Positions 1-64,000 of a stretch of 64,000 nt of DNA are shown one piece after another. The notes beneath the pieces are model-generated. The model made no database searches, had not been told where the DNA came from, and saw only the letters and a list, made by a program, of their open reading frames with translations. The stretch lies in the NCBI RefSeq assembly GCF_001989615.1, contig NZ_CP019067.1, forward strand, positions 806,001 to 870,000. The letters run 5' to 3'. How positions within the stretch are numbered: the first letter of the stretch is position 1; each line of letters starts with the position of its first letter. A program made the translations under genes and the position numbers. Origin of the DNA: Halorientalis sp. IM1011 (lineage in GTDB: Archaea; Halobacteriota; Halobacteria; Halobacteriales; Haloarculaceae).

Positions 1-920
1 GCTTCGCCAGCGAGGAGACACAGGCCAACCAGCTCTCGAAACTGGAGACCGGCGAGTGTATCGGCTCGCTCGCGGTCACCGAACCCGAAGGTGGCTCGGA
101 CACGGCCCAGCCCCGAACCGTCGCCCGGAAGGAGGGCGACGAGTACGTCCTCGAAGGGGGGAAGACCTGGGTCGGCAACGCACCCATCGCGGACGTCTCG
201 CTGGTCGTGGCCCACGACGAGGAGGCCGACACGCAGGACATGTTCCTGATCGACCGCGAGTACTCCGATTACGAGGCCGAGACCCTCAATAAAATCGGCT
301 GGAAGGCAGTCAACAACGGCCGGATGTACCTCGACGGCGTCCGCGTCCCCGAGGACAACAAGCTGTCGGCGATCATCGGCAACGCGATCCGCGACGGGAA
401 CCAGATCACGGACGTGGTGCCGTTCCCGGACTCGGTGGCCGAACTCTTCTTCGACCAGAAGGCGCTGAACGCGACCTTCTCCTTCATGCGCACCGGGATG
501 TCGTTCATGTCCGTCGGCATCATGCAGGCCGCCTTCGACGAGGTCGTCGACTACGTCGAGGAACGGGAGACCTTCGGCAAACCCATCGCCGAACACCAGC
601 TCGTCCAGGAACTGCTCTACGACATTCGGGTCGACCTCGAAACGTCCCGCCAGCTCTCCCGGCGGGCGCTCGAGTCCCTGGAAAACGGCGACAGTGACGC
701 GCGCCTGCTCTCGTCGATGGCGAAGGGCTACACCGCCGAGAAGGCCCACGAGGCCACCTCGAACGCCATCCAGGTGATGGGCGGTGAGGGGCTCAAGACC
801 GAGAACCGGCTGGAACGGTACTTCCGCGACGCCCGCGTCATGCCGATCCCCGACGGGACGACCGAGATCCAGAAACTCATCGTCGGCAAGGAGATCACGG
901 GCCGTTCGGCCTACAACTGA
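1..920 (+). CDS. acyl-CoA dehydrogenase, N-terminus cut off by window edge
   Basis: FAD-dependent acyl-CoA dehydrogenase that would oxidise an acyl-CoA to the enoyl-CoA. The reading frame is open from base 3, so the N-terminal alpha domain lies outside the window. Visible parts are the middle beta domain (GSLAVTEPEGGSD, GKTWVGNA) and the C-terminal helical domain (FSFMRTGM, RETFGKPIAEHQLVQE, GGEGL). The C-terminal motif reads MPIPDGTTEIQ. Most family members have YEGT here, with the Glu as catalytic base, so Asp occupies that position. It is closely similar to the complete paralogue starting at 1734, which suggests a duplicated pair. The end overlaps the convergent membrane gene by 10 bp. The family is clear, but the substrate cannot be read from sequence. 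Confidence 0.93.
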   Translation, partial: FASEETQANQLSKLETGECIGSLAVTEPEGGSDTAQPRTVARKEGDEYVLEGGKTWVGNAPIADVSLVVAHDEEADTQDMFLIDREYSDYEAETLNKIGWKAVNNGRMYLDGVRVPEDNKLSAIIGNAIRDGNQITDVVPFPDSVAELFFDQKALNATFSFMRTGMSFMSVGIMQAAFDEVVDYVEERETFGKPIAEHQLVQELLYDIRVDLETSRQLSRRALESLENGDSDARLLSSMAKGYTAEKAHEATSNAIQVMGGEGLKTENRLERYFRDARVMPIPDGTTEIQKLIVGKEITGRSAYN

Positions 921-1570
921 CCTGCGGCGTCCGCGGTCCCGGCTGGAGCGTCCCCGACCCGTTTTCGCACTCGCTCGGTGAACAGCCGAATCCCGACCAG
1001 CGCGACCATGCCGACCAGCGGCGCGATCCGTGGCGGTCCCTCACGTTCGGCGTCGGCATCGCTATCGTCGGTCACGACGCCGTCGTCGTCGGCAGGCCGA
1101 TCCGCCTCGAACGTCTCGACGGCTACCTCGGCCTCCATCTCGGTCTCGGCGACGGCCGCCGACTCGTCACTCCCGGTGTCGGTCGCGTCGTCGCCTTCCT
1201 CCGCAGTCGTCTCGCTCTCGTCGGTCGGTGCGTCGTCGGCGACGTCGATGGCCCCGGCGTCACCGACGATCTCGACGCTGCCGTCGCGGTCCCGGTCGAA
1301 GTCCGGTCGGTCGCGCTCGTTCTCGGCGTCGCCCTCGTCGTCGCCGCGCCTGTCGAGAACGTAGCGGAGGACGACACCGAGCGCCGCCAGCCCCAGTCCG
1401 GCGAGGGTGAGCAGTGTCGTCCACCGCCGGGAGTCGGATCCGTCGCTGTCTGAGTCCCGATCGTCGTCGGTCGGTCCACCCGTTTCGGTTCCCGCGCCAT
1501 CCGACTCCCCACCCGGGAGCCGTGCGGTGATCGTGTCGGGAACGCGTCCCTGGAGGTTCGGTCGATCCAT
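911..1570 (-). CDS. acidic membrane protein of unknown function
   Basis: About 219 residues. I chose the ATG at 1570 over an upstream ATG at 1657. From 1570 the protein starts MDRPNLQGR, and a TATA-like stretch (GGTTTTGGG on this strand, near 1597) sits the right distance upstream for a leaderless transcript. Two hydrophobic segments are visible: one near residues 48-65 (LLTLAGLGLAALGVVLRYVL) and one near the C-terminus (IAPLVGMVALVGIRLF). Between them is a long, very acidic, low-complexity stretch of about 100 residues rich in D, E, A and T. I do not recognise a family. It is convergent with the upstream acyl-CoA dehydrogenase. Confidence 0.7.
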   Translation of the reverse strand: MDRPNLQGRVPDTITARLPGGESDGAGTETGGPTDDDRDSDSDGSDSRRWTTLLTLAGLGLAALGVVLRYVLDRRGDDEGDAENERDRPDFDRDRDGSVEIVGDAGAIDVADDAPTDESETTAEEGDDATDTGSDESAAVAETEMEAEVAVETFEADRPADDDGVVTDDSDADAEREGPPRIAPLVGMVALVGIRLFTERVRKRVGDAPAGTADAAGQL

Positions 1571-1733
1571 GTACCGCTGACTACGGTTTCCAGCCCAAAA
1601 CCGTTGTGCCAACCGATACCAGCCATAAAGCAGCCTCGTATGTGACGGGGTAGACATTACGCGATCGCACCGTAAGATCCGCTAACCTGGCCGCGGGCGC
1701 AGTGCGCTCGCGCCGCCATGGGGGAGACGACAC

Positions 1734-2939
1734 ATGCAATTCGACAAGACACACGAGATGTTCCGTGACTCGCTCCGGGACTATCTCGAAAGCGAGATCG
1801 CACCGGACGTGCAGGAACTGGACAAACAGGAGATGACCAAGGAGGAGGCCGTCGGCTACCTGCGGGATCTCCGGAAACTGGGGATCGGTTTCGATCAGGA
1901 GACCGCCCAGGACTACTTCGGCGACCTCAAGTACTACGTCATCGGCTCCGAGGAGATCGCCCGCGTCTGGCCGAGCCTGAACGTCATGCTCAACATGTCG
2001 TTCCCGGCCATGTTCGCAAACTGGGCCAGCGAGGAGACCCAGAACGCGCTGGGCGACAAACTCGAGAAGGGCGAGGCCATCGGCGCGCTCGGCGTCACCG
2101 AACCCGGGTCGGGTAGCCACTCCAGCAGGCCCAACACCGTCGCCCGCAAGGACGGCGACGAGTACGTCATCAACGGCGAGAAGACCTGGGTCAGCAACGC
2201 CCAGATCTGTGACCTGACGATGATCGTCGCCTGGGACGAGGAGAACGACGCCCAGGACATGTTCATCGTCGATCAGGAGAACTCCCCGTTCGACACGCGC
2301 AAACTCGACAAACTCGGCTGGAAGGGCTCGCCGACCGGCCAGATGTTCTTCGACGACGTGCGCGTGCCCGAAGACAACAAGCTCAGCAACGCCATCCGCA
2401 ACCTGATCCTCGAACACGGCGACCTCGCGGAGGCCCTGCCGTTCCCGAACGAGATGGTCGACCTGTTCCTCAGCCACAAGCCGCTGAACGCCATCTTCTC
2501 GTTCATGCGGACCGGGATGGCCGCGATGGCCGTCGGTATCCAGCAGGCTGCCTACGAGGACGCGCTGGACTACGCGACCGATCGCGAGACCTTCGGCAAG
2601 CCCATCGCCCAGCACCAGATGGTCCAGGAACGGCTCTACGAGATGAAAGCCAACGTCGAGACCTCGCGGCTGCTCACCCACGAGGCCGTCGAGAAACTCG
2701 CCAACGCCGACGAGGAGTCCCGGCTGTACTCCTCGCTGGCGAAGGGCTATGCCTGTGACAAGTCCGTCGAGACCGCCCGCCACGGCGTCGAACTGTACGG
2801 CGGGAACGGGCTCTCGACCGACTACCCGCTGGAGCGGTACTACCGCGACGCCCAGACGATGACCATCCCCGACGGCACCGAGGAGATCATGAAGCTCATC
2901 GTCGGCTACGAGATGACCGACATGTCGGCGTACGCCTGA
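1734..2939 (+). CDS. acyl-CoA dehydrogenase
   Basis: Complete 401-residue acyl-CoA dehydrogenase. It has the N-terminal helical domain, the beta domain (ALGVTEPGSGS, GEKTWVSNA) and the C-terminal flavin-binding region (FSFMRTGMAAMAVGIQQAA, RETFGKPIAQHQMVQE, YGGNGLSTDYPLERYYRDA). The usual catalytic YEGT motif is replaced by IPDGTEEI, as in the neighbouring paralogue, so an Asp would have to act as base or the base lies elsewhere. A purine-rich GGGGGAG lies just upstream of the ATG, so this gene may be translated from a leader with a Shine-Dalgarno sequence. A role in fatty or branched-chain acyl-CoA oxidation is inferred from the family. The chain-length preference is unknown. Confidence 0.95.
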   Translation: MQFDKTHEMFRDSLRDYLESEIAPDVQELDKQEMTKEEAVGYLRDLRKLGIGFDQETAQDYFGDLKYYVIGSEEIARVWPSLNVMLNMSFPAMFANWASEETQNALGDKLEKGEAIGALGVTEPGSGSHSSRPNTVARKDGDEYVINGEKTWVSNAQICDLTMIVAWDEENDAQDMFIVDQENSPFDTRKLDKLGWKGSPTGQMFFDDVRVPEDNKLSNAIRNLILEHGDLAEALPFPNEMVDLFLSHKPLNAIFSFMRTGMAAMAVGIQQAAYEDALDYATDRETFGKPIAQHQMVQERLYEMKANVETSRLLTHEAVEKLANADEESRLYSSLAKGYACDKSVETARHGVELYGGNGLSTDYPLERYYRDAQTMTIPDGTEEIMKLIVGYEMTDMSAYA

Positions 2940-2982
2940 TCGACCCGGAAAACACACGCGCAGTCGGTTTCACTTCGAGTTG

Positions 2983-3543
2983 CTATCGCTGGCCGGGACT
3001 ACCCGTCGAGTCAGGGTCCCCGTCCCGGCCGGTGTTCTGTCCCGGATTCTGCCCGGGACTTCGATGCTGCCCCGAGGACTGACCAGTGTTCTGTCCCGGA
3101 TTCTGCCCGGGACTTCGATGCTGCCCCGAGGACTGACCAGTGTTCTGTCCCGGATTCTGTCCACCCGTCTGACCAGGACTTCCACCGCCGACCTGTCCGG
3201 GGGCGCCACCACTGCGCGTTCCGCCCCGATTCGACGATCCCACGTCGCTCCCCAGCAACGATCCGAGTTCGCGAGCGTACCGGTTCTGGAACAGTTTGCT
3301 GTCCGTGTCGACGGACTTCGCCACGCGAACGGCACCCCACGCGAGGAAGGCGACGCCGACGATGCCGACGACCAGCAGCGCGACGACGTACAGCAGGACC
3401 AGTCCGACGAACCCGCCGACCGAGTCGGCCGTCGCGATTGCGGTTAGCACGTCGTATATCCCGTACAGTCCGACCGCGACGAACACGAGCGCCGAGACCG
3501 CCAGCCCCACGATGGGACCCTTCAGTTCGCTGAGCAGGCTCAT
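2983..3543 (-). CDS. membrane protein with Gly/Gln-rich repeat tail
   Basis: 186 residues. The N-terminal half has two strong hydrophobic segments (about residues 9-35 and 43-70). A basic linker follows, then a C-terminal tail rich in Gly, Gln, Pro, Asn and Ser. The tail contains two exact copies of an 18-residue unit (GQNPGQNTGQSSGQHRSP) and the start of a third, encoded by 54-bp direct repeats. Such tails are typically disordered. I know no function. The neutral, Gln-rich tail is unusual in a haloarchaeal proteome dominated by acidic residues. The start ATG at 3543 is the first in frame and directly precedes the hydrophobic segment. Confidence 0.75.
   Translation of the reverse strand: MSLLSELKGPIVGLAVSALVFVAVGLYGIYDVLTAIATADSVGGFVGLVLLYVVALLVVGIVGVAFLAWGAVRVAKSVDTDSKLFQNRYARELGSLLGSDVGSSNRGGTRSGGAPGQVGGGSPGQTGGQNPGQNTGQSSGQHRSPGQNPGQNTGQSSGQHRSPGQNPGQNTGRDGDPDSTGSPGQR
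3033..3159. repeat. 54-bp tandem direct repeat inside a coding tail
   Basis: Two consecutive copies (3033-3086 and 3087-3140) are identical over 54 bp. A third copy begins at 3141 and diverges after about 19 bases. The period is a multiple of three, so copy-number change would preserve the reading frame. The perfect identity points to recent expansion or ongoing homogenisation. Confidence 0.95.
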
Positions 3544-3608
3544 ATCCCCCCAGAGACGAGGAACTGACTTGAATTACTCGCTGTCGTGTCGAGTAAAAAT
3601 GAATTCGC

Positions 3609-5222
3609 TCAGTCGTGCCGGAACGCCCGAGAGCCAGTGAACACCATCGCCATGTCGTGAACGTTTGCGGCCTCGATCACGTCGTCGTCGTTGACCGAGC
3701 CGCCGGGCTGGATGACCGCTTCGATGCCCGCCTCTGCGGCGGCCTCGATGCCGTCAGGGAACGGGAAGAAGGCGTCGCTCGCCATCACGGCCCCCGCCGC
3801 GGACTTGCCCTCGGCGTCTTTCTCGGCTTTCATCTTCGCGATCTCGACGGCGTCGACCCGGGAGACCTGTCCGGCTCCGACCCCGACCGTCTCGGTGCCG
3901 TCGGCGAACAGGATGGCGTTGGATTTGACGTGTTTGATCGTCTGCCAGGCGAACAGCATCGCGTCGATCTGCTCGTCGGTGGGCTCCCGGTCGGTGACGA
4001 CCTCCAAGTCGTCACGGGTCGGAGCCTGCGTGTCCCGCTCCTGCACCAAGGTCCCCCCGACGAGGTCCTTCTCGGTGACGGGTTCGGTCACGTCGTAGTT
4101 GTCCGAAACGTCCAGCACCCGGAGGTTCTCCTTCTCGAAGAGGGTGTCGAGGGCGTCGTCGGTGTAGCCGGGCGCGACGACGACCTCCTTGAACGAGTCG
4201 ACGATCTGTGCGGCCGTCTCCTGATCGCACTCGCGGTTGAGGGCGACGATGCCGCCGAAGGCGCTCTTGGGGTCTGTGGCCAGCGCGTCGGCGTAGGCCT
4301 CGGCGAGCGTGTCGGCGGTCGCACAGCCCGCGGGGTTGGTGTGTTTGATGACCGCGGCGGCGGGTTCGTCGAACTCCTTGACGATGTTGAGGGCGGCGTC
4401 GGTGTCGTTGAAGTTGTTGTAGGACATCCCCTTCGCGCCCTCGTTCAACTGGTCGGCCGAGACGACGCTCGCCTCCTCGCAGGTCCGGTCGGCGTACAGC
4501 GCCGCGTCCTGGTGGGGGTTCTCGCCGTAGCGCAGGTCGGCGTGGCGGTCCTCGCTGGTGACCCGGCGCTCGGGGAACTCGCCGCCGGTGTCGCCTTCGA
4601 CGTGAACCTGATTGGCATCCCAGTCGATCTCGACGCGGTCCTCGGCGAACCACTTCACTGCGCGGGGGTAGGCCTTCATCTCGCCCTGGTAGAGGACGCG
4701 CTCTTTGAGGGACTCCTCGTCGTCGCCGTCGTAGACGGGGATCGGTTCCTGCGTGACGACGGGCCCGCCGTCGACTTCCTCGTCGATCAGCGAGCCGTCC
4801 TCGGCGACGGCGTTCGTGACCGCGTGGACGGTACACCCCACCACGTCGACGCCGTACTCCAGCGCGTCGCCCCACGCGTCCATGCCCGGGAAGGCGGGCA
4901 ACAGGGAGGGGTGGACGTTCAGCGTGGTCGGCATCGGATCGAGGAAAGTGTCCGAGAGGACCCGCATGTAGCCGTCGAGACAGACGAGGTCGAACTCGTA
5001 GTCGTCGAGGGCCTCGACGACGCGTTCCTCGTGGTCCCGTCGACTCTCGTCCTCGCGCTGGACGACTGTTTCAGTGGGAATCCCCCGTTTCTCGGCCTCC
5101 TCGACGACCGGCGCGTCCTCGCTGTTGGTGAGAACGACGGCGAGTTCGGCCCCGCCGGGTGCCAGGTCGTGGACGTTCAGCAAGTTGCGGCCGCGGTTGC
5201 TGGCCATGCCCGCTAGCTTCAT
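3609..5222 (-). CDS. purH: PurN-type GAR formyltransferase fused to AICAR formyltransferase domain
   Basis: A 537-residue bifunctional enzyme of purine synthesis. The N-terminal 200 residues are a phosphoribosylglycinamide formyltransferase (PurN) domain, with SNRGRNL, LNVHPSLLPAFPG, GCTVHAV and the DGGPVV segment carrying the expected catalytic Asn, His and Asp. The rest is an AICAR formyltransferase domain (RYGENPHQDAALY, KHTNPAGCA, SAFGGIVALN, SNAILFADG). The bacterial N-terminal IMP cyclohydrolase domain is absent. Haloarchaea are known to use a separate PurO cyclohydrolase, which I do not see here. Both domains use 10-formyltetrahydrofolate, so the fusion couples the two folate-dependent steps. 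I chose ATG 5222 because the PurN fold begins there; the longer frame upstream is low-complexity. Confidence 0.93.
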   Translation of the reverse strand: MKLAGMASNRGRNLLNVHDLAPGGAELAVVLTNSEDAPVVEEAEKRGIPTETVVQREDESRRDHEERVVEALDDYEFDLVCLDGYMRVLSDTFLDPMPTTLNVHPSLLPAFPGMDAWGDALEYGVDVVGCTVHAVTNAVAEDGSLIDEEVDGGPVVTQEPIPVYDGDDEESLKERVLYQGEMKAYPRAVKWFAEDRVEIDWDANQVHVEGDTGGEFPERRVTSEDRHADLRYGENPHQDAALYADRTCEEASVVSADQLNEGAKGMSYNNFNDTDAALNIVKEFDEPAAAVIKHTNPAGCATADTLAEAYADALATDPKSAFGGIVALNRECDQETAAQIVDSFKEVVVAPGYTDDALDTLFEKENLRVLDVSDNYDVTEPVTEKDLVGGTLVQERDTQAPTRDDLEVVTDREPTDEQIDAMLFAWQTIKHVKSNAILFADGTETVGVGAGQVSRVDAVEIAKMKAEKDAEGKSAAGAVMASDAFFPFPDGIEAAAEAGIEAVIQPGGSVNDDDVIEAANVHDMAMVFTGSRAFRHD

Positions 5223-5302
5223 GTGCGGAGGGGGGCGGTCCGGGCGCAAAGGCGTTGCGAATCGCTCAGCCGTGGCTCCGCGGTATCGGTCCGAAATGGT
5301 GT

Positions 5303-5336
5303 GGGGGGAGAGGGGGAATGTGGGGGGTGTTGGGGG
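5303..5336 (+). other. G-rich tract with four runs of 5-6 G
   Basis: Runs of G at 5303-5308, 5312-5316, 5322-5327 and 5332-5336, separated by 3-5 bases, fit the pattern for an intramolecular G-quadruplex on the plus strand. The complementary C-rich strand lies 81-114 bases upstream of the purine fusion gene start and would be in its leader if transcription begins further upstream. A function is not shown. Confidence 0.6.
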
Positions 5337-5565
5337 ACAAGGGAGAGTGAGAGTGGAGTGAACCACACTTGGGGTAAACGATCTCCCCGTCGTCACGTCG
5401 CCGTTCGGCGCTTATCATTGTTACTAATCTAGCCACAAATTCTTCCATCGTTCACTAGATGGTAGATAACTATTTTTCACGTAATAGGACTCGAACTGTA
5501 CCCGGCGGCGGGGGCTTGCACGTGCAGGCACCAGTCCCTTTTCCGTGTCGGTCCTCGACCCGACG
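5337..5565. other. intergenic region between purN/H fusion and small hydrophobic protein
   Basis: No convincing gene. The stretch near 5405-5480 is AT-rich compared with its surroundings and contains a short hairpin (CCATC 5444-5448 with GATGG 5458-5462). It also has two of the rare CTAG tetranucleotides. GGGTAAAC at 5364-5371 could be a minus-strand promoter element for the purine gene. Confidence 0.4.
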
Positions 5566-5760
5566 ATGACACAACTCACTGGAGGGAGTGCGCGTGGGCT
5601 CAGCATCGTCTCGACACTGGTCGACGCGGTAATCGCGTTCGCTCGCGGTCGACCGAAGGCGGGTGCGCTGTTGCTGGGGGCGGCGGCGCTCTCGACACGG
5701 ATTCCCGGCCTCGGGGTCGCCGTCTCGGTGCTGTTGCGGGTGTACCGGAAGGTCGCGTAA
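5566..5760 (+). CDS. small hydrophobic protein, unknown
   Basis: 64 residues from the ATG at 5566 (MTQLTGGSARG). It has a central and a C-terminal hydrophobic stretch (AGALLLGAAALSTRIPGLGV), ends in a basic VYRKVA, and is probably membrane-associated. The stop lies 48 bp upstream of purB on the same strand, so the two could be co-transcribed. No family is recognised. Support is codon usage typical of the neighbours (G/C at third positions) and a plausible membrane topology. Confidence 0.6.
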   Translation: MTQLTGGSARGLSIVSTLVDAVIAFARGRPKAGALLLGAAALSTRIPGLGVAVSVLLRVYRKVA

Positions 5761-5808
5761 CCGACGGGCTTCGACATCCCTTTGGGCCGGTGGAGCGCAC
5801 CGACGGGT

Positions 5809-7197
5809 ATGACAGACCGCAGTTCGCTCGCCGCCGTCTCGCCGCTGGACGGGCGGTACGCCCGCTACACCGAACCGCTCGTTCCATACGCCAGCGAGCA
5901 GGCGCTGATCCGCGCCCGCGTTCGTGTCGAGGTCGAGTATCTGATCGCCCTCGCCGATCTGGACGCCACCCCGCTGGAGATCGACGCCGAGGGGCGCGAC
6001 CACCTCCGGGCGCTGTACGAGGAGTTCGACGAGGGCGACGCCGAGATCGTCAAGGCCCTCGAAACCGAGGGCTGGAAGGACTACTCCGCGACCAACCACG
6101 ACGTGAAGGCCGTCGAGTACTTCGTCCGTGAGCACCTGCCCGACGGCCTCGACGCCGCCCAGTGGATCCACTTCGGGCTCACCAGCGAGGACGTGAACAA
6201 CCTCGCCCACCGCCTGCTGGTCAAGCCGGCCGTCGAGGACGTGCTCGTGCCTGCACTCCGGGACGTACGGGACGCGCTGACCGAGATGGCCCGCGAGCAC
6301 CGCGACGTGCCGATGCTCGCCCGCACCCACGGCCAGCCCGCGACGCCGACGACCTTCGGCAAGGAGATGGCCGTCTACGCCGCCCGCCTCGGCAAAGCAC
6401 TGGGCCGCATCGAACGCGCCGCCGCCGACCTCTCCGGCAAACTCGCTGGAGCCTCGGGCACCTACGCCGCCCACGACGCCGCCTACCCCGACGTGGACTG
6501 GCCCACGTTCGCCGAGTCGTTCGTCACGGGCCTCGGGCTCGACCACACCGAACTCGCCACGCAGGTCAACCCCTGTGACGACCTCGAACGGCTGTTCGAC
6601 GCGCTCCGGGGCGCGAACAATATTCTGCTCGACCTGGACCTGGACGTGTGGCTCTACGTCTCTGACCGTTATCTCGGACAGGAGGCCACCGCGGGGGAGA
6701 CCGGGTCGTCGACGATGCCCCACAAGGTCAACCCGATCGACTTCGAGAACAGCGAGGGGAACCTCTCGAAAGCCAACTCGGATCTGGTCTTCCTCGCCGA
6801 CTACGTCACCACCTCGCGGCTCCAGCGGGACCTCTCGGACTCGACGGTCAAGCGCAACGTCGGCGCGGCGCTCGCCCACTGTCTCATCGGCTACCGGAAG
6901 TGCGAGCGCGGCCTCGAGAAGGTCGTCCCCAACGAGCAGGTCATGCGCGAGGAACTGGAAGCGACGCCGGAGATCATCGGCGAGGCCGTCCAGACGATCC
7001 TCCGCCGGGAGGGCCACACCGACGCCTACGAACGCGTGAAGGAACTCACCCGTGGCCGGCGCGTGACGATCGAGGACTTCCACGATCTGTTCGCGGATCT
7101 GGACGTGAGCGAGGACGTGCGCGAGGAACTGACCGACCTGACGCCGGCCGGTTACGTCGGCGTCGCCGACGGACTGGTCGAGGAGTTGGACGGTTGA
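5809..7197 (+). CDS. purB: adenylosuccinate lyase
   Basis: 462-residue lyase of the fumarase/aspartase superfamily. It splits SAICAR to AICAR plus fumarate and adenylosuccinate to AMP plus fumarate. The superfamily signature is present as GSSTMPHKVNPIDFENSEGN, as are MLARTHGQPATPTTFGKE and the SAICAR-lyase-like N-terminus (LAAVSPLDGRYARYTEPL). Length is normal for the family. ATG 5809 is preferred over an in-frame ATG 27 bases upstream because the conserved N-terminus begins right after it. It lies near the PurN-AICARFT gene, divergently oriented, placing three purine-pathway activities together. Confidence 0.97.
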   Translation: MTDRSSLAAVSPLDGRYARYTEPLVPYASEQALIRARVRVEVEYLIALADLDATPLEIDAEGRDHLRALYEEFDEGDAEIVKALETEGWKDYSATNHDVKAVEYFVREHLPDGLDAAQWIHFGLTSEDVNNLAHRLLVKPAVEDVLVPALRDVRDALTEMAREHRDVPMLARTHGQPATPTTFGKEMAVYAARLGKALGRIERAAADLSGKLAGASGTYAAHDAAYPDVDWPTFAESFVTGLGLDHTELATQVNPCDDLERLFDALRGANNILLDLDLDVWLYVSDRYLGQEATAGETGSSTMPHKVNPIDFENSEGNLSKANSDLVFLADYVTTSRLQRDLSDSTVKRNVGAALAHCLIGYRKCERGLEKVVPNEQVMREELEATPEIIGEAVQTILRREGHTDAYERVKELTRGRRVTIEDFHDLFADLDVSEDVREELTDLTPAGYVGVADGLVEELDG

Positions 7198-7252
7198 CGA
7201 GTTCGCTGTCGGTACCAAACGCATATGCTGATCGGGTGCAATCACTGAGCAA

Positions 7253-7903
7253 ATGCGATACGTCGAGGGCCTGTTGACGCCGGAACGCGGGTGGATTCAC
7301 CCCATCGAGCGGCGCATCCAGCAGGCACCGGGGATCAAGAACGAACGGATCCTCCAGATGGAACTGCTCGACGACGGCACGGTGACGACGATGTACGAAC
7401 TCAGCGGCGACCGCGAGGTCATCGAGTTCGCCGCCGAGTACGTCCCCGAACTCATCACCTACCAGGTCTCGCCGATGCAGGACCGCATCATCACCTACGC
7501 CCACCTCGAATCGAACGAGATGCTCACTGGCCTGCTGGAACTGCCGCACACGTACCAGATCGTCCCGGACTTCCCCATCGAGTTCGCAAGCAACGGCGGC
7601 ATCAAGCTGACAATCGTCGGCGACGAGGACCAGATCCGCGAGGCGATGGACGCCGTCCCCGACGGGATCTCCGTCGAACTCCAGAAACTCGGCGACTACG
7701 CCCCCGAGAACGAACGACTCCTCTCGCGACTCACCGACCGCCAGCGCGAGGTCGCCGAGATCGCCGTCGACATGGGCTACTACGACACGCCACGACAGGT
7801 CACCTACGACGACATCGCCGAGGAGGTCGAGGTGGCCCCCGGCACCGTCGGCGAGATCCTCAGAAAAGTCGAATCCCGACTGCTGAACGCACTTCTCGGG
7901 TAA
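7253..7903 (+). CDS. HTH-10 (bacterio-opsin activator-like) transcriptional regulator
   Basis: 216 residues. The C-terminal 60 residues form the HTH-10 domain typical of haloarchaeal Bat-like regulators (LTDRQREVAEIAVDMGYYD, YDDIAEEVEVAPGTVGEIL, KVESRLL). The N-terminal 140 residues match the sensor-like region common in this family but lack a recognisable PAS or GAF motif. ATG 7253 lies about 28 bp after GCATATGC, a possible TATA element. The target genes and signal are unknown. It is convergent with the next gene, its stop directly abutting that gene's stop. Confidence 0.88.
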   Translation: MRYVEGLLTPERGWIHPIERRIQQAPGIKNERILQMELLDDGTVTTMYELSGDREVIEFAAEYVPELITYQVSPMQDRIITYAHLESNEMLTGLLELPHTYQIVPDFPIEFASNGGIKLTIVGDEDQIREAMDAVPDGISVELQKLGDYAPENERLLSRLTDRQREVAEIAVDMGYYDTPRQVTYDDIAEEVEVAPGTVGEILRKVESRLLNALLG

Positions 7904-8365
7904 TCAGCGGCCGAAGCTCGGCTTCTGCGACCGGATCGACAGTTCCTGCCAGTGATTGATCGCCCAGTACCCGAAGCCGGTGGCGATCATCCCCGCCGCG
8001 AGGAAGTAAAACAGCAGGTGCGAGGTGACCAAGGCCCCCGGGTTCCGAACCGCGTGCAGGAGGCCTTCTCCGCCGAGCGTCAGGACGACGAGCGTGCCGA
8101 GTGCCACCACGCCCGCTCCGACGATGACCGTCCGACCGTCGAATCCCTGCGTCTCGGCGATCAGAACGGCGCCGACGAACGCCGTCGCCATCCCGAGAAC
8201 GTACGCCGGGAGCCGGTCACTCAGTCCGGTCGCCTGGCCCGAGACCAGTGCGACCAGTCCGACGAAACTCGCAGTCAACACGAGCGTACAGACCGCGACC
8301 AGTGCGCCCGCACGTCCGATCGATTCCACGTCGAACCGTCTGCGCCGTGCTATTGCCATATCCAT
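7904..8365 (-). CDS. four-helix membrane protein, unknown
   Basis: 153 residues with four predicted membrane segments, each followed by short loops (for example ALVAVCTLVLTASFVGLVAL and LPAYVLGMATAFVGAVLIA). The N-terminus is basic (MDMAIARRRRF), favouring a cytoplasmic N-terminus. ATG 8365 is chosen; ATG 8359 is an equally possible start two codons downstream. No family is recognised. It is separated by about 115 bp from the following lysine operon and is probably monocistronic. Confidence 0.7.
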   Translation of the reverse strand: MDMAIARRRRFDVESIGRAGALVAVCTLVLTASFVGLVALVSGQATGLSDRLPAYVLGMATAFVGAVLIAETQGFDGRTVIVGAGVVALGTLVVLTLGGEGLLHAVRNPGALVTSHLLFYFLAAGMIATGFGYWAINHWQELSIRSQKPSFGR

Positions 8366-8480
8366 ACCTCTCGGATCCGCCGACAAAAGCGTTTACGCGG
8401 CGTCTGACGGGCGTCTGCCGGGCGACTGCCGGGCGCTATCAGGACTGGTAATTCCGGTCGCCGACAGGACGTCTGGCGTA

Positions 8481-9554
8481 TCAGTCGAGCAGGGACTCGA
8501 CGGCCGCCGTCGCGATCTCACCGGCCCGTTCGACCTCGGAACGGCGAACGTACTCGCGCTCGGCGTGGGCCACTGCGCCCTCGTCGTCAGCCAGCACCCC
8601 CGGTCCGAACACGACCGTCGGCGCGTCGGCCGCGAAGTACGAGGCCTCCGTTGCCGCCCCGAACGGCCGGACCTCGCCCGCGCCAGCGTCCCGGAGTGCA
8701 GTCACCACGTCGCTGTCGGCGGGCGTGGCGAACGCTTCGAGGAACGGTGTCTCGCGCTCGGTGTACGCGAAGGAGAGGTCCATCGAGTCGGGAATCCAGG
8801 ACTGGAGGTGGGCCGACAGTTGCTCGCGGAAGCCCTGCTGGGTCTCGGGGGGAACGCTCCGACGGTCGATCGTTATTCTGCACTCGGCGGGAATCTGGTT
8901 CGTCGCCTCGCCGCCCTCGATCACGGTGGGTTCGAGCGTCGGTCGCCCGAGCGAGTCGTGCTCGGGCGGACCGACCGTCTCGTCGTAGGATTCGAGGGCC
9001 TGCAGGACGGGCGCAGCTGCACGGATCGCGCTCGCACCGCTCTCGGGTTCCGCCGCGTGGGCCGCGAGGCCCTCGATTTCGACTGTCCCCTCGAAGCGGC
9101 CCTTCGCGGCGTTACAGATGTCCAGTCCCGTCGGTTCGCCCACGATGTAGCCGTCCGCATCCAGGTCGAGCGCCGCCGCGCCCGTCGAGTACACTTCCTC
9201 GTCGGGCGTGACCGCCAGCGTCACTGTTCCGGACGCTATCTCGGCATCGAGAAACGCCGAGAGCAGGGCCGCGAGCGGTCCCTTCGCGTCGCAGGACCCC
9301 CGGCCTCGGACGATCTCACCGTCCCGTTCGAGAGGGACGTGGGGCGGTACCGTATCGATGTGCGTGTTCAGGACGATGTGTGGGCCGTCGGATTCCCCCT
9401 CGCGCGTCGCCAGGGTATTTCCGGCGTCGTCGATGCGGACCGAAACGCCCGCGTCTTCGAGCGTCTCGACCAGGTACTCGCGCATCTCGGTCACGTCCTC
9501 GTGGGAGGGGATCGAGACGGCGGTCTCGTGGAAGTCGAGGGGGTCGAACGCCAT
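8481..9554 (-). CDS. dapE: succinyl-diaminopimelate desuccinylase (M20 family)
   Basis: 357-residue zinc-dependent M20 peptidase-family enzyme, last gene of the lysine operon. It would remove succinate from N-succinyl-LL-diaminopimelate. Metal ligands are visible: His in NTHIDTVPPHVP, bridging Asp in GRGSCDAKGPLAALL, the catalytic Glu in TPDEEVYSTGA and a distal Glu in VGEPTG. The lid-domain region (GLAAHAAEPESG) contains the usual His. M20 enzymes vary in substrate (for example LysK/ArgE types), but the operon with dapD makes succinyl-DAP the natural reading. The start shares one base with the dapF stop. Confidence 0.92.
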   Translation of the reverse strand: MAFDPLDFHETAVSIPSHEDVTEMREYLVETLEDAGVSVRIDDAGNTLATREGESDGPHIVLNTHIDTVPPHVPLERDGEIVRGRGSCDAKGPLAALLSAFLDAEIASGTVTLAVTPDEEVYSTGAAALDLDADGYIVGEPTGLDICNAAKGRFEGTVEIEGLAAHAAEPESGASAIRAAAPVLQALESYDETVGPPEHDSLGRPTLEPTVIEGGEATNQIPAECRITIDRRSVPPETQQGFREQLSAHLQSWIPDSMDLSFAYTERETPFLEAFATPADSDVVTALRDAGAGEVRPFGAATEASYFAADAPTVVFGPGVLADDEGAVAHAEREYVRRSEVERAGEIATAAVESLLD

Positions 9555-10462
9555 CAGTCGTCACCCGGGACGGTGTCGAGTTCCACGTCGAAGGTCGTCG
9601 GGTCGACGACGGTCACCGTCCCGGTGTACTCGCGTTCGACCGGGCCCTGCAGGAGCGCGTCCCGATCGGTCAACTGGACGACCAGCCGACCACCAGGCGG
9701 GTGGGCCGGGACGCGCTGGCCCCGCTCGACCTTGCCGAGGCGCTCGGCAGCAGCGACGATGGCCACCGCACCCGTCCCACAGGAGTCGGTTTCGGCCTCG
9801 ACGCCGCGCTCGAAGGTCCGCTGGTCGAACCCACGAACCGTCCCGTCCGCGGCCTGACCGTCCGCCCGTGGCGCGGCGAAGTTGACGTTCGCGCCCTCGG
9901 GAAACACGTCGGCGTCCCGGACCGCGGGCGCGACGGCCTCCACGTCGACGCTCGTCACGTCGTCGACGAACGCGACGGCGTGGGGAACGCCGGTGTTGAC
10001 CGCCGTGACCGTCAGGCCCTCCACCTCCCGTTCGATCATGGGTTCGTCGCCGACGACGGGGACACGATCGGGTTCGAACGTGGGCGCACCCATCTCGATG
10101 GTGACGCCCTGCTCGCCGATCTCGGCGCGGCGCGTACCGGCCTGCGTGTCGATCATGACCTCCGGGGAACCGGTGCGTTCGGCGACCCACTTCGCCGCAC
10201 AGCGGGCGCCGTTGCCGCACATGGCCGCGACGCTCCCGTCCGGTTGAACCAGCGTCATCACGACCCGGGGCGGGGAGTACTCGTCCTCCAGCGCCAGAAA
10301 GAGGACGCCATCGGCCCCGCGTTTGCGCGCGTTGGGGTGATCGAGCCCGGTCTCCCGGTCACAGAGGTCGGCCGCGAACGCCCGGCGGTCCGGTACGTCC
10401 TCTGTCGCGTCGACGATGATGAAGTCGTTGCCCGTGCCGTGATACTTCTCTACTTCGACCAT
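9554..10462 (-). CDS. dapF: diaminopimelate epimerase
   Basis: 302-residue PLP-independent epimerase converting LL- to meso-diaminopimelate. Both catalytic cysteines are in their conserved settings: MCGNGARC and DSCGTGAVA. The N-terminal KYHGTGNDFIIVD is also typical. Length is slightly above the bacterial 275-280, from acidic insertions normal in haloarchaea. The ATG overlaps the end of lysA by 13 bp and the stop meets dapE, consistent with translational coupling along the operon. Confidence 0.96.
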   Translation of the reverse strand: MVEVEKYHGTGNDFIIVDATEDVPDRRAFAADLCDRETGLDHPNARKRGADGVLFLALEDEYSPPRVVMTLVQPDGSVAAMCGNGARCAAKWVAERTGSPEVMIDTQAGTRRAEIGEQGVTIEMGAPTFEPDRVPVVGDEPMIEREVEGLTVTAVNTGVPHAVAFVDDVTSVDVEAVAPAVRDADVFPEGANVNFAAPRADGQAADGTVRGFDQRTFERGVEAETDSCGTGAVAIVAAAERLGKVERGQRVPAHPPGGRLVVQLTDRDALLQGPVEREYTGTVTVVDPTTFDVELDTVPGDD

Positions 10463-11697
10463 GTTTCCAGTTCTGTAATGTCCGCGACCGCTTCCCGGCG
10501 AACCGCCAGCCGCGCGTCGGTACCGTCGAGGGCAACGACCGCCGGCCGCGGCCGGGAGTTGTAGTTGCTGCTCATCTCGTAGCCGTAGGCGCCCGCGTTC
10601 CCGACCGCGAGCAGGTCGCCCCGCTCGGAGTCGGGGAGCGGACGGTCCTCGCCCAGCACGTCCGCCGTCTCGCAGATCGGGCCGGCGACGGTCACCGAGA
10701 CGGTCTCGCGCCGATCGGCGTCACTCGCCAGCGAGCGGATCGTGTGATACGAGTCGTACATCGCCGGACGGACCAGCGTCGTCATGCCGGCGTCGACGCC
10801 CACGACGGTCGTCTCGGGCGTCGGCTTGACCGTATTGACCCGCGTCAGTAACACGCCGGCGTCCGCGACGAAGTACCGGCCGGGTTCGATCCCCAGTCGG
10901 GCGTCGACATCGCCGAACGCCTCCCGGGTCGCCGCCGCAACCGCGTCCAGATCCAGCGGGTCCTCCTCCTCCCGATAGGGAACCCCGAGGCCACCGCCGA
11001 CGTTGACGAACTCGATAGTGCCTACGTCGGAAATTACCCTCCGTGCAAGGTCACCCATCCGCGCGACGAGTTCGCGGTGGGCCTGCAGGTCCTCGCCGGA
11101 GATACCGCTCCCGGCGTGGGCGTGCAGGCCCACGAGGTCGAACCCGCGGTCGACGGCCTCGCTGGCGAGGTCGGGCACCCGGTCCATCGGGACCCCGAAC
11201 TTGGGGGCCGCGCCGGTCGACACCTTCTCGTGGTGACCGGCACCGACCCCGGGGTTCGCCCGGATACAGAGCCGGCCGGAAAAGCCGCGCTCGTCGAGAC
11301 GGTCGAGGGTGTCGGCCGCGCCCACGGTCACGATCAAATCGTGGTCGGCGGCGGCGTCGACGACGTAGTCCAGATCCTCCTCCGGCGGGTTCACCGCCGT
11401 GTAGCGGACGGCTTCGCCGTCGAATCCCGCGGCGAGGGCGCGTTCGACTTCCCCCGCGGAGGCGCACTCGGCACCGACACCGGTGGACTCGATGGTCTCG
11501 AGCACCGGCCGGGTGGTGTTGGCCTTGACGGCGTAGCTGATCTCCTCGGCGTCGAAGGCACTCTGGAGCCGGGCGGCGTTCTCGCGCACCCGGTCGGGAT
11601 CGAGGACGTACAGCGGCGTGTCGAACTCGGCGGCGAGGTCGCGCAGTCGCTCGGCGTCCCAGTCGGACAGCCGGCGGACCGCGACCCCCGAGCTCAT
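10450..11697 (-). CDS. lysA: diaminopimelate decarboxylase
   Basis: 415-residue fold-III PLP enzyme that decarboxylates meso-diaminopimelate to lysine. The PLP lysine lies in ISYAVKANTTRPVLE. HAHAGSGI, GGGLGVPY and EPGRYFVADAG provide phosphate and substrate contacts, and GPICETADVLGEDR carries the active-site Cys of the partner subunit. Length matches the family. The start overlaps the dapD stop by 4 bp. It sits between dapD and dapF although it acts last in the pathway. Confidence 0.96.
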   Translation of the reverse strand: MSSGVAVRRLSDWDAERLRDLAAEFDTPLYVLDPDRVRENAARLQSAFDAEEISYAVKANTTRPVLETIESTGVGAECASAGEVERALAAGFDGEAVRYTAVNPPEEDLDYVVDAAADHDLIVTVGAADTLDRLDERGFSGRLCIRANPGVGAGHHEKVSTGAAPKFGVPMDRVPDLASEAVDRGFDLVGLHAHAGSGISGEDLQAHRELVARMGDLARRVISDVGTIEFVNVGGGLGVPYREEEDPLDLDAVAAATREAFGDVDARLGIEPGRYFVADAGVLLTRVNTVKPTPETTVVGVDAGMTTLVRPAMYDSYHTIRSLASDADRRETVSVTVAGPICETADVLGEDRPLPDSERGDLLAVGNAGAYGYEMSSNYNSRPRPAVVALDGTDARLAVRREAVADITELETWSK

Positions 11698-12524
11698 TCT
11701 CGGAGTGCGTCTTCGCGCTCGGTGCCTTCGAGGGTTTCGGTCTCGATGTCGGTCGCGACCACCGCCGGCTTGTAGGCCGCGCCGGGGATCAGGTCCTCGT
11801 CGCTGACCGAGGACTCGACGTAGCGCGCGAAGGCCCGCCGCTCGGGCGGGAGTTCCCCGTACAGCACCTGGTCCTCGACGAGATCGTAGACTGGAATCCG
11901 CGGGGTCAGCAGCGTGTTCTCGCCCACGATGGAGTTCTCGCCGACGCGGAAGCCGGAGGTGACGCGACAGCCCGCCCCAAGCGAGACGCCGTCCTCGACG
12001 ATCACGGGGTCGTCCTCGACCGGTTCGAGGACGCCGCCGATCAGCGTGTTCGCACCCAGCTTGACGTTCTCGCCGATCTGGGCACAGGAGCCGACGGTGT
12101 CACAGGAGTCCACGAGCGTCCCGTCCCCGACGTGTGCGCCGATGTTGACGAACGAGGGGCTCATCAGGATCGCGTCGCTGCCCACGTAGGCACCGCGTCG
12201 GATGACGGTGCCGTCCGGCGTGTTCCGGGAGCCACGGTCGCCGATGTCGGCGGTCTCACGAAGCGGGAGTACGTCGTGGTACGCCACGTCGCCGTACTCG
12301 CGGGATTCGATCTCGCGGAGGCCGAAGTTGAGCAGGATGCCCTGCTTGACCCACTCGTTGACCTGCCAGTCCCCACCGGCGGGTTCGGCGGCCCGTACGT
12401 CGCCGGCTTCGAGGGCTTCGAGGAACGCGTCGAGCGTGTCGGCGTCCTCGGCGGTGGCGTCGTCGGCCGTGAGGCCGTCGTCGTAGCGATTCCACAGGGC
12501 TTCGATGTCGGATTGTAGGCTCAT
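11694..12524 (-). CDS. dapD: tetrahydrodipicolinate N-succinyltransferase
   Basis: 276-residue left-handed beta-helix acyltransferase that succinylates tetrahydrodipicolinate. An N-terminal helical domain with QSDIEALWNRYDDGL is followed by hexapeptide repeats (GDGTLVDSCDTVGSCAQIGE, GENSIVGENTLLTP, NTLIGGVLEP), as in bacterial DapD of 274 residues. Its presence with dapE shows that this archaeon uses the succinylase branch, not the diaminopimelate aminotransferase shortcut seen in methanogens. Four-base overlaps link it to dapB and lysA. Confidence 0.95.
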   Translation of the reverse strand: MSLQSDIEALWNRYDDGLTADDATAEDADTLDAFLEALEAGDVRAAEPAGGDWQVNEWVKQGILLNFGLREIESREYGDVAYHDVLPLRETADIGDRGSRNTPDGTVIRRGAYVGSDAILMSPSFVNIGAHVGDGTLVDSCDTVGSCAQIGENVKLGANTLIGGVLEPVEDDPVIVEDGVSLGAGCRVTSGFRVGENSIVGENTLLTPRIPVYDLVEDQVLYGELPPERRAFARYVESSVSDEDLIPGAAYKPAVVATDIETETLEGTEREDALRE

Positions 12525-13279
12525 TGGTCGATGACGTTCCCGAAGTCGTACCGCCCGGGCTCTTGGTTTTCGATCCAGACCGCGGCGTCCAGCGCGCCGG
12601 CCGCGAAGACGCTCCGGTCCTCGGCGTGGTGTGAGAGGGAGAGCACCTCGTCGTTGCCCGCCGCGATCAGTTCGTGTTCGCCGCGGATGTCGCCGGCCCG
12701 GCGGGCGAAGACACCGATCTCGTCCTCGTCGCGGGGCGCGTGGCCCTCGCGACCGTAGACCGGTTCCACGTCGCGTTCATCCTGGACGGTTTCGAGCATC
12801 GTCTTCGCCGTCCCGGAGGGCGCGTCGATCTTTCCATTATGATGGGTCTCCATCAGTTCGAGGTCGTAGTCGGGCACCGCGGGCAGAGCTTCCTCGATCG
12901 CCCGGAGCAGGGCGTGGATTCCCCGCGCGAAATTGGTGGCCTTCAGGAGCGGGACGGACTCGGCGGCGTCGTCGAGCGCGGCGAAGCCGTCCTCGTCGAA
13001 GCCGGTCGTGCCGACCACCAGCCCGACCCCTGCGTTCGTACAGGCCTCGGCGAGCGACAGGGTGGCCTCGGGGACGGTGAAGTCGACGGCCACCTCGGCG
13101 TCGTATTCCGCGAGTGCGTCGGCGGCCTCACCGGCGTCGACGACGGGTACGCCCTGCACCTCGTCGGGCCCTTCGACGTCGAAGCCGACGACGGCCTCCA
13201 CGTCGTCGCGGTCGGCCGCGGTCTCGATGACAGTCCGACCCATCCGGCCGGCCGCGCCGTTGACTGCGACCCGCGTCAT
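12521..13279 (-). CDS. dapB: dihydrodipicolinate reductase
   Basis: 252 residues. The N-terminal NAD(P)-binding motif is VNGAAGRMGRTV. The catalytic region reads METHHNGKIDAPSGTA, containing the His-His pair and Lys expected for hydride and proton transfer. GTTGFDEDG and ATNFARGIHALL are further family motifs. It reduces the product of DapA. The start overlaps the dapA stop by 4 bp and the stop overlaps the dapD start by 4 bp. Confidence 0.96.
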   Translation of the reverse strand: MTRVAVNGAAGRMGRTVIETAADRDDVEAVVGFDVEGPDEVQGVPVVDAGEAADALAEYDAEVAVDFTVPEATLSLAEACTNAGVGLVVGTTGFDEDGFAALDDAAESVPLLKATNFARGIHALLRAIEEALPAVPDYDLELMETHHNGKIDAPSGTAKTMLETVQDERDVEPVYGREGHAPRDEDEIGVFARRAGDIRGEHELIAAGNDEVLSLSHHAEDRSVFAAGALDAAVWIENQEPGRYDFGNVIDQ

Positions 13280-14196
13280 CGCTGGACCTCCGCCGGTTCG
13301 GGGGCGGTCCCGTCGTCGAGGTCGTCCAGCGTCTCACGGAGCGCGTCGAGCGTCTCGTCGGTGGCGCGGGAGAGCGGCGAGCGCATCCGACCCGAGTCGT
13401 AGTGGCCGCGGATCTCCATGGCCTCCTTGATCGGGATGGGGTTGCTCTCGGCGAAGAGCACCCGAAAGAGTTCGCCGAGTTCGTGGTGGTACTCACGGGC
13501 GCGCTCGAAGTCCCCCGACAGCGCGGCCCCGACGAGCGCGCAGGTCCGGGCGGGTTCGACGTTGGCCGAGACGGAGATACAGCCGCTGCCGCCGGTCGCG
13601 ATGATCGGCAGGGTCATCGCGTCGTCACCGGAGAGTATCGCGAAGTTCTCCTCGCGCGTGCGCTCGATGACCTCGGTGATCCGGTTCATGTCGCCGGAGG
13701 CGGCCTTGTAGCCGACGATGTTCTCGTGTTCGGCGAGATTCACGGCGGACTCGACGGCGATGTTGCGACCGGTCCGGGAGGGGACGTTGTAGATGATCTG
13801 GGGGAGGGAAACGGCGTCGGCGACCTGCCGGAAGTGGTTCTCCATGCCGGCGGGTTCGGGCTTGTTGTAGTACGGGGAGATCAAAAGGAGGCCGTCGGCC
13901 CCGGCGTCGGCGGCGCGTTCGGAGAGTTCGAGCGCCTCGCGGGTGTTGTTGCTGCCCGACCCGGCGATCACGGGCACGTCGTCGACGGCGTCGGTGACGG
14001 CTTCGATGACTTCGACGTGCTGGTCGTGCGAGAGGGTCGCGCTCTCGCCGGTCGTGCCCATGGGCACGACGCCGTCGACGCCGCGCTGTTCCAGCCACTG
14101 GGCGTGCTCGCGGAGTGTCTCGAAGTCGATGCTCTCGTCTGCGTGAAACGGCGTGGTCATCGCGGGGAACACGCCGGTGAACGTATCGTGTGTCAT
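13276..14196 (-). CDS. dapA: dihydrodipicolinate synthase, first gene of the lysine operon
   Basis: 306-residue class I aldolase-type TIM barrel condensing pyruvate with aspartate semialdehyde. The Schiff-base Lys lies in VGYKAASGDM, the Tyr of the proton relay in IIYNVPSRTG, and GTTGESATLS binds the substrate carboxylate. It is first in a six-gene unit (dapA, dapB, dapD, lysA, dapF, dapE) whose junctions all overlap by 1-13 bp. A TATA-like ACTATATCC about 28 bp upstream of the ATG suggests one leaderless promoter for the whole operon. No feedback riboswitch is apparent. Confidence 0.96.
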   Translation of the reverse strand: MTHDTFTGVFPAMTTPFHADESIDFETLREHAQWLEQRGVDGVVPMGTTGESATLSHDQHVEVIEAVTDAVDDVPVIAGSGSNNTREALELSERAADAGADGLLLISPYYNKPEPAGMENHFRQVADAVSLPQIIYNVPSRTGRNIAVESAVNLAEHENIVGYKAASGDMNRITEVIERTREENFAILSGDDAMTLPIIATGGSGCISVSANVEPARTCALVGAALSGDFERAREYHHELGELFRVLFAESNPIPIKEAMEIRGHYDSGRMRSPLSRATDETLDALRETLDDLDDGTAPEPAEVQR

Positions 14197-14221
14197 TGCT
14201 GTGGTGTATGTCGGTCGTGGG

Positions 14222-14230
14222 GGATATAGT
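14222..14230 (-). promoter_or_regulatory. TATA-like element of the lysine operon
   Basis: On the minus strand this reads ACTATATCC, centred about 30 bp upstream of the dapA ATG at 14196. The spacing fits a leaderless haloarchaeal transcript beginning at or next to the start codon. Confidence 0.6.
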
Positions 14231-14473
14231 GATCGGATACTGCGCGCGAGACGACGAACACGGCCCGCGACGGGGGCGCTACGCCCGCCGTGAGCCTATC
14301 GCGCGCGTTTCAGTTTGCTACTGCCCCGAAAACGGACCGCGCCACACCGGTGGCTGGTCGGTGACCCAGCGAGTTCCAGCGTGGCCCGTTGCATACACGG
14401 GCGACGGTGACGAGAGGACTTAGTCGTTGCGACACTTCTCCGGCTGCCTGTCTCGCGAGTGCCCGTCCGACAG
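14231..14473. other. intergenic region between dapA and the NYN gene
   Basis: About 300 bp separate the divergent genes. Beyond the two TATA-like elements I find no gene I would defend. An open frame across 14208-14423 lacks a haloarchaeal composition (few acidic residues, many Cys, Arg and Trp) and has no promoter. GC-rich short inverted repeats occur near 14275-14310. Confidence 0.4.
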
Positions 14474-14481
14474 GGTTTATC
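14474..14481 (+). promoter_or_regulatory. TATA-like element of the NYN-domain gene
   Basis: GGTTTATC lies about 28 bp upstream of the ATG at 14506. This spacing supports that start and a leaderless transcript rather than the longer upstream frame. Confidence 0.55.
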
Positions 14482-14505
14482 CCGTGGGGTCTCCAAACGT
14501 CGATC

Positions 14506-15003
14506 ATGACTGACGTGCATCCCGGGCAGCGCGTGGCGATGCTCGCCGACGCGCAGAACCTCTATCACACCGCCCGGAGCCTCTATACGCGCAACATCGA
14601 CTACGCGTCACTGCTGGAAGAAGGCGTCAACGGCCGCGAGTTGACGCGCGCGATCGCCTACGTGATCCGAGCGGAGGCAGAAGACGAGGAGACGTTCTTC
14701 GAGGCGCTGGTCGACATCGGCTTCGAGACGAAGATCAAGGACATCAAGACGTTCGGCGACGGCTCGAAGAAGGCCGACTGGGACGTCGGGATGAGCTTAG
14801 ACGCCGTGACCCTGGCCGATCACGTCGACACCGTGGTGCTCTGTACCGGTGACGGCGACTTCTCGCGGCTCTGTCGACACCTGAAACACGAGGGCTGCAA
14901 GGTCGAGATCATGGCGTTTCGTGAGTCGACCGCAGAGGAACTGATCGAGGCGGCCGACACGTTCCGGGACCTCAGCGAGGACGAGGAGACGTTCCTGCTC
15001 TAG
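14506..15003 (+). CDS. NYN-domain (LabA/DUF88-like) putative ribonuclease
   Basis: 165 residues, PIN-like NYN fold. Acidic residues of the expected metal site are visible in VAMLADAQNLYHTAR, KKADWDVGMSLDAV and LCTGDGDFSRLCR, the three family hallmarks. NYN proteins are predicted single-strand ribonucleases; the RNA target is unknown. The start is fixed by the TATA element 28 bp upstream. The stop TAG forms a CTAG palindrome shared with the stop of the convergent small membrane gene. Confidence 0.88.
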   Translation: MTDVHPGQRVAMLADAQNLYHTARSLYTRNIDYASLLEEGVNGRELTRAIAYVIRAEAEDEETFFEALVDIGFETKIKDIKTFGDGSKKADWDVGMSLDAVTLADHVDTVVLCTGDGDFSRLCRHLKHEGCKVEIMAFRESTAEELIEAADTFRDLSEDEETFLL

Positions 15004-15182
15004 ACCGGCTGCCCGGCTTCGGAGGTACCCAGAAGGAGCGTCCCCGCGGCCATGACCAGCGCCGCGACGCCAGCGACGACACCCGGGATCTGGAACTGCT
15101 GGAGCCCGGTGCCGAGAATCAGCGCCGACCCGATCAGCAGCAAGACCGCACCGATCGCGATTTTCGCCGTTCCTGATAGCAT
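15000..15182 (-). CDS. small two-helix membrane protein
   Basis: 60 residues from ATG 15182. Two hydrophobic segments cover most of the protein (IAIGAVLLLIGSALILGTGL and VVAGVAALVMAAGTLLLG). A longer start at 15224 exists, but a TATA-like TTTATA at 15210-15215 lies 30 bp before 15182, favouring the short form and a leaderless transcript. No family is recognised. The stop shares its CTAG with the NYN gene. Confidence 0.6.
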   Translation of the reverse strand: MLSGTAKIAIGAVLLLIGSALILGTGLQQFQIPGVVAGVAALVMAAGTLLLGTSEAGQPV

Positions 15183-15209
15183 GATATCCGAGGGTATGTA
15201 ATTCTCGCG

Positions 15210-15215
15210 TATAAA
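15210..15215 (-). promoter_or_regulatory. TATA-like element of the small membrane gene
   Basis: TTTATA on the minus strand, about 30 bp upstream of the chosen ATG at 15182. Confidence 0.55.
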
Positions 15216-15349
15216 TCCATCCAAAACCGCCAGTGTGGGACACGATATCCAGTGACAGTCGGCGCACGTATTGGTGTGTGGTAACTACCGACAATGAATC
15301 GCGTCGCGGGTGGAAGGTGTTTAGTCGCTGGCCCCGGAACGGCGAGGCG

Positions 15350-15844
15350 ATGAACGACGAGGACGGGCGGACGCTCCGCCGGGTCGCGGATTACCAGTTC
15401 GGGGCGGGCGCGGGCGCGGCGCTCTTTCCCCCCGAGGAGGACCTGGAGGTCTACCGGACGAGTTCGGGCCGGCCACAGCAGGTGGTGGCGGACGCCGGTC
15501 GACTGGTCACGTACGGTGTCGATGGCCGGTTCACGCTGAGTCCGGGCGGGGCACGACGGTTGCTCGACGCGCTCGACGCGCCGACCCACAGAGTCGTCGT
15601 CGGCGAGGACAGCGATCCGTTCGTCCGCGAGGGTCGCAACGCGTTCGCGAAGTTCGTGCAGCGGGCCGATCCGGACGTTCGGCCGGGCGACGAGGTGGCC
15701 GTCGTCCGCGAGGACGATACCCTGCTCGGGGTGGGCCGCGCCGAACTCGCCGGCGAGGACATGCTCGACTTCGGGACCGGGATGGCCGTGTTCGTCCGGC
15801 ACGGGGTCGAGTCCGACGGGGACGAGGCGATCGAGGAGGACTGA
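15350..15844 (+). CDS. PUA-domain protein
   Basis: 164 residues. The C-terminal 80 residues resemble a PUA RNA-binding domain ([52 protein letters not shown]), as found at the C-terminus of archaeosine tRNA-guanine transglycosylases and rRNA modification enzymes. The N-terminal half ([31 protein letters not shown]) matches the linker domain preceding PUA in those proteins. A stand-alone RNA-binding role, perhaps with tRNA or rRNA modification, is inferred. ATG 15350 is chosen; upstream codons look non-coding. Confidence 0.82.
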
Positions 15845-15930
15845 GTTGGTGGTTGCGGTGCGGGGCGGTGGCGGTGCTGTCGCGGTGCGGAGGCGGGGCG
15901 GATGCGGTGCGGTCGGGCACCAGCACAGCA

Positions 15931-15965
15931 GCGGATCGCGCGCCGCGGCGCGCGATCCGCTTTTT
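15931..15965 (+). terminator. perfect 30-bp palindrome followed by T run
   Basis: Bases 15931-15960 are a perfect GC-rich palindrome, immediately followed by five T residues (15961-15965). This has the shape of an intrinsic terminator hairpin, 87 bp after the PUA gene stop. Archaeal termination depends mainly on U tracts, so the T run could suffice; the hairpin may have another role. Confidence 0.55.
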
Positions 15966-15972
15966 CGCCACC

Positions 15973-16080
15973 GGAAGACTCGCTTCGCTCGTCTTCCGAG
16001 CACCCGCTCACTTCGTTCGCGGGAACCACGTTTTTTGCGAGGGGGTCGCGAGTCGACCCCCTCGCGAAAAAGGTGGTCCC
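15973..16080. repeat. cluster of inverted repeats
   Basis: Three further dyads follow the terminator-like palindrome. GGAAGAC and GTCTTCC flank a CGCTTCGC centre at 15973-15997. CCCGCTCACTTCGTTCGCGGG lies at about 16003-16023. Positions 16021-16080 form an imperfect palindrome of about 60 bp with arms of roughly 27 bp that carries a T run on one side and an A run on the other. The next gene starts at 16117. Elements with TCGCTTCGCTCG-like centres recur between haloarchaeal genes in my experience of such genomes; their function is unknown. Confidence 0.7.
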
Positions 16081-16116
16081 GAAGGGGTTTTCCGCCAGCG
16101 CCGCAACTGCCCGGGT

Positions 16117-16494
16117 ATGTTCGGAGGAGGCGGCTTCGACCCGCAGAAGATGCAACAGATGATGGACCAGTTCGGCATCGACATCGACGAGCTCGACGCC
16201 GAGGAAGTGATCATCCGCACGGCCGACGAGGAACTCGTGTTCACCGACGCCGAAGTCCAGCGGATGGACGCCCAGGGCCAGGAGACCTACCAGGTCATCG
16301 GCACGCCCGAGACCCGCGAGGCCGGCGAAGGGTCGGCGATCGAGAGTGGTGACGACGACGGCGGGTCCGGTGGTATTCCGGACGCCGACATCGAAATCGT
16401 CGCCAACCGCGCCGGTGTGAGCGAGGACGACGCCCGCGAGGCACTCGAAGCCGAGGACGGCGACCTCGCGGCGGCCGTCGAGCGCCTGGAGTAA
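16117..16494 (+). CDS. nac: nascent polypeptide-associated complex protein (archaeal NAC)
   Basis: 125 residues. The N-terminal [20 protein letters not shown] and the beta-rich NAC core ([27 protein letters not shown]) are followed by an acidic linker. A C-terminal UBA-like domain ([28 protein letters not shown]) completes the fold. It binds ribosomes near the exit tunnel and contacts nascent chains. Length is typical for archaeal NAC. Two bases separate it from the tRNA methyltransferase gene, so they form an operon linking two translation functions. Confidence 0.95.
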
Positions 16495-16495
16495 C

Positions 16496-17215
16496 GTGGC
16501 GCTCCTGTTGGTCCGGGACGACCGGGAGTACCTGCTGGAGCGTGGCGAGCGCCTGGAGACGGACCTGGGAATCCTCGAGGTACCGGAGGACGCCGCGGCC
16601 GGCGAGGTCGTCACCACGCACCTCGAGGAGGCGTTCACGGTTCGAGAACTCCGGGGCCCGGACTGTTTCAACCACTTCGAGCGCACGGGCGCGCCGATGA
16701 TGCCGCGCGATATCGGACTGATCATGGGCCACACCGGCGTCTCCGAGGGCGACACGGTGCTCGACGCCGGTACGGGGACAGGCGTGCTCGCGGCGTACAT
16801 GGGGAGAGCGGGAGCCGACGTGGTCACCTACGAGCAGGACCCGGAGTTCGCCGATGTCGCCCGCGAGAACATGGAACTGGCCGGCGTCGACGACCGGGTC
16901 GACGTGCGGACGGGCGACGTAACCGAGGAGTTGGACGTGGGACCGGTGGACGTGGTGACCCTCGATACCGAGGACGCGCCGGCCGTCGTCGAACACGCCG
17001 CGGACCTGCTGAAACCCGGCGGGTGTCTCGCGGTCTACTCGCCGTTCGTCGAGGGGACGCGGGAGGTCGCCCGGACCGCTCGCGACGCGGGGCTGGAGGG
17101 GGTCGAGACGCTGGAGACGATCCAGCGGGAGATGGACTTCGACGACCGGGGCTCCCGGCCGTCGACGGCAGGCGTGGGTCACACCGGCTTCCTGACCTTC
17201 GCCCGTCGGGAGTGA
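16496..17215 (+). CDS. trmI: tRNA (adenine-N1)-methyltransferase, TrmI type
   Basis: 239 residues with a GTG start directly after the NAC stop. An N-terminal OB-like domain (LLLVRDDREYLLERGERLET) is followed by the Rossmann methyltransferase core: motif I VLDAGTGTGVLAAYMG, the acidic loop VVTYEQDPEFADVA and motif IV VTLDTEDAP. This is the archaeal TrmI pattern that makes m1A57/m1A58 in the T loop of tRNA. HFERTGAPMMPRDIGLIM is a typical substrate-pocket region. It is slightly shorter than bacterial TrmI. Confidence 0.92.
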   Translation: MALLLVRDDREYLLERGERLETDLGILEVPEDAAAGEVVTTHLEEAFTVRELRGPDCFNHFERTGAPMMPRDIGLIMGHTGVSEGDTVLDAGTGTGVLAAYMGRAGADVVTYEQDPEFADVARENMELAGVDDRVDVRTGDVTEELDVGPVDVVTLDTEDAPAVVEHAADLLKPGGCLAVYSPFVEGTREVARTARDAGLEGVETLETIQREMDFDDRGSRPSTAGVGHTGFLTFARRE

Positions 17216-17217
17216 CA

Positions 17218-17616
17218 ATGGTCGATCGACGCGATCCGAACCCGCAGGGGCTGCTCGGGGTCGTCGACGGTGCGCTCACGATGGCGACCGCGCCCGCCGT
17301 GGAGGCCGCCGCCAACCTGCTGGTGGATCTCGACGACGCGCGCCTGCGACTCCCATCGGTCGGTGGACCGGTACACATCGAGATCGAGCACCTGCGCGAG
17401 GCCGTCCGGATCGTCCGGAACGAGGGGGAGACGCTCGGGCAACTCGACGCGACGTTGCGGGCCGGCGGGTACACGGCGGAGGTGTACGTCGGGGAGACGC
17501 GGGTGGCGCTGCTGGGCGTCGGTGCCGATCCCGGACGGGTGAGCCGGTGGCTCGGTGACGGGCGAACGGAGTTGCTGGCGACCGGGGTCTGTGCGGCCGC
17601 CGTCAGGAGCCTCTAG
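17218..17616 (+). CDS. conserved-looking hypothetical protein in the nac-trmI operon
   Basis: 132 residues starting at ATG 17218, two bases after the trmI stop. It is amphipathic with mixed alpha/beta character (PVHIEIEHLREAVRIVRNEG, TLGQLDATLRAGGYTAEVYV, TRVALLGVGADPGRVSRWLG). There is no signal peptide or membrane helix. I do not recognise a family. The operon position suggests a link to translation or tRNA modification, which is only contextual. The stop shares its CTAG with the convergent gene. Confidence 0.72.
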   Translation: MVDRRDPNPQGLLGVVDGALTMATAPAVEAAANLLVDLDDARLRLPSVGGPVHIEIEHLREAVRIVRNEGETLGQLDATLRAGGYTAEVYVGETRVALLGVGADPGRVSRWLGDGRTELLATGVCAAAVRSL

Positions 17617-18212
17617 CGGACGGACTTGACCAGCGTGAGCAGTTCTTTGCGGAAGGAATCGGGATCGATGTCGATCCCCGGAATGGAGATACCGAGGAGA
17701 TCGGACAGCGACGCGGCGGGGTAGGCACCGCCGGCCAGTCGGAACTCGCCACCCGTCGACCAGACGGCGAGGTACCCCTCGACGGGTACGTCGACGACGC
17801 TGGTCTCGATGGCGGCGTCGTAGGCCTGCAGAGAGGCGCGATCGCCGGAGTCGACACGGATGCGATCGTGGCCGGCCTTCGAGATGTCGTCGAAGCCCCG
17901 TTCCTGCAGCCGCTCTCTGAACACCGAGTTGGCCTGCGTGCGGACGGTGGTGAAGACGGCTGCCGGACCGATAGTCGGCGGGAGCGTGGGGGTGAACTCC
18001 AGTCGGGTCGCGAAGAAGAAGCGCCACATCCGGTCGACGGCCCCGCCGGTGAGACTCGTTACTGTCGACCGGAGGTCGTCGTCGTCGTAGACGGCCGTGT
18101 GGCCGACGACGCGGGCGACCGGGAGCTCGAACACCGTCTCGCTCGACCTGTCGGTGACGGCCCAGCCGTCGAGGTGGTCGTCGGGCACCCGCGGGGTCCC
18201 GTCACCGCTCAT
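17613..18212 (-). CDS. hypothetical soluble protein next to TFS
   Basis: 199 residues, mixed composition, no membrane segment. Visible segments include TVFELPVARVVGHTAVYDDD, RFFFATRLEFTPTLPP and a C-terminal LLGISIPGIDIDPDSFRKEL. It starts 3 bp after the end of the TFS gene on the same strand, so the two are likely co-transcribed. No family is recognised. Sub-regions such as VEGYLAVWSTGGEFRLAGGA look like a small beta domain. Confidence 0.75.
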   Translation of the reverse strand: MSGDGTPRVPDDHLDGWAVTDRSSETVFELPVARVVGHTAVYDDDDLRSTVTSLTGGAVDRMWRFFFATRLEFTPTLPPTIGPAAVFTTVRTQANSVFRERLQERGFDDISKAGHDRIRVDSGDRASLQAYDAAIETSVVDVPVEGYLAVWSTGGEFRLAGGAYPAASLSDLLGISIPGIDIDPDSFRKELLTLVKSVR

Positions 18213-18215
18213 TCG

Positions 18216-18539
18216 TCAGTGGTCGTCCTCACGCCACTTGTGTTCACACTCGGTGCAGGTGAAGAACCGCGTCTCGCTCTCGTCGGCGGCGCGGATCTGC
18301 TTCATCTCCCAGAAGGCGCGGTCGTTACCGCACTCGGGACAGCGGGCTTCGGTGGTCGGCCCCATGTCCTCGGCGTCGACCTCGGAGGTGTCGATGACCT
18401 CGCTTTCCTCCTGGGACTGGGTGGAGGTCATCGCCGCCTCCGTCTCGGCGTCACGCGGCTTTTCGTACCCGCAGCTCCCGCAGATCCACATTCCGTCGTC
18501 CGTCTTCATCATCGAACCGCACTCGTCACAGAACTCCAT
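18216..18539 (-). CDS. tfs: transcription factor S (TFIIS-like RNA cleavage factor)
   Basis: 107 residues, two zinc ribbons. N-terminal ribbon: CDECGSMM and CGSCGYEKP. C-terminal ribbon: CPECGNDRAFWEMKQIRAAD and TRFFTCTECEHKW. The acidic Asp-Glu pair in RAADES is the catalytic loop that stimulates transcript cleavage by backtracked RNA polymerase. Length matches archaeal TFS. A TTTTAGG element about 30 bp upstream of the ATG looks like its promoter. Confidence 0.96.
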   Translation of the reverse strand: MEFCDECGSMMKTDDGMWICGSCGYEKPRDAETEAAMTSTQSQEESEVIDTSEVDAEDMGPTTEARCPECGNDRAFWEMKQIRAADESETRFFTCTECEHKWREDDH

Positions 18540-18679
18540 GTTAGCTACCAGTTACAGGATGCCCCCCTAAAACCCCCTCGGATCACACGGGACGCCACGA
18601 CTATCGGCCCCGATCTGGACGCCGCGGACGGGACAACCAAGCGAAGTGGACGAAGAGGGCGGAGTGACGCGAGAGGGGC

Positions 18680-19579
18680 TCAGTTGTTGGCCTGCCAGTC
18701 GTCGCAGGCTTCCATATCGGACATGACCTTCGTGTGGAGGGTGCAGGCGGGCCGGATCTCACCGTCTACCCGGACGTACTGGAAGTGTTCGCAGTTGCCG
18801 CAGTAGGCGTCGGGCTGGCCGCGGGTCTCGGCGGCCTCGACGACCTCGTCGGGGACGGGTTCGGCGTCTTCCATGCCGCCCGTCTGGGCCGCCGCACCGC
18901 CGTCGCTGGCCGCCTGTGCGCCGCCGGTCGGGGTGGCGGGCTCGTCGCGGGTGTAGAGTACGTCTTCCTCGTCGTCTTCGGAGCGGTTGGTCTGGGTCTG
19001 GACCTCGCCGTCGGGGTTCTGCCCGAACAGGCCGATTCCGCCGAGTCCGGGGACGGAGCCGGTGACTTCGAGGACGCGCGTGGTGCCCTCCTCGGTCACC
19101 TCCATCCGGACCGTGCCGCCGGGGTCGGTTCGGGTCTTGAAGTTGGCGACGGCGACGAACAGACACCAGAACAGCGTGATCGTCCCGAGGAAGTAGACGA
19201 CCACGACGGGCAGGGTGAGGTCCGGGCCGCTCGTCGAGCCGACCCACTCGTAGGGGTAGGCCTCGCGGAAGAGGACGACGCCGAACACCGAGAGACTCGC
19301 GCCGATCACGGCCGCCGCCCGGGCGCGCCGGGAAGCGGGGAGGACGCTGAAGCTCCCGAGGAAGGCCGCCGGCAACCCGAGTCCCGCGAGGACGCCGGCC
19401 AGTTCCCGCGCGCCGAAGGTCGTGAGGCCGAACTGATCGGCTAGCCCCGTCGTCGCGATGGCGATCGCGGCGACGACCATCGCCGCCCCGAGGCCGAACA
19501 GCGACAGCCCGAGGAATCGCCGGCGTCGACCCGCGACGCCGCCGACGCCGCCGTCGTAGACGTCCGTCAGGTTTGCCAT
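18680..19579 (-). CDS. membrane protein with C-terminal Cys/His cluster
   Basis: 299 residues from ATG 19579 (MANLTDVYDGG). Four to five membrane segments occupy the first 160 residues, then a soluble acidic linker. The C-terminal module has CGNCEHFQYVR, then CTLHTKVMSDMEACDDW, a Cys4/His pattern that looks like a small metal-binding or Fe-S site. It resembles a haloarchaeal family I recall as DUF7139 (not checked). Function unknown. About 110 bp separate it from the next gene on the same strand. Confidence 0.78.
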   Translation of the reverse strand: MANLTDVYDGGVGGVAGRRRRFLGLSLFGLGAAMVVAAIAIATTGLADQFGLTTFGARELAGVLAGLGLPAAFLGSFSVLPASRRARAAAVIGASLSVFGVVLFREAYPYEWVGSTSGPDLTLPVVVVYFLGTITLFWCLFVAVANFKTRTDPGGTVRMEVTEEGTTRVLEVTGSVPGLGGIGLFGQNPDGEVQTQTNRSEDDEEDVLYTRDEPATPTGGAQAASDGGAAAQTGGMEDAEPVPDEVVEAAETRGQPDAYCGNCEHFQYVRVDGEIRPACTLHTKVMSDMEACDDWQANN

Positions 19580-19690
19580 GCGGGGCGGTACGTGACCGGT
19601 CCACAAAACAACCCGTCAGACACGCGGCAGACGAACGGGTGCGCCGCCGTCGGGCATCGCGACCGGGAGGAGAACGGCAGCGTAGCGGTC

Positions 19691-20626
19691 TCAGGCCCCC
19701 GCAACGGCCCGTCCGGAGCCCGTGATCCGGACGGTCGTGCTGGCGCGCTCGGCGTCCGAGGGGACGAAGATGTCGACGTCGACGGGTTTCGTGGCGCCAG
19801 GTCTGACGAGGCCGACGTCACAGGTCCGACTAATGATGGGAGCGTCGTCGGCGTCCTGCAACGTGACAGTGGCTTCCACCTCGGCTGCTTCACCCTCGTT
19901 GGTTACGCCGAGTTCGACGTGTGCGAGTTGGCTCTGGAGTGCCCTCACGTCGGCCTCGTTGCCATCCCCGTCGTAGAACGTGACGCGCTCGAGCGTGAGA
20001 TGGTCGCTCCTGGAACTGATGTACCGGAAGAGTCGGTCCGAGATGTCCTCGTATATCCTGTCCCCTTCGGAGCCGTCCTCGAAGAGGGTGCCGATCGGAT
20101 TGAGGTCGGCCCGCAGGTCGCTGGCGATGGTCGCACGGTTCTGCGTGTTGGTCTTCAAACGGAGGTAGTCGCTGACGAACGCGTCGAACTCACTCGGGAG
20201 GGTCCCATCGTACATGTCGGCGTAGGCCCGGAGTTCCGCGTCGAAGTTTATCAACGGTGGCAGGGGTGCAGAACGTCCCGCCTCGGGAACCCACGGCCTG
20301 GCGGCCGGCCGACGGTCGACAGCCTCCGGCGGGGCGGACGCGGCGATCCGCTCGAAGTAGCCGAGGCCGTCGAGAATCGACCCGAAGACGGCACTGAGGA
20401 CGGTGACGAAGATCACGCCGGCCGTGAGCAGGTGCGAGACCGGCGGCGGGAGCGTGAACTGGAACAGCGCGATGAACACGCAGGTCACCATCCCGACGAC
20501 GAGGAGGAACGAGCCGAGATTGGGGTCTCTGCCGGTGAGAAACTCGATGCTGTCGAGGAACGCCGAGTCGGCCGCCGTGTCTGGCGGTGAATCGGGTCGG
20601 TCCCCGGATCGTTCTCGCTGGCTCAC
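19691..20626 (-). CDS. membrane-anchored protein with extracytoplasmic-type C-terminal domain
   Basis: 311 residues. I choose the GTG at 20626 because its GTGA overlaps the upstream gene's stop by 4 bp; the longer frame starting at 20704 would run far into that gene. Two hydrophobic segments lie near residues 33-75 (LLVVGMVTCVFIALFQFTLP and LLTAGVIFVTVLSAVFGSIL). The C-terminal 100 residues look like a beta-sandwich (LAHVELGVTNEGEAAEVEAT). Function unknown. It forms a two-gene unit with the small membrane gene upstream. Confidence 0.72.
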   Translation of the reverse strand: MSQRERSGDRPDSPPDTAADSAFLDSIEFLTGRDPNLGSFLLVVGMVTCVFIALFQFTLPPPVSHLLTAGVIFVTVLSAVFGSILDGLGYFERIAASAPPEAVDRRPAARPWVPEAGRSAPLPPLINFDAELRAYADMYDGTLPSEFDAFVSDYLRLKTNTQNRATIASDLRADLNPIGTLFEDGSEGDRIYEDISDRLFRYISSRSDHLTLERVTFYDGDGNEADVRALQSQLAHVELGVTNEGEAAEVEATVTLQDADDAPIISRTCDVGLVRPGATKPVDVDIFVPSDAERASTTVRITGSGRAVAGA

Positions 20627-20871
20627 TGGCCAGACACCCCCGTGACGTCGGCGTTCTTCGCCTCGGCGGCACGCCGGAGCACCTGGACGAGGTGTGAAAC
20701 CCACAGGCCAGCGGTAAACCCGAACAGCGTCCCGACGGTGGTGATGCGGATGGTTTCTTCGAGCGGCGCGAACGCGACGCCGATACAGAGCACCCCGAAG
20801 ATGAACATGAGGGCGTATTGGACGCGTGTCTCCCGGTTCACGCGTCGTATCTCTTCGAGCATAACGGCCAT
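20623..20871 (-). CDS. small two-helix membrane protein
   Basis: 82 residues with two membrane segments (YALMFIFGVLCIGVAFAPL and TTVGTLFGFTAGLWVSHLVQ). It begins MAVMLEEIRRVNRETRVQ; the second ATG at 20862 is also possible. Translationally coupled to the following gene by a GTGA overlap. Function unknown; probably a partner of the larger membrane protein. Confidence 0.72.
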   Translation of the reverse strand: MAVMLEEIRRVNRETRVQYALMFIFGVLCIGVAFAPLEETIRITTVGTLFGFTAGLWVSHLVQVLRRAAEAKNADVTGVSGQ

Positions 20872-21159
20872 CTAGAAGCCTCGGAGCATATTAACTCTGT
20901 TGTCTGACATAAGTTGCCGAATGGATATCACAAGCTACTGTCCGATACTTCTTATATCCAGGGTAGAGGCCCTTTAGTACCATAAAAGACGATATGCAGA
21001 GGGCCGAGGAGCGGACGTTCCACCTCGACTATATTTGCTCAGATATCTTACCCTTTGTGCTCTGCACACCGTGGATCCGCTCGAGGCGTCGTGAGCAGCG
21101 ACAGACCGAAGGGCCACGGTCGTGTATCTAAATCCACCCCTAACGGGATTCTCACGAAC
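20872..21159. other. divergent promoter region before the phosphate permease
   Basis: 288 bp, clearly AT-richer than its flanks. TATA-like stretches occur near 20950 (CTTATATCC), 20981 (CATAAAAG) and 21124 (TATCTAAAT). The last lies about 32 bp upstream of the permease ATG. A 44-codon open frame from 20995 to about 21129 exists, but its composition is not haloarchaeal. I regard the region as regulatory, not coding. Confidence 0.45.
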
Positions 21160-22407
21160 ATGGTCTCGACACTCGTCGCCGTCGGACTGCTGGTGGCTGC
21201 GTTCGTCGGCTACAACATCGGCGGATCCTCGACCGGGGTGGCGTTCGGCCCCGCGGTCGGCAGTCGGATCGTACGGAAGACGACCGCGGCGGCGCTGTTC
21301 ACGGCCTTCGCCTTCGTCGGCGCGTGGACTGTCGGGCGCAACGTCATCGACACCATGAGCGACGGGATCGTCCCCGCCGCGCAGTTCTCGCCCGTCGCCA
21401 GCGTCGGCGTCCTCTTTTTCACCGGACTGGCACTGCTGATCTCGAACATCTACGGCGTCCCCGCATCCACGTCGATGACTGCCGTCGGTGCCATCGTCGG
21501 CCTGGGGCTTGCGACGGGGACGCTCGACGCGGCGCTGATGTTCACCATCGTCTCGGCGTGGATCGTCGCGCCGCTGATCGGCTTCGCCGTCGGTGCCGTC
21601 ATCGGCCGCTATCTCTACCCCCACCTGGACGCCCGACTCGCGTTCGGGCGGATGCGCGACCCACTCTTGCGGATCGATCGCTCCGGTGCCGTCCCGCGAC
21701 CCGGGCTCAACGAGAACGCCTCTCGACGGGACCTGGTCGGCGCTGCCCTCGTCCTCGTGATCGCCTGCTACATGGGCTTTTCCGCGGGCGCTTCGAACGC
21801 CGCCAACGCGGTCGCGCCGCTGGTCGGCAACGGCTCGATCTCGATGAACCAGGGCATCCTGCTGGCGGTCGGGGCCATCGGCCTCGGCGGGTTCACCATC
21901 GCCCGACGGACGCTTGCGACCGTCGGCAACGACATCACCGACCTGCCGATCCTCGCGGCGTTGATCGTCTCGCTCGTCGGCGCGACGATCATCACCGTCC
22001 TCTCACACCTGGGGATCCCGGCAAGCCTGGCGGTGAGCACGACCTGCTGTATCATCGGGCTGGGCTGGGGCCGGGCCAGCCGGACCGCGACGCTGACGGA
22101 TCTGGCGAAACCGACGCCACTGGGCGAGGCAGAGACGGACCTGGCGACGGGATCGCTGGCTGCCTCACCGGCCGGCGAAGAGGGAGCGGGCCCGACCGTC
22201 GGCGAACTCGCCAGCGGCGAGGCCGAAGCGCCGACCGAACCGCCCGAGACAGCCGAGGTTCCCGGGATCGGGACAGAGGAACTCGAGGAAGTGACCGCCG
22301 AGAGCCTGTTCGACCCGGCCGCGACGGCCCGGATCGTCACGCTGTGGATCCTCTCGCCCGTGCTGTCGGTCGTCGGTTCCTACCTGCTGTTCGCCCTCCT
22401 TCTGTGA
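21160..22407 (+). CDS. pit: inorganic phosphate transporter, PiT family
   Basis: 415 residues, about ten membrane segments arranged as the two inverted halves of the PiT family. The repeated signature appears as AFVGYNIGGSSTGVAFGPAVG in the first half and GFSAGASNAANAVAPLVG in the second, each providing Asn and Ser/Thr residues of the ion/phosphate pathway. A soluble acidic loop (about residues 310-385) precedes the last helix. ATG 21160 is chosen because the first membrane segment begins there. It would import phosphate with H+ or Na+. The UspA gene follows after 36 bp. Confidence 0.9.
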   Translation: MVSTLVAVGLLVAAFVGYNIGGSSTGVAFGPAVGSRIVRKTTAAALFTAFAFVGAWTVGRNVIDTMSDGIVPAAQFSPVASVGVLFFTGLALLISNIYGVPASTSMTAVGAIVGLGLATGTLDAALMFTIVSAWIVAPLIGFAVGAVIGRYLYPHLDARLAFGRMRDPLLRIDRSGAVPRPGLNENASRRDLVGAALVLVIACYMGFSAGASNAANAVAPLVGNGSISMNQGILLAVGAIGLGGFTIARRTLATVGNDITDLPILAALIVSLVGATIITVLSHLGIPASLAVSTTCCIIGLGWGRASRTATLTDLAKPTPLGEAETDLATGSLAASPAGEEGAGPTVGELASGEAEAPTEPPETAEVPGIGTEELEEVTAESLFDPAATARIVTLWILSPVLSVVGSYLLFALLL

Positions 22408-22443
22408 CCCAACACGTTTGTCGGCGTCCGACGTAGGGGACGT

Positions 22444-22857
22444 ATGCGCGTACTCGTTCCGATGGACGATTCGGAGATGGCCGAACACGCTCTCGAATAC
22501 GCTCTCGACGTGTTCGACGACGCCGAGATAACCGTTCTAACCGTCGTCGGCGAACCCTCGTTCTGGTGGGGCGAGGCGACGTCTATCGCACTCGCCGACG
22601 ACATGGAAACAGCGGCCGAGGAACACGGGCAGGCGGTCGCGGACCGGGCCGACGAGATTGCCGCCGAACACGACACCGAGATCGACGTGACCGTCCGGAC
22701 CGGCCACCCGGCGCGGGCCATCCTCGGCGCCGCCGACGACTACGATACCATCGTCCTCGGCACCCACGGCGGATCGATGGCGGACCAGCTGGTGATCGGC
22801 AACGTCGCCGAGAAAGTGTTCCGGCGAGCGCCGGTGCCGGTGACCGTCGTTCGGTGA
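22444..22857 (+). CDS. universal stress protein, UspA family
   Basis: 137 residues, the usual single-domain length. The N-terminal MRVLVPMDDSEMAEHALEYAL and the C-terminal nucleotide-binding loop GTHGGSMADQLVIGNVAEKV (the ATP-type G-2X-G-9X-G pattern) are typical. C-terminal PVPVTVVR forms the dimer strand. Co-oriented with the phosphate permease and possibly co-transcribed. The specific role is not predictable. Confidence 0.92.
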   Translation: MRVLVPMDDSEMAEHALEYALDVFDDAEITVLTVVGEPSFWWGEATSIALADDMETAAEEHGQAVADRADEIAAEHDTEIDVTVRTGHPARAILGAADDYDTIVLGTHGGSMADQLVIGNVAEKVFRRAPVPVTVVR

Positions 22858-22878
22858 TCGCCGAACGCGGTCGACGAC

Positions 22879-24225
22879 TCAGGACAGCAGCGTCGAGCCG
22901 TCGAAGGCCGTCCGGTCGTAGTCGAGGTCCAGCAGGTCCATCAGCGTCGGCGCGATGTCCAGCAGGTCGGCGTCCTCGATGCGCGCGTCGGGGTCGTCGA
23001 CGAACAGGCAGGCGTTGTCGAAGCTGTGCATGCCGTTGCGGGGCCCCTTCCCGAACACGTCGTCGTCGCCCTTGAACCCGGATTTCAGATCGAAGCCGTG
23101 GTTCGGGACGACCACGAGGTCGGGGGCGATGTCGGCGTGGTCGCCACGGAAGGCGTCCTCCTTGGTGACGACGCGGTCGGCGACCTCGTTGCCGTCCGGA
23201 CCCTCCAGTGCCTCGAGTTCGGCCTGGAGTTCGTCACGGACCGCCTCGTACTCCGCTTCGGGGACGCTCCCGCGCGGTTCGCGGTCTTCGAGGTTGATGT
23301 AGAAGCGGCCGGGGATGAGCGAGTAGGCCTTCGTTTCCTCGGCGATGTCACCGAGTTCGTCGTGGTCGTCGTCCTCGTAGCTGAGCCAGCCGTTCTCGGC
23401 GAGCCACTCGTTGCAGTGGACCTCGTAGTTCAGCGTGGTGAACCCGTGGTCGGAGGCGACGACCATCGTCACGTCGTCGGGGAGCAGCTCGCGCATCTCG
23501 CCCAGGTACTGGTCGACCTTGCGGTAGAACTCGAGGAACTCCTCCTTGTACTCGCCGTCTTTCTCGTAGTCCTCGAACAGGAAGTGGTTAACCCGGTCGG
23601 TCGTCATGTAGACGCCGAAAAACAGGTCCCAGTCGTCCTGTTCGATGTAGTTTTTGAACGCCTCGTGGTTGCGGTCGATGGTCTCGTGGGCGTCCTCGAT
23701 GAACTCGGACTTGTCGTCGTCGTGGCCGAGTTTGGCGTTGACGTCGATGCGGTAGTCGATGTCTTCCAGATACTCCCGGAGGTCGTCGGGGTAGGCCGCC
23801 TTGTCGATACCGGGTGAGAGAAAGCCCGAGACCATCCGCTGGACGTCACGCTGTGGCGGGAACGTGACGGGAACGTTCATCACCGTCGCCTGCCGGTCGG
23901 CGTCCTGGACGCGATCCCAGATCCGGGTCGCCTGTACGTCCCGCCCCATCGGGACGTACGTGTCGTAGGACCCCACTTCCCGATCCTGGAAGCCGTAGAC
24001 GCCGGTCTCACCGGGGTTGACGCCGGTCGTCAACGACGGCCAACAGGCGCTCGATTCCGGCGGGACGATGCTGTCGATAGCCCCCGCACTCCCCTCGTCG
24101 GCCAGCGCCGCGAGGTTCTCGAACTCGTCGAAATGCTCCGAAAGCATGCTGTACGGAACCCCGTCGATGCCGAAGAAGGCAACACGGGGACCGTCGTCGC
24201 CACGAAGCCGATCGAACAGACCCAT
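22879..24225 (-). CDS. alkaline-phosphatase-superfamily phosphodiesterase/nucleotide pyrophosphatase-like protein
   Basis: 448 residues starting at ATG 24225. Metal-site motifs of the superfamily: Asp in VAFFGIDGVPYSML, a nucleophile region ESSACWPSLTTG, then TDRVNHFLFED and VVASDHGFTT, plus a C-terminal His segment PDLVVVPNHGFDLKSG and NGMHSFDNACLFVDD. The nucleophile position appears as Ser instead of the common Thr. Members of this branch hydrolyse nucleotide diesters or transfer phosphoglycerol-type groups; the substrate is unknown here. There is no signal peptide, so it is probably cytoplasmic. Confidence 0.85.
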   Translation of the reverse strand: MGLFDRLRGDDGPRVAFFGIDGVPYSMLSEHFDEFENLAALADEGSAGAIDSIVPPESSACWPSLTTGVNPGETGVYGFQDREVGSYDTYVPMGRDVQATRIWDRVQDADRQATVMNVPVTFPPQRDVQRMVSGFLSPGIDKAAYPDDLREYLEDIDYRIDVNAKLGHDDDKSEFIEDAHETIDRNHEAFKNYIEQDDWDLFFGVYMTTDRVNHFLFEDYEKDGEYKEEFLEFYRKVDQYLGEMRELLPDDVTMVVASDHGFTTLNYEVHCNEWLAENGWLSYEDDDHDELGDIAEETKAYSLIPGRFYINLEDREPRGSVPEAEYEAVRDELQAELEALEGPDGNEVADRVVTKEDAFRGDHADIAPDLVVVPNHGFDLKSGFKGDDDVFGKGPRNGMHSFDNACLFVDDPDARIEDADLLDIAPTLMDLLDLDYDRTAFDGSTLLS

Positions 24226-24314
24226 ACCGGTCGTTACCGGGACCGGGCACAAGAAGCTTCTTTTCGCGGTGGAATACCGACGCCCGTACGGGACACCGGC
24301 AAAACATGTCCGTA

Positions 24315-24419
24315 CTACCGATCTGTCTCCTCGTCGACCGACCGCTCCTCGCGGGACTCGAAGTTCTCCGGGACCACCGTCACGTGGGACACGCCGACGG
24401 GTTGTGGTTCAGTCGCCAT
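24315..24419 (-). CDS. 34-residue small protein candidate
   Basis: ATG at 24419, stop TAG at 24315-24317. The protein begins MATEPQPVGVSHVTVVPENF and ends in an acidic and basic SREERSVDEETDR. Reasons to believe it: strongly biased third positions like the neighbours, an acidic composition, and a TATA-like TAATTATTA on the same strand about 33 bp before the ATG, in a gap otherwise without genes. I cannot name a family. It may be a haloarchaeal microprotein missed by size cut-offs. Confidence 0.6.
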   Translation of the reverse strand: MATEPQPVGVSHVTVVPENFESREERSVDEETDR

Positions 24420-24447
24420 CACGTCCCGAGATACGGTCCCCGCCCTC

Positions 24448-24456
24448 TAATAATTA
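24448..24456 (-). promoter_or_regulatory. TATA-like element of the 34-aa gene
   Basis: TAATTATTA on the minus strand, centred about 33 bp before the ATG at 24419, in an AT-rich patch that contrasts with the surrounding GC-rich DNA. Confidence 0.5.
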
Positions 24457-24592
24457 CCCATAATCATAATACATGCGGGCCGGAGAGCGAATAACTGTGA
24501 GGTATCGGCGGTGCGGACCGACGACGGATCGGCGGCGGACATCACTGCCCCGCAGGTGGGCTGGCGGCGTCGTGGCTGCTGGGTGGCAGAGA

Positions 24593-24710
24593 GTGGTCCC
24601 GGATTCCTTTGCCGAAAGCTCGGGTAGGTTGCGGGACGTGGGCCGATACCCTGGGCTTTCGGTGGCCGAGTAGGCAGCGGCGTGTCGTCGGCCGGTTCCG
24701 CGGGGACCAC
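24593..24710. other. long nested stem-loop in an intergenic gap
   Basis: Outer arms GTGGTCCC (24593-24600) and GGGACCAC (24703-24710) pair perfectly. Inside them GGATTCC can pair loosely with GGTTCC. An inner hairpin has arms CCGAAAGC (24612-24619) and GCTTTCGG (24655-24662), continued by GGGTA with TACCC. The gap between the small gene and the ATP-grasp gene (24420-24833) otherwise holds only promoter-like elements. It could be a structured RNA, but it lacks signature motifs of RNase P or SRP RNA. Confidence 0.4.
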
Positions 24711-24800
24711 ACCGATGACAGGTCAGCCGTAAAACCGTCGTACTGGCGTTCTGTCGCCGAGCCGTCCCGTTCTACCTCGACGACGCGGGAACAACGGACC

Positions 24801-24810
24801 AATACTAATC
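24801..24810 (+). promoter_or_regulatory. TATA-like element of the ATP-grasp gene
   Basis: AATACTAATC lies about 29 bp upstream of the ATG at 24834. It supports that start and a leaderless transcript. Confidence 0.5.
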
Positions 24811-24833
24811 CCCGTCGCCGTGGCGGAGTGGGT

Positions 24834-26120
24834 ATGGCCACTGGCAGCGCCCTCGTGTTGACCACGCAGCAACAGAGCGGGCTGGCGATCGTCCGGTCGC
24901 TGGGCCGCCGCGGGGTGACGATCGTGGCGGGCGGTTCCGAGGAGCCGACGCTCGGGATGCTCTCGCGGTTCAGCGACGGTCGGTACGTCCATCCGGAACC
25001 GGGAGCGGGGGCGCAGCGCTTCCTCGATCACCTGCTCTCGTACCTCGAGACCGCCGACCACGACTACGTGTTCGGTCCGACCGACTGGATGACCGCGCTA
25101 CTCTCGAAACACGAGCGCGAGATCGTGGACACCGGGACTCGCCCGGCCGTCGAGGACTGGGACACTTTCGCGGCGGTGTTCGACAAGGCTCGCCTGTTCG
25201 ACGGCCTTGCCGACGTGGACGTACCGACCCCCGACACCCGCGCCCCCGAGACCGTCGAGGACGTCGAAGCGATCGCTCCCGACCTGTCCTATCCCGTAGT
25301 CGTCAAACCCCGGAGCAAGACCCGCTGGGACGACAGCGGGCAGTGTTCGACGTATCTCGTCGACGACAGCAGCTACGCCTCGTCGCCGGACGAACTGGTC
25401 GAGACCTACCGGTCGGTGCTGGCCGACGAGCCAGACCTCCGGGACTGGCCGCCGATCGTCCAGACGTACGTCCCCGGCGAGACGACGACGACGGTGGTGC
25501 TGGCCGACGAGGGCGACGTACGGGCACACTTCCAGGAGCGACGACTCCGGACGGTCCCGCCGTCGGGCGGGAGTTCCGCCCTGCTCAGCGTCGTCGACGA
25601 CGACCGAATGGCCCGCTACGCCGAGCGTGTGATCGCGGCTATCGACTGGACCGGCCCGGCACAGGTCGAGTTCATGCAGCGCCCGGACGGCGAGTACGTC
25701 CTCATCGAGGTCAACGGGCGCTACTGGGGGTCGCTGCCGTTCGCCATCAACTGCGGCGTCGACTTCCCGTGGCTGCACTACCGCCAGCTCCGCGGCGAGA
25801 CGGTCTTCCACGACGGCGACTACCGGACCGACGTGATCCAGCGCCGGACCCGACAGGATCTCGAGTGGCTCGGTCACCAGCTCGCCGACCGCAACTACCG
25901 GGCGCTGGGGCCGTTCCTCGCGGATTTCCTCCGGGCGGACCACACGTTCGTCTCGCTCCGGGACCCGCTGCCGACGCTGTGGATACTGAGACAGGTTCCG
26001 GGCACGCTCTTCGAGGAGGGACGGGACGTCGCCGGGACGGACGCGACGGAGCGCGAGGACCCGCAGCCTCGCGGCTCGTCGACGGGTGACGGCCGAAAAA
26101 ACGCGGGGGAGCCGGGTTAG
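24834..26120 (+). CDS. ATP-grasp domain carboxylate ligase, substrate unknown
   Basis: 428 residues. An N-terminal Rossmann-like pre-grasp domain (ALVLTTQQQSGLAIVRSLGR, DYVFGPTDWMTALL) is followed by the ATP-grasp fold: YPVVVKPRSKTRWDD, a hinge near PPIVQTYVPGETTT, and the Mg/ATP site AQVEFMQRPDGEYVLIEVNG with NGRYWGS. This resembles carbamoyl-phosphate-synthase-type ATP-grasps that join a carboxylate to an amine. Start ATG 24834 fits the TATA element upstream. The C-terminal 30 residues are hydrophilic and probably disordered. The end overlaps the convergent pyrophosphatase stop by 4 bp. Confidence 0.87.
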   Translation: MATGSALVLTTQQQSGLAIVRSLGRRGVTIVAGGSEEPTLGMLSRFSDGRYVHPEPGAGAQRFLDHLLSYLETADHDYVFGPTDWMTALLSKHEREIVDTGTRPAVEDWDTFAAVFDKARLFDGLADVDVPTPDTRAPETVEDVEAIAPDLSYPVVVKPRSKTRWDDSGQCSTYLVDDSSYASSPDELVETYRSVLADEPDLRDWPPIVQTYVPGETTTTVVLADEGDVRAHFQERRLRTVPPSGGSSALLSVVDDDRMARYAERVIAAIDWTGPAQVEFMQRPDGEYVLIEVNGRYWGSLPFAINCGVDFPWLHYRQLRGETVFHDGDYRTDVIQRRTRQDLEWLGHQLADRNYRALGPFLADFLRADHTFVSLRDPLPTLWILRQVPGTLFEEGRDVAGTDATEREDPQPRGSSTGDGRKNAGEPG

Positions 26121-26647
26121 AAGTTCTCTTCGTAGAGGTCCATCGCGTGTTCGATGGCGTCCATCGCGGCCTGCTTGTCCTCCCAGCCCTGCGTCTCGAC
26201 TTCCTTGCCCTCCTCTAAGTTCTTGTAGGTCGCGAAGAACTCGTCGATCTCGTCGAGTTGTTGCTGGGGGATGTCCGAGAGGTTCTGGATGTGATCGAAG
26301 CGCGGGTCCTCGGTGGGGACGGCGATGACCTTGTCGTCCTGTTCACCGTCGTCGTCCATCTTCATCAGCGCGACCGGGCGGGCCTCGATGACACAGCCGG
26401 GGAACGTCTGGTCCTCGACGAGGACGAGCACGTCGAAGGGGTCCTCGTCGTCGTAGTAGGACTGCGGGATGAACCCGTAGTCCGAGGGGTAGTGGACGTT
26501 GCTGTGGAGCACCCGGTCCAGCACGACGCCGGGGACGTCCTTGTCGTACTCGTACTTGTTGCGCTCGCCTTTGAGACACTCGACGACCGCGTAGATCTCT
26601 TCGGGCGGGTTCGGCCCAGTTTCGAGGTCTTCCCAGAGGTTCGTCAT
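26117..26647 (-). CDS. ppa: inorganic pyrophosphatase (family I)
   Basis: 176 residues. The soluble family I pattern is complete: YAVVECLKGERNKYEYD, YPSDYGFIPQSYYDDEDP, the metal-binding DPFDVLVLVED, and IAVPTEDPRFDHI. It hydrolyses PPi to drive biosynthesis. ATG 26647 begins the conserved N-terminus MTNLWEDLETGPNPP. A TACTTTTT stretch about 28 bp upstream looks like its TATA element. Length matches other archaeal enzymes. Confidence 0.96.
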   Translation of the reverse strand: MTNLWEDLETGPNPPEEIYAVVECLKGERNKYEYDKDVPGVVLDRVLHSNVHYPSDYGFIPQSYYDDEDPFDVLVLVEDQTFPGCVIEARPVALMKMDDDGEQDDKVIAVPTEDPRFDHIQNLSDIPQQQLDEIDEFFATYKNLEEGKEVETQGWEDKQAAMDAIEHAMDLYEENF

Positions 26648-26928
26648 CACCTGCCCGTGCGACAGCGGGCCAAAAAGTACTTTCGTAATCCGTACCGAGC
26701 ACGAGACGAGCATCCGGTCCCGTATCGTGGCCCGCTAGCCCCCGTCCGCGAACCGAGGGCTGGCGGTGGCTACGACGCCACCACTGGCGTGTATTCCATG
26801 TGAATAAAAAATCAGACATGAGAATGGCTGAAACCCCCCAGCGGCGTACAACAATATTCATTTCGAGACGAACCTGCAAGGAGAAATCACGCGACACTGG
26901 CGTCGAATCGGCAGGAACTCCGTTCTAG

Positions 26929-26966
26929 TTAACAAGGGTTAAATGGCGTGGTGACATTTAGTTAAG
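26929..26966 (+). promoter_or_regulatory. promoter with dyad overlapping the TATA element of the PadR gene
   Basis: TTAAC-AAGG-GTTAA (26929-26942) is a perfect 5-bp inverted repeat overlapping GGGTTAAAT, the TATA-like element about 28 bp upstream of the ATG. A related half-site TTTAGTTAAG follows at 26957-26966. This layout would suit autorepression by the winged-helix protein encoded downstream. The rest of the gap 26648-26928 is AT-rich non-coding DNA with no supported gene. Confidence 0.5.
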
Positions 26967-26967
26967 T

Positions 26968-27327
26968 ATGTCAGAGTCACAAACTGTAGAGGCTGACCTG
27001 GAGGTCGCGCGCGAACTCACAGCGTTTCAGCGTAACATTCTCGTCATTCTGAGTGAGGAGCCCCGGTACGGGCTCGCGATCAAGCGGGAACTCGAGGCCT
27101 ACTACGACTCGGAAGTCAACCACGGGCGGCTCTACCCCAACCTCGACGACCTCGTCGAGATGGGCCTGGTCGAGAAGAGTGAACTCGACAAGCGAACCAA
27201 CCAGTACGCGCTGACCGAGGCCGGTCACGACGTGTTGCTCGATCAGCTCTCCTGGATGTTCGGTCGGTTCGTCACCGACGAGAGTCGGGCCGACGAACTG
27301 GAAGCGCTCGTCGACGAACAGCGCTAG
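26968..27327 (+). CDS. PadR-type winged-helix regulator, RosR-like
   Basis: 119 residues. Winged-helix core ILVILSEEPRYGLAIKRELE, YDSEVNHGRLYPNLDDLVEM, LVEKSELDKRTNQYALTEAG, a pattern typical of PadR proteins. A C-terminal helix would mediate dimerisation. In length and motif it resembles RosR, the oxidative-stress regulator of Halobacterium, from memory; I cannot confirm orthology. An inverted repeat overlaps its own TATA box. The TAG stop shares a CTAG with the convergent gene. Confidence 0.87.
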   Translation: MSESQTVEADLEVARELTAFQRNILVILSEEPRYGLAIKRELEAYYDSEVNHGRLYPNLDDLVEMGLVEKSELDKRTNQYALTEAGHDVLLDQLSWMFGRFVTDESRADELEALVDEQR

Positions 27328-27947
27328 AACGAGTCGGCAATCTCGAGCGTAAGCGCGACCGAACGGTCTAGCCGGTCTCGCTGTTTCTCGCTCGGCCACG
27401 CGTTCCGCGGGAAGTATTCGGCCACGAACTCTTCTATTTCGTCGTCGGTCGCCGAGTCGATGGGCTTGGCGTAGTGGTTGTTCATGAACTCCGCCAGCGC
27501 CGCGGCGTTCTCGCCGTGGACCGCGCCGTGTTCCGCACCGACTGCCTCGGCGATCTCACGGTTGCGTTCGGCGATTGCGTCCCACTCCGCACCGTCACCG
27601 GGTCCGCCCAGCGGTCGCTCGATTCCCCGGTCGACGTCCTCGATCGCGTCCATCTGGACCACCCCGTCCTCCAGCCACTCCTCGGGGTGGAGCACCAGCG
27701 TCTCGTGAGTGTCGTCCTCGCGGACGCGAGCAGTGAAGTCGTACTCGTCGAGCAACGACGCCCGGCGCTTTCGGTAGGCCGCCGCCTCCTGTTCGTCGAC
27801 GGCGTCCCTGGCCAGCCGTGTCAGCCGCTCCACGTCGTCGATCACGTCCTGTGGAACCTCGGCGGACTCGTCGGTACCTTCGTCACTGGCCACAGCGCCC
27901 GGTCCGGCCACCGGTACCGCCTCGGGATCGGGTGTCTCGTCAGTCAT
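27324..27947 (-). CDS. rnhA-operon acidic protein, unknown function
   Basis: 207 residues, strongly acidic, no membrane segment. An N-terminal disordered stretch precedes helical regions such as VERLTRLARDAVDEQEAAAY and EFMNNHYAKPIDSATDDEIE, with a basic AYRKRRASLLDEYDF. It overlaps the end of rnhA by 8 bp. In haloarchaea a protein of this kind commonly follows rnhA (annotated as rnhA operon protein, from memory). A role with RNase HI is inferred only from synteny. Confidence 0.82.
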   Translation of the reverse strand: MTDETPDPEAVPVAGPGAVASDEGTDESAEVPQDVIDDVERLTRLARDAVDEQEAAAYRKRRASLLDEYDFTARVREDDTHETLVLHPEEWLEDGVVQMDAIEDVDRGIERPLGGPGDGAEWDAIAERNREIAEAVGAEHGAVHGENAAALAEFMNNHYAKPIDSATDDEIEEFVAEYFPRNAWPSEKQRDRLDRSVALTLEIADSF

Positions 27948-28533
27948 CGTCCAGTGCCTCGTTCGCCAGTTCGTCGGCGCGCTCGTTTATCTCCCGCGGT
28001 ACGTGGGTCAGCGACCAGTCGTCGAACCCGGCGAGCAGCTCCCTGACCGTCACGCGGTGTTCGCGCAACTCGGGGTCGTTTGCGTCGTACTCCCCGCGGA
28101 CCTGTTTGACGATCAACTCGGAGTCGCCCCGAATCTCCACCGTCTCGAAGCCGAAATCGCCGGCCACCTCCAGGGCCTTCGTCAACGCCTCGTACTCGGC
28201 CTGATTGTTCGTGGCTCGGCCGATCCGTTCGCCGCCCTCCGTGGCGATGCCGTCGCCGGTGACGACCACCCAGCCGACGGCCGCCGGGCCGGGATTGCCG
28301 CGGCACGCCCCGTCGAAGTAAACGTGTGCACGGCCGCCGCCGTCACGGAGCAACGCTTCGATGGCTTCCGGCGAGTCGCCCTGCACGACGACCTTGTCGT
28401 CGTAGGCGACCGCCGTCGCACCGCCGTGCGTGGCCCGCCACCGTTCGTGGTCCGTGTTCCCCTCCTGCACGTCGACACCGGCGTCGGCCAACCGCTCGCG
28501 GGCCTCGGCCACGTCGCACTCGATGACCGGCAT
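27940..28533 (-). CDS. rnhA: ribonuclease HI
   Basis: 197 residues. An N-terminal 65-residue extension is followed by the RNase H fold with catalytic acids in VYFDGACRGNPGPAAVGWVV (Asp), NNQAEYEALTKALEV (Glu) and IRGDSELIVKQV (Asp). The last acid lies in the C-terminal ERADELANEALD. It degrades the RNA of RNA-DNA hybrids. The compact catalytic domain lacks the basic protrusion of the E. coli enzyme, as in other archaeal type 1 enzymes. Confidence 0.95.
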   Translation of the reverse strand: MPVIECDVAEARERLADAGVDVQEGNTDHERWRATHGGATAVAYDDKVVVQGDSPEAIEALLRDGGGRAHVYFDGACRGNPGPAAVGWVVVTGDGIATEGGERIGRATNNQAEYEALTKALEVAGDFGFETVEIRGDSELIVKQVRGEYDANDPELREHRVTVRELLAGFDDWSLTHVPREINERADELANEALDDD

Positions 28534-28724
28534 TGGCCCTCACTCGCCGGTGACCGGGTTTACCGTTTGTGGTCGCGACCGACCGCGGCCGGCGATTCCT
28601 CCGCCACGAGACCGCCGAAATCAATCCGTAGCGGTTCGGAGCGAACGTCTGACGCACGCAACACGAACCATAAAGTATTTGTCCAAGGATTTAAGCTGCC
28701 ACGTCGTACTACTATAAAAGTGCG

Positions 28725-29696
28725 ATGACACGGTCCACCCGTCAGCGGGAGCGCGAGCGCGAGGCCGAGACCGAAACTGAATCCACGGATGAAGAGGGGG
28801 TGCGTGCCTGTCCGGAGTGTGAGTCGGACAATCTGGTCAAAGATGCCGACCGTGGGGAGTTGATCTGTGACGACTGTGGCCTGGTCGTCGAGGACGAGAA
28901 TATCGATCCCGGGCCGGAGTGGCGGGCGTTCAACCATCAGGAACGACAGGAGAAATCGAGGGTCGGTGCCCCGACGACGAAGACGATGCACGACAAGGGG
29001 CTGACGACCACCATCGACTGGAAGGACAAGGACGCCTACGGGCGCTCCATCTCCTCGAAGAAGCGCAGCCAGATGCACCGCCTGCGCAAGTGGCAGGAGC
29101 GCATCCGGACGAAAGACGCCGGCGAGCGCAACCTCCAGTTCGCGCTCTCGGAGATCGACCGCATGGCCTCCGCACTCGGTGTGCCCCGCTCGGTTCGGGA
29201 GGTCGCCTCGGTCATCTATCGGCGAGCCCTGAGCGAGGACCTCATCCGGGGGCGCTCCATCGAGGGCGTCGCCACGAGCGCTCTCTATGCGGCCTGTCGG
29301 AAGGAGGGGATCCCGCGCAGTCTCGAAGAGATTTCCGAGGTATCACGCGTCGAACGCAAGGAGATCGGCCGTACCTATCGCTACATCAGCCAGGAACTCG
29401 GACTGGAGATGGAACCGGTCGACCCCAAGAAGTACGTCCCCCGATTTTGCTCCGAACTCGATCTCAGCGAGGAGGTCCAGTCGAAGGCCAACGAGATCAT
29501 CGAGACAACCGCCGAGAAGGGCCTGCTCTCGGGCAAGTCCCCGACCGGCTACGCGGCCGCCGCCATCTACGCCGCCTCCCTGCTCTGTAACGAGAAGAAG
29601 ACCCAGCGCGAGGTCGCCGACGTCGCCCAGGTCACCGAGGTCACCATCCGGAACCGCTATCAGGAACAGATCGAAGCGATGGGCATCCACAGTTAG
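28725..29696 (+). CDS. tfb: transcription initiation factor TFB
   Basis: 323 residues. The N-terminal zinc ribbon ([25 protein letters not shown]) is followed by the B-finger/linker region ([20 protein letters not shown]) and two cyclin-like repeats ([20 protein letters not shown] and [20 protein letters not shown]). The C-terminal helix-turn-helix ([20 protein letters not shown]) contacts the BRE. It recruits RNA polymerase to TBP-bound promoters. Haloarchaea carry several TFBs; a second full-length one lies at 50474-51445. TATA-like elements precede the gene at about 28670 and 28690. Confidence 0.97.
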
Positions 29697-29759
29697 GTTC
29701 TCGTCTGCGAAGGCGCGGACGGGACAGATTCATAGCCCGGAGTCACCAAGGACGGGTAG

Positions 29760-31016
29760 ATGCGCCTCGACGAGTTCATCGAGGACTTCCAGCGCGACGA
29801 GGCGGCCGACCTGCGACGGCTGGCCGAGGAGAAGTCCTACGCCATCACCGAGTATCTGGACGACGTGGAGCGGGAGCTCGACGAGACCGTCCAGGGTGAC
29901 TCCCTCTTCGGGTCGACGGCCCCGTCGATTTTCGTCGGCCGGTCGAACTACCCGGACGTGTCGACGGGCCTGCTCTCGCCCGTGGCTGGCCCCGAGACCG
30001 ACCCGACCGACTACGTGACCAGCGGCGAGTGGTACCAGCAGGGCTACTCCATCGACGACGTGTTCCAGCGCCGGACCGGCCTCCTGAACTCGACGCGAGC
30101 GGCGAAGGTCAACGTCGAGGACGTGTGGGACGGCTTCGTCGGCGTCCAGCGCGAGGTGGCCATCGCGGACGAACCCGTCGACGTGGAGATCGGTCTCGAC
30201 GGCCAGCCCGATCTGGACGTGGATCTCGACGACATCGGTGCACCCCGCGGACCGCGCGCCCGCGCCCGTGACGCCGAACTCGCGGAGAACCCCTCCGTCC
30301 CCCTCGAAGTCGAGAAGACGCTGGAAGACGACGACTGGCGGGCCGACGGCGCGATGACCTACCTCTACCGCCGCGGGTTCGACGTCTACGAGATCAACAA
30401 GATCCTCTCGGCGGGCGCGCTGGGCCAGGGGGCGAACCGCCGGCTGGTCCCCACCCGCTGGTCGATCACCGCCGTCGACGACACCGTGGGCCAGTACCTC
30501 CGGGGAACGATTCGCAACGCGAACTCCATCGACAAGACGGAGGTCCGGGTCAACGAGTACATGGGCAACACCTACTGGGTCATCATGACACCCGGCCAGT
30601 GGGAGTTCGAACTCGTGGAGCTGAAAGCCCCGGGGAGCATCTGGAACCCCGACCCCGACGCGGGCATGTACATGGCCGCCGACAGCGAGGGATACGAGGG
30701 CCGCACCGCCTACGTCGACGAGACCTCCGGCGCGTACTACGCCACCCGGCTCGCAGTGCTGGAACACTTGAAGGAGCGCGGCCGGCAGGCCAAGGTTCTC
30801 GTGGTTCGACACGCCTCTCCCGAGTATTGGGCTCCCGTCGGCGTCTGGCAGATCCGCGAGGGGATCCGCCACGCCTTCGAGCAGGAAGTGGGCGAGGCCG
30901 AGAGCTTCCGGGACGCGCTCACCGAACTCGCACCCCACTTCCCGATCTCGCTGGCCCAGTTGCGCCGGAAATCCGAGATGGTCTCGGGCCTGCAGGCACA
31001 GATCACGGACTTTTGA
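29760..31016 (+). CDS. nreA: DNA repair protein NreA with C-terminal PCNA-interaction box
   Basis: 418 residues. The Nre N-terminal domain (STAPSIFVGRSNYPDVSTGL, WYQQGYSIDDVFQRR) and C-terminal domain (YEINKILSAGALGQGANRRL, PTRWSITAVDDTVGQYL) are clear. The protein ends in QAQITDF, a QxxIxxF PIP-box. NreA is known in Haloferax to act with PCNA in mitomycin C resistance. No N-terminal zinc finger is visible, as seen in some Nre proteins. It is co-oriented with tfb, 63 bp downstream. Confidence 0.93.
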   Translation: MRLDEFIEDFQRDEAADLRRLAEEKSYAITEYLDDVERELDETVQGDSLFGSTAPSIFVGRSNYPDVSTGLLSPVAGPETDPTDYVTSGEWYQQGYSIDDVFQRRTGLLNSTRAAKVNVEDVWDGFVGVQREVAIADEPVDVEIGLDGQPDLDVDLDDIGAPRGPRARARDAELAENPSVPLEVEKTLEDDDWRADGAMTYLYRRGFDVYEINKILSAGALGQGANRRLVPTRWSITAVDDTVGQYLRGTIRNANSIDKTEVRVNEYMGNTYWVIMTPGQWEFELVELKAPGSIWNPDPDAGMYMAADSEGYEGRTAYVDETSGAYYATRLAVLEHLKERGRQAKVLVVRHASPEYWAPVGVWQIREGIRHAFEQEVGEAESFRDALTELAPHFPISLAQLRRKSEMVSGLQAQITDF

Positions 31017-31060
31017 GGCGGGATCGGTGCGGTTTTTGTCGGCGAGAGTGACGGTTCCAC

Positions 31061-31294
31061 ATGGCCCTCCCCGTCCCCGGGTTACCGGAACTGTTCGTGG
31101 CGCTCGCTGTGCTCCTGTTCTACGCCGTGTTCCTGCTGGGTCTCGTCGCACTGGGTGTCCGAATCGCGCTCGGGTTCATGGATCACCCCGAGTCCGAGGA
31201 GATTCAAAAGCGGGTCGCCCTGCTGGAGCGAAAAGTCGAGCGGCTGGAGGCACAGGTCGAAGCCGGCGAGGACACGGCGGACGACGGCGACTGA
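31061..31294 (+). CDS. small membrane protein with C-terminal coiled coil
   Basis: 77 residues. One hydrophobic segment of about 30 residues (VALAVLLFYAVFLLGLVALG and on) is followed by a charged heptad-like helix (EEIQKRVALLERKVERLEAQ) and an acidic tail. The N-terminal VPGLPELF recurs in the next gene as VPGAPELF, so the two are likely paralogues. The architecture resembles TatA-like or channel-accessory proteins, but no family is assigned. Confidence 0.72.
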   Translation: MALPVPGLPELFVALAVLLFYAVFLLGLVALGVRIALGFMDHPESEEIQKRVALLERKVERLEAQVEAGEDTADDGD

Positions 31295-31339
31295 TCGCGC
31301 GTCGACACAGTGAAGCACTCACCGGGAGTACCGGCGCAC

Positions 31340-31594
31340 ATGATATCGTCGCCCTCCGGTGCGGTCGTCTCGCCGCTCGTCGTCCCCGGCGTTCCTGGCG
31401 CGCCGGAACTGTTCGTCATCCTCCTGGTCGCTATCCTCGTGTTCGGCCTCCCGCTGGTGCTGGTCACTGGTGCGTATCTCTATCTCCGACGCGACGAGAG
31501 CATCGAGGAACTGGAGGCCCGGATCGACGATCTCGAAGCCGAGCGGGAGGACGGTGGTGTCGAATCCACCGGAAGTGAGCGCGAGGAGTTCTAG
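31340..31594 (+). CDS. small membrane protein with coiled coil, paralogue of preceding gene
   Basis: 84 residues from ATG 31340. A segment VPGVPGAPELFVILLVAILV leads into a single membrane helix, then YLRRDESIEELEARIDDLEA, a short coiled coil with an acidic tail. It follows its likely paralogue by 45 bp. The TAG stop shares a CTAG with the convergent DUF302 gene. Function unknown. Confidence 0.72.
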   Translation: MISSPSGAVVSPLVVPGVPGAPELFVILLVAILVFGLPLVLVTGAYLYLRRDESIEELEARIDDLEAEREDGGVESTGSEREEF

Positions 31595-32028
31595 AGGTTC
31601 TCGAAGGCCTCGTCGACGAGTTCGCCCGTCGTCGCGACGATGTCGTCCCACGCCTCGTCGTCCTCGGCCAGTCCGAGCAAGCGGGCGACGCGCATGATCG
31701 AGAGGTGATAGACCTCCTGCCGGCCGGGTTCGACCTCGCGGACGATCACGTTACAGGGCATCAGCCCGCCGAGTTCGATGCACTCGTCGAGCGCGCGGTC
31801 GGCGACCTCGGGGTTGCAGGCACCGAGGACGTAGTATGGGTCCCGATCCGAACCGATCTTCTCGGCGAGCAGGTCCGAGACGGAGAACTCGACGGCGACG
31901 CCGAAGCCGGCCTCGGAGAACGTCTCACGCGTGTGTTCGATGGCGTCCTCGTGGTCCATCTCCAGGGTCGCGCGTTTCTCGCCGATGTCGTCGGACTCGA
32001 TCAGACTGGGGTCTATCGGAAGCGTCAT
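31591..32028 (-). CDS. DUF302 family protein
   Basis: 145 residues. Features of DUF302: an N-terminal strand, DAIEHTRETFSEAGFGVAVE, FSVSDLLAEKIG, YYVLGACNPEVADRALDECI, and a conserved GLMPCNVIVREVE. The family is widespread in prokaryotes and of unknown biochemistry; the Cys in MPCNVIV is conserved. The C-terminal 30 residues form a helical extension. It is convergent with the small membrane genes. Confidence 0.88.
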   Translation of the reverse strand: MTLPIDPSLIESDDIGEKRATLEMDHEDAIEHTRETFSEAGFGVAVEFSVSDLLAEKIGSDRDPYYVLGACNPEVADRALDECIELGGLMPCNVIVREVEPGRQEVYHLSIMRVARLLGLAEDDEAWDDIVATTGELVDEAFENL

Positions 32029-32113
32029 CGTCCGAAACCAGTCGGCGGCGGCGGAAAAAGCTACCTCGGTCGTGCGAACGGGGTGACACGACGTGGTCCA
32101 GATGGGCGTGCCG

Positions 32114-32401
32114 TCACTCCGCGGTCTGGACGGGACCGGTGCCGATCACGTCGCGGACGGCTTCCTCGAACTCCTGACGGCGCTGGAAGTAGGTCTCGTC
32201 GACGTCGGCGAGTACGTCGGCGAGGTCACGGGGGCCGTCGGGCGTCCGGATCGTCGTGTCGCCCTCGCGTTGCTGGACGTAGCTCTTCTTCGCGCCCCAC
32301 ATCAGTCGCGCGGACACCTGTGCCAGCGGCACGCCCTCGACGGACTCGCCGTCGCCGAGTTCGACGGCGGGTTCCTCGTCTTCGGATTCCTCGTCGGCCA
32401 T
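32114..32401 (-). CDS. acidic haloarchaeal protein of unknown function
   Basis: 95 residues with a highly acidic N-terminus (MADEESEDEEPAVELG). The middle contains VPLAQVSARLMWGAKKSYV and DTTIRTPDGPRDLADVLADV, and the end YFQRRQEFEEAVRDVIGTGP. Small soluble protein, perhaps of a haloarchaeal DUF5789-like family (not certain). It lies between DUF302 and CetZ on the same strand but with gaps of 85 and 55 bp, so co-transcription is uncertain. Confidence 0.75.
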   Translation of the reverse strand: MADEESEDEEPAVELGDGESVEGVPLAQVSARLMWGAKKSYVQQREGDTTIRTPDGPRDLADVLADVDETYFQRRQEFEEAVRDVIGTGPVQTAE

Positions 32402-32456
32402 GTTTCGTGGTTCTCGGGGGCGCTGATTAGTTGTTTCGAAGGATGGCCGCGACCGC

Positions 32457-33536
32457 CTACATCAGGTCGTCGAGTTCGTCGTTCTGGAAGGCGTCTTTCG
32501 CGCTCTCGGTGGATTCTTCCTGCTGTTTGCTGGCCTCGCGAGCGCGGTCCATGAACTCCTGGACGCGCTGTGAGCGTTCGACGCCGCCGAGCAGGACGAG
32601 CGCGGCGATGCGTTCGCTGGAGAGGGGGAAGTCCCCGCCCCGGACTTCGAGGCTGCCGGTCTCCTCTTCGAGCCACTTGCGGGCGCGTTCGACGCCTTTG
32701 CGGGCGATGCGGTCGGGGTGGCCGGCGATCACGAGGAGGGCTTTGTCGGCCTCGACGGCCTGGGGGAGGGAGGTGCCGGTGAGGAGGGCTTTCCGGGCAG
32801 TGGAGGTGATGGCGTTGATGTTCTCGCCGGCGTCCTCGTCGGCCTTCGCGGAGGCGTAGCCGAGCGAGGCGATGCCACCGCTCGCGAGCGTGTTGATGAT
32901 CTCGCTGGAGTCGACGACCGACTCGCCGACGCCCTCGACCATCTCGCCCGCGGCGAGCAACAGGCCGACCCGTTCGGCGATGCGGTCGTTGATCGCCGCG
33001 AATCCTTCTTCGACGCTCTCGCCGGAGGTCTTCCAGGCGTCGTTGTCGATGACGAGCACGGAGTCGGCTTCTCTGGTGAAGGTCTTGAGCGAGCGACCGG
33101 CGTTGGCCTGGTAGATGGCGCCCTCGTCGCGGCCGGGCAGGACGCCGAGGCCGTACACCGGCATGGTGTAGACGCGCTTGAGTTCGCGGGTGAGCATGGG
33201 TGCGCCGCCGCTGCCGGTGCCGCCGCCGAGGCCGGCGACGACGAAGATGGCGTCGGCCTTGCTGGTGACGCGGCCGTCGAGTTCGTCCATGACCTCGGTG
33301 GCCTCGGCCTGCATGATTTCGGCCCCGAGTTCGTTGTCGCCGCCGACGCCGTGTCCTTTCACCCGGTCCTGTCCGACCAGCATCGTGTCGATGTCGAGAT
33401 TCTGGAGATCCGCGCGGGCCGTATTGACCGCGAAGGCTCCCTGTACCGCCTCGAACCCGCGGTCGTAGTCGAACTCCGCGAGCGCCTGCGCGATCTTCCC
33501 TCCTGCTTGCCCGACACCAATCAGGACGACTTTCAT
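32457..33536 (-). CDS. cetZ: CetZ-family tubulin-like GTPase
   Basis: 359 residues. The GTP-binding N-terminus KVVLIGVGQAGGKIAQALAE and the phosphate-binding glycine loop GGGTGSGG (about residues 104-111) define the tubulin/FtsZ superfamily. The wording near the start and SMVYGLG-like strand (TMPVYGLGVLPG) fit CetZ, not FtsZ. CetZ proteins polymerise and control cell shape and motility in haloarchaea. The frame continues far upstream of 33536, but only this ATG begins the fold. A TTTGATTA element 28-36 bp upstream fits its promoter. It is divergent from the pilus-like cluster. Confidence 0.93.
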   Translation of the reverse strand: MKVVLIGVGQAGGKIAQALAEFDYDRGFEAVQGAFAVNTARADLQNLDIDTMLVGQDRVKGHGVGGDNELGAEIMQAEATEVMDELDGRVTSKADAIFVVAGLGGGTGSGGAPMLTRELKRVYTMPVYGLGVLPGRDEGAIYQANAGRSLKTFTREADSVLVIDNDAWKTSGESVEEGFAAINDRIAERVGLLLAAGEMVEGVGESVVDSSEIINTLASGGIASLGYASAKADEDAGENINAITSTARKALLTGTSLPQAVEADKALLVIAGHPDRIARKGVERARKWLEEETGSLEVRGGDFPLSSERIAALVLLGGVERSQRVQEFMDRAREASKQQEESTESAKDAFQNDELDDLM

Positions 33537-33613
33537 ATCGCCATAGACACGAGGCCGACTAATCAAAGATGGGGGTGTCAGTGAACGGACTGGCCCGGTC
33601 CGGAGATCCGAGC

Positions 33614-33632
33614 GTTCAAGTACCGGAACGGG
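33614..33632 (+). promoter_or_regulatory. promoter 1 of pilus-like cluster
   Basis: GTTCAAGTACCGGAACGGGA: TATA-like TTCAAG about 28 bp before the ATG at 33646, followed directly by CCGGAACGGGA, which recurs at the cluster's other two starts. Confidence 0.5.
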
Positions 33633-33645
33633 AGCAGCGGCGATC

Positions 33646-34230
33646 ATGGACGGAGACGACGTGGAGGCACGGCTCGAAGCGGTCGAACGGGCGCTCGCCG
33701 ACGGGGACGCGGAGCTGACGGAAATAACCGAGGCCGCCGAGCAGGCGCGGGAACTCGACGAACTGCGCGACCGGATCGACGCCCTCGAATCGGAGGTGAC
33801 GGACCTGGCCGCCAGCGTCCAGGCAGTGCGCGGGTACGTCGGCAACGTCCGGACCGTCAACCAGGACGTGGAGCGCCGTGCCGACGCCGCACTCGCCAAG
33901 GTCGAGGAACTGGAGCGCCGCGGCACGGACCGTGAGGGTCGACACTCCCCCGAGCAGTCGGAGAGCACGGATCGAGCCGACGGGAGGGCCACCGACCGGA
34001 CCGAATCGCCAGGGGACATCGCGCGACGGATCACCGGCAGAGACGAACCCGAGCGAGGTCGGCGATCATCACGTAACGGGGCCGGCGGGCGTGACAGCGG
34101 CGGACATCGCCACGCCGACGAGAACAGACGGACACGGCCCCGGTCGCGGGACGGGCGCGGTCCCGCTGCCGGTTCGGGGAAGAGCGACGACGAGGACGGG
34201 TTCCTCTCGGGGCTGCGCGACGCGCTGTGA
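33646..34230 (+). CDS. coiled-coil protein, first gene of pilus-like cluster
   Basis: 194 residues. Residues 1-95 are an almost continuous coiled coil (VEARLEAVERALADGDAELT, ARELDELRDRIDALESEVTD). The rest is hydrophilic, Arg/Gly/Ser rich and probably disordered, ending in DGFLSGLRDAL. No membrane helix, so it is likely cytoplasmic. I recall a haloarchaeal family of this kind as DUF7310. It overlaps the next gene (TGATG), suggesting coupling. A cytoplasmic regulator or scaffold for the ATPase is a reasonable guess. Confidence 0.78.
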   Translation: MDGDDVEARLEAVERALADGDAELTEITEAAEQARELDELRDRIDALESEVTDLAASVQAVRGYVGNVRTVNQDVERRADAALAKVEELERRGTDREGRHSPEQSESTDRADGRATDRTESPGDIARRITGRDEPERGRRSSRNGAGGRDSGGHRHADENRRTRPRSRDGRGPAAGSGKSDDEDGFLSGLRDAL

Positions 34231-34724
34231 TGCTCCGGGTGGTCGTGGCAATCGTCCTCGCGTCGGCGCTGGTGGCAGCCAGTGTGCCGGGAATAGAGAT
34301 CGCTGCCCGGGAGCGAAGCGAGGCGGCGCTCACAGCAGAGGCCGACCGACTCCGAACGGCCATCGCGGACCTCCGCAACCGCGAGAGCGCCGTCGGATCG
34401 AACGCCGGCGCGCGTCGGATCGTCACGGTCGAAATCCCGGCCCGCTCCCGGACGAACGCCGGTGAATCCACGCTCGCGCTCGGCGGTGTGCCGGGCCAGA
34501 CGGAACAGTACGGAGAGTTCGCCGTCGACCTCGCGTGGCGAGTAGACGGCGGTGCGGTCACGGCGCGTCGACTGCCCGGCGTCCACGTCGTTCACTACCG
34601 GGACGGCCGCGTCCGCGACGAGCCGCTGGTTCTGGAGTCGCCGGGCAAACACCGGGTCGCACTGACGCGTATCGAACGCGACGGGCGGCGGCTGATCGGC
34701 GTCCGCCTGCTCCCGGAGGTTTAA
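34230..34724 (+). CDS. single-pass membrane protein of pilus-like cluster
   Basis: 164 residues. One N-terminal hydrophobic segment (MLRVVVAIVLASALVAASVP), then a helical stretch rich in charged residues and a beta-type domain (RIVTVEIPARSRTNAG, EFAVDLAWRVDGGAVTARRL). The layout is that of a pilin-like or assembly-accessory protein facing outward. A GTG three bases upstream is an alternative start. I recall the family as DUF7311, unverified. Confidence 0.75.
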   Translation: MLRVVVAIVLASALVAASVPGIEIAARERSEAALTAEADRLRTAIADLRNRESAVGSNAGARRIVTVEIPARSRTNAGESTLALGGVPGQTEQYGEFAVDLAWRVDGGAVTARRLPGVHVVHYRDGRVRDEPLVLESPGKHRVALTRIERDGRRLIGVRLLPEV

Positions 34725-34738
34725 GTCCGGAAACGGGA
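34718..34738 (+). promoter_or_regulatory. promoter 2 of pilus-like cluster
   Basis: GGTTTAAGTCCGGAAACGGG: TATA-like TTTAAG centred 29 bp before the ATPase ATG at 34751, followed by CCGGAAACGGGA, nearly identical to promoters 1 and 3. Confidence 0.55.
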
Positions 34739-34750
34739 CGAGCGACGGCC

Positions 34751-36658
34751 ATGGGAGTACTCAGTCGCGTCCGCAGCGACGACGATGAGACGGACTGTGG
34801 GTGTGAGCCGTCGTTCGACGGCGACCGGCTGATGGTCGACGCCGACAACTGTCCTGGCGAGGGACGGCTCGCGACCGAACCGGCCTGCCGTGAGACGGTC
34901 GTCGACGCGCTCCGGGAGCGAGACGCCGACGCCATCTGTACGCGGGCCGTGGGGACCGAACGGGCCTACGAGGGGACGGCCGCGGCCGCGCTCGTGGCCG
35001 CCGGCCGGTTCGCCGACGCGGCCGCGTTCCACGACGAGGGCATCGCCGACCGGGCACACCGTGACCCGCTCGGTGCCGCCCGGGCCGCCACGGGACGAGC
35101 GGGACCGGTGGCGAGACTGGCGGCCGAAACGGGGCTGGCCGAGGTGGCCGCACGGGCCGACGGCTACGACGACCTGCTCGCACCCGCGGTGGGGCCGACC
35201 ATCGGCCGGTCGCGAGTGCGACTCAAGCCGCCCGCGACGGCCAGATTCGCGTCTCGCCGGGAACTGGAGACGGGTGCAGTCGTGCGGATCTACGACGAAC
35301 CGGATCACGAGCGCCGGACCTACCACCTCGAACCGGTCGAGTACGGGTTCGGCGGGGCGGCCACCGAGCGACTGGTCGCTGCCTACGACCGGCTCGCCAG
35401 CGGTGCGGTGAGCGGGGGCGAGCGGGCACCGGGCCGGGCGGTCCGACGCGTCGTCGACAATGATGACGAGTTCGACGCGACGGTCGGCGTCCTCGAGCGG
35501 GTCCTGAAAAAGCACACGACCGGATACGGCGTGATCGCGGACCTATTCGCCGACGAGCGCGTCTCGGACGTGTTCGTGACCGCGCCGGCGGCGGACAATC
35601 GGATCCGTGTCCGTGTCGACGGCGAGACGCTGACGACGAACGTCCGGCTCACCGAGGGTGGCATCGAGGCGCTGGCGTCGCGATTCCGCCGGGAGAGCGG
35701 CCGGGCCTTCTCCCGGGCCAGTCCGGCGCTCGACGCGACGGCGACGGTCGCCGGCCGGCGCGTCCGGGTCGCCGGCGTCACCGAACCGGTCAGCGAGGGG
35801 GTCGCCTTCGCCTTCCGCGCGCACGAGCGGGAGGCGTGGACGCTCCCGGCGCTGGTCGCGAACGGCACGCTCCCCGTAGAGGCCGCCGCGCTCCTCTCGC
35901 TGGCGGTCGAACGCGACGCCGCGACGCTGCTGGCGGGGACCCGCGGTGCCGGGAAGACCACTCTGCTCGGGGCCCTCCTGTGGGAACTGCCCGCCGAGAC
36001 CCGAACCGTCGTCATCGAGGACTCGCCGGAGTTGCCGGTCGGGCAGTTACAGGACGCCGGCCGGGACGTGCAGTCGCTCCGGACCGGCGACGGGGACGGC
36101 GGGGAGCTCACGCCGGCCGAAGCGCTCCGGACCGCGCTCAGACTCGGAGAGGGCGCGCTGGTCCTCGGTGAGGTCCGCGGCGAGGAAGCGGGGGTCCTCT
36201 ACGAGGCGATGCGGGTCGGTGCGAGCGGGAGCGCGGTGCTGGGGACGATCCACGGCGACGGCGGCGCGGCGGTTCGCGAGCGCGTCGTCACCGACCTCGG
36301 CGTGCCGGAATCCTCTTTCGGCGCGACCGACCTGCTGGTGACGCTCGAACCCTACGAATCGCCGAGCGGTCGCGCTCGCCGGGTCAAACGGATCGAGGAG
36401 GTCGTCACCGCCGACGCCGTCGGCTTCGAGCCACTGTTCGAACTCGACGACGGCGACCTGACCTCGACCGGGCGGATCGAACGTGGGAACAGCCGCCTGC
36501 TCGACGGACTGGCTCGCTCCGGCGAGAGCTACGCTGCCGTCAGGGATCGCCTCCACGACCGGACGGACTGGCTGGCCGACCTCGCCGACGGCGATCGCAC
36601 CGATCCCGAGAAGGTCCGTCGAGCCCACGCCCGGCGACGGGCGGAGCGGACAGTATGA
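34751..36658 (+). CDS. type II/IV secretion (VirB11/PilB/TadA-like) ATPase
   Basis: 635 residues. The N-terminal 240 residues are specific and begin with a Cys-rich segment (DCGCEPSFDGDRL, DNCPGEG, EPACRE). The ATPase domain shows a Walker A GTRGAGKTT (about 396-404), the Asp box VVIEDSPEL, Walker B ALVLGEVRGEEA and a His box GTIHGDGGAA. Such motors power assembly of pili or secretion fibres. ATG 34751 lies 29 bp after a TATA element. The next gene overlaps by 4 bp and encodes the membrane platform, so motor and platform are coupled. Confidence 0.93.
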   Translation: MGVLSRVRSDDDETDCGCEPSFDGDRLMVDADNCPGEGRLATEPACRETVVDALRERDADAICTRAVGTERAYEGTAAAALVAAGRFADAAAFHDEGIADRAHRDPLGAARAATGRAGPVARLAAETGLAEVAARADGYDDLLAPAVGPTIGRSRVRLKPPATARFASRRELETGAVVRIYDEPDHERRTYHLEPVEYGFGGAATERLVAAYDRLASGAVSGGERAPGRAVRRVVDNDDEFDATVGVLERVLKKHTTGYGVIADLFADERVSDVFVTAPAADNRIRVRVDGETLTTNVRLTEGGIEALASRFRRESGRAFSRASPALDATATVAGRRVRVAGVTEPVSEGVAFAFRAHEREAWTLPALVANGTLPVEAAALLSLAVERDAATLLAGTRGAGKTTLLGALLWELPAETRTVVIEDSPELPVGQLQDAGRDVQSLRTGDGDGGELTPAEALRTALRLGEGALVLGEVRGEEAGVLYEAMRVGASGSAVLGTIHGDGGAAVRERVVTDLGVPESSFGATDLLVTLEPYESPSGRARRVKRIEEVVTADAVGFEPLFELDDGDLTSTGRIERGNSRLLDGLARSGESYAAVRDRLHDRTDWLADLADGDRTDPEKVRRAHARRRAERTV

Positions 36659-38400
36659 ATCCGGCCGTCGAGCGGGCCGTCCGGCTGCTCGCGCGGTGCT
36701 ATCCGTGGCCGGCCGAGGGGAGCGCCGACCTGGACCGGGCGCTCGGGTTCATCGGATCCGACCTGTCACCCGAAACCGTCGTCCGGGCGGGCTACGGCGC
36801 GGCGTTGCTGTGTGTCCCTGTGGTGGTTCTCGCCGGTCTCGTCGCACCCGCAGGGACGACACCGCTCGTCCTCGGGTGTGGGGCGGCGGGTGCCCTGGCC
36901 GTCGTCCACACGGTTCACAGCGCGCCCCACGCGCTCGCGACGGCCCGGCGGACACGGGCGCTGGGGGAAGCGCCGGCGCTGGTGAGCCGGGCCGTCCTCC
37001 GGATGCGCGTGACGCCGGCGACGGAGACGGCCGCAGCCTTCGCGGCCGAGACGGGACAGGGACCGCTGGCCGACAGCCTCGGCGAGCACGTGCGCCGTGC
37101 CGCCGGGAGCGCAGGGTCGGGCTTTCCCTCGTTCACCGATGAGTGGGACGAGTGGTTCCCCGACTTACGTCGCTCGCTCCTGCTCGTCGAGTCCGCCGGG
37201 ACGGCTCCCGCCGGGGAGCGTAAACGCGCCCTCGACCGCGGGATGGCGGCCGTCCTGGACGGGACCCGCGACCGGATGGCCGAGTTCGCCGCGAGTCTGC
37301 AGGGGCCGGCGACGGGGCTGTACGCCTTCGGCGTCTTGCTCCCGCTCGCGCTGGTCGCGATGTTACCTGCCGTTCGGACGACGGGTGCCTCGGTCCCGCT
37401 CGCGGCCGTCGTCGCGCTGTACGACCTCGCCCTGCCGGCCGTCCTCGTGGCCGCGAGCGTCTGGCTACTGATCCGCCGTCCCGTCACGTTCCCGCCGCCG
37501 TCGGTCGGACGCGATCACCCCGACGTGCCGAGTCGTCGGTGGCCGGCACCGGCCGCCGGGGCCGTCGCCGGCGGAGCAGGATGGCTCCTCGCGACCAGAC
37601 TCGTCGCGCCGTGGACGGGGCCGCTCGCGGCCGTCGGGTTCGCCAGCGGTGGGGCGCTCGTGGTCTACTACCGACCGATCACGGCCGTCCGCGATCACGT
37701 CCGGGCCGTCGAGGACGGACTGGCCGACGCCCTCTACCAGATCGGGCGGCGGGTGGAAGAAGGCGAGGCTGTCGAGCACGCCATCGCGACCGCGGCGGAC
37801 GAGGTAGGTGGCGCGACCGGCGAAGTTCTGCAGGAGGCCGCCAAGCGACAGCGCCGGCTCAAGGTCGGCGTCCGCGAGGCGTTCCTCGGCGACCACGGCG
37901 CGCTCGCGACGGTTCCGAGCGCCCGGGCGCGGAGTACCGCCACGCTCCTGGCAATGGCTGCGAGCGAGGGTCGGCCGGCCGGCGGGGCCATCGTCGCGAT
38001 GGCCGACAACGTCGAGGAACTCGCGGCCGTGGAACGCGACGCGCGCCACGAGATCGGGACCGTGACCGGGACGCTGGCCAACACCGCCGCGCTGTTCGGC
38101 CCGCTGGTCGCCGGTGCGACCGTCGCGCTGACCGCCAGCATGGACCCGGGCGGATCGATTTCGATAGGAGCTGCGGGGGTCACGGAGGCGACAGAGATGG
38201 CCTCGGGGATCGGAACCGCCGGTCTCGGACTGGCCGTCGGCGCGTACGCGCTCGTCCTCGCGGCGATCCTGACGACGCTCGCGACGGGGCTGGCCCACGG
38301 CCTGGACCGCGCGCTGGTCGGCTACCGCGTCGGCTGGGCGCTGCTGGTCGCGACCGCGACCTACCTCGCAGCGATCCACGCGGTCGGCCTGTTCGTCTGA
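36655..38400 (+). CDS. TadC/PilC/FlaJ-like membrane platform protein
   Basis: 581 residues with about nine hydrophobic segments in two halves, each with a helical cytoplasmic domain carrying the family pattern (ALVSRAVLRMRVTPATETAA; ADALYQIGRRVEEGEAVEHA). This is the type II secretion F-domain architecture with two copies, as in archaeal FlaJ/PilC. It would anchor the ATPase and gather pilin subunits. The start overlaps the ATPase stop by 4 bp. Confidence 0.9.
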   Translation: MNPAVERAVRLLARCYPWPAEGSADLDRALGFIGSDLSPETVVRAGYGAALLCVPVVVLAGLVAPAGTTPLVLGCGAAGALAVVHTVHSAPHALATARRTRALGEAPALVSRAVLRMRVTPATETAAAFAAETGQGPLADSLGEHVRRAAGSAGSGFPSFTDEWDEWFPDLRRSLLLVESAGTAPAGERKRALDRGMAAVLDGTRDRMAEFAASLQGPATGLYAFGVLLPLALVAMLPAVRTTGASVPLAAVVALYDLALPAVLVAASVWLLIRRPVTFPPPSVGRDHPDVPSRRWPAPAAGAVAGGAGWLLATRLVAPWTGPLAAVGFASGGALVVYYRPITAVRDHVRAVEDGLADALYQIGRRVEEGEAVEHAIATAADEVGGATGEVLQEAAKRQRRLKVGVREAFLGDHGALATVPSARARSTATLLAMAASEGRPAGGAIVAMADNVEELAAVERDARHEIGTVTGTLANTAALFGPLVAGATVALTASMDPGGSISIGAAGVTEATEMASGIGTAGLGLAVGAYALVLAAILTTLATGLAHGLDRALVGYRVGWALLVATATYLAAIHAVGLFV

Positions 38401-38402
38401 AT

Positions 38403-38421
38403 CCTTAAATACCGGAACGAG
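38403..38421 (+). promoter_or_regulatory. promoter 3 of pilus-like cluster
   Basis: CCTTAAATACCGGAACGAGA: TATA-like TTAAATA about 27 bp before the ATG at 38435, followed by CCGGAACGAGA, matching the other two cluster promoters. It lies in the only real gap inside the cluster after the platform gene. Confidence 0.55.
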
Positions 38422-38434
38422 ACCATCCCCGTCC

Positions 38435-38905
38435 ATGTTCGACGCACCGGCAGACACCTGGTATCTCTGGGTCGGGGTCGCGACGGCGAGCGCGCTCGCG
38501 TTCGGTGTCGCGGCCGCGCTCCCGACGACGGTCCCGCCGGATGCCCAGCGGGCGGCGGCGACGGTCGACGCGGTGGCGACCAGTCCGCACAACGCGACGG
38601 GCGAACACACGCTGGACGCGACGGCGGTCGAACTCGGCAGTCGACGCATCGGGCTGCGAAACGACGGCGGCACGACACACGCCGCGTTCGCCTACGGGCC
38701 CGTCACGCCGGTCCGGGGCGGAACCGATCTGGCGGCGGTCCTCCGGGGCGAACCGCCCGGGGACGTGTTCTCGAACGCGACCGAGTTCCGGACGGCCGCC
38801 GCGGAGGCGCGGAACCGCACTCGTGCGTGGCGAGAGACGGACGGGCGACTCGTGGCCCGCCGAGTCACCTGGGAGGGGATCGATGTCACGCTCGTCGGCG
38901 CGTAG
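38435..38905 (+). CDS. single-pass membrane protein of pilus-like cluster
   Basis: 156 residues. An N-terminal hydrophobic segment after MFDAPADTW (YLWVGVATASALAFGVAAAL) is followed by a small soluble, probably outward-facing domain (TLDATAVELGSRRIGLRNDG, PVTPVRGGTDLAAVLRGEPP). Several Asn-X-Thr/Ser sequons are present. No prepilin cleavage motif is evident. I recall the family as DUF7283, unverified. The end overlaps the next gene by 23 bp. Confidence 0.75.
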   Translation: MFDAPADTWYLWVGVATASALAFGVAAALPTTVPPDAQRAAATVDAVATSPHNATGEHTLDATAVELGSRRIGLRNDGGTTHAAFAYGPVTPVRGGTDLAAVLRGEPPGDVFSNATEFRTAAAEARNRTRAWRETDGRLVARRVTWEGIDVTLVGA

Positions 38906-39272
38906 GGGGCAGGTCGAGCCAGTCGCGGCCATCGTCGCTGTGTTCGCCCTCGGCGTCGGCCTGACCATCTACGCGGGCGCGGTCGAGGACGCGGTCCCAG
39001 GAACCGAGCCCCGGAACGTCGCACAGCCGACGCTGTCGGCCGTCGAGGACGCCATCGAGACCGCCGGCGTCGTCCAGACGGATCGCCTGTCGCGGGTCAA
39101 CGCCGTCACGCCCGCCGGTCGTCAGCTAAACGTGACGCTCACGGCCGGCGACCGGCGCTGGACTCGGGGTGATCGGGCCCCGGCATCGGCACAGCGGGCG
39201 AGTACCAGAGTGAGCGTCGGGCTGGGATCGGGACGGGTTCGTCCGGGTCGGCTCACGGTGAGGGTGTGGTGA
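38883..39272 (+). CDS. pilin-like protein with RRG-QVEP start
   Basis: 129 residues from ATG 38883, overlapping the previous gene by 23 bp. The N-terminus SSARRGQVEPVAAIVAVFAL looks like a class III (type IV pilin) signal: basic residues, Gly, then a charged residue and a hydrophobic helix. The Gln-Val-Glu-Pro start resembles TadE/TadG pseudopilins, which keep a Glu near the mature N-terminus. A small beta domain follows (RQLNVTLTAGDRRWTRGD). Recalled as DUF7285, unverified. Confidence 0.78.
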   Translation: MSRSSARRGQVEPVAAIVAVFALGVGLTIYAGAVEDAVPGTEPRNVAQPTLSAVEDAIETAGVVQTDRLSRVNAVTPAGRQLNVTLTAGDRRWTRGDRAPASAQRASTRVSVGLGSGRVRPGRLTVRVW

Positions 39273-40171
39273 TGCGGGCGATCAGTACGGTACTGGACGC
39301 CGCGCTCTTCCTCCTGCTCGTCGGGGCCGCTGTCGGGACCCTCGCGCTCGGAACGAGTCCGCCGCCGTCGGCGAACGCCGACGCGGCCGACGGCGTCGCC
39401 GACGCGCTCACGACGAGTACGGCGACCGTCCAGTACTCGCTCGCACCGGGCGCACGCCGAGCATCGTCGCGGGTCGTCACGTTCCCGATAACCGAGGGGG
39501 CGACGTTCCGACGGACCGCTCACGGTACGCTCGCGAGCCATCTCTCGACGGCTGCACTCGGCAGTCTCGCCGTCGATGGGCAGCGCGTCAGTCACGCACG
39601 GGTCGACTACCAACGATCGGTGGCCAACGCGACGCGGAACCTGACCCGCGGACGCGACCACCTCGCGCGGATCCGCGCTCGCTGGGAACCGTACCCCGAC
39701 GCGCCGATTCGAGGCACGTACACGGTCGGTCCCGCGCCACCACGGGACGCGACCGTTCACGCCGAAACAGTGGTCGTCGCGAGCGGCCTCCCGTCGACCC
39801 GAGAGGCGGCGCGGCGTGTGACGAGCGAGAACGCGACGAACGCCACCTTCGAGCGACTAGGGTCAATCGTGGCCCAGCGGGTCGTCCGGGGGCTGTTCCC
39901 GCCGAATCGGACCCGGAGCGCCCTCCTCGGGGACTACCCAGTCGAACAGCTCGTGACCTACCGGTACGAGCGGCTGGGCCGATTCCTCGGAGCGAACGTG
40001 ACGGCGCGAGCGGAGGCCGACAACGCCACGGGCGCTAACGACGCACTCGCGGCCGCGCTCGGCGATCGACTGGCCGCGGATATGCGGACTCGGTTCCAAT
40101 CGCCCAGTGCTGCGGCCGACGCGGTGTCGGTCGGCCAGGTCAGAATCACCGTCCGGACGTGGTCGCCGTGA
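39272..40171 (+). CDS. pilin-like protein with RA-IST start
   Basis: 299 residues from ATG 39272, one base overlap (TGATG) with the previous stop. It starts MRAISTVLDAALFLLLVGAA, close to the RAVSPVIG-type start of haloarchaeal pilins. The long ectodomain is mostly helical and has many Asn-X-Ser/Thr sequons (NATRNLT, NATNAT, NVT), consistent with a glycosylated exported protein. Recalled as DUF7284, unverified. It overlaps the next gene by 4 bp (GTGA). Confidence 0.78.
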   Translation: MRAISTVLDAALFLLLVGAAVGTLALGTSPPPSANADAADGVADALTTSTATVQYSLAPGARRASSRVVTFPITEGATFRRTAHGTLASHLSTAALGSLAVDGQRVSHARVDYQRSVANATRNLTRGRDHLARIRARWEPYPDAPIRGTYTVGPAPPRDATVHAETVVVASGLPSTREAARRVTSENATNATFERLGSIVAQRVVRGLFPPNRTRSALLGDYPVEQLVTYRYERLGRFLGANVTARAEADNATGANDALAAALGDRLAADMRTRFQSPSAAADAVSVGQVRITVRTWSP

Positions 40172-43100
40172 CCCGATCGTTCAGAGGCGACGAGCGCGGG
40201 TGGCTCCCCTTCGCGCTGGTCGGCGTCGTCCTCCTGGTGGGGAGCGTGGCGCTGTTCGTGGGTCTCCAGCCGGATCGCCCGGCCACGGAGCCGACGATGG
40301 ACGTGGCGGTCGAACGGGCCGTCGGCGAGTCATCCACCGCGATCCGGACGGCGGTCGTCGAGGCCGGCGACGCCGCGGCTATGGATCCGGTCCTCGAACG
40401 GGCGAACACGCCGGCCGGACACGTTCTCGACGACGAGACGCCGTTCCGGGACGCCCTCCGGGTCCGGATCTACCTGCGAGCGCGGGAGCGACTCGACGAC
40501 GTGACTGTCACGCGCAACGACGTGACGGCGACCGCCTCGCTCCCGGCGACGCCGAACGCCAGCGGTCTGGAATCGGCGATGGAGCGCGTCCACGTCGAAA
40601 CGGCCAACGACAACCAGACGCGCCTCCGGGTTCGGGTCGAGAACGTCACCGTGACCGCCACGCGCGGGAACGAAACGGTCGTTCGCCGGACGGTGAAACC
40701 GACGGTTACTGTCCGGACGCCGGTGCTCGCCGTCCACGACCGGATGGAGCGGTTCGATCGACGGCTAAACGCCGGGATCGGCCGGCCAGGCCTGACAGGT
40801 CGACTGACGGGTCGGCTGTTCGGCGTGGTCTGGGCGCGTGGGTACGCCCAGTACGGGTCCGGCGGCGTCGCCATCGAGAACGTGCTCGCCAACCGCCACG
40901 TGGAGATAATGACCAACGGCGCGATCCTTCGCGAGCAGCGCCACCTGTTCGGCCGGAGCGACGCCTCGGGCCGGCGAGCGATGGACCGCGCGATGGTCGG
41001 TGTCGGCCTGACCGACTTGCTTCACGGCGCGGGGGTTCCCGGTGGGTACGTCGAGACGCTGTTCGAGGGCGGCCGACCCGGACCGAATCCGAACGCGCCC
41101 GCCGGGATTCCGTCGCTGGAGACGGACACCGCGGCTCCCGACGCCGGGGATCGGATGACCGTCGGCGTCAACGGCACCGCCGACCGGGGACTGGCCAGGG
41201 CCACCGCGCCGGTGAGCCTCCGGTCGCTCGTCCGGTCGGTCTACAGCGCCGAGGTTCGGACGATCGGCGAAACCGATCGGACCAGCGGGTCGCTGCCGAG
41301 TTGCTGGACCGTCCAGCCCGACGGCTGGTGGCGACTCGACTCCGAGCGCGTCGGCCGAGACGATCCAACCGTGACGGGGACGACCGAGGTGAACCAGTCG
41401 ATCCCGGACGGCTGGCACGCGTTCGAATCGTTCGGCCGCCGGGTGAAACAGGAACGGACGAAGTACTGTCACTGGGTCGACGGCAACGAGACGACCGTCA
41501 CGGAGGCGAGCGACACCTTCCGCTTCCACGTCGGAGTGGCGCTGATCGGCCGGCACGCGCCCACTCCGTACGCACCGGCCAACGGAATCGAGACCGTCCA
41601 CGAAGCTGGAAAGGGACCGTTCGACGGGCCGAATCTGGCGAACGTCAGTCGACGGGCGCGACTCCGGCTGATCGACGGCCGCGGCGGCCCCGACGAACTG
41701 GCGAGGGACGCGGTGCGGAAGCGAAAGAACATCTCGGGCGTCCGAACCGTCCACGGTCGGGTTCCAGAGGGAATTCGAGGGTGGCTGCTGGCCGATCTGG
41801 TCGGCTTCCGCGACCGAGTCGCGAACGTCTCTGTCACTGTAAAGCGCGGCCGGGCCGGCGCGTTCGAGGCGAACCCGGCCGAGAAACTGGAGCGGAAACT
41901 CGGGGGGCTGGTCGCTCCGCCGAACGAGTACGGAAGCGTCGCCGAGAAGGCACGGTTCGCCGCCCGTGGGATGTACGCCGAGCAGACCCGGGAACTCCTC
42001 GAAAAACGGGCCCGAAAGCAAGCCCAGCGGAGACGGAATCTCGGTAAAGCGCTCGGGAGCGTCGGGGTCGACTCGCCGAACCTGCTGGAGCGGGCGCTGG
42101 AGACCCGGAGTGGCAACGGCTTGACGGCCCGCGAACCGGGCATCGACGGGGTCGACGTGACGGCCGTCGAGGGCTCGCCGGCGTACCTGACGGTCGCCGA
42201 GGTCGGCCCGAACCACGCCGACTCGTTACCCGAGGACGCTCGCATCAGTCCGCTCGCGACGAGAAACGTCAACCTGTTCGCGTCGCCTCACGGCAACGTG
42301 GCGGATACGCTGCTCGAAAGCGTCGACATGGGCTCGACCGTCGATCTCCGGACGGCCGCCCGCACCCTCCGCGCGACGCAGGCCGCCAGCGGACTGACGA
42401 CCGAAAACGAGACGCTCGACGAGACACTCGACCGGAAATCCAGGTCCCTGGAAGGGGTCGTCCAGCGAAGAGTCGGTTACTCACGGCGAGTGCTCAGGAA
42501 ACAGCTCGCCAGTATGGAGATCGGCGACGACGAATCCGAGCGCCGCCGCATCGTCGAGGACGCGCTCGCGCGGTGGGAGGGACCCGGAGCGAAAGCGCTG
42601 GCGCTGACGAACGGGTCGGCGGCATCGGCCGTCGCCGATCGAGCGATCGAACACGACGAGACGAGACGGGACAACCTGCAGGCCACGCTCAGGTTGGTGT
42701 TACACGCGACCGCGACCGGAACGGACACGCGGGTCTCACAGGCGAAGATCAGCACGACCGGGGAGCTGGTCCGGCAGAAAGTGACGGCCAGACTGGCCGC
42801 TGGCATCGAGAACGCAACCCGCGAAGGGGCGAGCCGGCTCGCCGACAGACTCGACGACCGGCTGAAACGGTCCCTGAACCGGGTCCCCGCTGGGCTCCCG
42901 ATCGTTCCGGTCGGTCCAGCGTGGTGGTTCACGGCGAACGCGTGGTTCGTCGACGTACGCGGTGGATACGACCGCTTCGCGGTGCGGGCGAAAACCGGTG
43001 CGGCCGGGGCTCCCGGTAGCTCGCTCACCTACGTCAGGGACGGCGGCGTCGCGGCCGTCGACTACGACGGCGACGGGGAGGACGAGCGGCTGGGACACGC

Positions 43101-43284
43101 CGACCGGATCTCGTTCGAGTCCCAGACCGGCGTCGTCATCGCCGTCCCGCCGGGGCCCCAGGGTGTCGGCGACAAGGACGGGAACGTCGACGAGCGCTCC
43201 GGAAGCTGGACGGACTGGCAGCCCGTCCGGCCGGCCAGATCGAACGGGACGGCAGTCCCGGCCACCTGGCCCGATCGGCGGTGA
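40168..43284 (+). CDS. very large pilin-like/TadG-like envelope protein
   Basis: 1038 residues from GTG 40168, chosen because GTGA overlaps the previous stop. N-terminus TRSFRGDERGWLPFALVGVV followed by one hydrophobic helix: pilin-like, with no further membrane span I can see. The huge exterior domain contains long helical, Arg/Glu-rich stretches (about 500-700), many sequons, and near its C-terminus VAAVDYDGDGEDERLGHADR, an Asp-rich loop that could bind calcium. I recall a haloarchaeal DUF7286 of this type. The size far exceeds ordinary pilins and recalls the adhesin-like TadG of bacterial Tad systems. Confidence 0.82.
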   Translation: MTRSFRGDERGWLPFALVGVVLLVGSVALFVGLQPDRPATEPTMDVAVERAVGESSTAIRTAVVEAGDAAAMDPVLERANTPAGHVLDDETPFRDALRVRIYLRARERLDDVTVTRNDVTATASLPATPNASGLESAMERVHVETANDNQTRLRVRVENVTVTATRGNETVVRRTVKPTVTVRTPVLAVHDRMERFDRRLNAGIGRPGLTGRLTGRLFGVVWARGYAQYGSGGVAIENVLANRHVEIMTNGAILREQRHLFGRSDASGRRAMDRAMVGVGLTDLLHGAGVPGGYVETLFEGGRPGPNPNAPAGIPSLETDTAAPDAGDRMTVGVNGTADRGLARATAPVSLRSLVRSVYSAEVRTIGETDRTSGSLPSCWTVQPDGWWRLDSERVGRDDPTVTGTTEVNQSIPDGWHAFESFGRRVKQERTKYCHWVDGNETTVTEASDTFRFHVGVALIGRHAPTPYAPANGIETVHEAGKGPFDGPNLANVSRRARLRLIDGRGGPDELARDAVRKRKNISGVRTVHGRVPEGIRGWLLADLVGFRDRVANVSVTVKRGRAGAFEANPAEKLERKLGGLVAPPNEYGSVAEKARFAARGMYAEQTRELLEKRARKQAQRRRNLGKALGSVGVDSPNLLERALETRSGNGLTAREPGIDGVDVTAVEGSPAYLTVAEVGPNHADSLPEDARISPLATRNVNLFASPHGNVADTLLESVDMGSTVDLRTAARTLRATQAASGLTTENETLDETLDRKSRSLEGVVQRRVGYSRRVLRKQLASMEIGDDESERRRIVEDALARWEGPGAKALALTNGSAASAVADRAIEHDETRRDNLQATLRLVLHATATGTDTRVSQAKISTTGELVRQKVTARLAAGIENATREGASRLADRLDDRLKRSLNRVPAGLPIVPVGPAWWFTANAWFVDVRGGYDRFAVRAKTGAAGAPGSSLTYVRDGGVAAVDYDGDGEDERLGHADRISFESQTGVVIAVPPGPQGVGDKDGNVDERSGSWTDWQPVRPARSNGTAVPATWPDRR

Positions 43285-43393
43285 ACGGCCCCACACCGTC
43301 GGAAACGGCGTGGAACGCCACTAACGCGCCGTTCGGACGGTGAATGTGCCCGACTTCGCCATGTTCAAGCCGGGTGGCTTCGAGGGGGAACAC

Positions 43394-44560
43394 ATGACAC
43401 GCTCCGTCTGGCTGAAAGCCGACGACGAAGTCGGCGACTGGGAGACACGCAAACGACGTATCACCGCCGGTCTGGAGGCCGGCGTCGACTGGGTACTGGT
43501 CGACGAGTCCGACGTGGAACGCGTCCGCGAACTCGGCGAAGTGAACGTCGCCGCCTTCTCGAACGGCGACGTACACGTCATGGAAGCCGAGGAAGACGAG
43601 ACGAACGCCGACGCTGTCGTCGTGGGCAAGGACGGTGAGGGCGACGGGACCGTCGATTTGCCGACCGACTTCTCCGGCTCCGCCGATCTCTCCTCACTGC
43701 GATCCAACGGCGAGAATCCCCAGGGTGGCTACGTCCGCATCCTGAACGAGGACTACGAGGCCTTCGCACAGTCGGTGGCGGAGGAGGCGGAGTACACCCT
43801 CGTCGTGGGCGAGGACTGGCAGATCATCCCCCTGGAGAACCTCATCGCCCGCATCGGCGAGGAGACGGATCTGATCGCCGGCGTCCAGTCCGCCGACGAA
43901 GCCCGCACCGCCTTCGAGACGCTGGAACTCGGATCGGACGGCGTCCTGCTGGACACCGACGATCCCGACGAGATCCGGAAAACGGTCGAGGTCCGCGAGG
44001 AGAGCCAGCGCGAGTCCGTCGACCTGCAGTGGGCCGAGGTCACGGCCATCGAACAGACCGGCTCCGCCGACCGGGTCTGTGTCGACACGGGCAACCTGAT
44101 GGAACACGACGAGGGGATGCTCGTCGGGTCGATGTCGCGTGGTCTCTTCTTCGTCCACGCCGAGACGGCCGAATCGCCCTACGTGGCGTCCCGACCCTTC
44201 CGGGTCAACGCCGGCGCGGTCCACGCTTACGTCCGCACGCCCGACGGTGGGACGAAGTACCTCTCGGAACTGCGAAGCGGCGACGAGGTACAGGTCGTCG
44301 ACACGAACGGCAACACCCGCGAGGCCATCGTCGGCCGCGTGAAGATCGAGAAGCGTCCGATGTTCCGGGTGCAGGCCGAAACCGCCGAGGGCGACCGGAT
44401 CGAGACGCTCCTCCAGAACGCAGAGACGATCAAAGTCGCCACGAAAGACGGCCGGAAAGCCGTCACGGACCTCGAAGCCGGCGACGAACTGAAGGTGTTC
44501 TACGAGGACACCGCACGGCACTTCGGCGAGGCTGTCGACGAGAGCATCATCGAAAAGTAA
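43394..44560 (+). CDS. aroB': 3-dehydroquinate synthase II (archaeal AroB')
   Basis: 388 residues. The archaeal alternative dehydroquinate synthase uses 2-amino-3,7-dideoxy-D-threo-hept-6-ulosonate instead of DAHP. Family segments: VWLKADDEVGDWETRKRRIT, YTLVVGEDWQIIPLENLIA, GADRVC-like SADRVCVDTGNLMEHDEGML, MSRGLFFVHAETAESPYVAS, RPFRVNAGAVHAYVR. ATG 43394 begins the conserved N-terminus; a TATA-like TTCAAG lies about 28 bp upstream. It supplies AroD, encoded at 47072-47761, in aromatic amino acid synthesis. Confidence 0.95.
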   Translation: MTRSVWLKADDEVGDWETRKRRITAGLEAGVDWVLVDESDVERVRELGEVNVAAFSNGDVHVMEAEEDETNADAVVVGKDGEGDGTVDLPTDFSGSADLSSLRSNGENPQGGYVRILNEDYEAFAQSVAEEAEYTLVVGEDWQIIPLENLIARIGEETDLIAGVQSADEARTAFETLELGSDGVLLDTDDPDEIRKTVEVREESQRESVDLQWAEVTAIEQTGSADRVCVDTGNLMEHDEGMLVGSMSRGLFFVHAETAESPYVASRPFRVNAGAVHAYVRTPDGGTKYLSELRSGDEVQVVDTNGNTREAIVGRVKIEKRPMFRVQAETAEGDRIETLLQNAETIKVATKDGRKAVTDLEAGDELKVFYEDTARHFGEAVDESIIEK

Positions 44561-44680
44561 CGGAATGGGGCCTCGTGGCGTCCAGTGTCCATCGTCGTCC
44601 GACCGCACGCATTCAACCGGTGACGATCCGGCCGGCGCGGTGCAGGTATCGCTTTCCCCGGTGCCGGCGAACGAACAGAT

Positions 44681-44938
44681 ATGAACCGCGAAGTGACGCT
44701 CTCCCACCTCGACGAGGTTCTCGAAGCGTTCGACTACCCGGTTTCCCACGAAACCGTCGTGTCCGAGGGGCAGGACGTAACCTTACTGCTCGCCGACGGT
44801 ACCGAGACGCTCGGGGGCGTGATCGAAGCTTCCGACGACGAGCGCTTCGAGTCCACCGACGAACTCTCGAACGAAGTGATGAACCTCCTCCCCCGGCACG
44901 CCGTCGGCGAACCCTACCAGTCCGAGGGCGAGGGGTGA
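44681..44938 (+). CDS. small haloarchaeal protein (DUF5789-like)
   Basis: 85 residues, acidic and soluble. MNREVTLSHLDEVLEAFDYP, LLLADGTETLGGVIEASDDE and LPRHAVGEPYQSEGEG match a small haloarchaeal family I recall as DUF5789. Function unknown. It sits between aroB' and an aldehyde dehydrogenase with gaps of 120 and 92 bp and is probably monocistronic. Confidence 0.8.
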   Translation: MNREVTLSHLDEVLEAFDYPVSHETVVSEGQDVTLLLADGTETLGGVIEASDDERFESTDELSNEVMNLLPRHAVGEPYQSEGEG

Positions 44939-45030
44939 CGGCGCCGACCGGCATCGCCCTCACGCCGCACGTAACCAACAAAGTTTCCGCCACCACGGTG
45001 TTTTTGGGTTCGCGTAACGACTAGTGATTG

Positions 45031-46548
45031 ATGGCACAGACACCCCAGACCGAGCGATCCGAGCCGGAGCTATCAGCAGATGCGGACTGGAACTGCCTGT
45101 TCGTCGACGGAACCTGGCACGGGCCGGGCGACCGCGACACCATCTCGGTGGAGGACCCCTCCACACGCGAGGAGTGGACGAAAGTACCGGCCGGGACCGT
45201 CGAGGACGTGGACGAAGCCTACGCAGCGGCGACCCGCGCCCAGGAGCGCTGGGCGGAGAAGGGACCGGACCAGCGGGCCGAGGTCGTCCAGACCGTCTAC
45301 GCGCTGATCGACGAGTACGAAGACGAACTCACCGAGTTGCTCGTCGCCGAATCGGGCAGCGCCGGGCTCAAGAGCAACGTCGAACTCCAGACCGCGGCCG
45401 GCGACGTCGCGGAAGCGGCGACCTACCCCTCGCGGGCCGGCGGCGACATTCGTGAGTCGACCATCCAGGGCAAGGAGAACCTCGTCAAGCGTGAGCCGGC
45501 GGGCGTCGTCGCCGTCATCCCGCCGTGGAACTTCCCGTTCCACCTGTCGATCCGCGCGGTCGCACCCGCGGTCGCACTGGGCAACGGCGTCGTGATCAAA
45601 CCGGCCTCGGACACGCCCGTGACGAGCGGGCTCGCTATCGCGAAGCTGTTCGAGCTAGCCGGCGCGCCGCCCGGACTGGTCAACTGCGTCCCCGGGAAGG
45701 GCTCGGAGATCGGCGACCGGGTGGCCGGCCACCCCGACGTGGACGTGGTCGCGTTCACCGGCTCCACCGAGGTCGGCCGCCACGTCGCCAAACAGGCCGT
45801 CGACTCGCTTGCCTTCCCCGCGATGGAACTGGGTGGGAACGGCCCCAACGTGGTCCTCGAAGATGCGGATCTGGACAACGCGCTCTCTGGCAGCGCCTTC
45901 GGTACGTTCTCCCACCAGGGCCAGGTCTGTATCTCGATCAACCGCCACCTCGTCCACGAGTCTATCTACGACGAGTTCGTCGCGGGGATGGTCGAGAAAG
46001 CCGAGATGATCCCGACGGGCAACGCCCACGACGGATCGACCATCGTCGGCCCGATCATCAACGAGAGCCAGCGCGACCAGATCCTCGAGTTCGTCGAGGA
46101 GACCGTCGAGCAGGGCGCGACCCTCGAAACGGGCGGCGAGACGGTCGAACTCGACGGCACCGAGGACTCGCTGGTCGTCCAGCCGACGGTGCTGTCGGAC
46201 GTGACGAACGACATGACCGCGGCCTGTAACGAGCACTTCGGTCCGGTCGCGCCCATCGTCCCCTTCTCGGACGACGAAGAGGCCATCGAACTGGCCAACG
46301 ACACCGAGTACGGGCTGGCGGCCTCGGTCTGGTCCGGCGACCGCAACCGTGCCGAGGACGTGGCCGACGCCATCGACGCGGGGATGGTCCACATCAACGA
46401 TCAGCCGATCAACGAGGAGCCAAACGTCCCCTTCGGCGGGATGAAATCCTCCGGCATCGGTCGGTTCCACGGCGACGCGATCATGCGCGAGTTGACCGAG
46501 ACGAAGTGGATCTCGGTCCAGCGCGAGCAGCGCCAGTTCCCGATGTGA
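45031..46548 (+). CDS. NAD(P)-dependent aldehyde dehydrogenase
   Basis: 505 residues. PWNFPFHLSIRAVAPAVALG, VAFTGSTEVGR, MELGGNGPNVVLEDADLDNA with the catalytic Glu, and the nucleophile Cys in HQGQVCISINRHLV are all present. PFGGMKSSGIGRFHG completes the family signature. Substrate cannot be assigned: benzaldehyde/vanillin-type, succinate-semialdehyde or glyceraldehyde enzymes share these motifs. ATG 45031 has a T-rich TATA-like stretch about 30 bp upstream. Confidence 0.95.
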   Translation: MAQTPQTERSEPELSADADWNCLFVDGTWHGPGDRDTISVEDPSTREEWTKVPAGTVEDVDEAYAAATRAQERWAEKGPDQRAEVVQTVYALIDEYEDELTELLVAESGSAGLKSNVELQTAAGDVAEAATYPSRAGGDIRESTIQGKENLVKREPAGVVAVIPPWNFPFHLSIRAVAPAVALGNGVVIKPASDTPVTSGLAIAKLFELAGAPPGLVNCVPGKGSEIGDRVAGHPDVDVVAFTGSTEVGRHVAKQAVDSLAFPAMELGGNGPNVVLEDADLDNALSGSAFGTFSHQGQVCISINRHLVHESIYDEFVAGMVEKAEMIPTGNAHDGSTIVGPIINESQRDQILEFVEETVEQGATLETGGETVELDGTEDSLVVQPTVLSDVTNDMTAACNEHFGPVAPIVPFSDDEEAIELANDTEYGLAASVWSGDRNRAEDVADAIDAGMVHINDQPINEEPNVPFGGMKSSGIGRFHGDAIMRELTETKWISVQREQRQFPM

Positions 46549-46567
46549 AAGTTGCCGCGTCCGGCGA

Positions 46568-46975
46568 TCAGTTTTCGTCCCCGGCGTCGAGGTCCGTCGT
46601 ACACCAGTGACAGAACTCCAGGTCGGGGTCGACGTCCCGTCCGCAGTTGGGACACTGCGTCCCCTCGGCGACGCGCTCGTGGGCCTCGTTGTTCCGGGAG
46701 GCGAGCACGTAGGCGTCGACCATGTTCATGCCCGTGACGGCCGAGAGGGCGATCACCGCGTCCAGCGGCATCGCGCGGGACATCTGCATCAGTGACTCGA
46801 CGGTCAGCGTCGCCGGGTAGACGCTGTCGGGGATCATGAGCGACCCGGTCAGAACGATGAGGCCGAACCACAGCAACGCACGCGCCCACTCCCGCAGGTA
46901 GACGTGCCCGAGTCCGGGATAGACGAGTCCCAGCACGGCGGCGAGTAGCGGCCGCTTGCGTGCGCTTGCTACCAC
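46568..46975 (-). CDS. membrane protein with C-terminal zinc ribbon
   Basis: 135 residues, GTG start at 46975. The N-terminus KRPLLAAVLGLVYPGLGHVY resembles TM2-type proteins. About three membrane segments follow, then a double-Cys zinc ribbon CPNCGRDVDPDLEFCHWC and an acidic tail. Such proteins are common in haloarchaea with no known function. No ATG is available upstream without crossing low-complexity DNA. Confidence 0.75.
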   Translation of the reverse strand: MVASARKRPLLAAVLGLVYPGLGHVYLREWARALLWFGLIVLTGSLMIPDSVYPATLTVESLMQMSRAMPLDAVIALSAVTGMNMVDAYVLASRNNEAHERVAEGTQCPNCGRDVDPDLEFCHWCTTDLDAGDEN

Positions 46976-47071
46976 TGTTCCGGATTTCTGTGACGGGCGG
47001 TTGTTAAGCTTCCGCCTTCGAAAAACGGTGCGCTCGGACCGTATCCGGCAGTTCGTCGGCGCTACGGCCGA

Positions 47072-47761
47072 TCACTCCTCGGTCGACTCGGAACGCAACT
47101 CGGAGACGAGTCGGCGCAGCGTCGCGAGGTCGTACTGCCCGGGTGCGGTCGCGTCGGCCGGGTCGACGGGTGCGTAGCCGATCTTCGAACCGTAGAGGGG
47201 CGCGACGGCCCGGGAGTGACGGCCGGGTTCGCCCATCGCCATCGTCGCGACGCGGTCGCCGCCGGCGACCGATGCGCGGGTCGCGGCCAGCAGTTCGAGC
47301 ACGTCGTCGGGCGAGTGGGCGGTCACTGCCAGTTTCCCCACGTCGCCGTACTCGCAGGCCCGGTCGAGCAACTGCCGCAACTTCGGCGGTTCGGGGGTCT
47401 TGGCGAAGTCGTGGGTGGAGACGATCGCGGACGCGCCGTGGTCGCGTGCGTGGTCGATCACGCCCTCGCCGTCGCCCTCCGAGGCGGTCTGCAGTTCCAC
47501 GTCGACGGCCTCGACCGTCGGGTGTTCGGCGGCGGTCCGGAGCGCGTCCAGGCGGGCGTCGTCGGCGTCGGCCTCGCCGCCCTCGAAGTCGGCCCGATTG
47601 GTCGCGATCAGCGGCAACTCCCCGTCGTAATCGTCGAGTGCGGCGAGCGGGTCGTCGGCCAGATCCATCCGGAACTCGACGGCGTCGGCGGCATCGCGGG
47701 CGGCCGGCTCGTCCCCGAGGTCCGCCGTGGCCGCCGCCAGCACGAACGACTCGAAGTCCAT
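47072..47761 (-). CDS. aroD: 3-dehydroquinate dehydratase, type I
   Basis: 229 residues. Type I (Schiff-base) enzyme converting 3-dehydroquinate to 3-dehydroshikimate. An acid-rich AVEFRMDLADDPLAAL strand, IVSTHDFAKTPEPPKL with the catalytic His, and VGKLAVTAHSPDDVLELLAA with the Schiff-base Lys are visible. RHSRAVAPLYGSKIGYAPVD closes the barrel. ATG 47761 is chosen over 47800 because the barrel's first strand follows it. It complements the aroB' gene 2.5 kb away. Confidence 0.93.
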   Translation of the reverse strand: MDFESFVLAAATADLGDEPAARDAADAVEFRMDLADDPLAALDDYDGELPLIATNRADFEGGEADADDARLDALRTAAEHPTVEAVDVELQTASEGDGEGVIDHARDHGASAIVSTHDFAKTPEPPKLRQLLDRACEYGDVGKLAVTAHSPDDVLELLAATRASVAGGDRVATMAMGEPGRHSRAVAPLYGSKIGYAPVDPADATAPGQYDLATLRRLVSELRSESTEE

Positions 47762-47850
47762 ACCTCCGGTCAGTCCGAGTCCGGACAAAAAGGTATCCAA
47801 TCGCCGGCAGGTGATCGAACCGCTCTGTGATCGCTCGGCTGCCCGCCGAC

Positions 47851-48816
47851 TCAGGTGATGGCGAACAGATTTACCAGAAAGAGCAGGTACAACAGCACCA
47901 GCGTCGCCCCTTCCCAGCGGGTGACCTGTCGATCCTGCGTTACGAACAGGTACAGCACGGTCGCCAGTGCCATCGCCGGCAGCCCGTAGCTGCGAATCGT
48001 GGACGGGACCGTGAGCGGGCCGACCAGCGACGCGACGCCGGTGACGCCGAAGGCGTTGACGACGTTCGAGCCGAGGATCGCCCCGACGGCGACCGCGGTG
48101 TCGCCCCGTCGGGCAGCCATCGTGCTGACGGTCAGTTCCGGCAGGACCGTCCCGATCGAGAGTGCGGTGACGGCGATCACGGCGGGTTCGACCGCCAGCG
48201 CTTCCGACAGGGCGACGACGGAATCGACCAGTACCGACGCCGAGCCGACGACCAGCACGAGGCTCCCGGCGAAGGCCGCGTAGGTCACCACGCCGATCGG
48301 CGACTCCTCGATGTCGGATTCGACCTCTTCGACCTCCTCGACGATCTCGGGGACGGAGACGTCACGCTCGGCGATCGTGAAGTGGATGTACACCGCGAGC
48401 GCCCCGAGCGCGAGGACGCCCTCGATCCGGGAAAAGGGGCTCGACCAGACGGCGAGCACGAGGAAGGCGGCCGAGGCCGCGAACAGCGGGAGATCCACCT
48501 GCATCAGGTCGCGCTCGACGCGCAGATCACGGCCGACGACCGCGGTGATGCCGAGCACGAGGAAGACGTTCGAGACGTTCGACCCGACGACGTTGCCGAC
48601 GACGATCCCCGGTTCGTCCCGCAACACCGCGAGGACGGCCGCGACGAGTTCCGGCAGCGAGGTCCCGACTGCCACGACGGTCATCCCGATGACGAACGGC
48701 GAGAGCCCGAGCGCCAGACCGATCTTCTGTGCGGCGTCCGTGAACACGTCGGCTGACCACAGCAGTACCGCAAGTCCACCGACGAACATCGCCAGCGCGA
48801 CCGACAGACTCGCCAT
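47851..48816 (-). CDS. sodium/calcium exchanger family membrane protein
   Basis: 321 residues, about ten membrane segments in two inverted halves. The alpha-repeat signatures of the CaCA superfamily appear as AVGTSLPELVAAVLAVLRDE with VGNVVGSNVSNVFLVLGITA, and SIGTVLPELTVSTMAARRGD with GAILGSNVVNAFGVTGVASL. It would exchange Ca2+ (or K+) for Na+ or H+ across the membrane. In the first repeat, both the GTSLPE and GSN motifs are intact; in the second, the usual GTS is GTV. Confidence 0.92.
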   Translation of the reverse strand: MASLSVALAMFVGGLAVLLWSADVFTDAAQKIGLALGLSPFVIGMTVVAVGTSLPELVAAVLAVLRDEPGIVVGNVVGSNVSNVFLVLGITAVVGRDLRVERDLMQVDLPLFAASAAFLVLAVWSSPFSRIEGVLALGALAVYIHFTIAERDVSVPEIVEEVEEVESDIEESPIGVVTYAAFAGSLVLVVGSASVLVDSVVALSEALAVEPAVIAVTALSIGTVLPELTVSTMAARRGDTAVAVGAILGSNVVNAFGVTGVASLVGPLTVPSTIRSYGLPAMALATVLYLFVTQDRQVTRWEGATLVLLYLLFLVNLFAIT

Positions 48817-48888
48817 AGGCTGAATTCAGCGTTCGACCGGAAAAGCCCCGACCTCCCGGCAACGCTGACGGGTCATCCTCGGTGCGGG

Positions 48889-49935
48889 TCAGTACGGTTC
48901 GTGCATCGCTCGATAGCGGTGGCCTTCGGCCGTCCCAGTCCGCGCCACGTCGGCGACGGTGTAGAGCTGAATTCGGCGTTCGTTCTTCGTCGTCACCGGG
49001 AACTCGTAGTTCTCTGCCTCGTACCCCGGTGGGTCACCCTCGGCGCGGCGTCGCTCGACGAACTCGCGGTGGGCGTCGAGTCGGTCGGCGACGAGTCGCT
49101 CCGAGAGGTCGGGGACCCGCTCGACACTCTCGCCGATGGCCTCGGCGAAGGCCGGATCGAGTTCGTAGCCCACGGAGTCCCGGCCGGCGACCATCGCGGC
49201 GACGGTCGTGGTTCCCGTTCCGAGGAACGGGTCGAGAACGGTGTCCCCGTAGGTCGAGAACATCCGGATCAGGCGGAGCGGAATCTCCAGGGGGTAGGCG
49301 GCCGACCGCTCGCGCGCGCCGTCTCCGGCGGCGAGCCGCTGGTCTTCCCCGAGAATCTCCCAGGTATCCGAGAACCACTCGTTGCGCTCTTCCCAGAAGA
49401 AGGCGCTCTCGTACCTGTCGTCGTCGCCGGGGGGAAACTCCCTGAGGTCGCCGTTCCGGAACAGGAGGAGGTGTTCGTGTTCCAGCGTGGGGTACGCGTT
49501 GGGGGGGAGGGTGCCCGAACCCATGAACTTGCTCGGGCTGTTGGTGGGTTTGCGCCAGAGAATCTCCGGCAGACAGGAGAAGCCCCGGTCGCGCATGCGG
49601 GCGACGATCTCGGTGTGGTTGGGCCAGAGCTGAAACTCGCCGTCCACGGTGCGAGTGGCGTCACCGACGTTGATGCAGGCGATCCCGCCCGGTGCGAGCA
49701 CGCGTTCGAGTTCGGCCCAGACGGCATCGAGGGCGTCGTGCATCGACCGGAAGGCGCGGTCGCCGTCGCCTGCGGCGAGCGCTTCGCCGACCGCGGGGTC
49801 GAGATCCGAAAAGAGGTCGTCCCACTGCTCGACCAGCGGGTAGGGAGGTGAAGTCACGACGAGGTCGACAGCGTCGTCGTCGACGGCAGACAGCGTGCGC
49901 GCGTCGTCGAGGACGACCCTGTGCTCGGTCTCCAT
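48889..49935 (-). CDS. zim: beta-class DNA methyltransferase, likely Zim-type CTAG methylase
   Basis: 348 residues from ATG 49935. Catalytic motif TSPPYPLVEQWDDLF (motif IV) precedes DPFLGTGTTTVAAMVAGRDS (motif I), the permuted order of beta-class N4-cytosine or N6-adenine methylases. No restriction gene is nearby, so it is an orphan methylase. In haloarchaea the orphan enzyme with these features, located near aglD, is Zim, which modifies CTAG (recalled, not checked). CTAG is strikingly rare in this window. The tetranucleotide specificity here is inferred. Confidence 0.82.
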   Translation of the reverse strand: METEHRVVLDDARTLSAVDDDAVDLVVTSPPYPLVEQWDDLFSDLDPAVGEALAAGDGDRAFRSMHDALDAVWAELERVLAPGGIACINVGDATRTVDGEFQLWPNHTEIVARMRDRGFSCLPEILWRKPTNSPSKFMGSGTLPPNAYPTLEHEHLLLFRNGDLREFPPGDDDRYESAFFWEERNEWFSDTWEILGEDQRLAAGDGARERSAAYPLEIPLRLIRMFSTYGDTVLDPFLGTGTTTVAAMVAGRDSVGYELDPAFAEAIGESVERVPDLSERLVADRLDAHREFVERRRAEGDPPGYEAENYEFPVTTKNERRIQLYTVADVARTGTAEGHRYRAMHEPY

Positions 49936-49967
49936 GCGGGAGGCCACGACCGGCCCCCTTTTCTAGC

Positions 49968-50372
49968 TCACGGAGACGGCGCGTCCGAATCCTCCATCTT
50001 CGACGCCATGTGCTCGAAGACCGCTAGGTGTTCCGCCTGCGGACTGAACAGGATTATCTCCGAGTCCTCCTCGACCGAGACGCTGTGACCTGGCGGCCAG
50101 TAGAAGAGATCGCCCGCTCGGTCTACTTCCTCCGTGTCGTCCGAGTACCGGACGTCGATCGCCCCGTCGAGTACGTATCCCCAGTGGGGGACCTGACAGG
50201 TGTCGTCCGGGAGCCCCTCGAGCAGCGGCGCGATGTCGGTCCCGGCCGAGAACTGCATTCGCTCCGCACTGAACCCGGTGAAGTCGGTCGCGTCCCCGAA
50301 GTCCCGTTGCTGCTGGACGGTCGCCGCAGGAGTATCCATCACGGTCGGCATGTCGGCCGCTGGTTCGTGCAT
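49968..50372 (-). CDS. cupin-domain protein
   Basis: 134 residues, single cupin fold. The metal-site region reads CQVPHWGYVLDGAIDVRYSD in the first motif and DLFYWPPGHSVSVEEDSEII in the second, each with a His. Only some of the usual four ligands are visible, so metal binding is uncertain. Conserved in haloarchaea as a stress or regulatory cupin of unknown activity. A CTTTATCC element upstream may be its promoter. Confidence 0.82.
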   Translation of the reverse strand: MHEPAADMPTVMDTPAATVQQQRDFGDATDFTGFSAERMQFSAGTDIAPLLEGLPDDTCQVPHWGYVLDGAIDVRYSDDTEEVDRAGDLFYWPPGHSVSVEEDSEIILFSPQAEHLAVFEHMASKMEDSDAPSP

Positions 50373-50473
50373 TCGTCGTCACCACTGCTACCGTACAGCA
50401 CGACAAAGGATAAAGCGATACAGCCACTGACCGGCCCTTGAGTACGGGTTTCGTACCGAGTGCGAACGGGAAG

Positions 50474-51445
50474 TCAGGCCATCGGGAGGTCCTGCTCGGC
50501 CTCCAGCAGTTCGTGGTAGCGGTTACGGATGGTGACCTCGGAGATGTCCGCGACCTCGCTCACGGCGGCCTGCGTGGTCTTCTCGTTGGTCAGCAGGGCA
50601 GCCGCGTAGACGGCTGCGGCGGCGAGTCCGACCGGGGACTTCCCGGAGTGGACGCCCTGTTCCTTGGCGTTCTGGAGGAGCTGGCGGGCGCGGTGTTCGG
50701 CCTCGTCGGAGAGTTCGAGCGACGAGGCGAAGCGGGGCACGTAGCTCTCGGGGTCGGCGGGCTTGACTTCCAGCCCGAGTTCGCGCACGACGTAGCGGTA
50801 GGTGCGAGCGATCTCGCTCTTCTCGACCCGCGAAACGTCGGTGATCTCGTCGAGACTGCGCGGGACGCCGGCCTGTCGGGCCGCGGCGTAGACCGAGGCC
50901 GTCGAGACGCCCTCGATGGAACGGCCGGGCAGGAGGTCCTCGTCGAGTGCCCGACGGTAGATGACCGACGCCGTTTCGCGGACGTTCTCGGGGAGGCCGA
51001 GCGCGGAGGCCATGCGGTCGATCTCGCCGAGTGCCTGCTTGAGGTTGCGCTCCTTGGAGTCCCGGGTCCGGAACCGCTCGTTCCACTTCCGGAGGCGCTG
51101 CATCTTCTGGCGCTGGCGGCTGCCCAGCGAGTTACCGTAGGCGTCCTTGTCGCGCCAGTCGATGTTGGTCGAGAGCCCCTTGTCGTGCATCATGTTCGTG
51201 GTCGGGGCTCCGACACGGGATTTCTCGTCCTTCTCGCTGGCGTCGAACGCGCGCCACTCCGGCCCGCGGTCGATCTCGTCTTCTTCGACGACCAGTCCGC
51301 AGTCTTCACAGACCGTCTCACCGTGTTCGTTGTCCATGACGAGGTGCCCACCGCACTCCGGGCAGTCTACTTCTTCTTCCTCGTCGGTCTCCTCTGCTGT
51401 CTTCTCGTCGGTCGTGCGCGTTCGCGCTCTCGTGTTCTCGCTCAT
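50474..51445 (-). CDS. tfb: transcription initiation factor TFB (second copy)
   Basis: 323 residues, same length and organisation as the copy at 28725. Zinc ribbon CPECGGHLVMDNEHGETVC with CGLVVEEDEI, linker GPEWRAFDASEKDEKSRVGA, cyclin repeats ([27 protein letters not shown]-like helices ELSDEAEHRARQLLQNAKEQ), and a C-terminal HTH ([20 protein letters not shown]). Differences lie in the linker, the acidic N-terminus and the C-terminal tail, so the two may serve different promoter sets, as is known for haloarchaeal TFB families. Confidence 0.97.
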   Translation of the reverse strand: MSENTRARTRTTDEKTAEETDEEEEVDCPECGGHLVMDNEHGETVCEDCGLVVEEDEIDRGPEWRAFDASEKDEKSRVGAPTTNMMHDKGLSTNIDWRDKDAYGNSLGSRQRQKMQRLRKWNERFRTRDSKERNLKQALGEIDRMASALGLPENVRETASVIYRRALDEDLLPGRSIEGVSTASVYAAARQAGVPRSLDEITDVSRVEKSEIARTYRYVVRELGLEVKPADPESYVPRFASSLELSDEAEHRARQLLQNAKEQGVHSGKSPVGLAAAAVYAAALLTNEKTTQAAVSEVADISEVTIRNRYHELLEAEQDLPMA

Positions 51446-51675
51446 TGGTCGGAAGGCGAATGCTATCCGGGCAGGTTATGACCTGAAAATTCCCGGACAG
51501 TCGTGGGTAGCGAATACATTACGACGAAACTTATTTAAACATTTCGATGGCGTGTGCTATCCCCCGGGTAAAGCAGTCTACGTGTCTAATCTCGGCCGGT
51601 TACCTAGGGTATTAATACGTTGGTACGGTGTGACATCCCTGGCACGACAGCGAGAAACTGTATCGGCCGTGGGGC
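51446..51675. other. AT-rich region upstream of second TFB
   Basis: 230 bp with no gene. It contains AT-rich stretches (TTATTTAAAC at 51531-51540; palindrome GTATTAATAC at 51610-51619), one CTAG, and probably the TFB promoter with a long or multiple leader. The acyltransferase gene ends at its far edge. Confidence 0.5.
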
Positions 51676-52989
51676 TCACTCGATAGCCTGCTCGACGTGG
51701 TCGACGACGTAGTCGGCGAACTCCTCGCCGGCCTGCTGGCTGAACTGGCTGCGCAGGTACCGGAAGGAGAGGTTGACCTCGCCCTGGAATGTGGCGACGC
51801 CGATAGCGACCGGCGTCCCCCGCCAGGCCGGGGGAGAGAACCACGGCCGTTCCTCGGCGTCCGGTTCCAGCGAGGGCATCGCGGGAATCCGCCCGAGGTT
51901 CGACAGCATCGCGGTGTCGAGCAGGCGGCGACCGGGGCCACGGAGCAGACGGGGAAGCTGGCGTTTCAGCTCCACCGGCGTCCCCGGCGGCAACATCTCC
52001 AGCATCTTGTAGAGTGCGGCCGCCCGGTCGCGCTCGGTGAGCTCCTCGGTCTGCTCGCCGATCTCCCGGGCCGCCGTCATGTGGTCGGTCCGGTCGCGTG
52101 AGCGGGTCTCGACGCTCTCGAACATCGAGTACATCCCCGCCACCTGGTAGAACCAGTCGTCGGGTCGGAGGTTGACCGGCATCATGACGCTGATCTTCCG
52201 CGCCGATTTGCCGTGGTCCGCGTTCCACTCCTCGATGGCCATGTGCAGGGCCGCCTGCAACACGTCGTTGACGGACACGCCGTCGGGTCGGTCGCCGATC
52301 AGCCGCGCCGTCAGGTCGGCGTCGAGTTTCCGCCGGGAGAACCGCCAGCCGTCCTCGTCGGTGCCTCCGACTTTCGCGATGCGGGTCGGCGAGTCGACCA
52401 CGTTCTGGAGGTGTCGCGTCGCCGAATCGACCACGTTCAGCCCGTCGTCCAGCGACTTGGGCCGCAGGTCGTCGAGCATCGTTCTGGACTCCTGAAAGCT
52501 CACTGAGTCCTGCATCGGCTCGTCACCGCGGTAGGCCTCACAGATGGCCTGTGCGATGCGCAGCGTTCCGACCCCGTCTGCGGCGACGTGGTTCATGCTC
52601 ACGAGCAACCGGTCGCCGCCGTCGATCCCTGCCCCTCGAACGACCAGGAGTCGGAACGGCGGCTGCTCGGTGAGGTCGAACCGCCGGTAGTAGAGCTGGT
52701 TCTGGATCTCCTCCAAGTCCCGGCCTTCGCCGTTTATCTCGCCGACCTCGACCGCGTACTCGTCGTCGGGAATCGACCACTCGAAGCGGGTATCGGAGAG
52801 GTCGCTCGGCCGCTTTCGCGCCCCGGCGATCGGATGGACCGCACAGGCCGTCGCCGCGGCCTCGCCGAGTCTATCCACGTCCACCGTGACCGTCGTCTCC
52901 AGTTCCGCCTGGATGTTCCAGGGCTGGAACTCGTGTTCGATGTGATGGACCGACTCCTCGATCATCGAGAACGGCACTGTCGTGCTCAC
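51676..52989 (-). CDS. condensation-domain-type acyltransferase (WS/DGAT, PapA or CAT-like fold)
   Basis: 437 residues. The family hallmark appears as NHVAADGVG (about residues 133-141), preceded by YYRRFDLTEQPPFRLLVVRG, a typical strand pair before the active site. A second-half segment PVNLRPDDWFYQVAGMYSMF matches the usual xxVNLRP region of these acyltransferases. The first His of HHxxxDG is Asn here, but the catalytic His and Asp are present. It would transfer an acyl group between thioesters and an alcohol or amine. GTG 52989 is chosen; ATG 52965 is possible. No carrier-protein gene is adjacent. Confidence 0.85.
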   Translation of the reverse strand: MSTTVPFSMIEESVHHIEHEFQPWNIQAELETTVTVDVDRLGEAAATACAVHPIAGARKRPSDLSDTRFEWSIPDDEYAVEVGEINGEGRDLEEIQNQLYYRRFDLTEQPPFRLLVVRGAGIDGGDRLLVSMNHVAADGVGTLRIAQAICEAYRGDEPMQDSVSFQESRTMLDDLRPKSLDDGLNVVDSATRHLQNVVDSPTRIAKVGGTDEDGWRFSRRKLDADLTARLIGDRPDGVSVNDVLQAALHMAIEEWNADHGKSARKISVMMPVNLRPDDWFYQVAGMYSMFESVETRSRDRTDHMTAAREIGEQTEELTERDRAAALYKMLEMLPPGTPVELKRQLPRLLRGPGRRLLDTAMLSNLGRIPAMPSLEPDAEERPWFSPPAWRGTPVAIGVATFQGEVNLSFRYLRSQFSQQAGEEFADYVVDHVEQAIE

Positions 52990-53014
52990 CGGTTCTCACC
53001 CCGTTTCTGACCCC

Positions 53015-53039
53015 ACATATCTGAGTCACGTTCGTGACT
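53015..53039 (-). promoter_or_regulatory. promoter with perfect dyad upstream of the acyltransferase
   Basis: TATA-like AGATATGTGG (53013-53022 on the minus strand) about 28 bp before the GTG start. Directly upstream is a perfect 7-bp inverted repeat, AGTCACG-TT-CGTGACT (53024-53039). A further ATTCACG half-site lies at about 53048-53054. Position just upstream of the TATA element suits an activator or a BRE-blocking repressor. Confidence 0.55.
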
Positions 53040-53137
53040 ACACATAAATTCACGACAATCGGCCCGGTTTTTGGGTGCGGAGTGGTCGAGCGCCCGCTCA
53101 CGCAATTCATTAGGTCACCCCACCCCGAGCGGGAGGC

Positions 53138-53644
53138 ATGCGCGTCGCAGTCGGCAGCGAGAATCCGGTGAAGGTGGCCGCGACCGAGCGGGCGCTCCCC
53201 GACGCCTCCGCCGAACCCGTCGACGTGGCGTCGGGCGTCCCCGAACAGCCCTGCGGGCGCGACCAGACGATCACCGGCGCGCGGAACCGCGCCGCGGCCG
53301 CACTGGAAGCGACGGGGGCGGAGCTTGGGGTCGGCATCGAGGGCGGCGTCGCACACGTCGAGGCCACCGAGGGGCTCTTCCTGATCATGTGGGCCGCCGT
53401 CACCGACGGAGATCGGTGGGGTGTCGGCGGCGGTCCGAGCCTCCGACTGCCCGCACCTGTCGCGGCCCGCGTCGAGGACGGCGACGAACTCGGGCCGGTG
53501 ATGGACGACCTGCTCGACACCGAGAACGTGGCCGAGCGACAGGGTGCGGCAGGGGTGCTCACCGGCGAACGGATCGACCGCGAGTCGTCGCTGGTCCACG
53601 CCGTGGCGAGCGCGGCCGGCCCGTTCGTCACGGATCGGTACTAG
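53138..53644 (+). CDS. DUF84 family inosine/xanthosine triphosphatase
   Basis: 168 residues. RVAVGSENPVKVAATERALP provides the GxxNPxK nucleotide-binding motif. GRDQTITGARNRAAAALEAT and ELGVGIEGGVAHVEATEGLF follow, and FLIMWAAVTDGDRWGVGGG and RQGAAGVLTGERIDRESSLV complete the pattern. These proteins hydrolyse damaged purine nucleoside triphosphates (YjjX-like). A leaderless start is supported by ATTCATTAGG about 28 bp upstream. The TAG stop shares a CTAG with aglD. Confidence 0.92.
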   Translation: MRVAVGSENPVKVAATERALPDASAEPVDVASGVPEQPCGRDQTITGARNRAAAALEATGAELGVGIEGGVAHVEATEGLFLIMWAAVTDGDRWGVGGGPSLRLPAPVAARVEDGDELGPVMDDLLDTENVAERQGAAGVLTGERIDRESSLVHAVASAAGPFVTDRY

Positions 53645-55503
53645 GCGGCTTCGTCGCCGGTTTCGGCGGCGCTCGCGCCCGTCTCACCCTCGGTCTCGGC
53701 GACGGCGGTGGTCAGCGAGACGTTGAGCCAGGCCATCGAGACCAGTCCGCCGGCGACGGTGATCAGGTTCTTGACCGCGTGGTCGACGATAGCGATGCCG
53801 AGCGCGACCAGCGCAGTGAGTTCGGGGACCGCGGTCAGGCCGACGACGATGATGGTGAACGCCCCCTCGTACAGTCCGATCCCGCCGGGCGAGAGCGGCA
53901 GGATTTTCGCGAGGTTCCCGACGGAGACGGCGAAGAACGCGACCGCGGTCAGATACGGCGTCACCGGGATGCCGAAGGCCGCGAACACGATCAGCGCGGT
54001 CACCACGTCCAGCGTCCAGATGGCGAGGCTCCCGACACCGACCCGGAGGAAGGCCCCGCGGTCGCTGATCACCCGTTCGACGTCGCCGACGAACCGCTCG
54101 ATCACGCCCGCGACGTACTCGGCGTAGGAGTCGTTGCTGATGGCGCGGACCCCCCGCCGCACGAGGTTGGTGTCCCGGCGAGCGTTGACGACGATGACTA
54201 CCACCGCGAGGATGGCGACCAGTCCGACGCCGGCCGCAACACCCATCGCGGTCTCGGCCGCTGCCGCAGGGTTCAGCGTCTCGCCGCCGATGGTGATCGT
54301 CCCCACGTCCGCGGCGATGGCCGCGACCACCTCGTCGGTCCCGCCGGTCGCCACGAGGCCGAGGAGGACGGTCCCCCCGAGTACCGTGATCGACAGCAGG
54401 TCGAACACGCGCTCGACGGCCAGCGACGCGAACCCGGTGGGGTAGGGAATCGACCGGCGAGCCTTCACGACGTAAGCCCGCACCGCGTCGCCGGCCCGCG
54501 CCGGGAACACGAGGTTGCCGGTCTGACTGATGAATATCGCCCCCGTCAGGAACCACGTGTCACCGTCGTAGTCCAGCCGCGACAGGATATCCCGGTAGCG
54601 CAGGCCGCGGAGCGGCCACGAGAGGAGATAGACCACCCCCGAGAGGGCGACCAGCGCCGGATCGGCCCCCGTGATCGCATCCAGCACCGCCGCGGGCTCC
54701 AGATAGACCAGCATCAGCGCCAGCGCGACGAATACGAGCACCGACCCGGCGGTCATGCTCACCCGCCGCGTCAGGCGGGGGCTCACCGACACCTGCCACC
54801 ACGTCCGGAGTATCTGACTGCCCATTCCGAACACGTCCCGTACGAGGTCGACCTTCGAGTCGCCCTGTGGCGTCCACTCGACGGGAAACTCCGCGACGCG
54901 GTAGCCCGCTCGCTGGGCCCGGACGAGTACTTCGGTGTCCCAGAACCAGTGTTCGTCCTCCACGTCGTCCAGCAGGGAAAGCAGGGCCTCGCGGTCGAAG
55001 GCCTTGAACCCGCACTGGTGATCGAGCAGATCCGACCGCAGGAACAGGCGAACCAGCCGGTTGTACCCCTTCGAAGGGATGCCCCGCTTGGCGGGCCGGT
55101 CGGCGTCGGCCCCGGGGACCCACCGCGACCCGGTCGCCACGTCGAACTCGTCGGATCGGACGCGCTCGACCAGTTCTTCGAGGTGGCGCATGTCCGTCGC
55201 GAGGTCGGTGTCGAAGTAGACGAGCGTCTCACCCTCGCTGGCACGGAAGGCCGCTTCGAGGGCCTTCCCACGACCGAGGCGCTCGTCGCTGTGGAAGTGG
55301 CGGACGCGCTCGTCGTCGCTGGCTAGTCGCTCGGCGATCTCGGGCGTCCGGTCCGCACAGCCGTCCTCGGCGACGATCACCTCGAAGGACTCGGCTGGGA
55401 GAAAGGATTCGAGCGTCTCGAGGGTAATCTCGACCGTGTCCTCCAGTGTCTCCGCCTCGTTGTAGGCGGGGAGGACGACGCTCACCTCCCGGCTCGGACT
55501 CAT
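53641..55503 (-). CDS. aglD: AglD-type glycosyltransferase fused to a flippase-like membrane domain
   Basis: 620 residues. The N-terminal 240 residues are a GT2 glycosyltransferase: VSVVLPAYNEAETLEDTVEI, a DTD metal site in LVYFDTDLATDMRH, and CGFKAFDREALLSLLDDVED. The rest is a multi-pass lysylphosphatidylglycerol-synthase-type membrane domain with about eight helices. In Haloferax AglD has exactly this build and adds the last sugar of the N-linked glycan via dolichol phosphate. The zim-like gene nearby matches the Haloferax neighbourhood as I recall it. ATG 55503 gives MSPSREVSVV. Confidence 0.9.
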   Translation of the reverse strand: MSPSREVSVVLPAYNEAETLEDTVEITLETLESFLPAESFEVIVAEDGCADRTPEIAERLASDDERVRHFHSDERLGRGKALEAAFRASEGETLVYFDTDLATDMRHLEELVERVRSDEFDVATGSRWVPGADADRPAKRGIPSKGYNRLVRLFLRSDLLDHQCGFKAFDREALLSLLDDVEDEHWFWDTEVLVRAQRAGYRVAEFPVEWTPQGDSKVDLVRDVFGMGSQILRTWWQVSVSPRLTRRVSMTAGSVLVFVALALMLVYLEPAAVLDAITGADPALVALSGVVYLLSWPLRGLRYRDILSRLDYDGDTWFLTGAIFISQTGNLVFPARAGDAVRAYVVKARRSIPYPTGFASLAVERVFDLLSITVLGGTVLLGLVATGGTDEVVAAIAADVGTITIGGETLNPAAAAETAMGVAAGVGLVAILAVVVIVVNARRDTNLVRRGVRAISNDSYAEYVAGVIERFVGDVERVISDRGAFLRVGVGSLAIWTLDVVTALIVFAAFGIPVTPYLTAVAFFAVSVGNLAKILPLSPGGIGLYEGAFTIIVVGLTAVPELTALVALGIAIVDHAVKNLITVAGGLVSMAWLNVSLTTAVAETEGETGASAAETGDEAA

Positions 55504-55706
55504 TGCCCGTCCTTCCACCAGCGCGCAAAAGTACCTTCTGTTAGCCCACGGGACCGGCCCCCGATCCCGACAACCCGACCCGGCCCGAACCGCCACCGCA
55601 CCTGGGCCGCCCGGGCAGGACTGCCACCGGAAAAACCGGTCCAGTCTGTTCTTTCGGAACGGGAACCGCCGTCACTTTTTCACGTCCCCGGGACGCACCC
55701 CTATAC

Positions 55707-55892
55707 ATGAACGAGGCGTTCGTTCAACTCCTGTGTCCCGACTGTGAGAAAGACTGGGAAGCGACGCCGACCGATCTCCCGGCCGCCGACGCGGAATTTT
55801 CCTGTCCGGACTGTGGAACCGAGCGCCGGACCGCCGAGTTCATGCGCACCGATCGCGATCTGGAAGTCCTCAAGGAGATGCAGACGGCCTGA
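55707..55892 (+). CDS. small zinc-ribbon protein
   Basis: 61 residues. Two CxxC pairs, LLCPDCEKDW and FSCPDCGTER, would bind one zinc; the C-terminal helix ends LEVLKEMQTA. A CTATACA sequence just before the ATG and AT-rich DNA upstream suggest its own promoter. Function unknown; similar minimal zinc fingers in haloarchaea are often essential or regulatory microproteins. Confidence 0.82.
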   Translation: MNEAFVQLLCPDCEKDWEATPTDLPAADAEFSCPDCGTERRTAEFMRTDRDLEVLKEMQTA

Positions 55893-55912
55893 GCGTCCCC
55901 TGACCGGTTCGC

Positions 55913-57634
55913 TCAGTCCGCACTCTCGCGACTCCCGACCGTCAGGAACCTGTCGAGATCGATCTCCGCGCTCACCTCGCCGACCGACTCGTGTGGCCGG
56001 TCGACGACGATGTCCCCTGCGGTCCGTTTCCCGATTCCCGGAATCTCGGTCAGCTCGTCCATCGAGGCGGCGTTCAGGTCGAGCGGGTAGGGCACCCCCG
56101 ACACCGACCGATAACCGTGGCCCGTGACCGCCACGTCGACGGTCCGCCCGAGGTCGCGCTCGCCCGGAATCCCCACCAGCAGCGGGTAGGTTCCCAGTTG
56201 CCGGCCGAAGGTGTAGCCGTCCTCGTGGTACTCCAGATGCACGTCCGGCAGGACCGTCCCCGGCGGGGCCACCCGCTGGAGCATCGGGTTGTCGATGGTC
56301 TCCCGGACCTCGCTTTTGTACTGTTTGAACTGCTGTTTGTGGTCCTTGGCGATCTCCGCGCCGGTGTCGGCCATGTCGGTCCCCTCGAAGGCCATCACCT
56401 GCCGGATGTTGACCCGCCGGAGCATCAGCCCCTCGTCGTACACCCGCTGGAGGAACGCCTTGTTGTGCTCGAAGGTCTCCGTCCGCTCGCCCTTCAGCCC
56501 GTGGACGAGGTTGATCCCGGGCAGGAGCTTCGGGAGTCGCGGCGAGGCGTCGTCTCCGAAGTTGGGCGCTGAGTCCGGGTCACCACCGGGTCTGAAGCCC
56601 GCTTCCTCGTTGACGATCTTCACCGCCTCGAAACACTCCTCGGCGGAGACGTTGAGGTTGTTCTCCTCCTGCACGAGCGGATCGGCCGACTCGAGCCCGA
56701 ACGCAGCCGTGTCGCCGGGCGTGTTGTGCTCCGCGATGATCCGGATACCCTCACGAGCCTTCTCCGGCCACTTCACGACCGTGATCGGGTTCATGTTGTC
56801 CAGATGGAGCGTATCGAGGTCGGGCGCGACCTCCCTGATGCCGCTGTAGAGGTCCCGGAGGGCGTCGGGGTTGGGTTTCTCGCCGTCGCCGCCGTAGGCG
56901 AGGATGTCGGCCTGCCGGCCGAGTCGGAAGTCGGAGACGCCGTGGTCGGACAGCGCGGCCACCTCGTCGACGACGCTCTCCGGCGGTCTGAAGTCCGGAT
57001 CGCCGTACATCGGTTCCGTACAGAACGAACACCGGTAGGGACAGCCCCGAGAGGTCTCCAGTTCCGCGAGGATGTACTCGGGGTGGTTGGGGTGTTGCTC
57101 GACGACGAACGCGCCCCGTTTCGCCCAGCGAGTCTCCTCCGGAACCCCGCGATAGCGGTCCTCGAACCCCTCTAATCCATTGTGAACGAGGTCGTAGGCC
57201 GCCGCCTCCACGTCGGCCATCGCGAGGAAGTCGAAGTCCAGGTCGTCACGGGCGGTCTCGGAGGCTCCTTCGTTTGCCTCGCCGACGCCGAAGCGGACGG
57301 GGCCGCCGATCATCGAGACGCCCTCGGCGGTCCAGGCGATCTGGCGCACTTCGTCGGGTTCGGCGGGCGTCCCCCCGACGTACTTCCCGGGGACGGTCAT
57401 CCCGCCGACGTAGATCAGCAGATCCGCGTCCTCCACGTCGCGCCATCGCGAGGAGTCGTCCCGGAGCGCGTCGATAGTGTGGTAGGTGATCCGCTCCTCG
57501 GGGACGCCGGCGTCGACCAGCGCCCCGGCGGTGTAGCGCGGATACGTCGAGATGTAGGGCGGCACGCCGAAGTGCGCCGGCTCGTCGACGTAGCCGTCGA
57601 CGATGGTCACGTCGATCTCGGCCGGGTCGGTCAT
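55913..57634 (-). CDS. radical SAM protein with C-terminal helix-hairpin-helix
   Basis: 573 residues from ATG 57634. Residues 1-190 resemble a cobalamin-binding-type N-terminal domain without an obvious His loop (FGVPPYISTYPRYTAGALVD). The radical SAM core begins at ELETSRGCPYRCSFC, with the three Cys at 198, 202 and 205. GMTVPG and IPGINLVHGLKGERTETFEH follow. The C-terminus has LNAASMDELTEIPGIGKRTA, a helix-hairpin-helix usually found in DNA-binding proteins. The substrate is unknown. In haloarchaea this family is conserved next to aglD. Confidence 0.88.
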   Translation of the reverse strand: MTDPAEIDVTIVDGYVDEPAHFGVPPYISTYPRYTAGALVDAGVPEERITYHTIDALRDDSSRWRDVEDADLLIYVGGMTVPGKYVGGTPAEPDEVRQIAWTAEGVSMIGGPVRFGVGEANEGASETARDDLDFDFLAMADVEAAAYDLVHNGLEGFEDRYRGVPEETRWAKRGAFVVEQHPNHPEYILAELETSRGCPYRCSFCTEPMYGDPDFRPPESVVDEVAALSDHGVSDFRLGRQADILAYGGDGEKPNPDALRDLYSGIREVAPDLDTLHLDNMNPITVVKWPEKAREGIRIIAEHNTPGDTAAFGLESADPLVQEENNLNVSAEECFEAVKIVNEEAGFRPGGDPDSAPNFGDDASPRLPKLLPGINLVHGLKGERTETFEHNKAFLQRVYDEGLMLRRVNIRQVMAFEGTDMADTGAEIAKDHKQQFKQYKSEVRETIDNPMLQRVAPPGTVLPDVHLEYHEDGYTFGRQLGTYPLLVGIPGERDLGRTVDVAVTGHGYRSVSGVPYPLDLNAASMDELTEIPGIGKRTAGDIVVDRPHESVGEVSAEIDLDRFLTVGSRESAD

Positions 57635-57746
57635 GCTCGCTCCTTGCCCGCCGACGCGTATAACGGTGTCTGACTCGCCCGATCCCGAGCTTACGATCAT
57701 GGCCCGTTCCCCCACGTTCTTGGGACCGCCCCGCGTACCCTCGGCC

Positions 57747-58574
57747 ATGCCCTCCGCGGTCTCGTGGCGGTACGACTACGGCACCGAGCCGTGGCTCCGC
57801 TGGCTCGTCCGGGCCGGCATGGCCGCCGTCTTCGGCGTCTACGCCGGGATCCTCGCGCTCGGCGTGCTCGGCGTCGTCCTCGTGTTTTTCGTCGGTAGCA
57901 TGGAAGTCCGTCTGTTCGTGCTCCTCCTCGCGCTGATCGGCGGCCCCTTCTCGCTGTTGTACCTCCTGCCGATGATCACCGACGAGTCCCAGCGTAAACT
58001 CCCGTTTACCGGTCGCGAGCCGAGGATTCCCGGCCGGGAACGGGTCGCGACCGGCATCGTTGGCGGCCTGACGCTCGCGGTTGCGATGGTGATCGACGAG
58101 CGACTGGCGCTCGCGCTGTTCGCCGCCGGATTCCTCGCCGGTGTGGTCGGCGTGGTCTGCTCGACACGCGGTGAGATCGATCCCGAGACGGCCACCTACG
58201 CGGACCACTATCGCGAGCGGGACCTCTCGCGGGCCACCGACTTCAGCACACGGTGGATCGGCCCATTCGTGGTCGTCTCCCTCTCGGCGTCCGGACCCGG
58301 GAGTTTCGGGGCGGTTCCCTCGTGGATTCTCGTCCCCGCGACCGTCGCCGACGACGCGACGGCCGCACTCGACGAGATCGTCGCAAAGACCGAGGACGAA
58401 ACGGACCGGGACCCGAATCCCGCGGTCAGGGCGGTCGCCGTGGCCTTCGCCGTCCTGCTGTTCGGGACCGGCGCGGCCGCCGTGACGCAACTTGGCGGGC
58501 CGGTCGGCTGGTGGGCCGCGACGATCATGGGGTTTTTCGGCGTGATCTTCCTCGCCGTCGCTCGGGAGGGATAA
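57747..58574 (+). CDS. multi-pass membrane protein, unknown
   Basis: 275 residues with about six hydrophobic segments (AAVFGVYAGILALGVLGVVL, LFVLLLALIGGPFSLLYLLP, and a C-terminal pair around GWWAATIMGFFGVIFLAVAR). A cytoplasmic loop carries PSAVSWRYDYGTEPWLRW at the N-terminus. ATG 57747 is preferred; the frame upstream lacks hydrophobic or conserved character and would overlap the radical SAM gene start. No family is recognised. Confidence 0.72.
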   Translation: MPSAVSWRYDYGTEPWLRWLVRAGMAAVFGVYAGILALGVLGVVLVFFVGSMEVRLFVLLLALIGGPFSLLYLLPMITDESQRKLPFTGREPRIPGRERVATGIVGGLTLAVAMVIDERLALALFAAGFLAGVVGVVCSTRGEIDPETATYADHYRERDLSRATDFSTRWIGPFVVVSLSASGPGSFGAVPSWILVPATVADDATAALDEIVAKTEDETDRDPNPAVRAVAVAFAVLLFGTGAAAVTQLGGPVGWWAATIMGFFGVIFLAVAREG

Positions 58575-58659
58575 CTGACCGCGTCCCGCAACCGACCGAA
58601 TTCGACCGGCCAACGACCCGCACACATCCATACGGGACGGTCGATCCACTAGTTCGGTC

Positions 58660-59304
58660 ATGGTGATCGACATCGCCTGCGGGATGGAGGTCGACCCCGA
58701 CGATCCCGCCGCCACCGTCGAGTACGAGGGCAAGAGCTACCACTTCTGCTCGGAGGGCTGCAAGGACCACTTCGAGGCCGATCCGGCGCGGTTCGTCGAG
58801 GCCGACTTCCCCTTCCTCCAGGAGATCGAGGGGATGCGAACCACCCGGATGCCCTACGGCGGGACGCCCGGGGAGTTCCACCTCTCGGTGGCCGACGAAC
58901 ACGATCTGGGTGTCGGCGACGAGGTGACGCTGACTCGCCAACTGGGGGAAGACGAGGCCGACCAGTTCGCGAAGATTACGAGCGACACCAACGCACTCCA
59001 CCTCAACGAGGAGTTCGCGGCCCGGACGCGCTTCGGCGGGCGCATCCTCCACGGGACGCTCGTCGCGGGCCTCATCAGCGCCGCGCTCGCCGCGTTCCCC
59101 GGGATGACGATCTACCTCGACCAGCATCTGGAGTTCGTCGCTCCCGCATCGATGGGCGACACCTACACCGCGCGGTGTACCGTCGTCGACGAACTCGCGA
59201 AGGGGCGCTACCGCGTCTCGACCCGGGTCGAGAACGGCGACGGCGACATCGTCGTTCAGGGGACCGCCACGATCCTCATCGACGAGATGCCGACTCAGAC
59301 GTAG
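58660..59304 (+). CDS. YHS domain fused to MaoC-like hydratase
   Basis: 214 residues. Residues 1-45 form a YHS metal-binding domain (VIDIACGMEVDPDDPAATVE, CSEGCKDHFEADPARFV, with three Cys). Residues 75-210 are a MaoC/hotdog domain with the hydratase-2 motif ITSDTNALHLNEEFAARTRF, GRILHGTLVAGLISAAL, containing the catalytic Asp and His. R-specific enoyl-CoA hydratases of this type feed polyhydroxyalkanoate or beta-oxidation pathways. The metal-binding N-terminus is unusual for the fold. Convergent overlap with the DUF429 gene is 10 bp. Confidence 0.88.
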   Translation: MVIDIACGMEVDPDDPAATVEYEGKSYHFCSEGCKDHFEADPARFVEADFPFLQEIEGMRTTRMPYGGTPGEFHLSVADEHDLGVGDEVTLTRQLGEDEADQFAKITSDTNALHLNEEFAARTRFGGRILHGTLVAGLISAALAAFPGMTIYLDQHLEFVAPASMGDTYTARCTVVDELAKGRYRVSTRVENGDGDIVVQGTATILIDEMPTQT

Positions 59305-60086
59305 ATGTGCCCCTCGGTCGAGTCCCACGACCGATCCGGCTCGAAGTCGGCCTCGCGGGCGCGGTAGGTCGCGAGCGCCGCGACCACCGCGTCAAGTGCG
59401 TCCCCGCCAGCGTCGTCGATCAACTCGGCCCGGACCCCCTGCGAGAAGACCAGCGGCGTCTCGGCTTCCAGTCCCTCGACGATGGTCCGCCGCCGGTCGC
59501 GAGCGGGTTCGCCGCCGTCCTTGTACTCGGCGGCGGGCAGGTCGCAACTGGCCAGCGTCGCCGCGGGGTAGACCTCACAGAGGGACACCTCGCCGCCGTC
59601 CTGCATCGGACGGACGGCCACCGCGTCGGCGCGGGAAAGGGGCGCGAGCACGTCCCGGATCCCGTAGAAGGTCTGCTTCCAGACGTGGCTCCCGTAGGGG
59701 CAGAGCGCCCCGACGGGGCCGTCGGTCTCGCGGCGGAGGTCGGCCCGCTCGCCGTCGGTCGCCTCGCGGGCCCGTGATCGGCACTCGGCCTGAAATTCGT
59801 CGGCGTCGGTCGCGGCCGTGGCGACCCACTCGACGCTGGCGGCCCAGGTGTCGCGGTCGTGGACGGGCGCGGGCACGCCGAAGGGGAAATCGAGCCCGAC
59901 GGTCTCGGCCGTCCGGAGGAATTCGGTCAGGCGGCCGAGACAGGGTGTGCGCTCGGCGACGCCGAAGCGGTCGGCGGCCGACTCGCAGGTTTCGATCCGG
60001 AGTTCGTCCCCGTCAACGGCGGCCTCGGCGATCCAGATTCCATGGCCGGCCTGGGCCGCGCCGCTGAAGTCGACGCCGTGGAGCAT
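59295..60086 (-). CDS. DUF429 family (predicted RNase H-like) protein
   Basis: 263 residues from ATG 60086. MLHGVDFSGAAQAGHGIWIA has the acidic strand expected for an RNase H-like fold, and later acids lie in VGLDFPFGVP, EVYPAATLASCDLP and DALDAVVAALATYRA. DUF429 is predicted to be a nuclease, biochemically uncharacterised. The alternative ATG at 60113 adds nine residues. It is divergent from the zinc-ribbon/Hsp20 pair. Confidence 0.85.
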   Translation of the reverse strand: MLHGVDFSGAAQAGHGIWIAEAAVDGDELRIETCESAADRFGVAERTPCLGRLTEFLRTAETVGLDFPFGVPAPVHDRDTWAASVEWVATAATDADEFQAECRSRAREATDGERADLRRETDGPVGALCPYGSHVWKQTFYGIRDVLAPLSRADAVAVRPMQDGGEVSLCEVYPAATLASCDLPAAEYKDGGEPARDRRRTIVEGLEAETPLVFSQGVRAELIDDAGGDALDAVVAALATYRAREADFEPDRSWDSTEGHIYV

Positions 60087-60155
60087 ACCCGGGAATGGGC
60101 GCGACGGGTGCAAAAAGCCGGGGCTTTGATAGGCGCGGCGGCCCTACCGGTGGGT

Positions 60156-60314
60156 ATGCCCAAAACGCTCGAAGTCACGTGCACGAGCGGGGACTGCGAA
60201 CTCGACATGTTCGAGATGCACTACACCTACGACATGCCCGACGACGTGGGGGTCACGGACTTCTCCTGTCCCTACTGCGGCGGGACGGACTGTCTGGAGG
60301 AGATCGAACTATGA
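60156..60314 (+). CDS. small zinc-finger protein upstream of Hsp20
   Basis: 52 residues starting MPKTLEVTCTSGDCELDM. Cysteines at CTSGDC and SCPYCGGTDC form a candidate zinc site. Its ATGA stop-start overlap with the Hsp20 gene shows translational coupling. Function unknown; such small proteins in haloarchaea often accompany stress or RNA-related genes. Confidence 0.82.
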   Translation: MPKTLEVTCTSGDCELDMFEMHYTYDMPDDVGVTDFSCPYCGGTDCLEEIEL

Positions 60315-60781
60315 TCCGCGAACTCGGTCGCTCGCTCGGCAACACGGTCATGGAGACCGTCGGCCGCGCGGCCAGTCGCGTTCAGGAGCGCCGCCCGCTC
60401 CCGGTCGACCTGCTCGAATCCGAGGACGCCTTCCTCGCGGTGTTCGACGCGCCCGGCGCGACCAGCAGCGACGTGCAGGTCCGATTCGACGACGACGCCG
60501 TCGAGGTCCGGATCGACCGCTTCCGGGACTTCTACGAGGGGTTCGAGATGCTCGTCCCCGGTCGGGGTCTCTCGCTCGACGGCCGCGTCAGCCTCCCCGA
60601 GGACGCCGCCGTGGACCCCGACGAGGCCGACGCCACCCTCCGACGCAACGGGACTCTCGAAGTCCGTATCCCCAAGGACGGTGACGAAAGCGAGATGCAC
60701 GTCGAAGCGGAGTCGACCGACATCGAAGACATCGAGGAATCCACCGAGACGACCGAAGACACCGACGCACCCGAGGCCTGA
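60311..60781 (+). CDS. Hsp20/alpha-crystallin family chaperone
   Basis: 156 residues. A short N-terminal region MIRELGRSLGNTVMETVGRA precedes the alpha-crystallin-like core (LLESEDAFLAVFDAPGATSS, VRFDDDAVEVRIDRFRDFYE, GRVSLPEDAAVDPDEADATL, LRRNGTLEVRIPKD), followed by an acidic tail of 30 residues. It would hold unfolded proteins. It overlaps the preceding small zinc-finger gene by 4 bp, so the two are expressed together. Confidence 0.9.
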   Translation: MIRELGRSLGNTVMETVGRAASRVQERRPLPVDLLESEDAFLAVFDAPGATSSDVQVRFDDDAVEVRIDRFRDFYEGFEMLVPGRGLSLDGRVSLPEDAAVDPDEADATLRRNGTLEVRIPKDGDESEMHVEAESTDIEDIEESTETTEDTDAPEA

Positions 60782-61909
60782 TTACTCGACGGTCATCCCC
60801 TCGACGACCGGGAACTGTTCGTCTCCGTCGAACCGCGTCGGGTCGAACGCGGCGATGCCGTCGTCGCCCAGAATCTCACCGGCGACCGTCCGCCCCAGCG
60901 CCGGCGCGCGCATGAACCCGTGGCCGTGCCACCCCGCCGCGACGAACAGTTCAGGTTCCACCTCGCCGACCAGCGGGTCCCGGTCCGGCGTGGCGGTACA
61001 GAGTCCGGCCCAGGCTCTGTCGAAACCGTCTGGACGGTCCACATCCGGTGCCAGCGACACGTCGATCCGCTCCAGTGCGCCCTCGACGAAGGCGTCGTCG
61101 GCCGTCCGGTCCCAGTCGTCGGGGTCGAAGTCCCGCCGTTCGACGCCGTCGCCGACGAGTACCCCGCCGTCACGCGGTCGGACGTAGAACTCCCCCGACG
61201 CGTCGTACAGCGTCGGCAGGCCCTCGCCCCCGGGGATCGGCTCGGTCACCAGCGCCTGCACCCGGTAGGCCTTGATCGGCACGGCGACGCCGGCCTCGGC
61301 CAGCAACGGTCGGGCGTGTGCGCCGGCTGCGACCAGCACCGCGTCGAAATCAACCGTTCCATCGGAGGTCACGACCGCGGGATCGCTCGTCACACCGACC
61401 TCGGTGTCGGTCCGGATCGTCGCGCCAGCGTCCGCGGCACGCTCTGCAACGACTGCGGCGTACTCGGCCGGGTCGGCACAGGCCGCGTCCCACGCCACGG
61501 CCGCCACGGCCACGTCGTCGGTCGCCAGTGTCGGAAACTCCGCTCGCAGGTCGGCGGCGTCGAGCAGGTCCACGTTCCGGCCACGCTCGCGCATCCGGGG
61601 AACCTGCTCGCGGATGGCCTCCGCTTTCCGCTCGTCGCCGTCGCGGGCGAGCCAGACGTAGGGGCGCTCGCGGAAGGAAAATCGGGTCTCGGCCGCGAGT
61701 TCGCGGAAGCGGTTCATCGCCCGCGCGGCGACGGCCGCGTCGGTCCGGCCGGCGAAGGCGTCGTAGCAGATCCCGGCCGCGCGGCCAGTGCTCTCGCTCG
61801 CGATATCGCCGCGCTCGAACAGCGTCACGTCAGCGCCGCGGGCGGCGAGTTCGCGGGCGGCGGTCACACCCACCGCGCCGCCGCCGACGACGGCTACCGA
61901 GTCGGTCAT
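60782..61909 (-). CDS. FAD-dependent oxidoreductase (DadA/glycine-oxidase-like)
   Basis: 375 residues. The Rossmann ADP-binding motif is at the very N-terminus: VAVVGGGAVGVTAARELAAR followed by ADVTLFERGD. The substrate part includes FDAVLVAAGAHARPLLAEAG and the C-terminal GLCTATPDRDPLVGEVEPEL with WHGHGFMRAPALGRTVAGEI. Members oxidise D-amino acids, glycine, sarcosine or related amines. No partner subunit is next door, so it is likely a single-subunit enzyme. Confidence 0.88.
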   Translation of the reverse strand: MTDSVAVVGGGAVGVTAARELAARGADVTLFERGDIASESTGRAAGICYDAFAGRTDAAVAARAMNRFRELAAETRFSFRERPYVWLARDGDERKAEAIREQVPRMRERGRNVDLLDAADLRAEFPTLATDDVAVAAVAWDAACADPAEYAAVVAERAADAGATIRTDTEVGVTSDPAVVTSDGTVDFDAVLVAAGAHARPLLAEAGVAVPIKAYRVQALVTEPIPGGEGLPTLYDASGEFYVRPRDGGVLVGDGVERRDFDPDDWDRTADDAFVEGALERIDVSLAPDVDRPDGFDRAWAGLCTATPDRDPLVGEVEPELFVAAGWHGHGFMRAPALGRTVAGEILGDDGIAAFDPTRFDGDEQFPVVEGMTVE

Positions 61910-61934
61910 TACAGATTCTCCGGCCCGGTCGCAC

Positions 61935-62384
61935 TTACCGGCGTCGGCGGACGGCGTCGACCAGCCCGACCAGCGTCAACGTGCCGAATAGCGCCAAACT
62001 CGCGTAGAGCAGCAGCAGCTCGGGGATGTCGATCCCGGCCCATTCCACCGCGATGCCGGCCAGCACGACGAGGTCGTCCAGCACGACGAGGGGGAAGAAA
62101 AGCGACAGCGCGAGGACGGCCGCGACGCCGTAGGCGATCCGGCGAGCGACCGCCTCGTCGACACTCCCCCGGCGCTGGTGGTACGCCGAGTAGACGATGA
62201 CCGCGAATCCGAGACAGAACACGGTGACGGCGGCGATCCTGAAGGAGACGTAGACGAACAGATCGGCCGCCCGGGCGGCCGCGGCGGCCAGTCCCGGCGA
62301 CGTTTCGAGGACGGCGGCCACCACCGTCAGGACGAGGCCGACGACGCCGACGACACCGGCCGCGCGGGCCCGACCGACACTCAT
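61935..62384 (-). CDS. four-helix membrane protein, unknown
   Basis: 149 residues starting at ATG 62384 (MSVGRARAAGVV). Four hydrophobic segments (VVGLVLTVVAAVLETSPGLA and VYVSFRIAAVTVFCLGFAVI among them) and a basic C-terminus RRRR. ATG 62384 is chosen because the frame upstream is low-complexity and because it overlaps the end of a 56-codon frame by 4 bp. Function unknown. Confidence 0.72.
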   Translation of the reverse strand: MSVGRARAAGVVGVVGLVLTVVAAVLETSPGLAAAAARAADLFVYVSFRIAAVTVFCLGFAVIVYSAYHQRRGSVDEAVARRIAYGVAAVLALSLFFPLVVLDDLVVLAGIAVEWAGIDIPELLLLYASLALFGTLTLVGLVDAVRRRR

Positions 62385-62551
62385 CGTCCGAGCGCGTCGA
62401 GGCTGCCCCTCACCAGGACCGGTTCCCGACGGGCGGCGTAGTCCCCGATCGCGTCGACCGGGAGCGACGCTGCTCGTGAGACGTCGACCGCCGTGGGTTT
62501 CAGCGCCACCGCGTCGATGCTCGTCCTCGCCAGCACACTCTCGCTCACCAT
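62381..62551 (-). CDS. 56-residue protein candidate
   Basis: ATG 62551 to a TGA at 62381-62383 that overlaps the next ATG (ATGA). Third positions are as GC-biased as the neighbours. It begins MVSESVLARTSIDAVALKPT and ends VLVRGSLDALGR. The frame stays open upstream of the ATG into the duplicated tail region, so it may be a truncated remnant rather than an intact gene. No family is recognised. Confidence 0.4.
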   Translation of the reverse strand: MVSESVLARTSIDAVALKPTAVDVSRAASLPVDAIGDYAARREPVLVRGSLDALGR

Positions 62552-62629
62552 ACTCTCGATCGGCCGCGTCCCCGCGGCCCGTTGTGCGCCAGTGTGGGAG
62601 TGGCCCGCAAAACGCTGTCGTTCCTGTTT

Positions 62630-62711
62630 CGCTACATCGGGCGGTCCGCATCCTCCGAACGCGTACCTCGATTCGCGTCCGCCGGCCGCTACATTGGGAG
62701 GTCCGCGTCCG
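62630..62711. repeat. decayed tandem duplication at the 3' end of the NUDIX gene
   Basis: CGCTACATCGGGCGGTCCGC (from 62630) and CGCTACATTGGGAGGTCCGC (from 62687) are direct repeats 57 bp apart. The second holds the NUDIX stop codon and last codons. The first would read on the minus strand as DADRPM-stop, compared with DADLPM-stop in the real gene. The region between is a diverged copy of the last codons. Confidence 0.65.
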
Positions 62712-63288
62712 GATCCACCTCTCGATCCACTTCCGGTGGCATCTCCCAGTCGGTCGTGAGTTCCAGCAACTGCACCAGAATCCGTGCGGTCGCGCCCCAG
62801 ACTGTGTAGCCGTCGACGTTGAAGAAGTGCAGACGGATGTCGCCATAGTGGGGGTGGTCCCGGCGCTCGGACTCGTAGTTGTCCAGATCGGTGAGGTCGT
62901 CGACCGCGAGGACGGCAATCTCGGCGACCTCACGCTCGTCGGGCGTGTACTCCCTGTCGGGGATCGTTCCGACGAACGGCCGGACGGAGTACCTGGTTAC
63001 GGTACTGATGTCGTCGATGCGGCCGACGATGTCGGCCTCGTCGGGGTTCAGGCCGATCTCCTCGTTGGCCTCACGGAGCGCGGTCGCTTCCAGATCGGCG
63101 TCGCTTGGCTCGCGACCACCGCCGGGGAAGCTCATCTGGCCCGGGTGCTCCCCGAGGTGGTCCGCCCGTTTGGTGAAAAGCAAGTGTTCGCCGCTGTCGC
63201 GGGTGATGATCGGCGCGAGCACGGCGGCCTCGCGCTCCTCGTCGCTTATTCCGGTCGCCCGGAAGTTCCCGACCCGCTCCAGGTCCAT
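62689..63288 (-). CDS. NUDIX hydrolase of the CoA pyrophosphatase type
   Basis: 199 residues from ATG 63288 (ATG 63297 is possible). LLFTKRADHLGEHPGQMSFP, GGGREPSDADLEATALREAN and EEIGL form the UPF0035/CoA-pyrophosphatase signature joined to the Nudix box. It likely splits CoA, or related nucleotide diphosphates, to nucleotide and phosphopantetheine. A TAAATTAAG stretch at 63314-63322 on the minus strand fits a promoter for a leaderless start near 63288. Confidence 0.9.
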   Translation of the reverse strand: MDLERVGNFRATGISDEEREAAVLAPIITRDSGEHLLFTKRADHLGEHPGQMSFPGGGREPSDADLEATALREANEEIGLNPDEADIVGRIDDISTVTRYSVRPFVGTIPDREYTPDEREVAEIAVLAVDDLTDLDNYESERRDHPHYGDIRLHFFNVDGYTVWGATARILVQLLELTTDWEMPPEVDREVDPDADLPM

Positions 63289-63345
63289 ACCCCCCATGTG
63301 GTCCCGCGCGCTCTTAATTTACCCGGGGTCACTCGCTCACGTGGG

Positions 63346-63816
63346 TCATGCTAACGCATCGTCGAGTCGTTCACGCGCCGACGCGAGGTCCACCGGACCC
63401 CACACTTCGAGTTCGTAACTCACGTCCAGCAGTTCACGAATGCGCGCCTCGTTCTCGTCGGCGACGGCCTCGGCCGTGTCCGACCGGAATTTCTCTTCGG
63501 CGGCCGCCCCAATCCGGTCGCGGTCGACCGAGCGGGCCGGCACGTCCAGCATGTGTGGCAGATCCGTCGCGTTCTCCGGGAGTTCCGGGAACGCCACCGG
63601 TCCGGGGACCAGCCACGGATCGTCCGCGTCCGCCGGCTCGAAGGCGACCAGGTGGTACGTCTCCAGGGCGGCCGCGATATCGCCGTCGAAGGCACTCGGA
63701 TCCAGTTCCTCGCCCTGCCGGTAGGCGAGTTCGACCAGCGCCCGCCGGAGTTCGTCGGCCGTCAGCGCGTCGAACAGGTCGACGATCCCTGCCAGTTCGT
63801 CGCCCGTCACGTCCAT
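63346..63816 (-). CDS. acidic haloarchaeal protein of unknown function
   Basis: 156 residues from ATG 63816. Helical and acidic throughout: GDELAGIVDLFDALTADELR, RRALVELAYRQGEELDPSAF, then a long helix RIGAAAEEKFRSDTAEAVAD and a C-terminal VDLASARERLDDALA. I recall a haloarchaeal DUF7109 of this size, unverified. No motif suggests an enzyme. The next gene upstream, cut by the window end, lies on the same strand. Confidence 0.78.
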   Translation of the reverse strand: MDVTGDELAGIVDLFDALTADELRRALVELAYRQGEELDPSAFDGDIAAALETYHLVAFEPADADDPWLVPGPVAFPELPENATDLPHMLDVPARSVDRDRIGAAAEEKFRSDTAEAVADENEARIRELLDVSYELEVWGPVDLASARERLDDALA

Positions 63817-63858
63817 GCTCCGACCGGCGAGTGGCACCCTCTTTACTCTGGCGCAGGG

Positions 63859-64000
63859 CTACCGATCGGTCGCGCGGTCGAGCCCCCGCCGGGCGGCCCG
63901 TTCGACCGCGCCGGGGTCGAGATCCGTCTCGTCCCAGGCGGGGAGCCTGGTGTCCTCGGCGGGCGGCGCGACGGCCTCGGCGTAGGTGTCGACCTGCTCG
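63859..64000 (-). CDS. C-terminal fragment of an unidentified gene at the window edge
   Basis: On the minus strand an open frame enters from the right edge and ends with TAG at 63859-63861. The visible 46 residues include DTRLPAWDETDLDPGAVERA and end RRGLDRATDR. The codon bias and acidic character are haloarchaeal, so it is probably real. The family cannot be told from this tail. It is 43 bp from the next gene on the same strand. Confidence 0.6.
   Translation of the reverse strand, partial: EQVDTYAEAVAPPAEDTRLPAWDETDLDPGAVERAARRGLDRATDR

Follow-up and report, generated by a model that had tools for sequence, protein, structure and literature searches.

A PilB2-PilC2-type locus of Halorientalis sp. 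IM1011 as a probable archaeal type IV pilus, with relatives in methanogens

Eight genes in the genome of Halorientalis sp. IM1011 form an operon, probably for a dedicated type IV pilus of the archaeal PilB2-PilC2 type (subclade 4F), comprising a motor, a membrane platform, minor pilins and a giant exported protein; we assign this reading a probability of about 0.72. It draws on the order of the eight genes, the ATPase motifs, the prepilin-like N-termini, the methanogen homologues, the co-inheritance of an Ig-like pilin and the presence of one prepilin peptidase gene in the genome, as well as on the published co-transcription of pil-2 and its three FlaFind prepilins (PMC4292770). Judged by gene content and order, the locus appears to be the haloarchaeal pil-2 or PilB2-PilC2 regulon of the 4F archaeal type IV pili. 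The sequence-only reading that preceded this work had considered the set undescribed, which is incorrect, as the regulon is already found in three publications (PMC4292770, PMC4858521, PMC9856176).

Gene content and published counterparts

Eight intact ORFs on the + strand fill positions 33646-43284 of the window (the whole stretch of 64,000 nt that was analysed), as had been claimed for them (Table 1). The genes follow each other with spacings of -4, +26, -4, +34, -23, -1 and -4 bases, all of them ≤34 bases, in the order DUF7310, DUF7311, PilB-type ATPase, PilC-type membrane protein, DUF7283, DUF7285, DUF7284, DUF7286. Seven of the eight proteins match curated Pfam families at about E 7e-20 or better, the platform being the exception, and these matches together with the conserved gene order argue against a chance cluster. 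DUF7310, which is gene 1 in every fetched locus, probably corresponds to arCOG07564, the coiled-coil protein specific to subclade 4F, a match drawn from PMC4858521.

Table 1. Features of the locus and its flanks (window positions; a slash marks a predicted cleavage site)
Feature	Position	Strand	Evidence
CetZ tubulin-like protein, probably CetZ2	32457..33536	-	PF21011 E 3.5e-68
DUF7310, coiled-coil cytoplasmic protein, 194 aa	33646..34230	+	PF23991 E 1.3e-28
DUF7311, 165 aa, probable minor pilin	34227..34724	+	PF23993 E 4.1e-35; TM 5-23
PilB2-type assembly ATPase, 635 aa	34751..36658	+	PF00437 E 7.4e-20
PilC2/TadC-type membrane platform, 581 aa	36655..38400	+	TM map; T2SSF E 0.74 (weak, under cut-off)
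DUF7283, 156 aa, single N-terminal helix	38435..38905	+	PF23954 E 2.3e-55
DUF7285, 129 aa, putative minor pilin, site RG/QVEP	38883..39272	+	PF23956 E 5.3e-36
DUF7284, 299 aa, minor pilin-like, RA/ISTVLD	39272..40171	+	PF23955 E 2.2e-93
DUF7286 giant, 1038 aa, start GTG 40168	40168..43284	+	PF23957 1054 bits
3-dehydroquinate synthase II	43340..44560	+	

The CetZ gene and the operon are divergent with 109 bases between them, a possible shared control region; the promoter scan that was run is of the sigma type and is uninformative for archaea. CetZ is regarded here as an associated neighbour of the operon. At the other end, the 3-dehydroquinate synthase II gene starts 55 bases past the DUF7286 gene and adjoins the cluster in two relatives within Halorientalis as well (L047, L048); its metabolism is unrelated.

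The Walker-A ATPase recognized by the earlier reading is borne out by its match to PF00437, the T2SSE family, and by the presence of a Walker A motif GTRGAGKT (residue 396), a Walker-B-like motif LVLGEVR (470) and a His box TIHG (499). Its N-terminal domain carries Cys16, 18, 34 and 46, which are kept in 24/24 relatives, and the methanogen PilB2 orthologues have the N-terminal pattern DCxxC...C. The nearest solved structures in the PDB are archaeal GspE2 (2oap, 2.6e-29), followed by CpaF of the Tad system (6e-20), with FlaI also matched; TIGR03819 matches at 3.9e-36, which is under the cut-off of that model. The two-half TadC/PilC-like platform proposed earlier is less secure from its sequence: about seven predicted membrane helices fall into two clusters, and the position and the orthology of the gene agree, but the T2SSF match is weak, and the two halves compared with each other reach a probability of 17%, by which an internal repeat is not demonstrated. 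We accept the identity of the platform from its topology, its position and the orthologues beside PilB2 in methanogens, where PilC2 adjoins PilB2 in three motor loci (E 1e-100 to 1e-108).

In Halobacterium salinarum, pil-2 (OE1347R-OE1332R) comprises seven ORFs from pilB2 that are co-transcribed and include three FlaFind prepilins, and its relative transcript is higher in attached cells, no function having been tested for pil-2 (PMC4292770). That haloarchaeal locus resembles the present one in having PilB2, PilC2, three predicted prepilins and further genes, and differs from it in being described without DUF7310 and DUF7311 and in the pilC2 of strain R1, which is interrupted by a stop and accompanied by a low transcript level (PMC4292770). 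The census PMC4858521 gives subclade 4F a cysteine-rich ATPase N-terminus, a coiled-coil protein, an FtsZ-like neighbour and a mostly stand-alone major pilin, arCOG02981, and places the subclade in methanomicrobia also. The window locus and its genome have the corresponding features, i.e. the four-Cys ATPase N-terminus, the DUF7310 coiled coil, the CetZ neighbour and a stand-alone Ig-like pilin, whereas the five-protein exported module and the co-inheritance counts given below come from the present analysis. The pilB2/C2 regulon has also been reported beside cetZ2 in Haloferacales and Halobacteriales (PMC9856176), where the same neighbourhood is handled as the context of CetZ and not as a machine.

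The earlier choice between a Tad-like and a type IV pilus-like system can be narrowed to the latter. The ATPase is related to that of the bacterial Tad pili (CpaF/TadA, TadB/C, TadE/F/G), but GspE2 is nearer than CpaF, no match to TadE, TadF, TadG or TadZ was obtained among the eight proteins in Pfam or NCBIfam, and the locus is likewise without a secretin match. The Haloferax PilB3-C3/PilA system shares the logic of an archaeal type IV pilus with pilins supplied in trans; its ATPase belongs to another clade, and PilA has Pilin_N, whereas the pilin linked to the present system is without it.

Exported proteins and a candidate fibre subunit

The three pilin-like N-termini quoted by the sequence-only reading are all exact (DUF7285 MSRSSARRGQVEP, DUF7284 MRAISTVLD, DUF7286 DERGWLPFALVG), but its count of three exported-type proteins has to be raised. 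DUF7311 and DUF7283 each have one N-terminal hydrophobic helix by transmembrane prediction, and the predicted exported-type proteins number five, namely DUF7311, DUF7283, DUF7285, DUF7284 and DUF7286, the inclusion of the first two being new here. In DUF7285, DUF7284 and DUF7286 a few N-terminal residues up to [KR][GA] precede a single hydrophobic helix, the layout of a class III signal peptide with a cleavage site predicted after [KR][GA]. The motif is well kept in DUF7286 ([KR][GA]x[VIL]PF in 30/31 members) and in DUF7285 ([KR][GA]xx[ED]P in 31/36, methanogens included). For DUF7284 the full motif is kept in 27 of the 36 members, and its STxxD core persists in those without the basic residue; since this residue is lost in four fetched haloarchaea (L060-L063), the predicted cleavage is doubtful there. 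The N-termini of DUF7283 and of haloarchaeal DUF7311 are without a prepilin site in the fetched loci. DUF7283 may be an exported accessory or minor pilin-like protein, and DUF7311 is a probable minor pilin; the N-terminus of methanogen DUF7311 matches the first 40 residues of the candidate major pilin discussed below at 93.5% with one family profile and at 55% with another. Compared with each other by profile, the five exported families have no detectable homology (at most 14%).

The giant DUF7286 starts with the N-terminal helix RG/WLPFALVG, followed by a large exported part. Its best-kept regions are this helix, a segment at approximately 200-260 and the beta-rich domain of the C-terminal part at about 905-1010, and its middle is variable, which fits the expectation for a surface-exposed protein. 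DUF7286 is viewed as a probable large tip or surface subunit. Of the two roles suggested for it earlier, adhesin is plausible, although a Pfam search detected no known adhesin domain in it, and sensor has nothing in its support. With alignments of three sequences, the window protein and two close relatives, AlphaFold gave models of DUF7284 and DUF7286 that are of no use (pLDDT 36 and 37); residues 41-182 are the sole moderate stretch of the DUF7286 model, with which Foldseek gave no match below E 0.1.

The main fibre subunit was expected by the sequence-only reading to lie outside the locus or to be atypical, and the search for it supports the first of these. There is no Pilin_N gene within the locus and seven over cut-off elsewhere in the genome, which has one prepilin peptidase gene (PF01478). 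A small pilin carrying an Ig-like domain adjoins a methanogen motor (L118) and, used as a query, has two matches in the Halorientalis genome, one stand-alone at about 1,355,540 of contig C1 and the other beside a second copy of the operon; its N-terminus is DERA/IEGLPVRLVIALVVG. With a search profile built from four sequences, the full-length Ig-like pilin was found in 33/33 genomes with the system, nine methanogens among them, versus 0/28 without it (Fisher p = 5e-18, computed over genomes that are not independent). The system-free group was defined by the absence of a PilB2 orthologue, some of its genomes having been screened for DUF7284 or DUF7286, one only; three of the 28 have partial pilin matches only, which lie within long frames (E 6e-5 to 8e-4), and two further genomes, G012 (pilin present) and G044 (pilin absent), were set aside from the count. 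Within the genus g16, two genomes have the system and three do not, and the distribution of the pilin agrees fully. The main fibre subunit is therefore probably this small Ig-like pilin encoded elsewhere, an assignment that is new here, and we infer that it corresponds to arCOG02981.

Conservation in haloarchaea and methanogens

The DUF7286 family is present in 224 of 292 genomes of the class Halobacteria and was also detected in the Methanosarcina acetivorans control. Synteny across the class, proposed earlier as a check, is complete in the sample: the eight genes have the same order and strand in 22/22 fetched haloarchaeal loci, a set picked for spread by DUF7286 presence and hence skewed to intact clusters. 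The ATPase is the most similar to its window counterpart (median identity about 60%), the exported proteins being less alike (medians about 32-49%). In 16/22 of these loci the gene facing away from the operon is CetZ. Searches of viral contigs with PilB2 and of plasmids with DUF7286 gave zero relatives, by which a mobile element is unsupported.

The same genome contains a second, divergent eight-gene copy in the same order on contig C1 at about 1,035,600-1,047,000 (L046, C1:1033000-1049000, 937-14015), preceded by genes for an Ig-like pilin and a HerA-type ATPase. The giant of this copy is longer, at 1351 aa, its C-terminus being extended by roughly 380 residues; the next protein has a weak PQQ-like match.

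DUF7284 homologues occur in other families of the phylum, and nine methanogen genomes that have them were examined. By profile, their neighbours match DUF7311 at 97%, DUF7285 at 95-97%, DUF7284 at 99% and DUF7286 at 100%, off-diagonal (unrelated) pairs being low, while for the protein in the position of DUF7283 the value is no higher than 15% and the assignment is positional. Clear methanogen homologues thus exist for four of the five predicted exported proteins, which is new here, and in the fetched methanogen loci the genes of this exported module are not beside the motor. A single clear PilB2 orthologue is present in each of the nine module-bearing methanogens (9/9; 38-45% identity, E < 1e-74), the next paralogue in the same genomes being at about 1e-28 or worse. 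Of 31 comparison genomes chosen for the absence of DUF7284 or DUF7286, only G010 was found to have an intact PilB2 orthologue, and DUF7286 is present in G010. G044 retains an N-terminal fragment of PilB2 only, and G012 has the Ig-like pilin and a DUF7286 match without PilB2, suggesting that both carry apparent remnants of the system in decay. Further pilin-like proteins, among them one weakly like DUF7266, are encoded in a separate run near a methanogen module (L077:880-4546, - strand) and are perhaps another pilus set. The view of pil-2 as haloarchaea-only was based on blastn (PMC4292770); the present comparison, being more sensitive, reveals relatives in methanogens, in line with the census PMC4858521.

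Proposed mechanism and alternative readings

According to the proposed model, the pilins would be trimmed by the one prepilin peptidase that the genome encodes, and PilB2, with its cysteine-rich N-terminal domain, would drive PilC2 so that pilins are raised from the membrane. DUF7311, DUF7283, DUF7285 and DUF7284 could form a minor-pilin or priming complex, and a fibre would be polymerised out of the Ig-like pilin of another locus, with DUF7286, the largest component, possibly located at the tip or outer surface and touching surfaces or other cells. By analogy with other haloarchaeal pili, the most likely role would be attachment. Several observations count against the pilus model, including the interrupted pilC2 and low transcript of Halobacterium R1 and a filament so far unseen (PMC4292770), the weak T2SSF match, the missing site in DUF7283 and haloarchaeal DUF7311, the basic residue lost from DUF7284 in several genomes, the unusable structure models, and the pilin of G012 without PilB2.

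A pilin-like set and a giant in one operon without a typical main pilin could also constitute a pseudopilus machine for secretion or surface display, in which a short stub exports or anchors DUF7286 without a long fibre. The greater variation of the exported proteins, including the giant, relative to the motor is in agreement with such a stub, but the strict co-inheritance with the stand-alone Ig-like pilin argues for a polymer, and we consider the stub unlikely. Less probable still is a DNA-exchange apparatus of Halobacteriota, functionally like Ups/Ced of Sulfolobales, combining the pilus with a HerA-type pumping ATPase; DUF7286 would then be a giant for cell-cell contact, and HerA and the fibre subunit would often be unlinked in haloarchaea. 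This possibility is raised by HerA/DUF87-type ATPases linked to the system in three genomes distant from each other. The ATPase gene separates the pilin from the operon both at the second copy (L046:1459-2586) and in another haloarchaeon (L082:1745-2812), and close to the methanogen motor (L118:10950-13094) it is followed by the prepilin peptidase and then the DUF7311 pilin. Some loci resemble Ups/Ced in having a pilus and a HerA-type ATPase, but a search of the window and the remaining fetched haloarchaeal loci found no HerA-like gene, no Ced membrane protein was identified, and the wider FtsK-HerA superfamily includes the PilB-type ATPases too (PMC4858521). The HerA-type ATPase could serve DNA exchange or something unrelated. 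The least probable reading is a cell-shape or envelope-scaffold system run together with the neighbouring CetZ tubulin. It would account for the frequent divergent CetZ gene and the published CetZ2 association (PMC9856176), but CetZ is not adjacent in six loci or at the second copy in this genome, and the same publication interprets the pattern as a regulon inserted beside cetZ2.

The set ranks among the commonest surface-machine loci of haloarchaea, the family of its giant being present in about three quarters of the sampled genomes, with no filament or phenotype assigned to it. The methanogen relatives show that the set is older than the haloarchaea or is not confined to them. With a candidate fibre subunit, five predicted exported proteins and a surface partner of 1000 residues in hand, its function becomes directly testable in Haloferax volcanii.

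Follow-up and report, generated by a model that had tools for sequence, protein, structure and literature searches.

The DNA considered here, 64,000 nucleotides from Halorientalis sp. IM1011 (hereafter the window), contains an ORF on the minus strand (51676-52989, GTG start, 437 aa) that encodes a candidate acyltransferase. Which acyl group such an enzyme would transfer in a haloarchaeon, and to which acceptor, is the question raised by this locus. Wax esters, first demonstrated in archaea in 2025, were shown in Natronomonas pharaonis, and those of Haloarculaceae are reported to be made by WS/DGAT and the fatty acyl-CoA reductase FcrA (PMC11948995). The acyltransferase described here may stand in for the usual wax enzyme in archaea that carry the other wax-pathway genes without that enzyme. 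On sequence comparisons, the balance is about even for a stand-alone acyl-CoA-dependent O-acyltransferase of the condensation superfamily, wax ester synthase-like, that would replace WS/DGAT in Halorientalis. An earlier, sequence-only reading of the locus is right about the protein, which is more interesting than that reading stated, and fails over a dyad at the promoter.

The acyltransferase and its family

The active-site motif, NHVAADG (residues 133-139; 52573-52593, minus strand), retains H134, D138 and G139 in 30/30 aligned family members, with N, S or C immediately before the His. The ND motif (residues 241-242; 52264-52269, minus strand) lies within SVNDVL, which hhalign pairs with INDVLL of the haloarchaeal WS/DGATs; V240, N241 and D242 are likewise invariant (30/30). 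PVNLRP (residues 271-276; 52162-52179, minus strand) belongs to the segment MPVNLRP (residues 270-276), pairs with WS/DGAT PVNLKP in the profile alignment, and has P271, N273 and R275 unchanged throughout the 30 members. The same is true of N364, G366 and P369 in SNLGRIP (residues 363-369; 51883-51903, minus strand), which occupies the place of TNVPGP, a motif invariant in 17 aligned haloarchaeal WS/DGATs. NHVAADG conforms to the [H/N]HxxxDG signature of WS/DGAT, NHxxxDG being present instead of HHxxxDG in 22/30 haloarchaeal WS/DGATs (PMC11948995); SNLGRIP departs from the SN/TNVPGP signature.

Profile searches point to the condensation superfamily. Pfam Condensation (PF00668) gives 50 bits for the window protein, above the gathering cutoff of 30.6, and matches 30/30 family members at E 0.01. 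WS_DGAT_cat is matched marginally (25.2 vs 23.6 bits), PapA_C (PF16911) reaches 26.6 bits, below its cutoff of 30, and matches 20/30 members, and the WS/DGAT profile TIGR02946 gives 38.9 bits, far below the NCBIfam cutoff of 309.95. No stretch of the family exceeds this last cutoff in the genomes searched by profile, the top score being 50.1 bits in G080. Placement among WS/DGAT, PapA and C domains thus yields PF00668 over its cutoff and TIGR02946 and PF16911 under theirs. The sequence-only reading had named a condensation/WS-DGAT acyltransferase from an xHxxxDG motif and a VNLRP-like segment; superfamily and motifs stand, and membership of the classical WS/DGATs is ruled out by the TIGR02946 cutoff and the SN[VL] motif. 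Its remark that no carrier or synthetase genes are adjacent was borne out when the neighbours were scanned. These are a TFB, a DUF84/inosine-xanthosine triphosphatase-like gene, a glycosyltransferase-flippase fusion and a DNA methylase; the acyltransferase gene is stand-alone, with adenylation or carrier domains neither fused to it nor adjacent. It is also the sole PF00668 gene of the genome, the two stretches matched in a profile search both falling within it. The fusion near it in Halorientalis joins a family-2 glycosyltransferase to a flippase-like LPG_synthase_TM membrane domain (53641-55596, minus strand), and the window also encodes a radical SAM protein that ends in a C-terminal helix-hairpin-helix domain (55913-57748, minus strand).

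An AlphaFold2 model of the window protein (pLDDT 86.5, pTM 0.88) has as its top fold match AzeD (PDB 8s6l; Z 35.7, rmsd 3.9 over 415 residues), deposited under the molecule name phthiocerol/phthiodiolone dimycocerosyl transferase. C domains match at Z about 30 (29.5 for 7c1l, the starter C domain of RzmA with C8-CoA), and the WS/DGAT structure 6chj matches at Z 25.5 over 345 residues. A profile search of the PDB matched C-type domains (PCP-C didomains best) and the PapA-like AzeD entry, and no WS/DGAT at E 0.01. With HxxxDG invariant in 30/30 members and a modelled fold of the chloramphenicol-acetyltransferase type, the predicted fold and catalytic residues are clear. Compared by hhalign with haloarchaeal WS/DGATs (alignment A2, 17 of the over-cutoff proteins), the family is collinear over its full length (E 3e-10), and its H, ND, PVNL and [ST]N motifs fall into register with theirs; in the tree, which includes six of these WS/DGATs, long branches split the two. 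By sequence, the family is thus a third branch beside WS/DGAT and the PapA/C domains.

The family is patchily distributed, occurring in 19/146 Haloarculaceae genomes and 5/22 genera. A scan of 392 genomes from the order added two, both of another taxonomic family, and a single genome carries at most three copies. The patchiness agrees with the earlier view that such pathways are unusual for archaea, though archaeal fatty-ester synthesis as such is no longer unheard of (PMC11948995). A profile of the family alignment (A1) was run against 90 genomes from the phylum, 13 of which belong to the order; at E 1e-10 it matched the window genome and no other. Among plasmids, the search gave a full-length but weak bacterial match in Embleya (25% identity; no genes are listed for that stretch) and, in Nocardia, a partial one. 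At the protein level, H. regularis, H. persicus and H. pallida are close named relatives of the window (92-94% identity). Loci L002-L004, being named copies of those in G079, G078 and G081, were counted once; the family gene at L038, L039, L040, L049 and L065 was missing from the automatic neighbour gene calls and was recovered separately. A G098 copy with an internal TGA and a G050 fragment (100 residues, 35%), both from genomes that also possess WS/DGAT, are counted in the 19 and omitted from A1 and the tree. The G098 copy (L059:8837-10141, minus strand) occurs with an fcrA-WS/DGAT cluster present and may represent decay of a redundant copy. G076, a Halorientalis genome without FcrA, has a tandem acyltransferase duplicate at the TFB locus (L047:9541-12251, minus strand), 56-60% identical to the window protein.

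FcrA, the DUF445 cassette and their distribution

The window genome encodes two HMG-CoA reductases and no over-cutoff WS/DGAT. The canonical enzyme scores 478.2 on TIGR00533; its paralogue P0002 has an extra N-terminal domain (PF25653) and scores 332.9 vs the cutoff of 441.8. P0002 is 71-94% identical over its full length to the FcrA proteins of 26 other genomes vs 41% to its own canonical HMGR. Its domain architecture (PF25653 with an HMGR domain) and co-occurrence, rather than the sequences of that paper, suggest that P0002 is FcrA in the sense of PMC11948995, and it is taken as the FcrA of the wax pathway in this genome. Pfam scores FcrA as an HMG-CoA reductase, which calls for caution in annotation. 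PF25653 was unmatched in all 14 control genomes. PF25653 is also found in proteins of about 290-300 aa, fused to a TrmB/HVO_A0261-like winged helix (L057:3700-4605 and L127:997-1857, both minus strand), which are candidate transcription factors sensing the same ligand as FcrA. Similar short PF25653 frames occur in many WS/DGAT genomes and not in the five FcrA-bearing Halorientalis.

Among the 146 Haloarculaceae genomes, WS/DGAT is present in 26, the acyltransferase family in 19, FcrA in 27 and DUF445 in 32. FcrA accompanies WS/DGAT in 22 of its 27 genomes; the five without WS/DGAT are all Halorientalis with the acyltransferase family only (G000, G075, G078, G079, G080), and none of the 146 genomes has FcrA without one or the other acyltransferase. 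WS/DGAT without FcrA occurs in four genomes, all 72-78% complete. The DUF445 membrane protein is found in 32/34 genomes with either acyltransferase, the two that lack it being 75% and 82% complete, and in 0/112 with neither. Eight genomes have the acyltransferase family alone, with DUF445 in 8/8 and FcrA in 5/8; those without FcrA are G076, G081 and G122, two of which are 99% complete. The Fisher values (p = 1.2e-12 and 2.9e-7) ignore shared ancestry and overstate the case, because seven of these eight genomes belong to one genus. Contrasts within genera point the same way as the overall coupling: Halorientalis G077 is without the acyltransferase family, FcrA and DUF445, and G122, the only g15 genome with the family and no WS/DGAT, has four DUF445 matches. 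Three tandem DUF445 genes were seen in G122 (L138:7973-12574, plus strand), a genome without WS/DGAT or FcrA. The family and WS/DGAT occur together in 11 genomes, so the family need not be a replacement.

DUF445 is part of a conserved cassette comprising a very acidic phasin-like coiled-coil protein, the DUF445 membrane protein and an Abi-alpha-domain protein; the name phasin-like is our reading of the acidic coiled coil, which has no curated match. The window genome carries it at about 2.126-2.130 Mb (L136, G000:C1:2118500-2138400, positions 7680-11507, minus strand), and it is also seen at L132-L134, L137, L140 and L141. A control profile for PHA synthase (TIGR01836) exceeds its cutoff in 123/146 genomes, with any match in 127, and is unmatched in nine DUF445 genomes. 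Because TIGR01836 is near-universal and unmatched in those nine, the distribution of DUF445 is no simple reflection of PHA storage, and PHA granules are ruled out as the explanation of the cassette.

Gene order ties these elements together in some genomes. The order fcrA, phasin-like, DUF445, Abi-alpha-domain protein, WS/DGAT is shared by G098, G109 and G111. G080 has DUF445, SCP2-like, fcrA and, next, the window gene's orthologue, which diverges from fcrA, the two coding starts being 247 bp apart; this orthologue groups with the window clade (97/99 support) and stands at the place where WS/DGAT genomes carry WS/DGAT. The window genome has fcrA at about 1.919-1.921 Mb, and its acyltransferase gene is unlinked, with fcrA about 1.06 Mb away and the DUF445 cassette about 1.27 Mb away. 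A different setting is found in 5/6 g15 genomes with the family (G116, G117, G119, G122, G131; loci L037, L038, L054, L062, L065), where the gene lies between the pantoate kinase and phosphopantothenate synthetase genes of CoA biosynthesis; the sixth, G118, has the pantoate kinase side only. Pantoate kinase is here our probable assignment of a GHMP-kinase match beside PPS_PS. An acyltransferase gene inside a CoA biosynthesis cluster fits a CoA-thioester substrate and proves nothing.

Proposed function, its alternatives and the promoter

The observations to be explained are the predicted fold, the motifs, the distinct family, the FcrA orthologue and cassette, the phyletic coupling and the fcrA adjacency in G080; from these we infer substrates, catalysis and a role in storage. 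They are best accommodated by a non-WS/DGAT enzyme predicted to do the WS/DGAT job. Fatty acids, imported or alkane-derived, would be activated to acyl-CoA by FadD, and FcrA, an HMG-CoA-reductase paralogue, would reduce part of the acyl-CoA to fatty alcohol. His134 of NHxxxDG would act as general base, and the acyl group would move from CoA to the FcrA-made alcohol; the wax ester product would be stored in inclusions carrying the phasin-like protein and the DUF445 membrane protein. More tentatively, the PapA/condensation-type family, acting alongside FcrA in Halorientalis, could be a second, WS/DGAT-independent archaeal wax synthase, and the phasin-like/DUF445/Abi-alpha cassette a dedicated wax-inclusion apparatus common to both systems. 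Several points weaken the wax-synthase reading: in the model, PapA-like AzeD and the C domains come before WS/DGAT as nearest folds, the gene is unlinked to fcrA in the window genome, 3/8 genomes with the family alone lack FcrA, and bacterial FcrA is reported often to occur without WS/DGAT (PMC11948995).

The fold and profile matches to AzeD, and the PF16911 matches in 20/30 members, would also suit a PapA-like acyltransferase for another acceptor (an isoprenoid or ether-lipid alcohol, a carotenoid or a glycolipid), which would share in the fatty-acyl-CoA lifestyle of its genomes without being a wax synthase. Several diverged copies per genome, and co-residence with WS/DGAT in 11 genomes, speak for it as well. 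Such a role is nevertheless somewhat unlikely in view of the exact fit of the family to the five FcrA genomes without WS/DGAT and of the G080 orthologue that adjoins fcrA. Another possible role is that of an auxiliary wax/ester synthase having an acyl or alcohol range of its own (e.g. short-chain or isoprenoid alcohols); it would accompany WS/DGAT in genomes that carry both, and in Halorientalis would act by itself on substrates not from FcrA. This view draws on the presence of WS/DGAT in 11/19 family genomes and on the 3/8 family-alone genomes that have DUF445 without FcrA, but for the window clade at least, the fcrA-linked copy of G080 favours alcohols made by FcrA, which makes this role improbable. 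A condensation-domain role in nonribosomal peptide synthesis or a similar pathway, suggested by PF00668 as best Pfam match and PCP-C didomains as best PDB profile matches, is highly improbable for a stand-alone gene with no other PF00668 gene in the genome and the neighbours named above, and an NRPS role is rejected on this missing context.

The dyad noted at the promoter is real: AGTCACGTTCGTGACT, 16 bp at 53024-53039, is a perfect 7-2-7 dyad with arms AGTCACG and CGTGACT around TT. The earlier placement was upstream of the TATA element; since transcription follows the minus strand, the dyad in fact sits downstream of this element and ahead of the start codon, the order from 5' being TTTATG (-59 to -54), dyad (-50 to -35), GGGGTGA (-13 to -7) and GTG. 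The TATA-like TTTATG (53043-53048, minus strand) lies inside TGAATTTATGTG, a 12-base block that is invariant in 6/6 aligned Halorientalis promoters (an alignment without G076 and G080), as is the Shine-Dalgarno-like GGGGTGA six bases ahead of GTG (52996-53002, minus strand); the block TATGTGGGG is invariant in the aligned orthologous promoters too. The dyad itself is absent from 5/5 aligned orthologous promoters, where its right half is not kept, and this was the outcome that the sequence-only reading had set against itself. The window has 19 perfect 7-2-7 dyads, where 20 first-order simulations average 12.25; a 7-bp dyad with a spacer of 0-10 turns up in 6.5% of random 60-bp stretches, and a scan for this particular dyad with up to 2 mismatches found it once in the window, with 0.56 expected. 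The dyad is accordingly judged a chance feature and no conserved operator, and the regulated expression it had been taken to imply is not borne out. In its position ahead of the start codon and past the TATA element, a perfect dyad would make a plausible site for a repressor of the acyltransferase gene, but its chance-level frequency and its loss in 5/5 orthologous promoters leave that idea barely credible.

Significance and comparison with known systems

If the family is a wax synthase, surveys by TIGR02946 or by a bacterial WS/DGAT query, the means reported for the 2025 survey, miss genomes, including those of Halorientalis, a genus in which one named member, Halorientalis hydrocarbonoclasticus, degrades hydrocarbons (cited in PMC11948995). 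The FcrA genes that occur without WS/DGAT would then gain a partner, and the DUF445/phasin-like cassette offers testable candidates for the building of archaeal neutral-lipid inclusions. Halorientalis appears once in PMC11948995, in the reference list, the second paper that mentions both the genus and wax esters is a list of names, and no paper tying the genus to wax ester synthesis was found in a literature whose reach excluded most subscription journals and all supplements.

The acyltransferase shares with WS/DGAT, including the haloarchaeal NHxxxDG type (PMC11948995), the CAT/condensation fold, [N/H]HxxxDG, ND and PVNL in the same order, and co-occurrence with FcrA and DUF445. Unlike WS/DGAT, it scores 38.9 vs 309.95 bits, has SNLGRIP rather than TNVPGP, and forms a separate clade across long branches. 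AzeD and the PapA-type acyltransferases (PF16911) resemble it as stand-alone enzymes, AzeD being the best fold match (Z 35.7), but identity is 18%, PF16911 stays at 26.6 bits, below 30, and the context here is one of fatty acyl-CoA and wax genes. NRPS condensation domains, including acyl-CoA-using starter C domains such as that of RzmA (7c1l), have the same fold (Z about 30) and HxxxDG, whereas the window gene is found without NRPS modules, carrier proteins or any other PF00668 gene in its genome.
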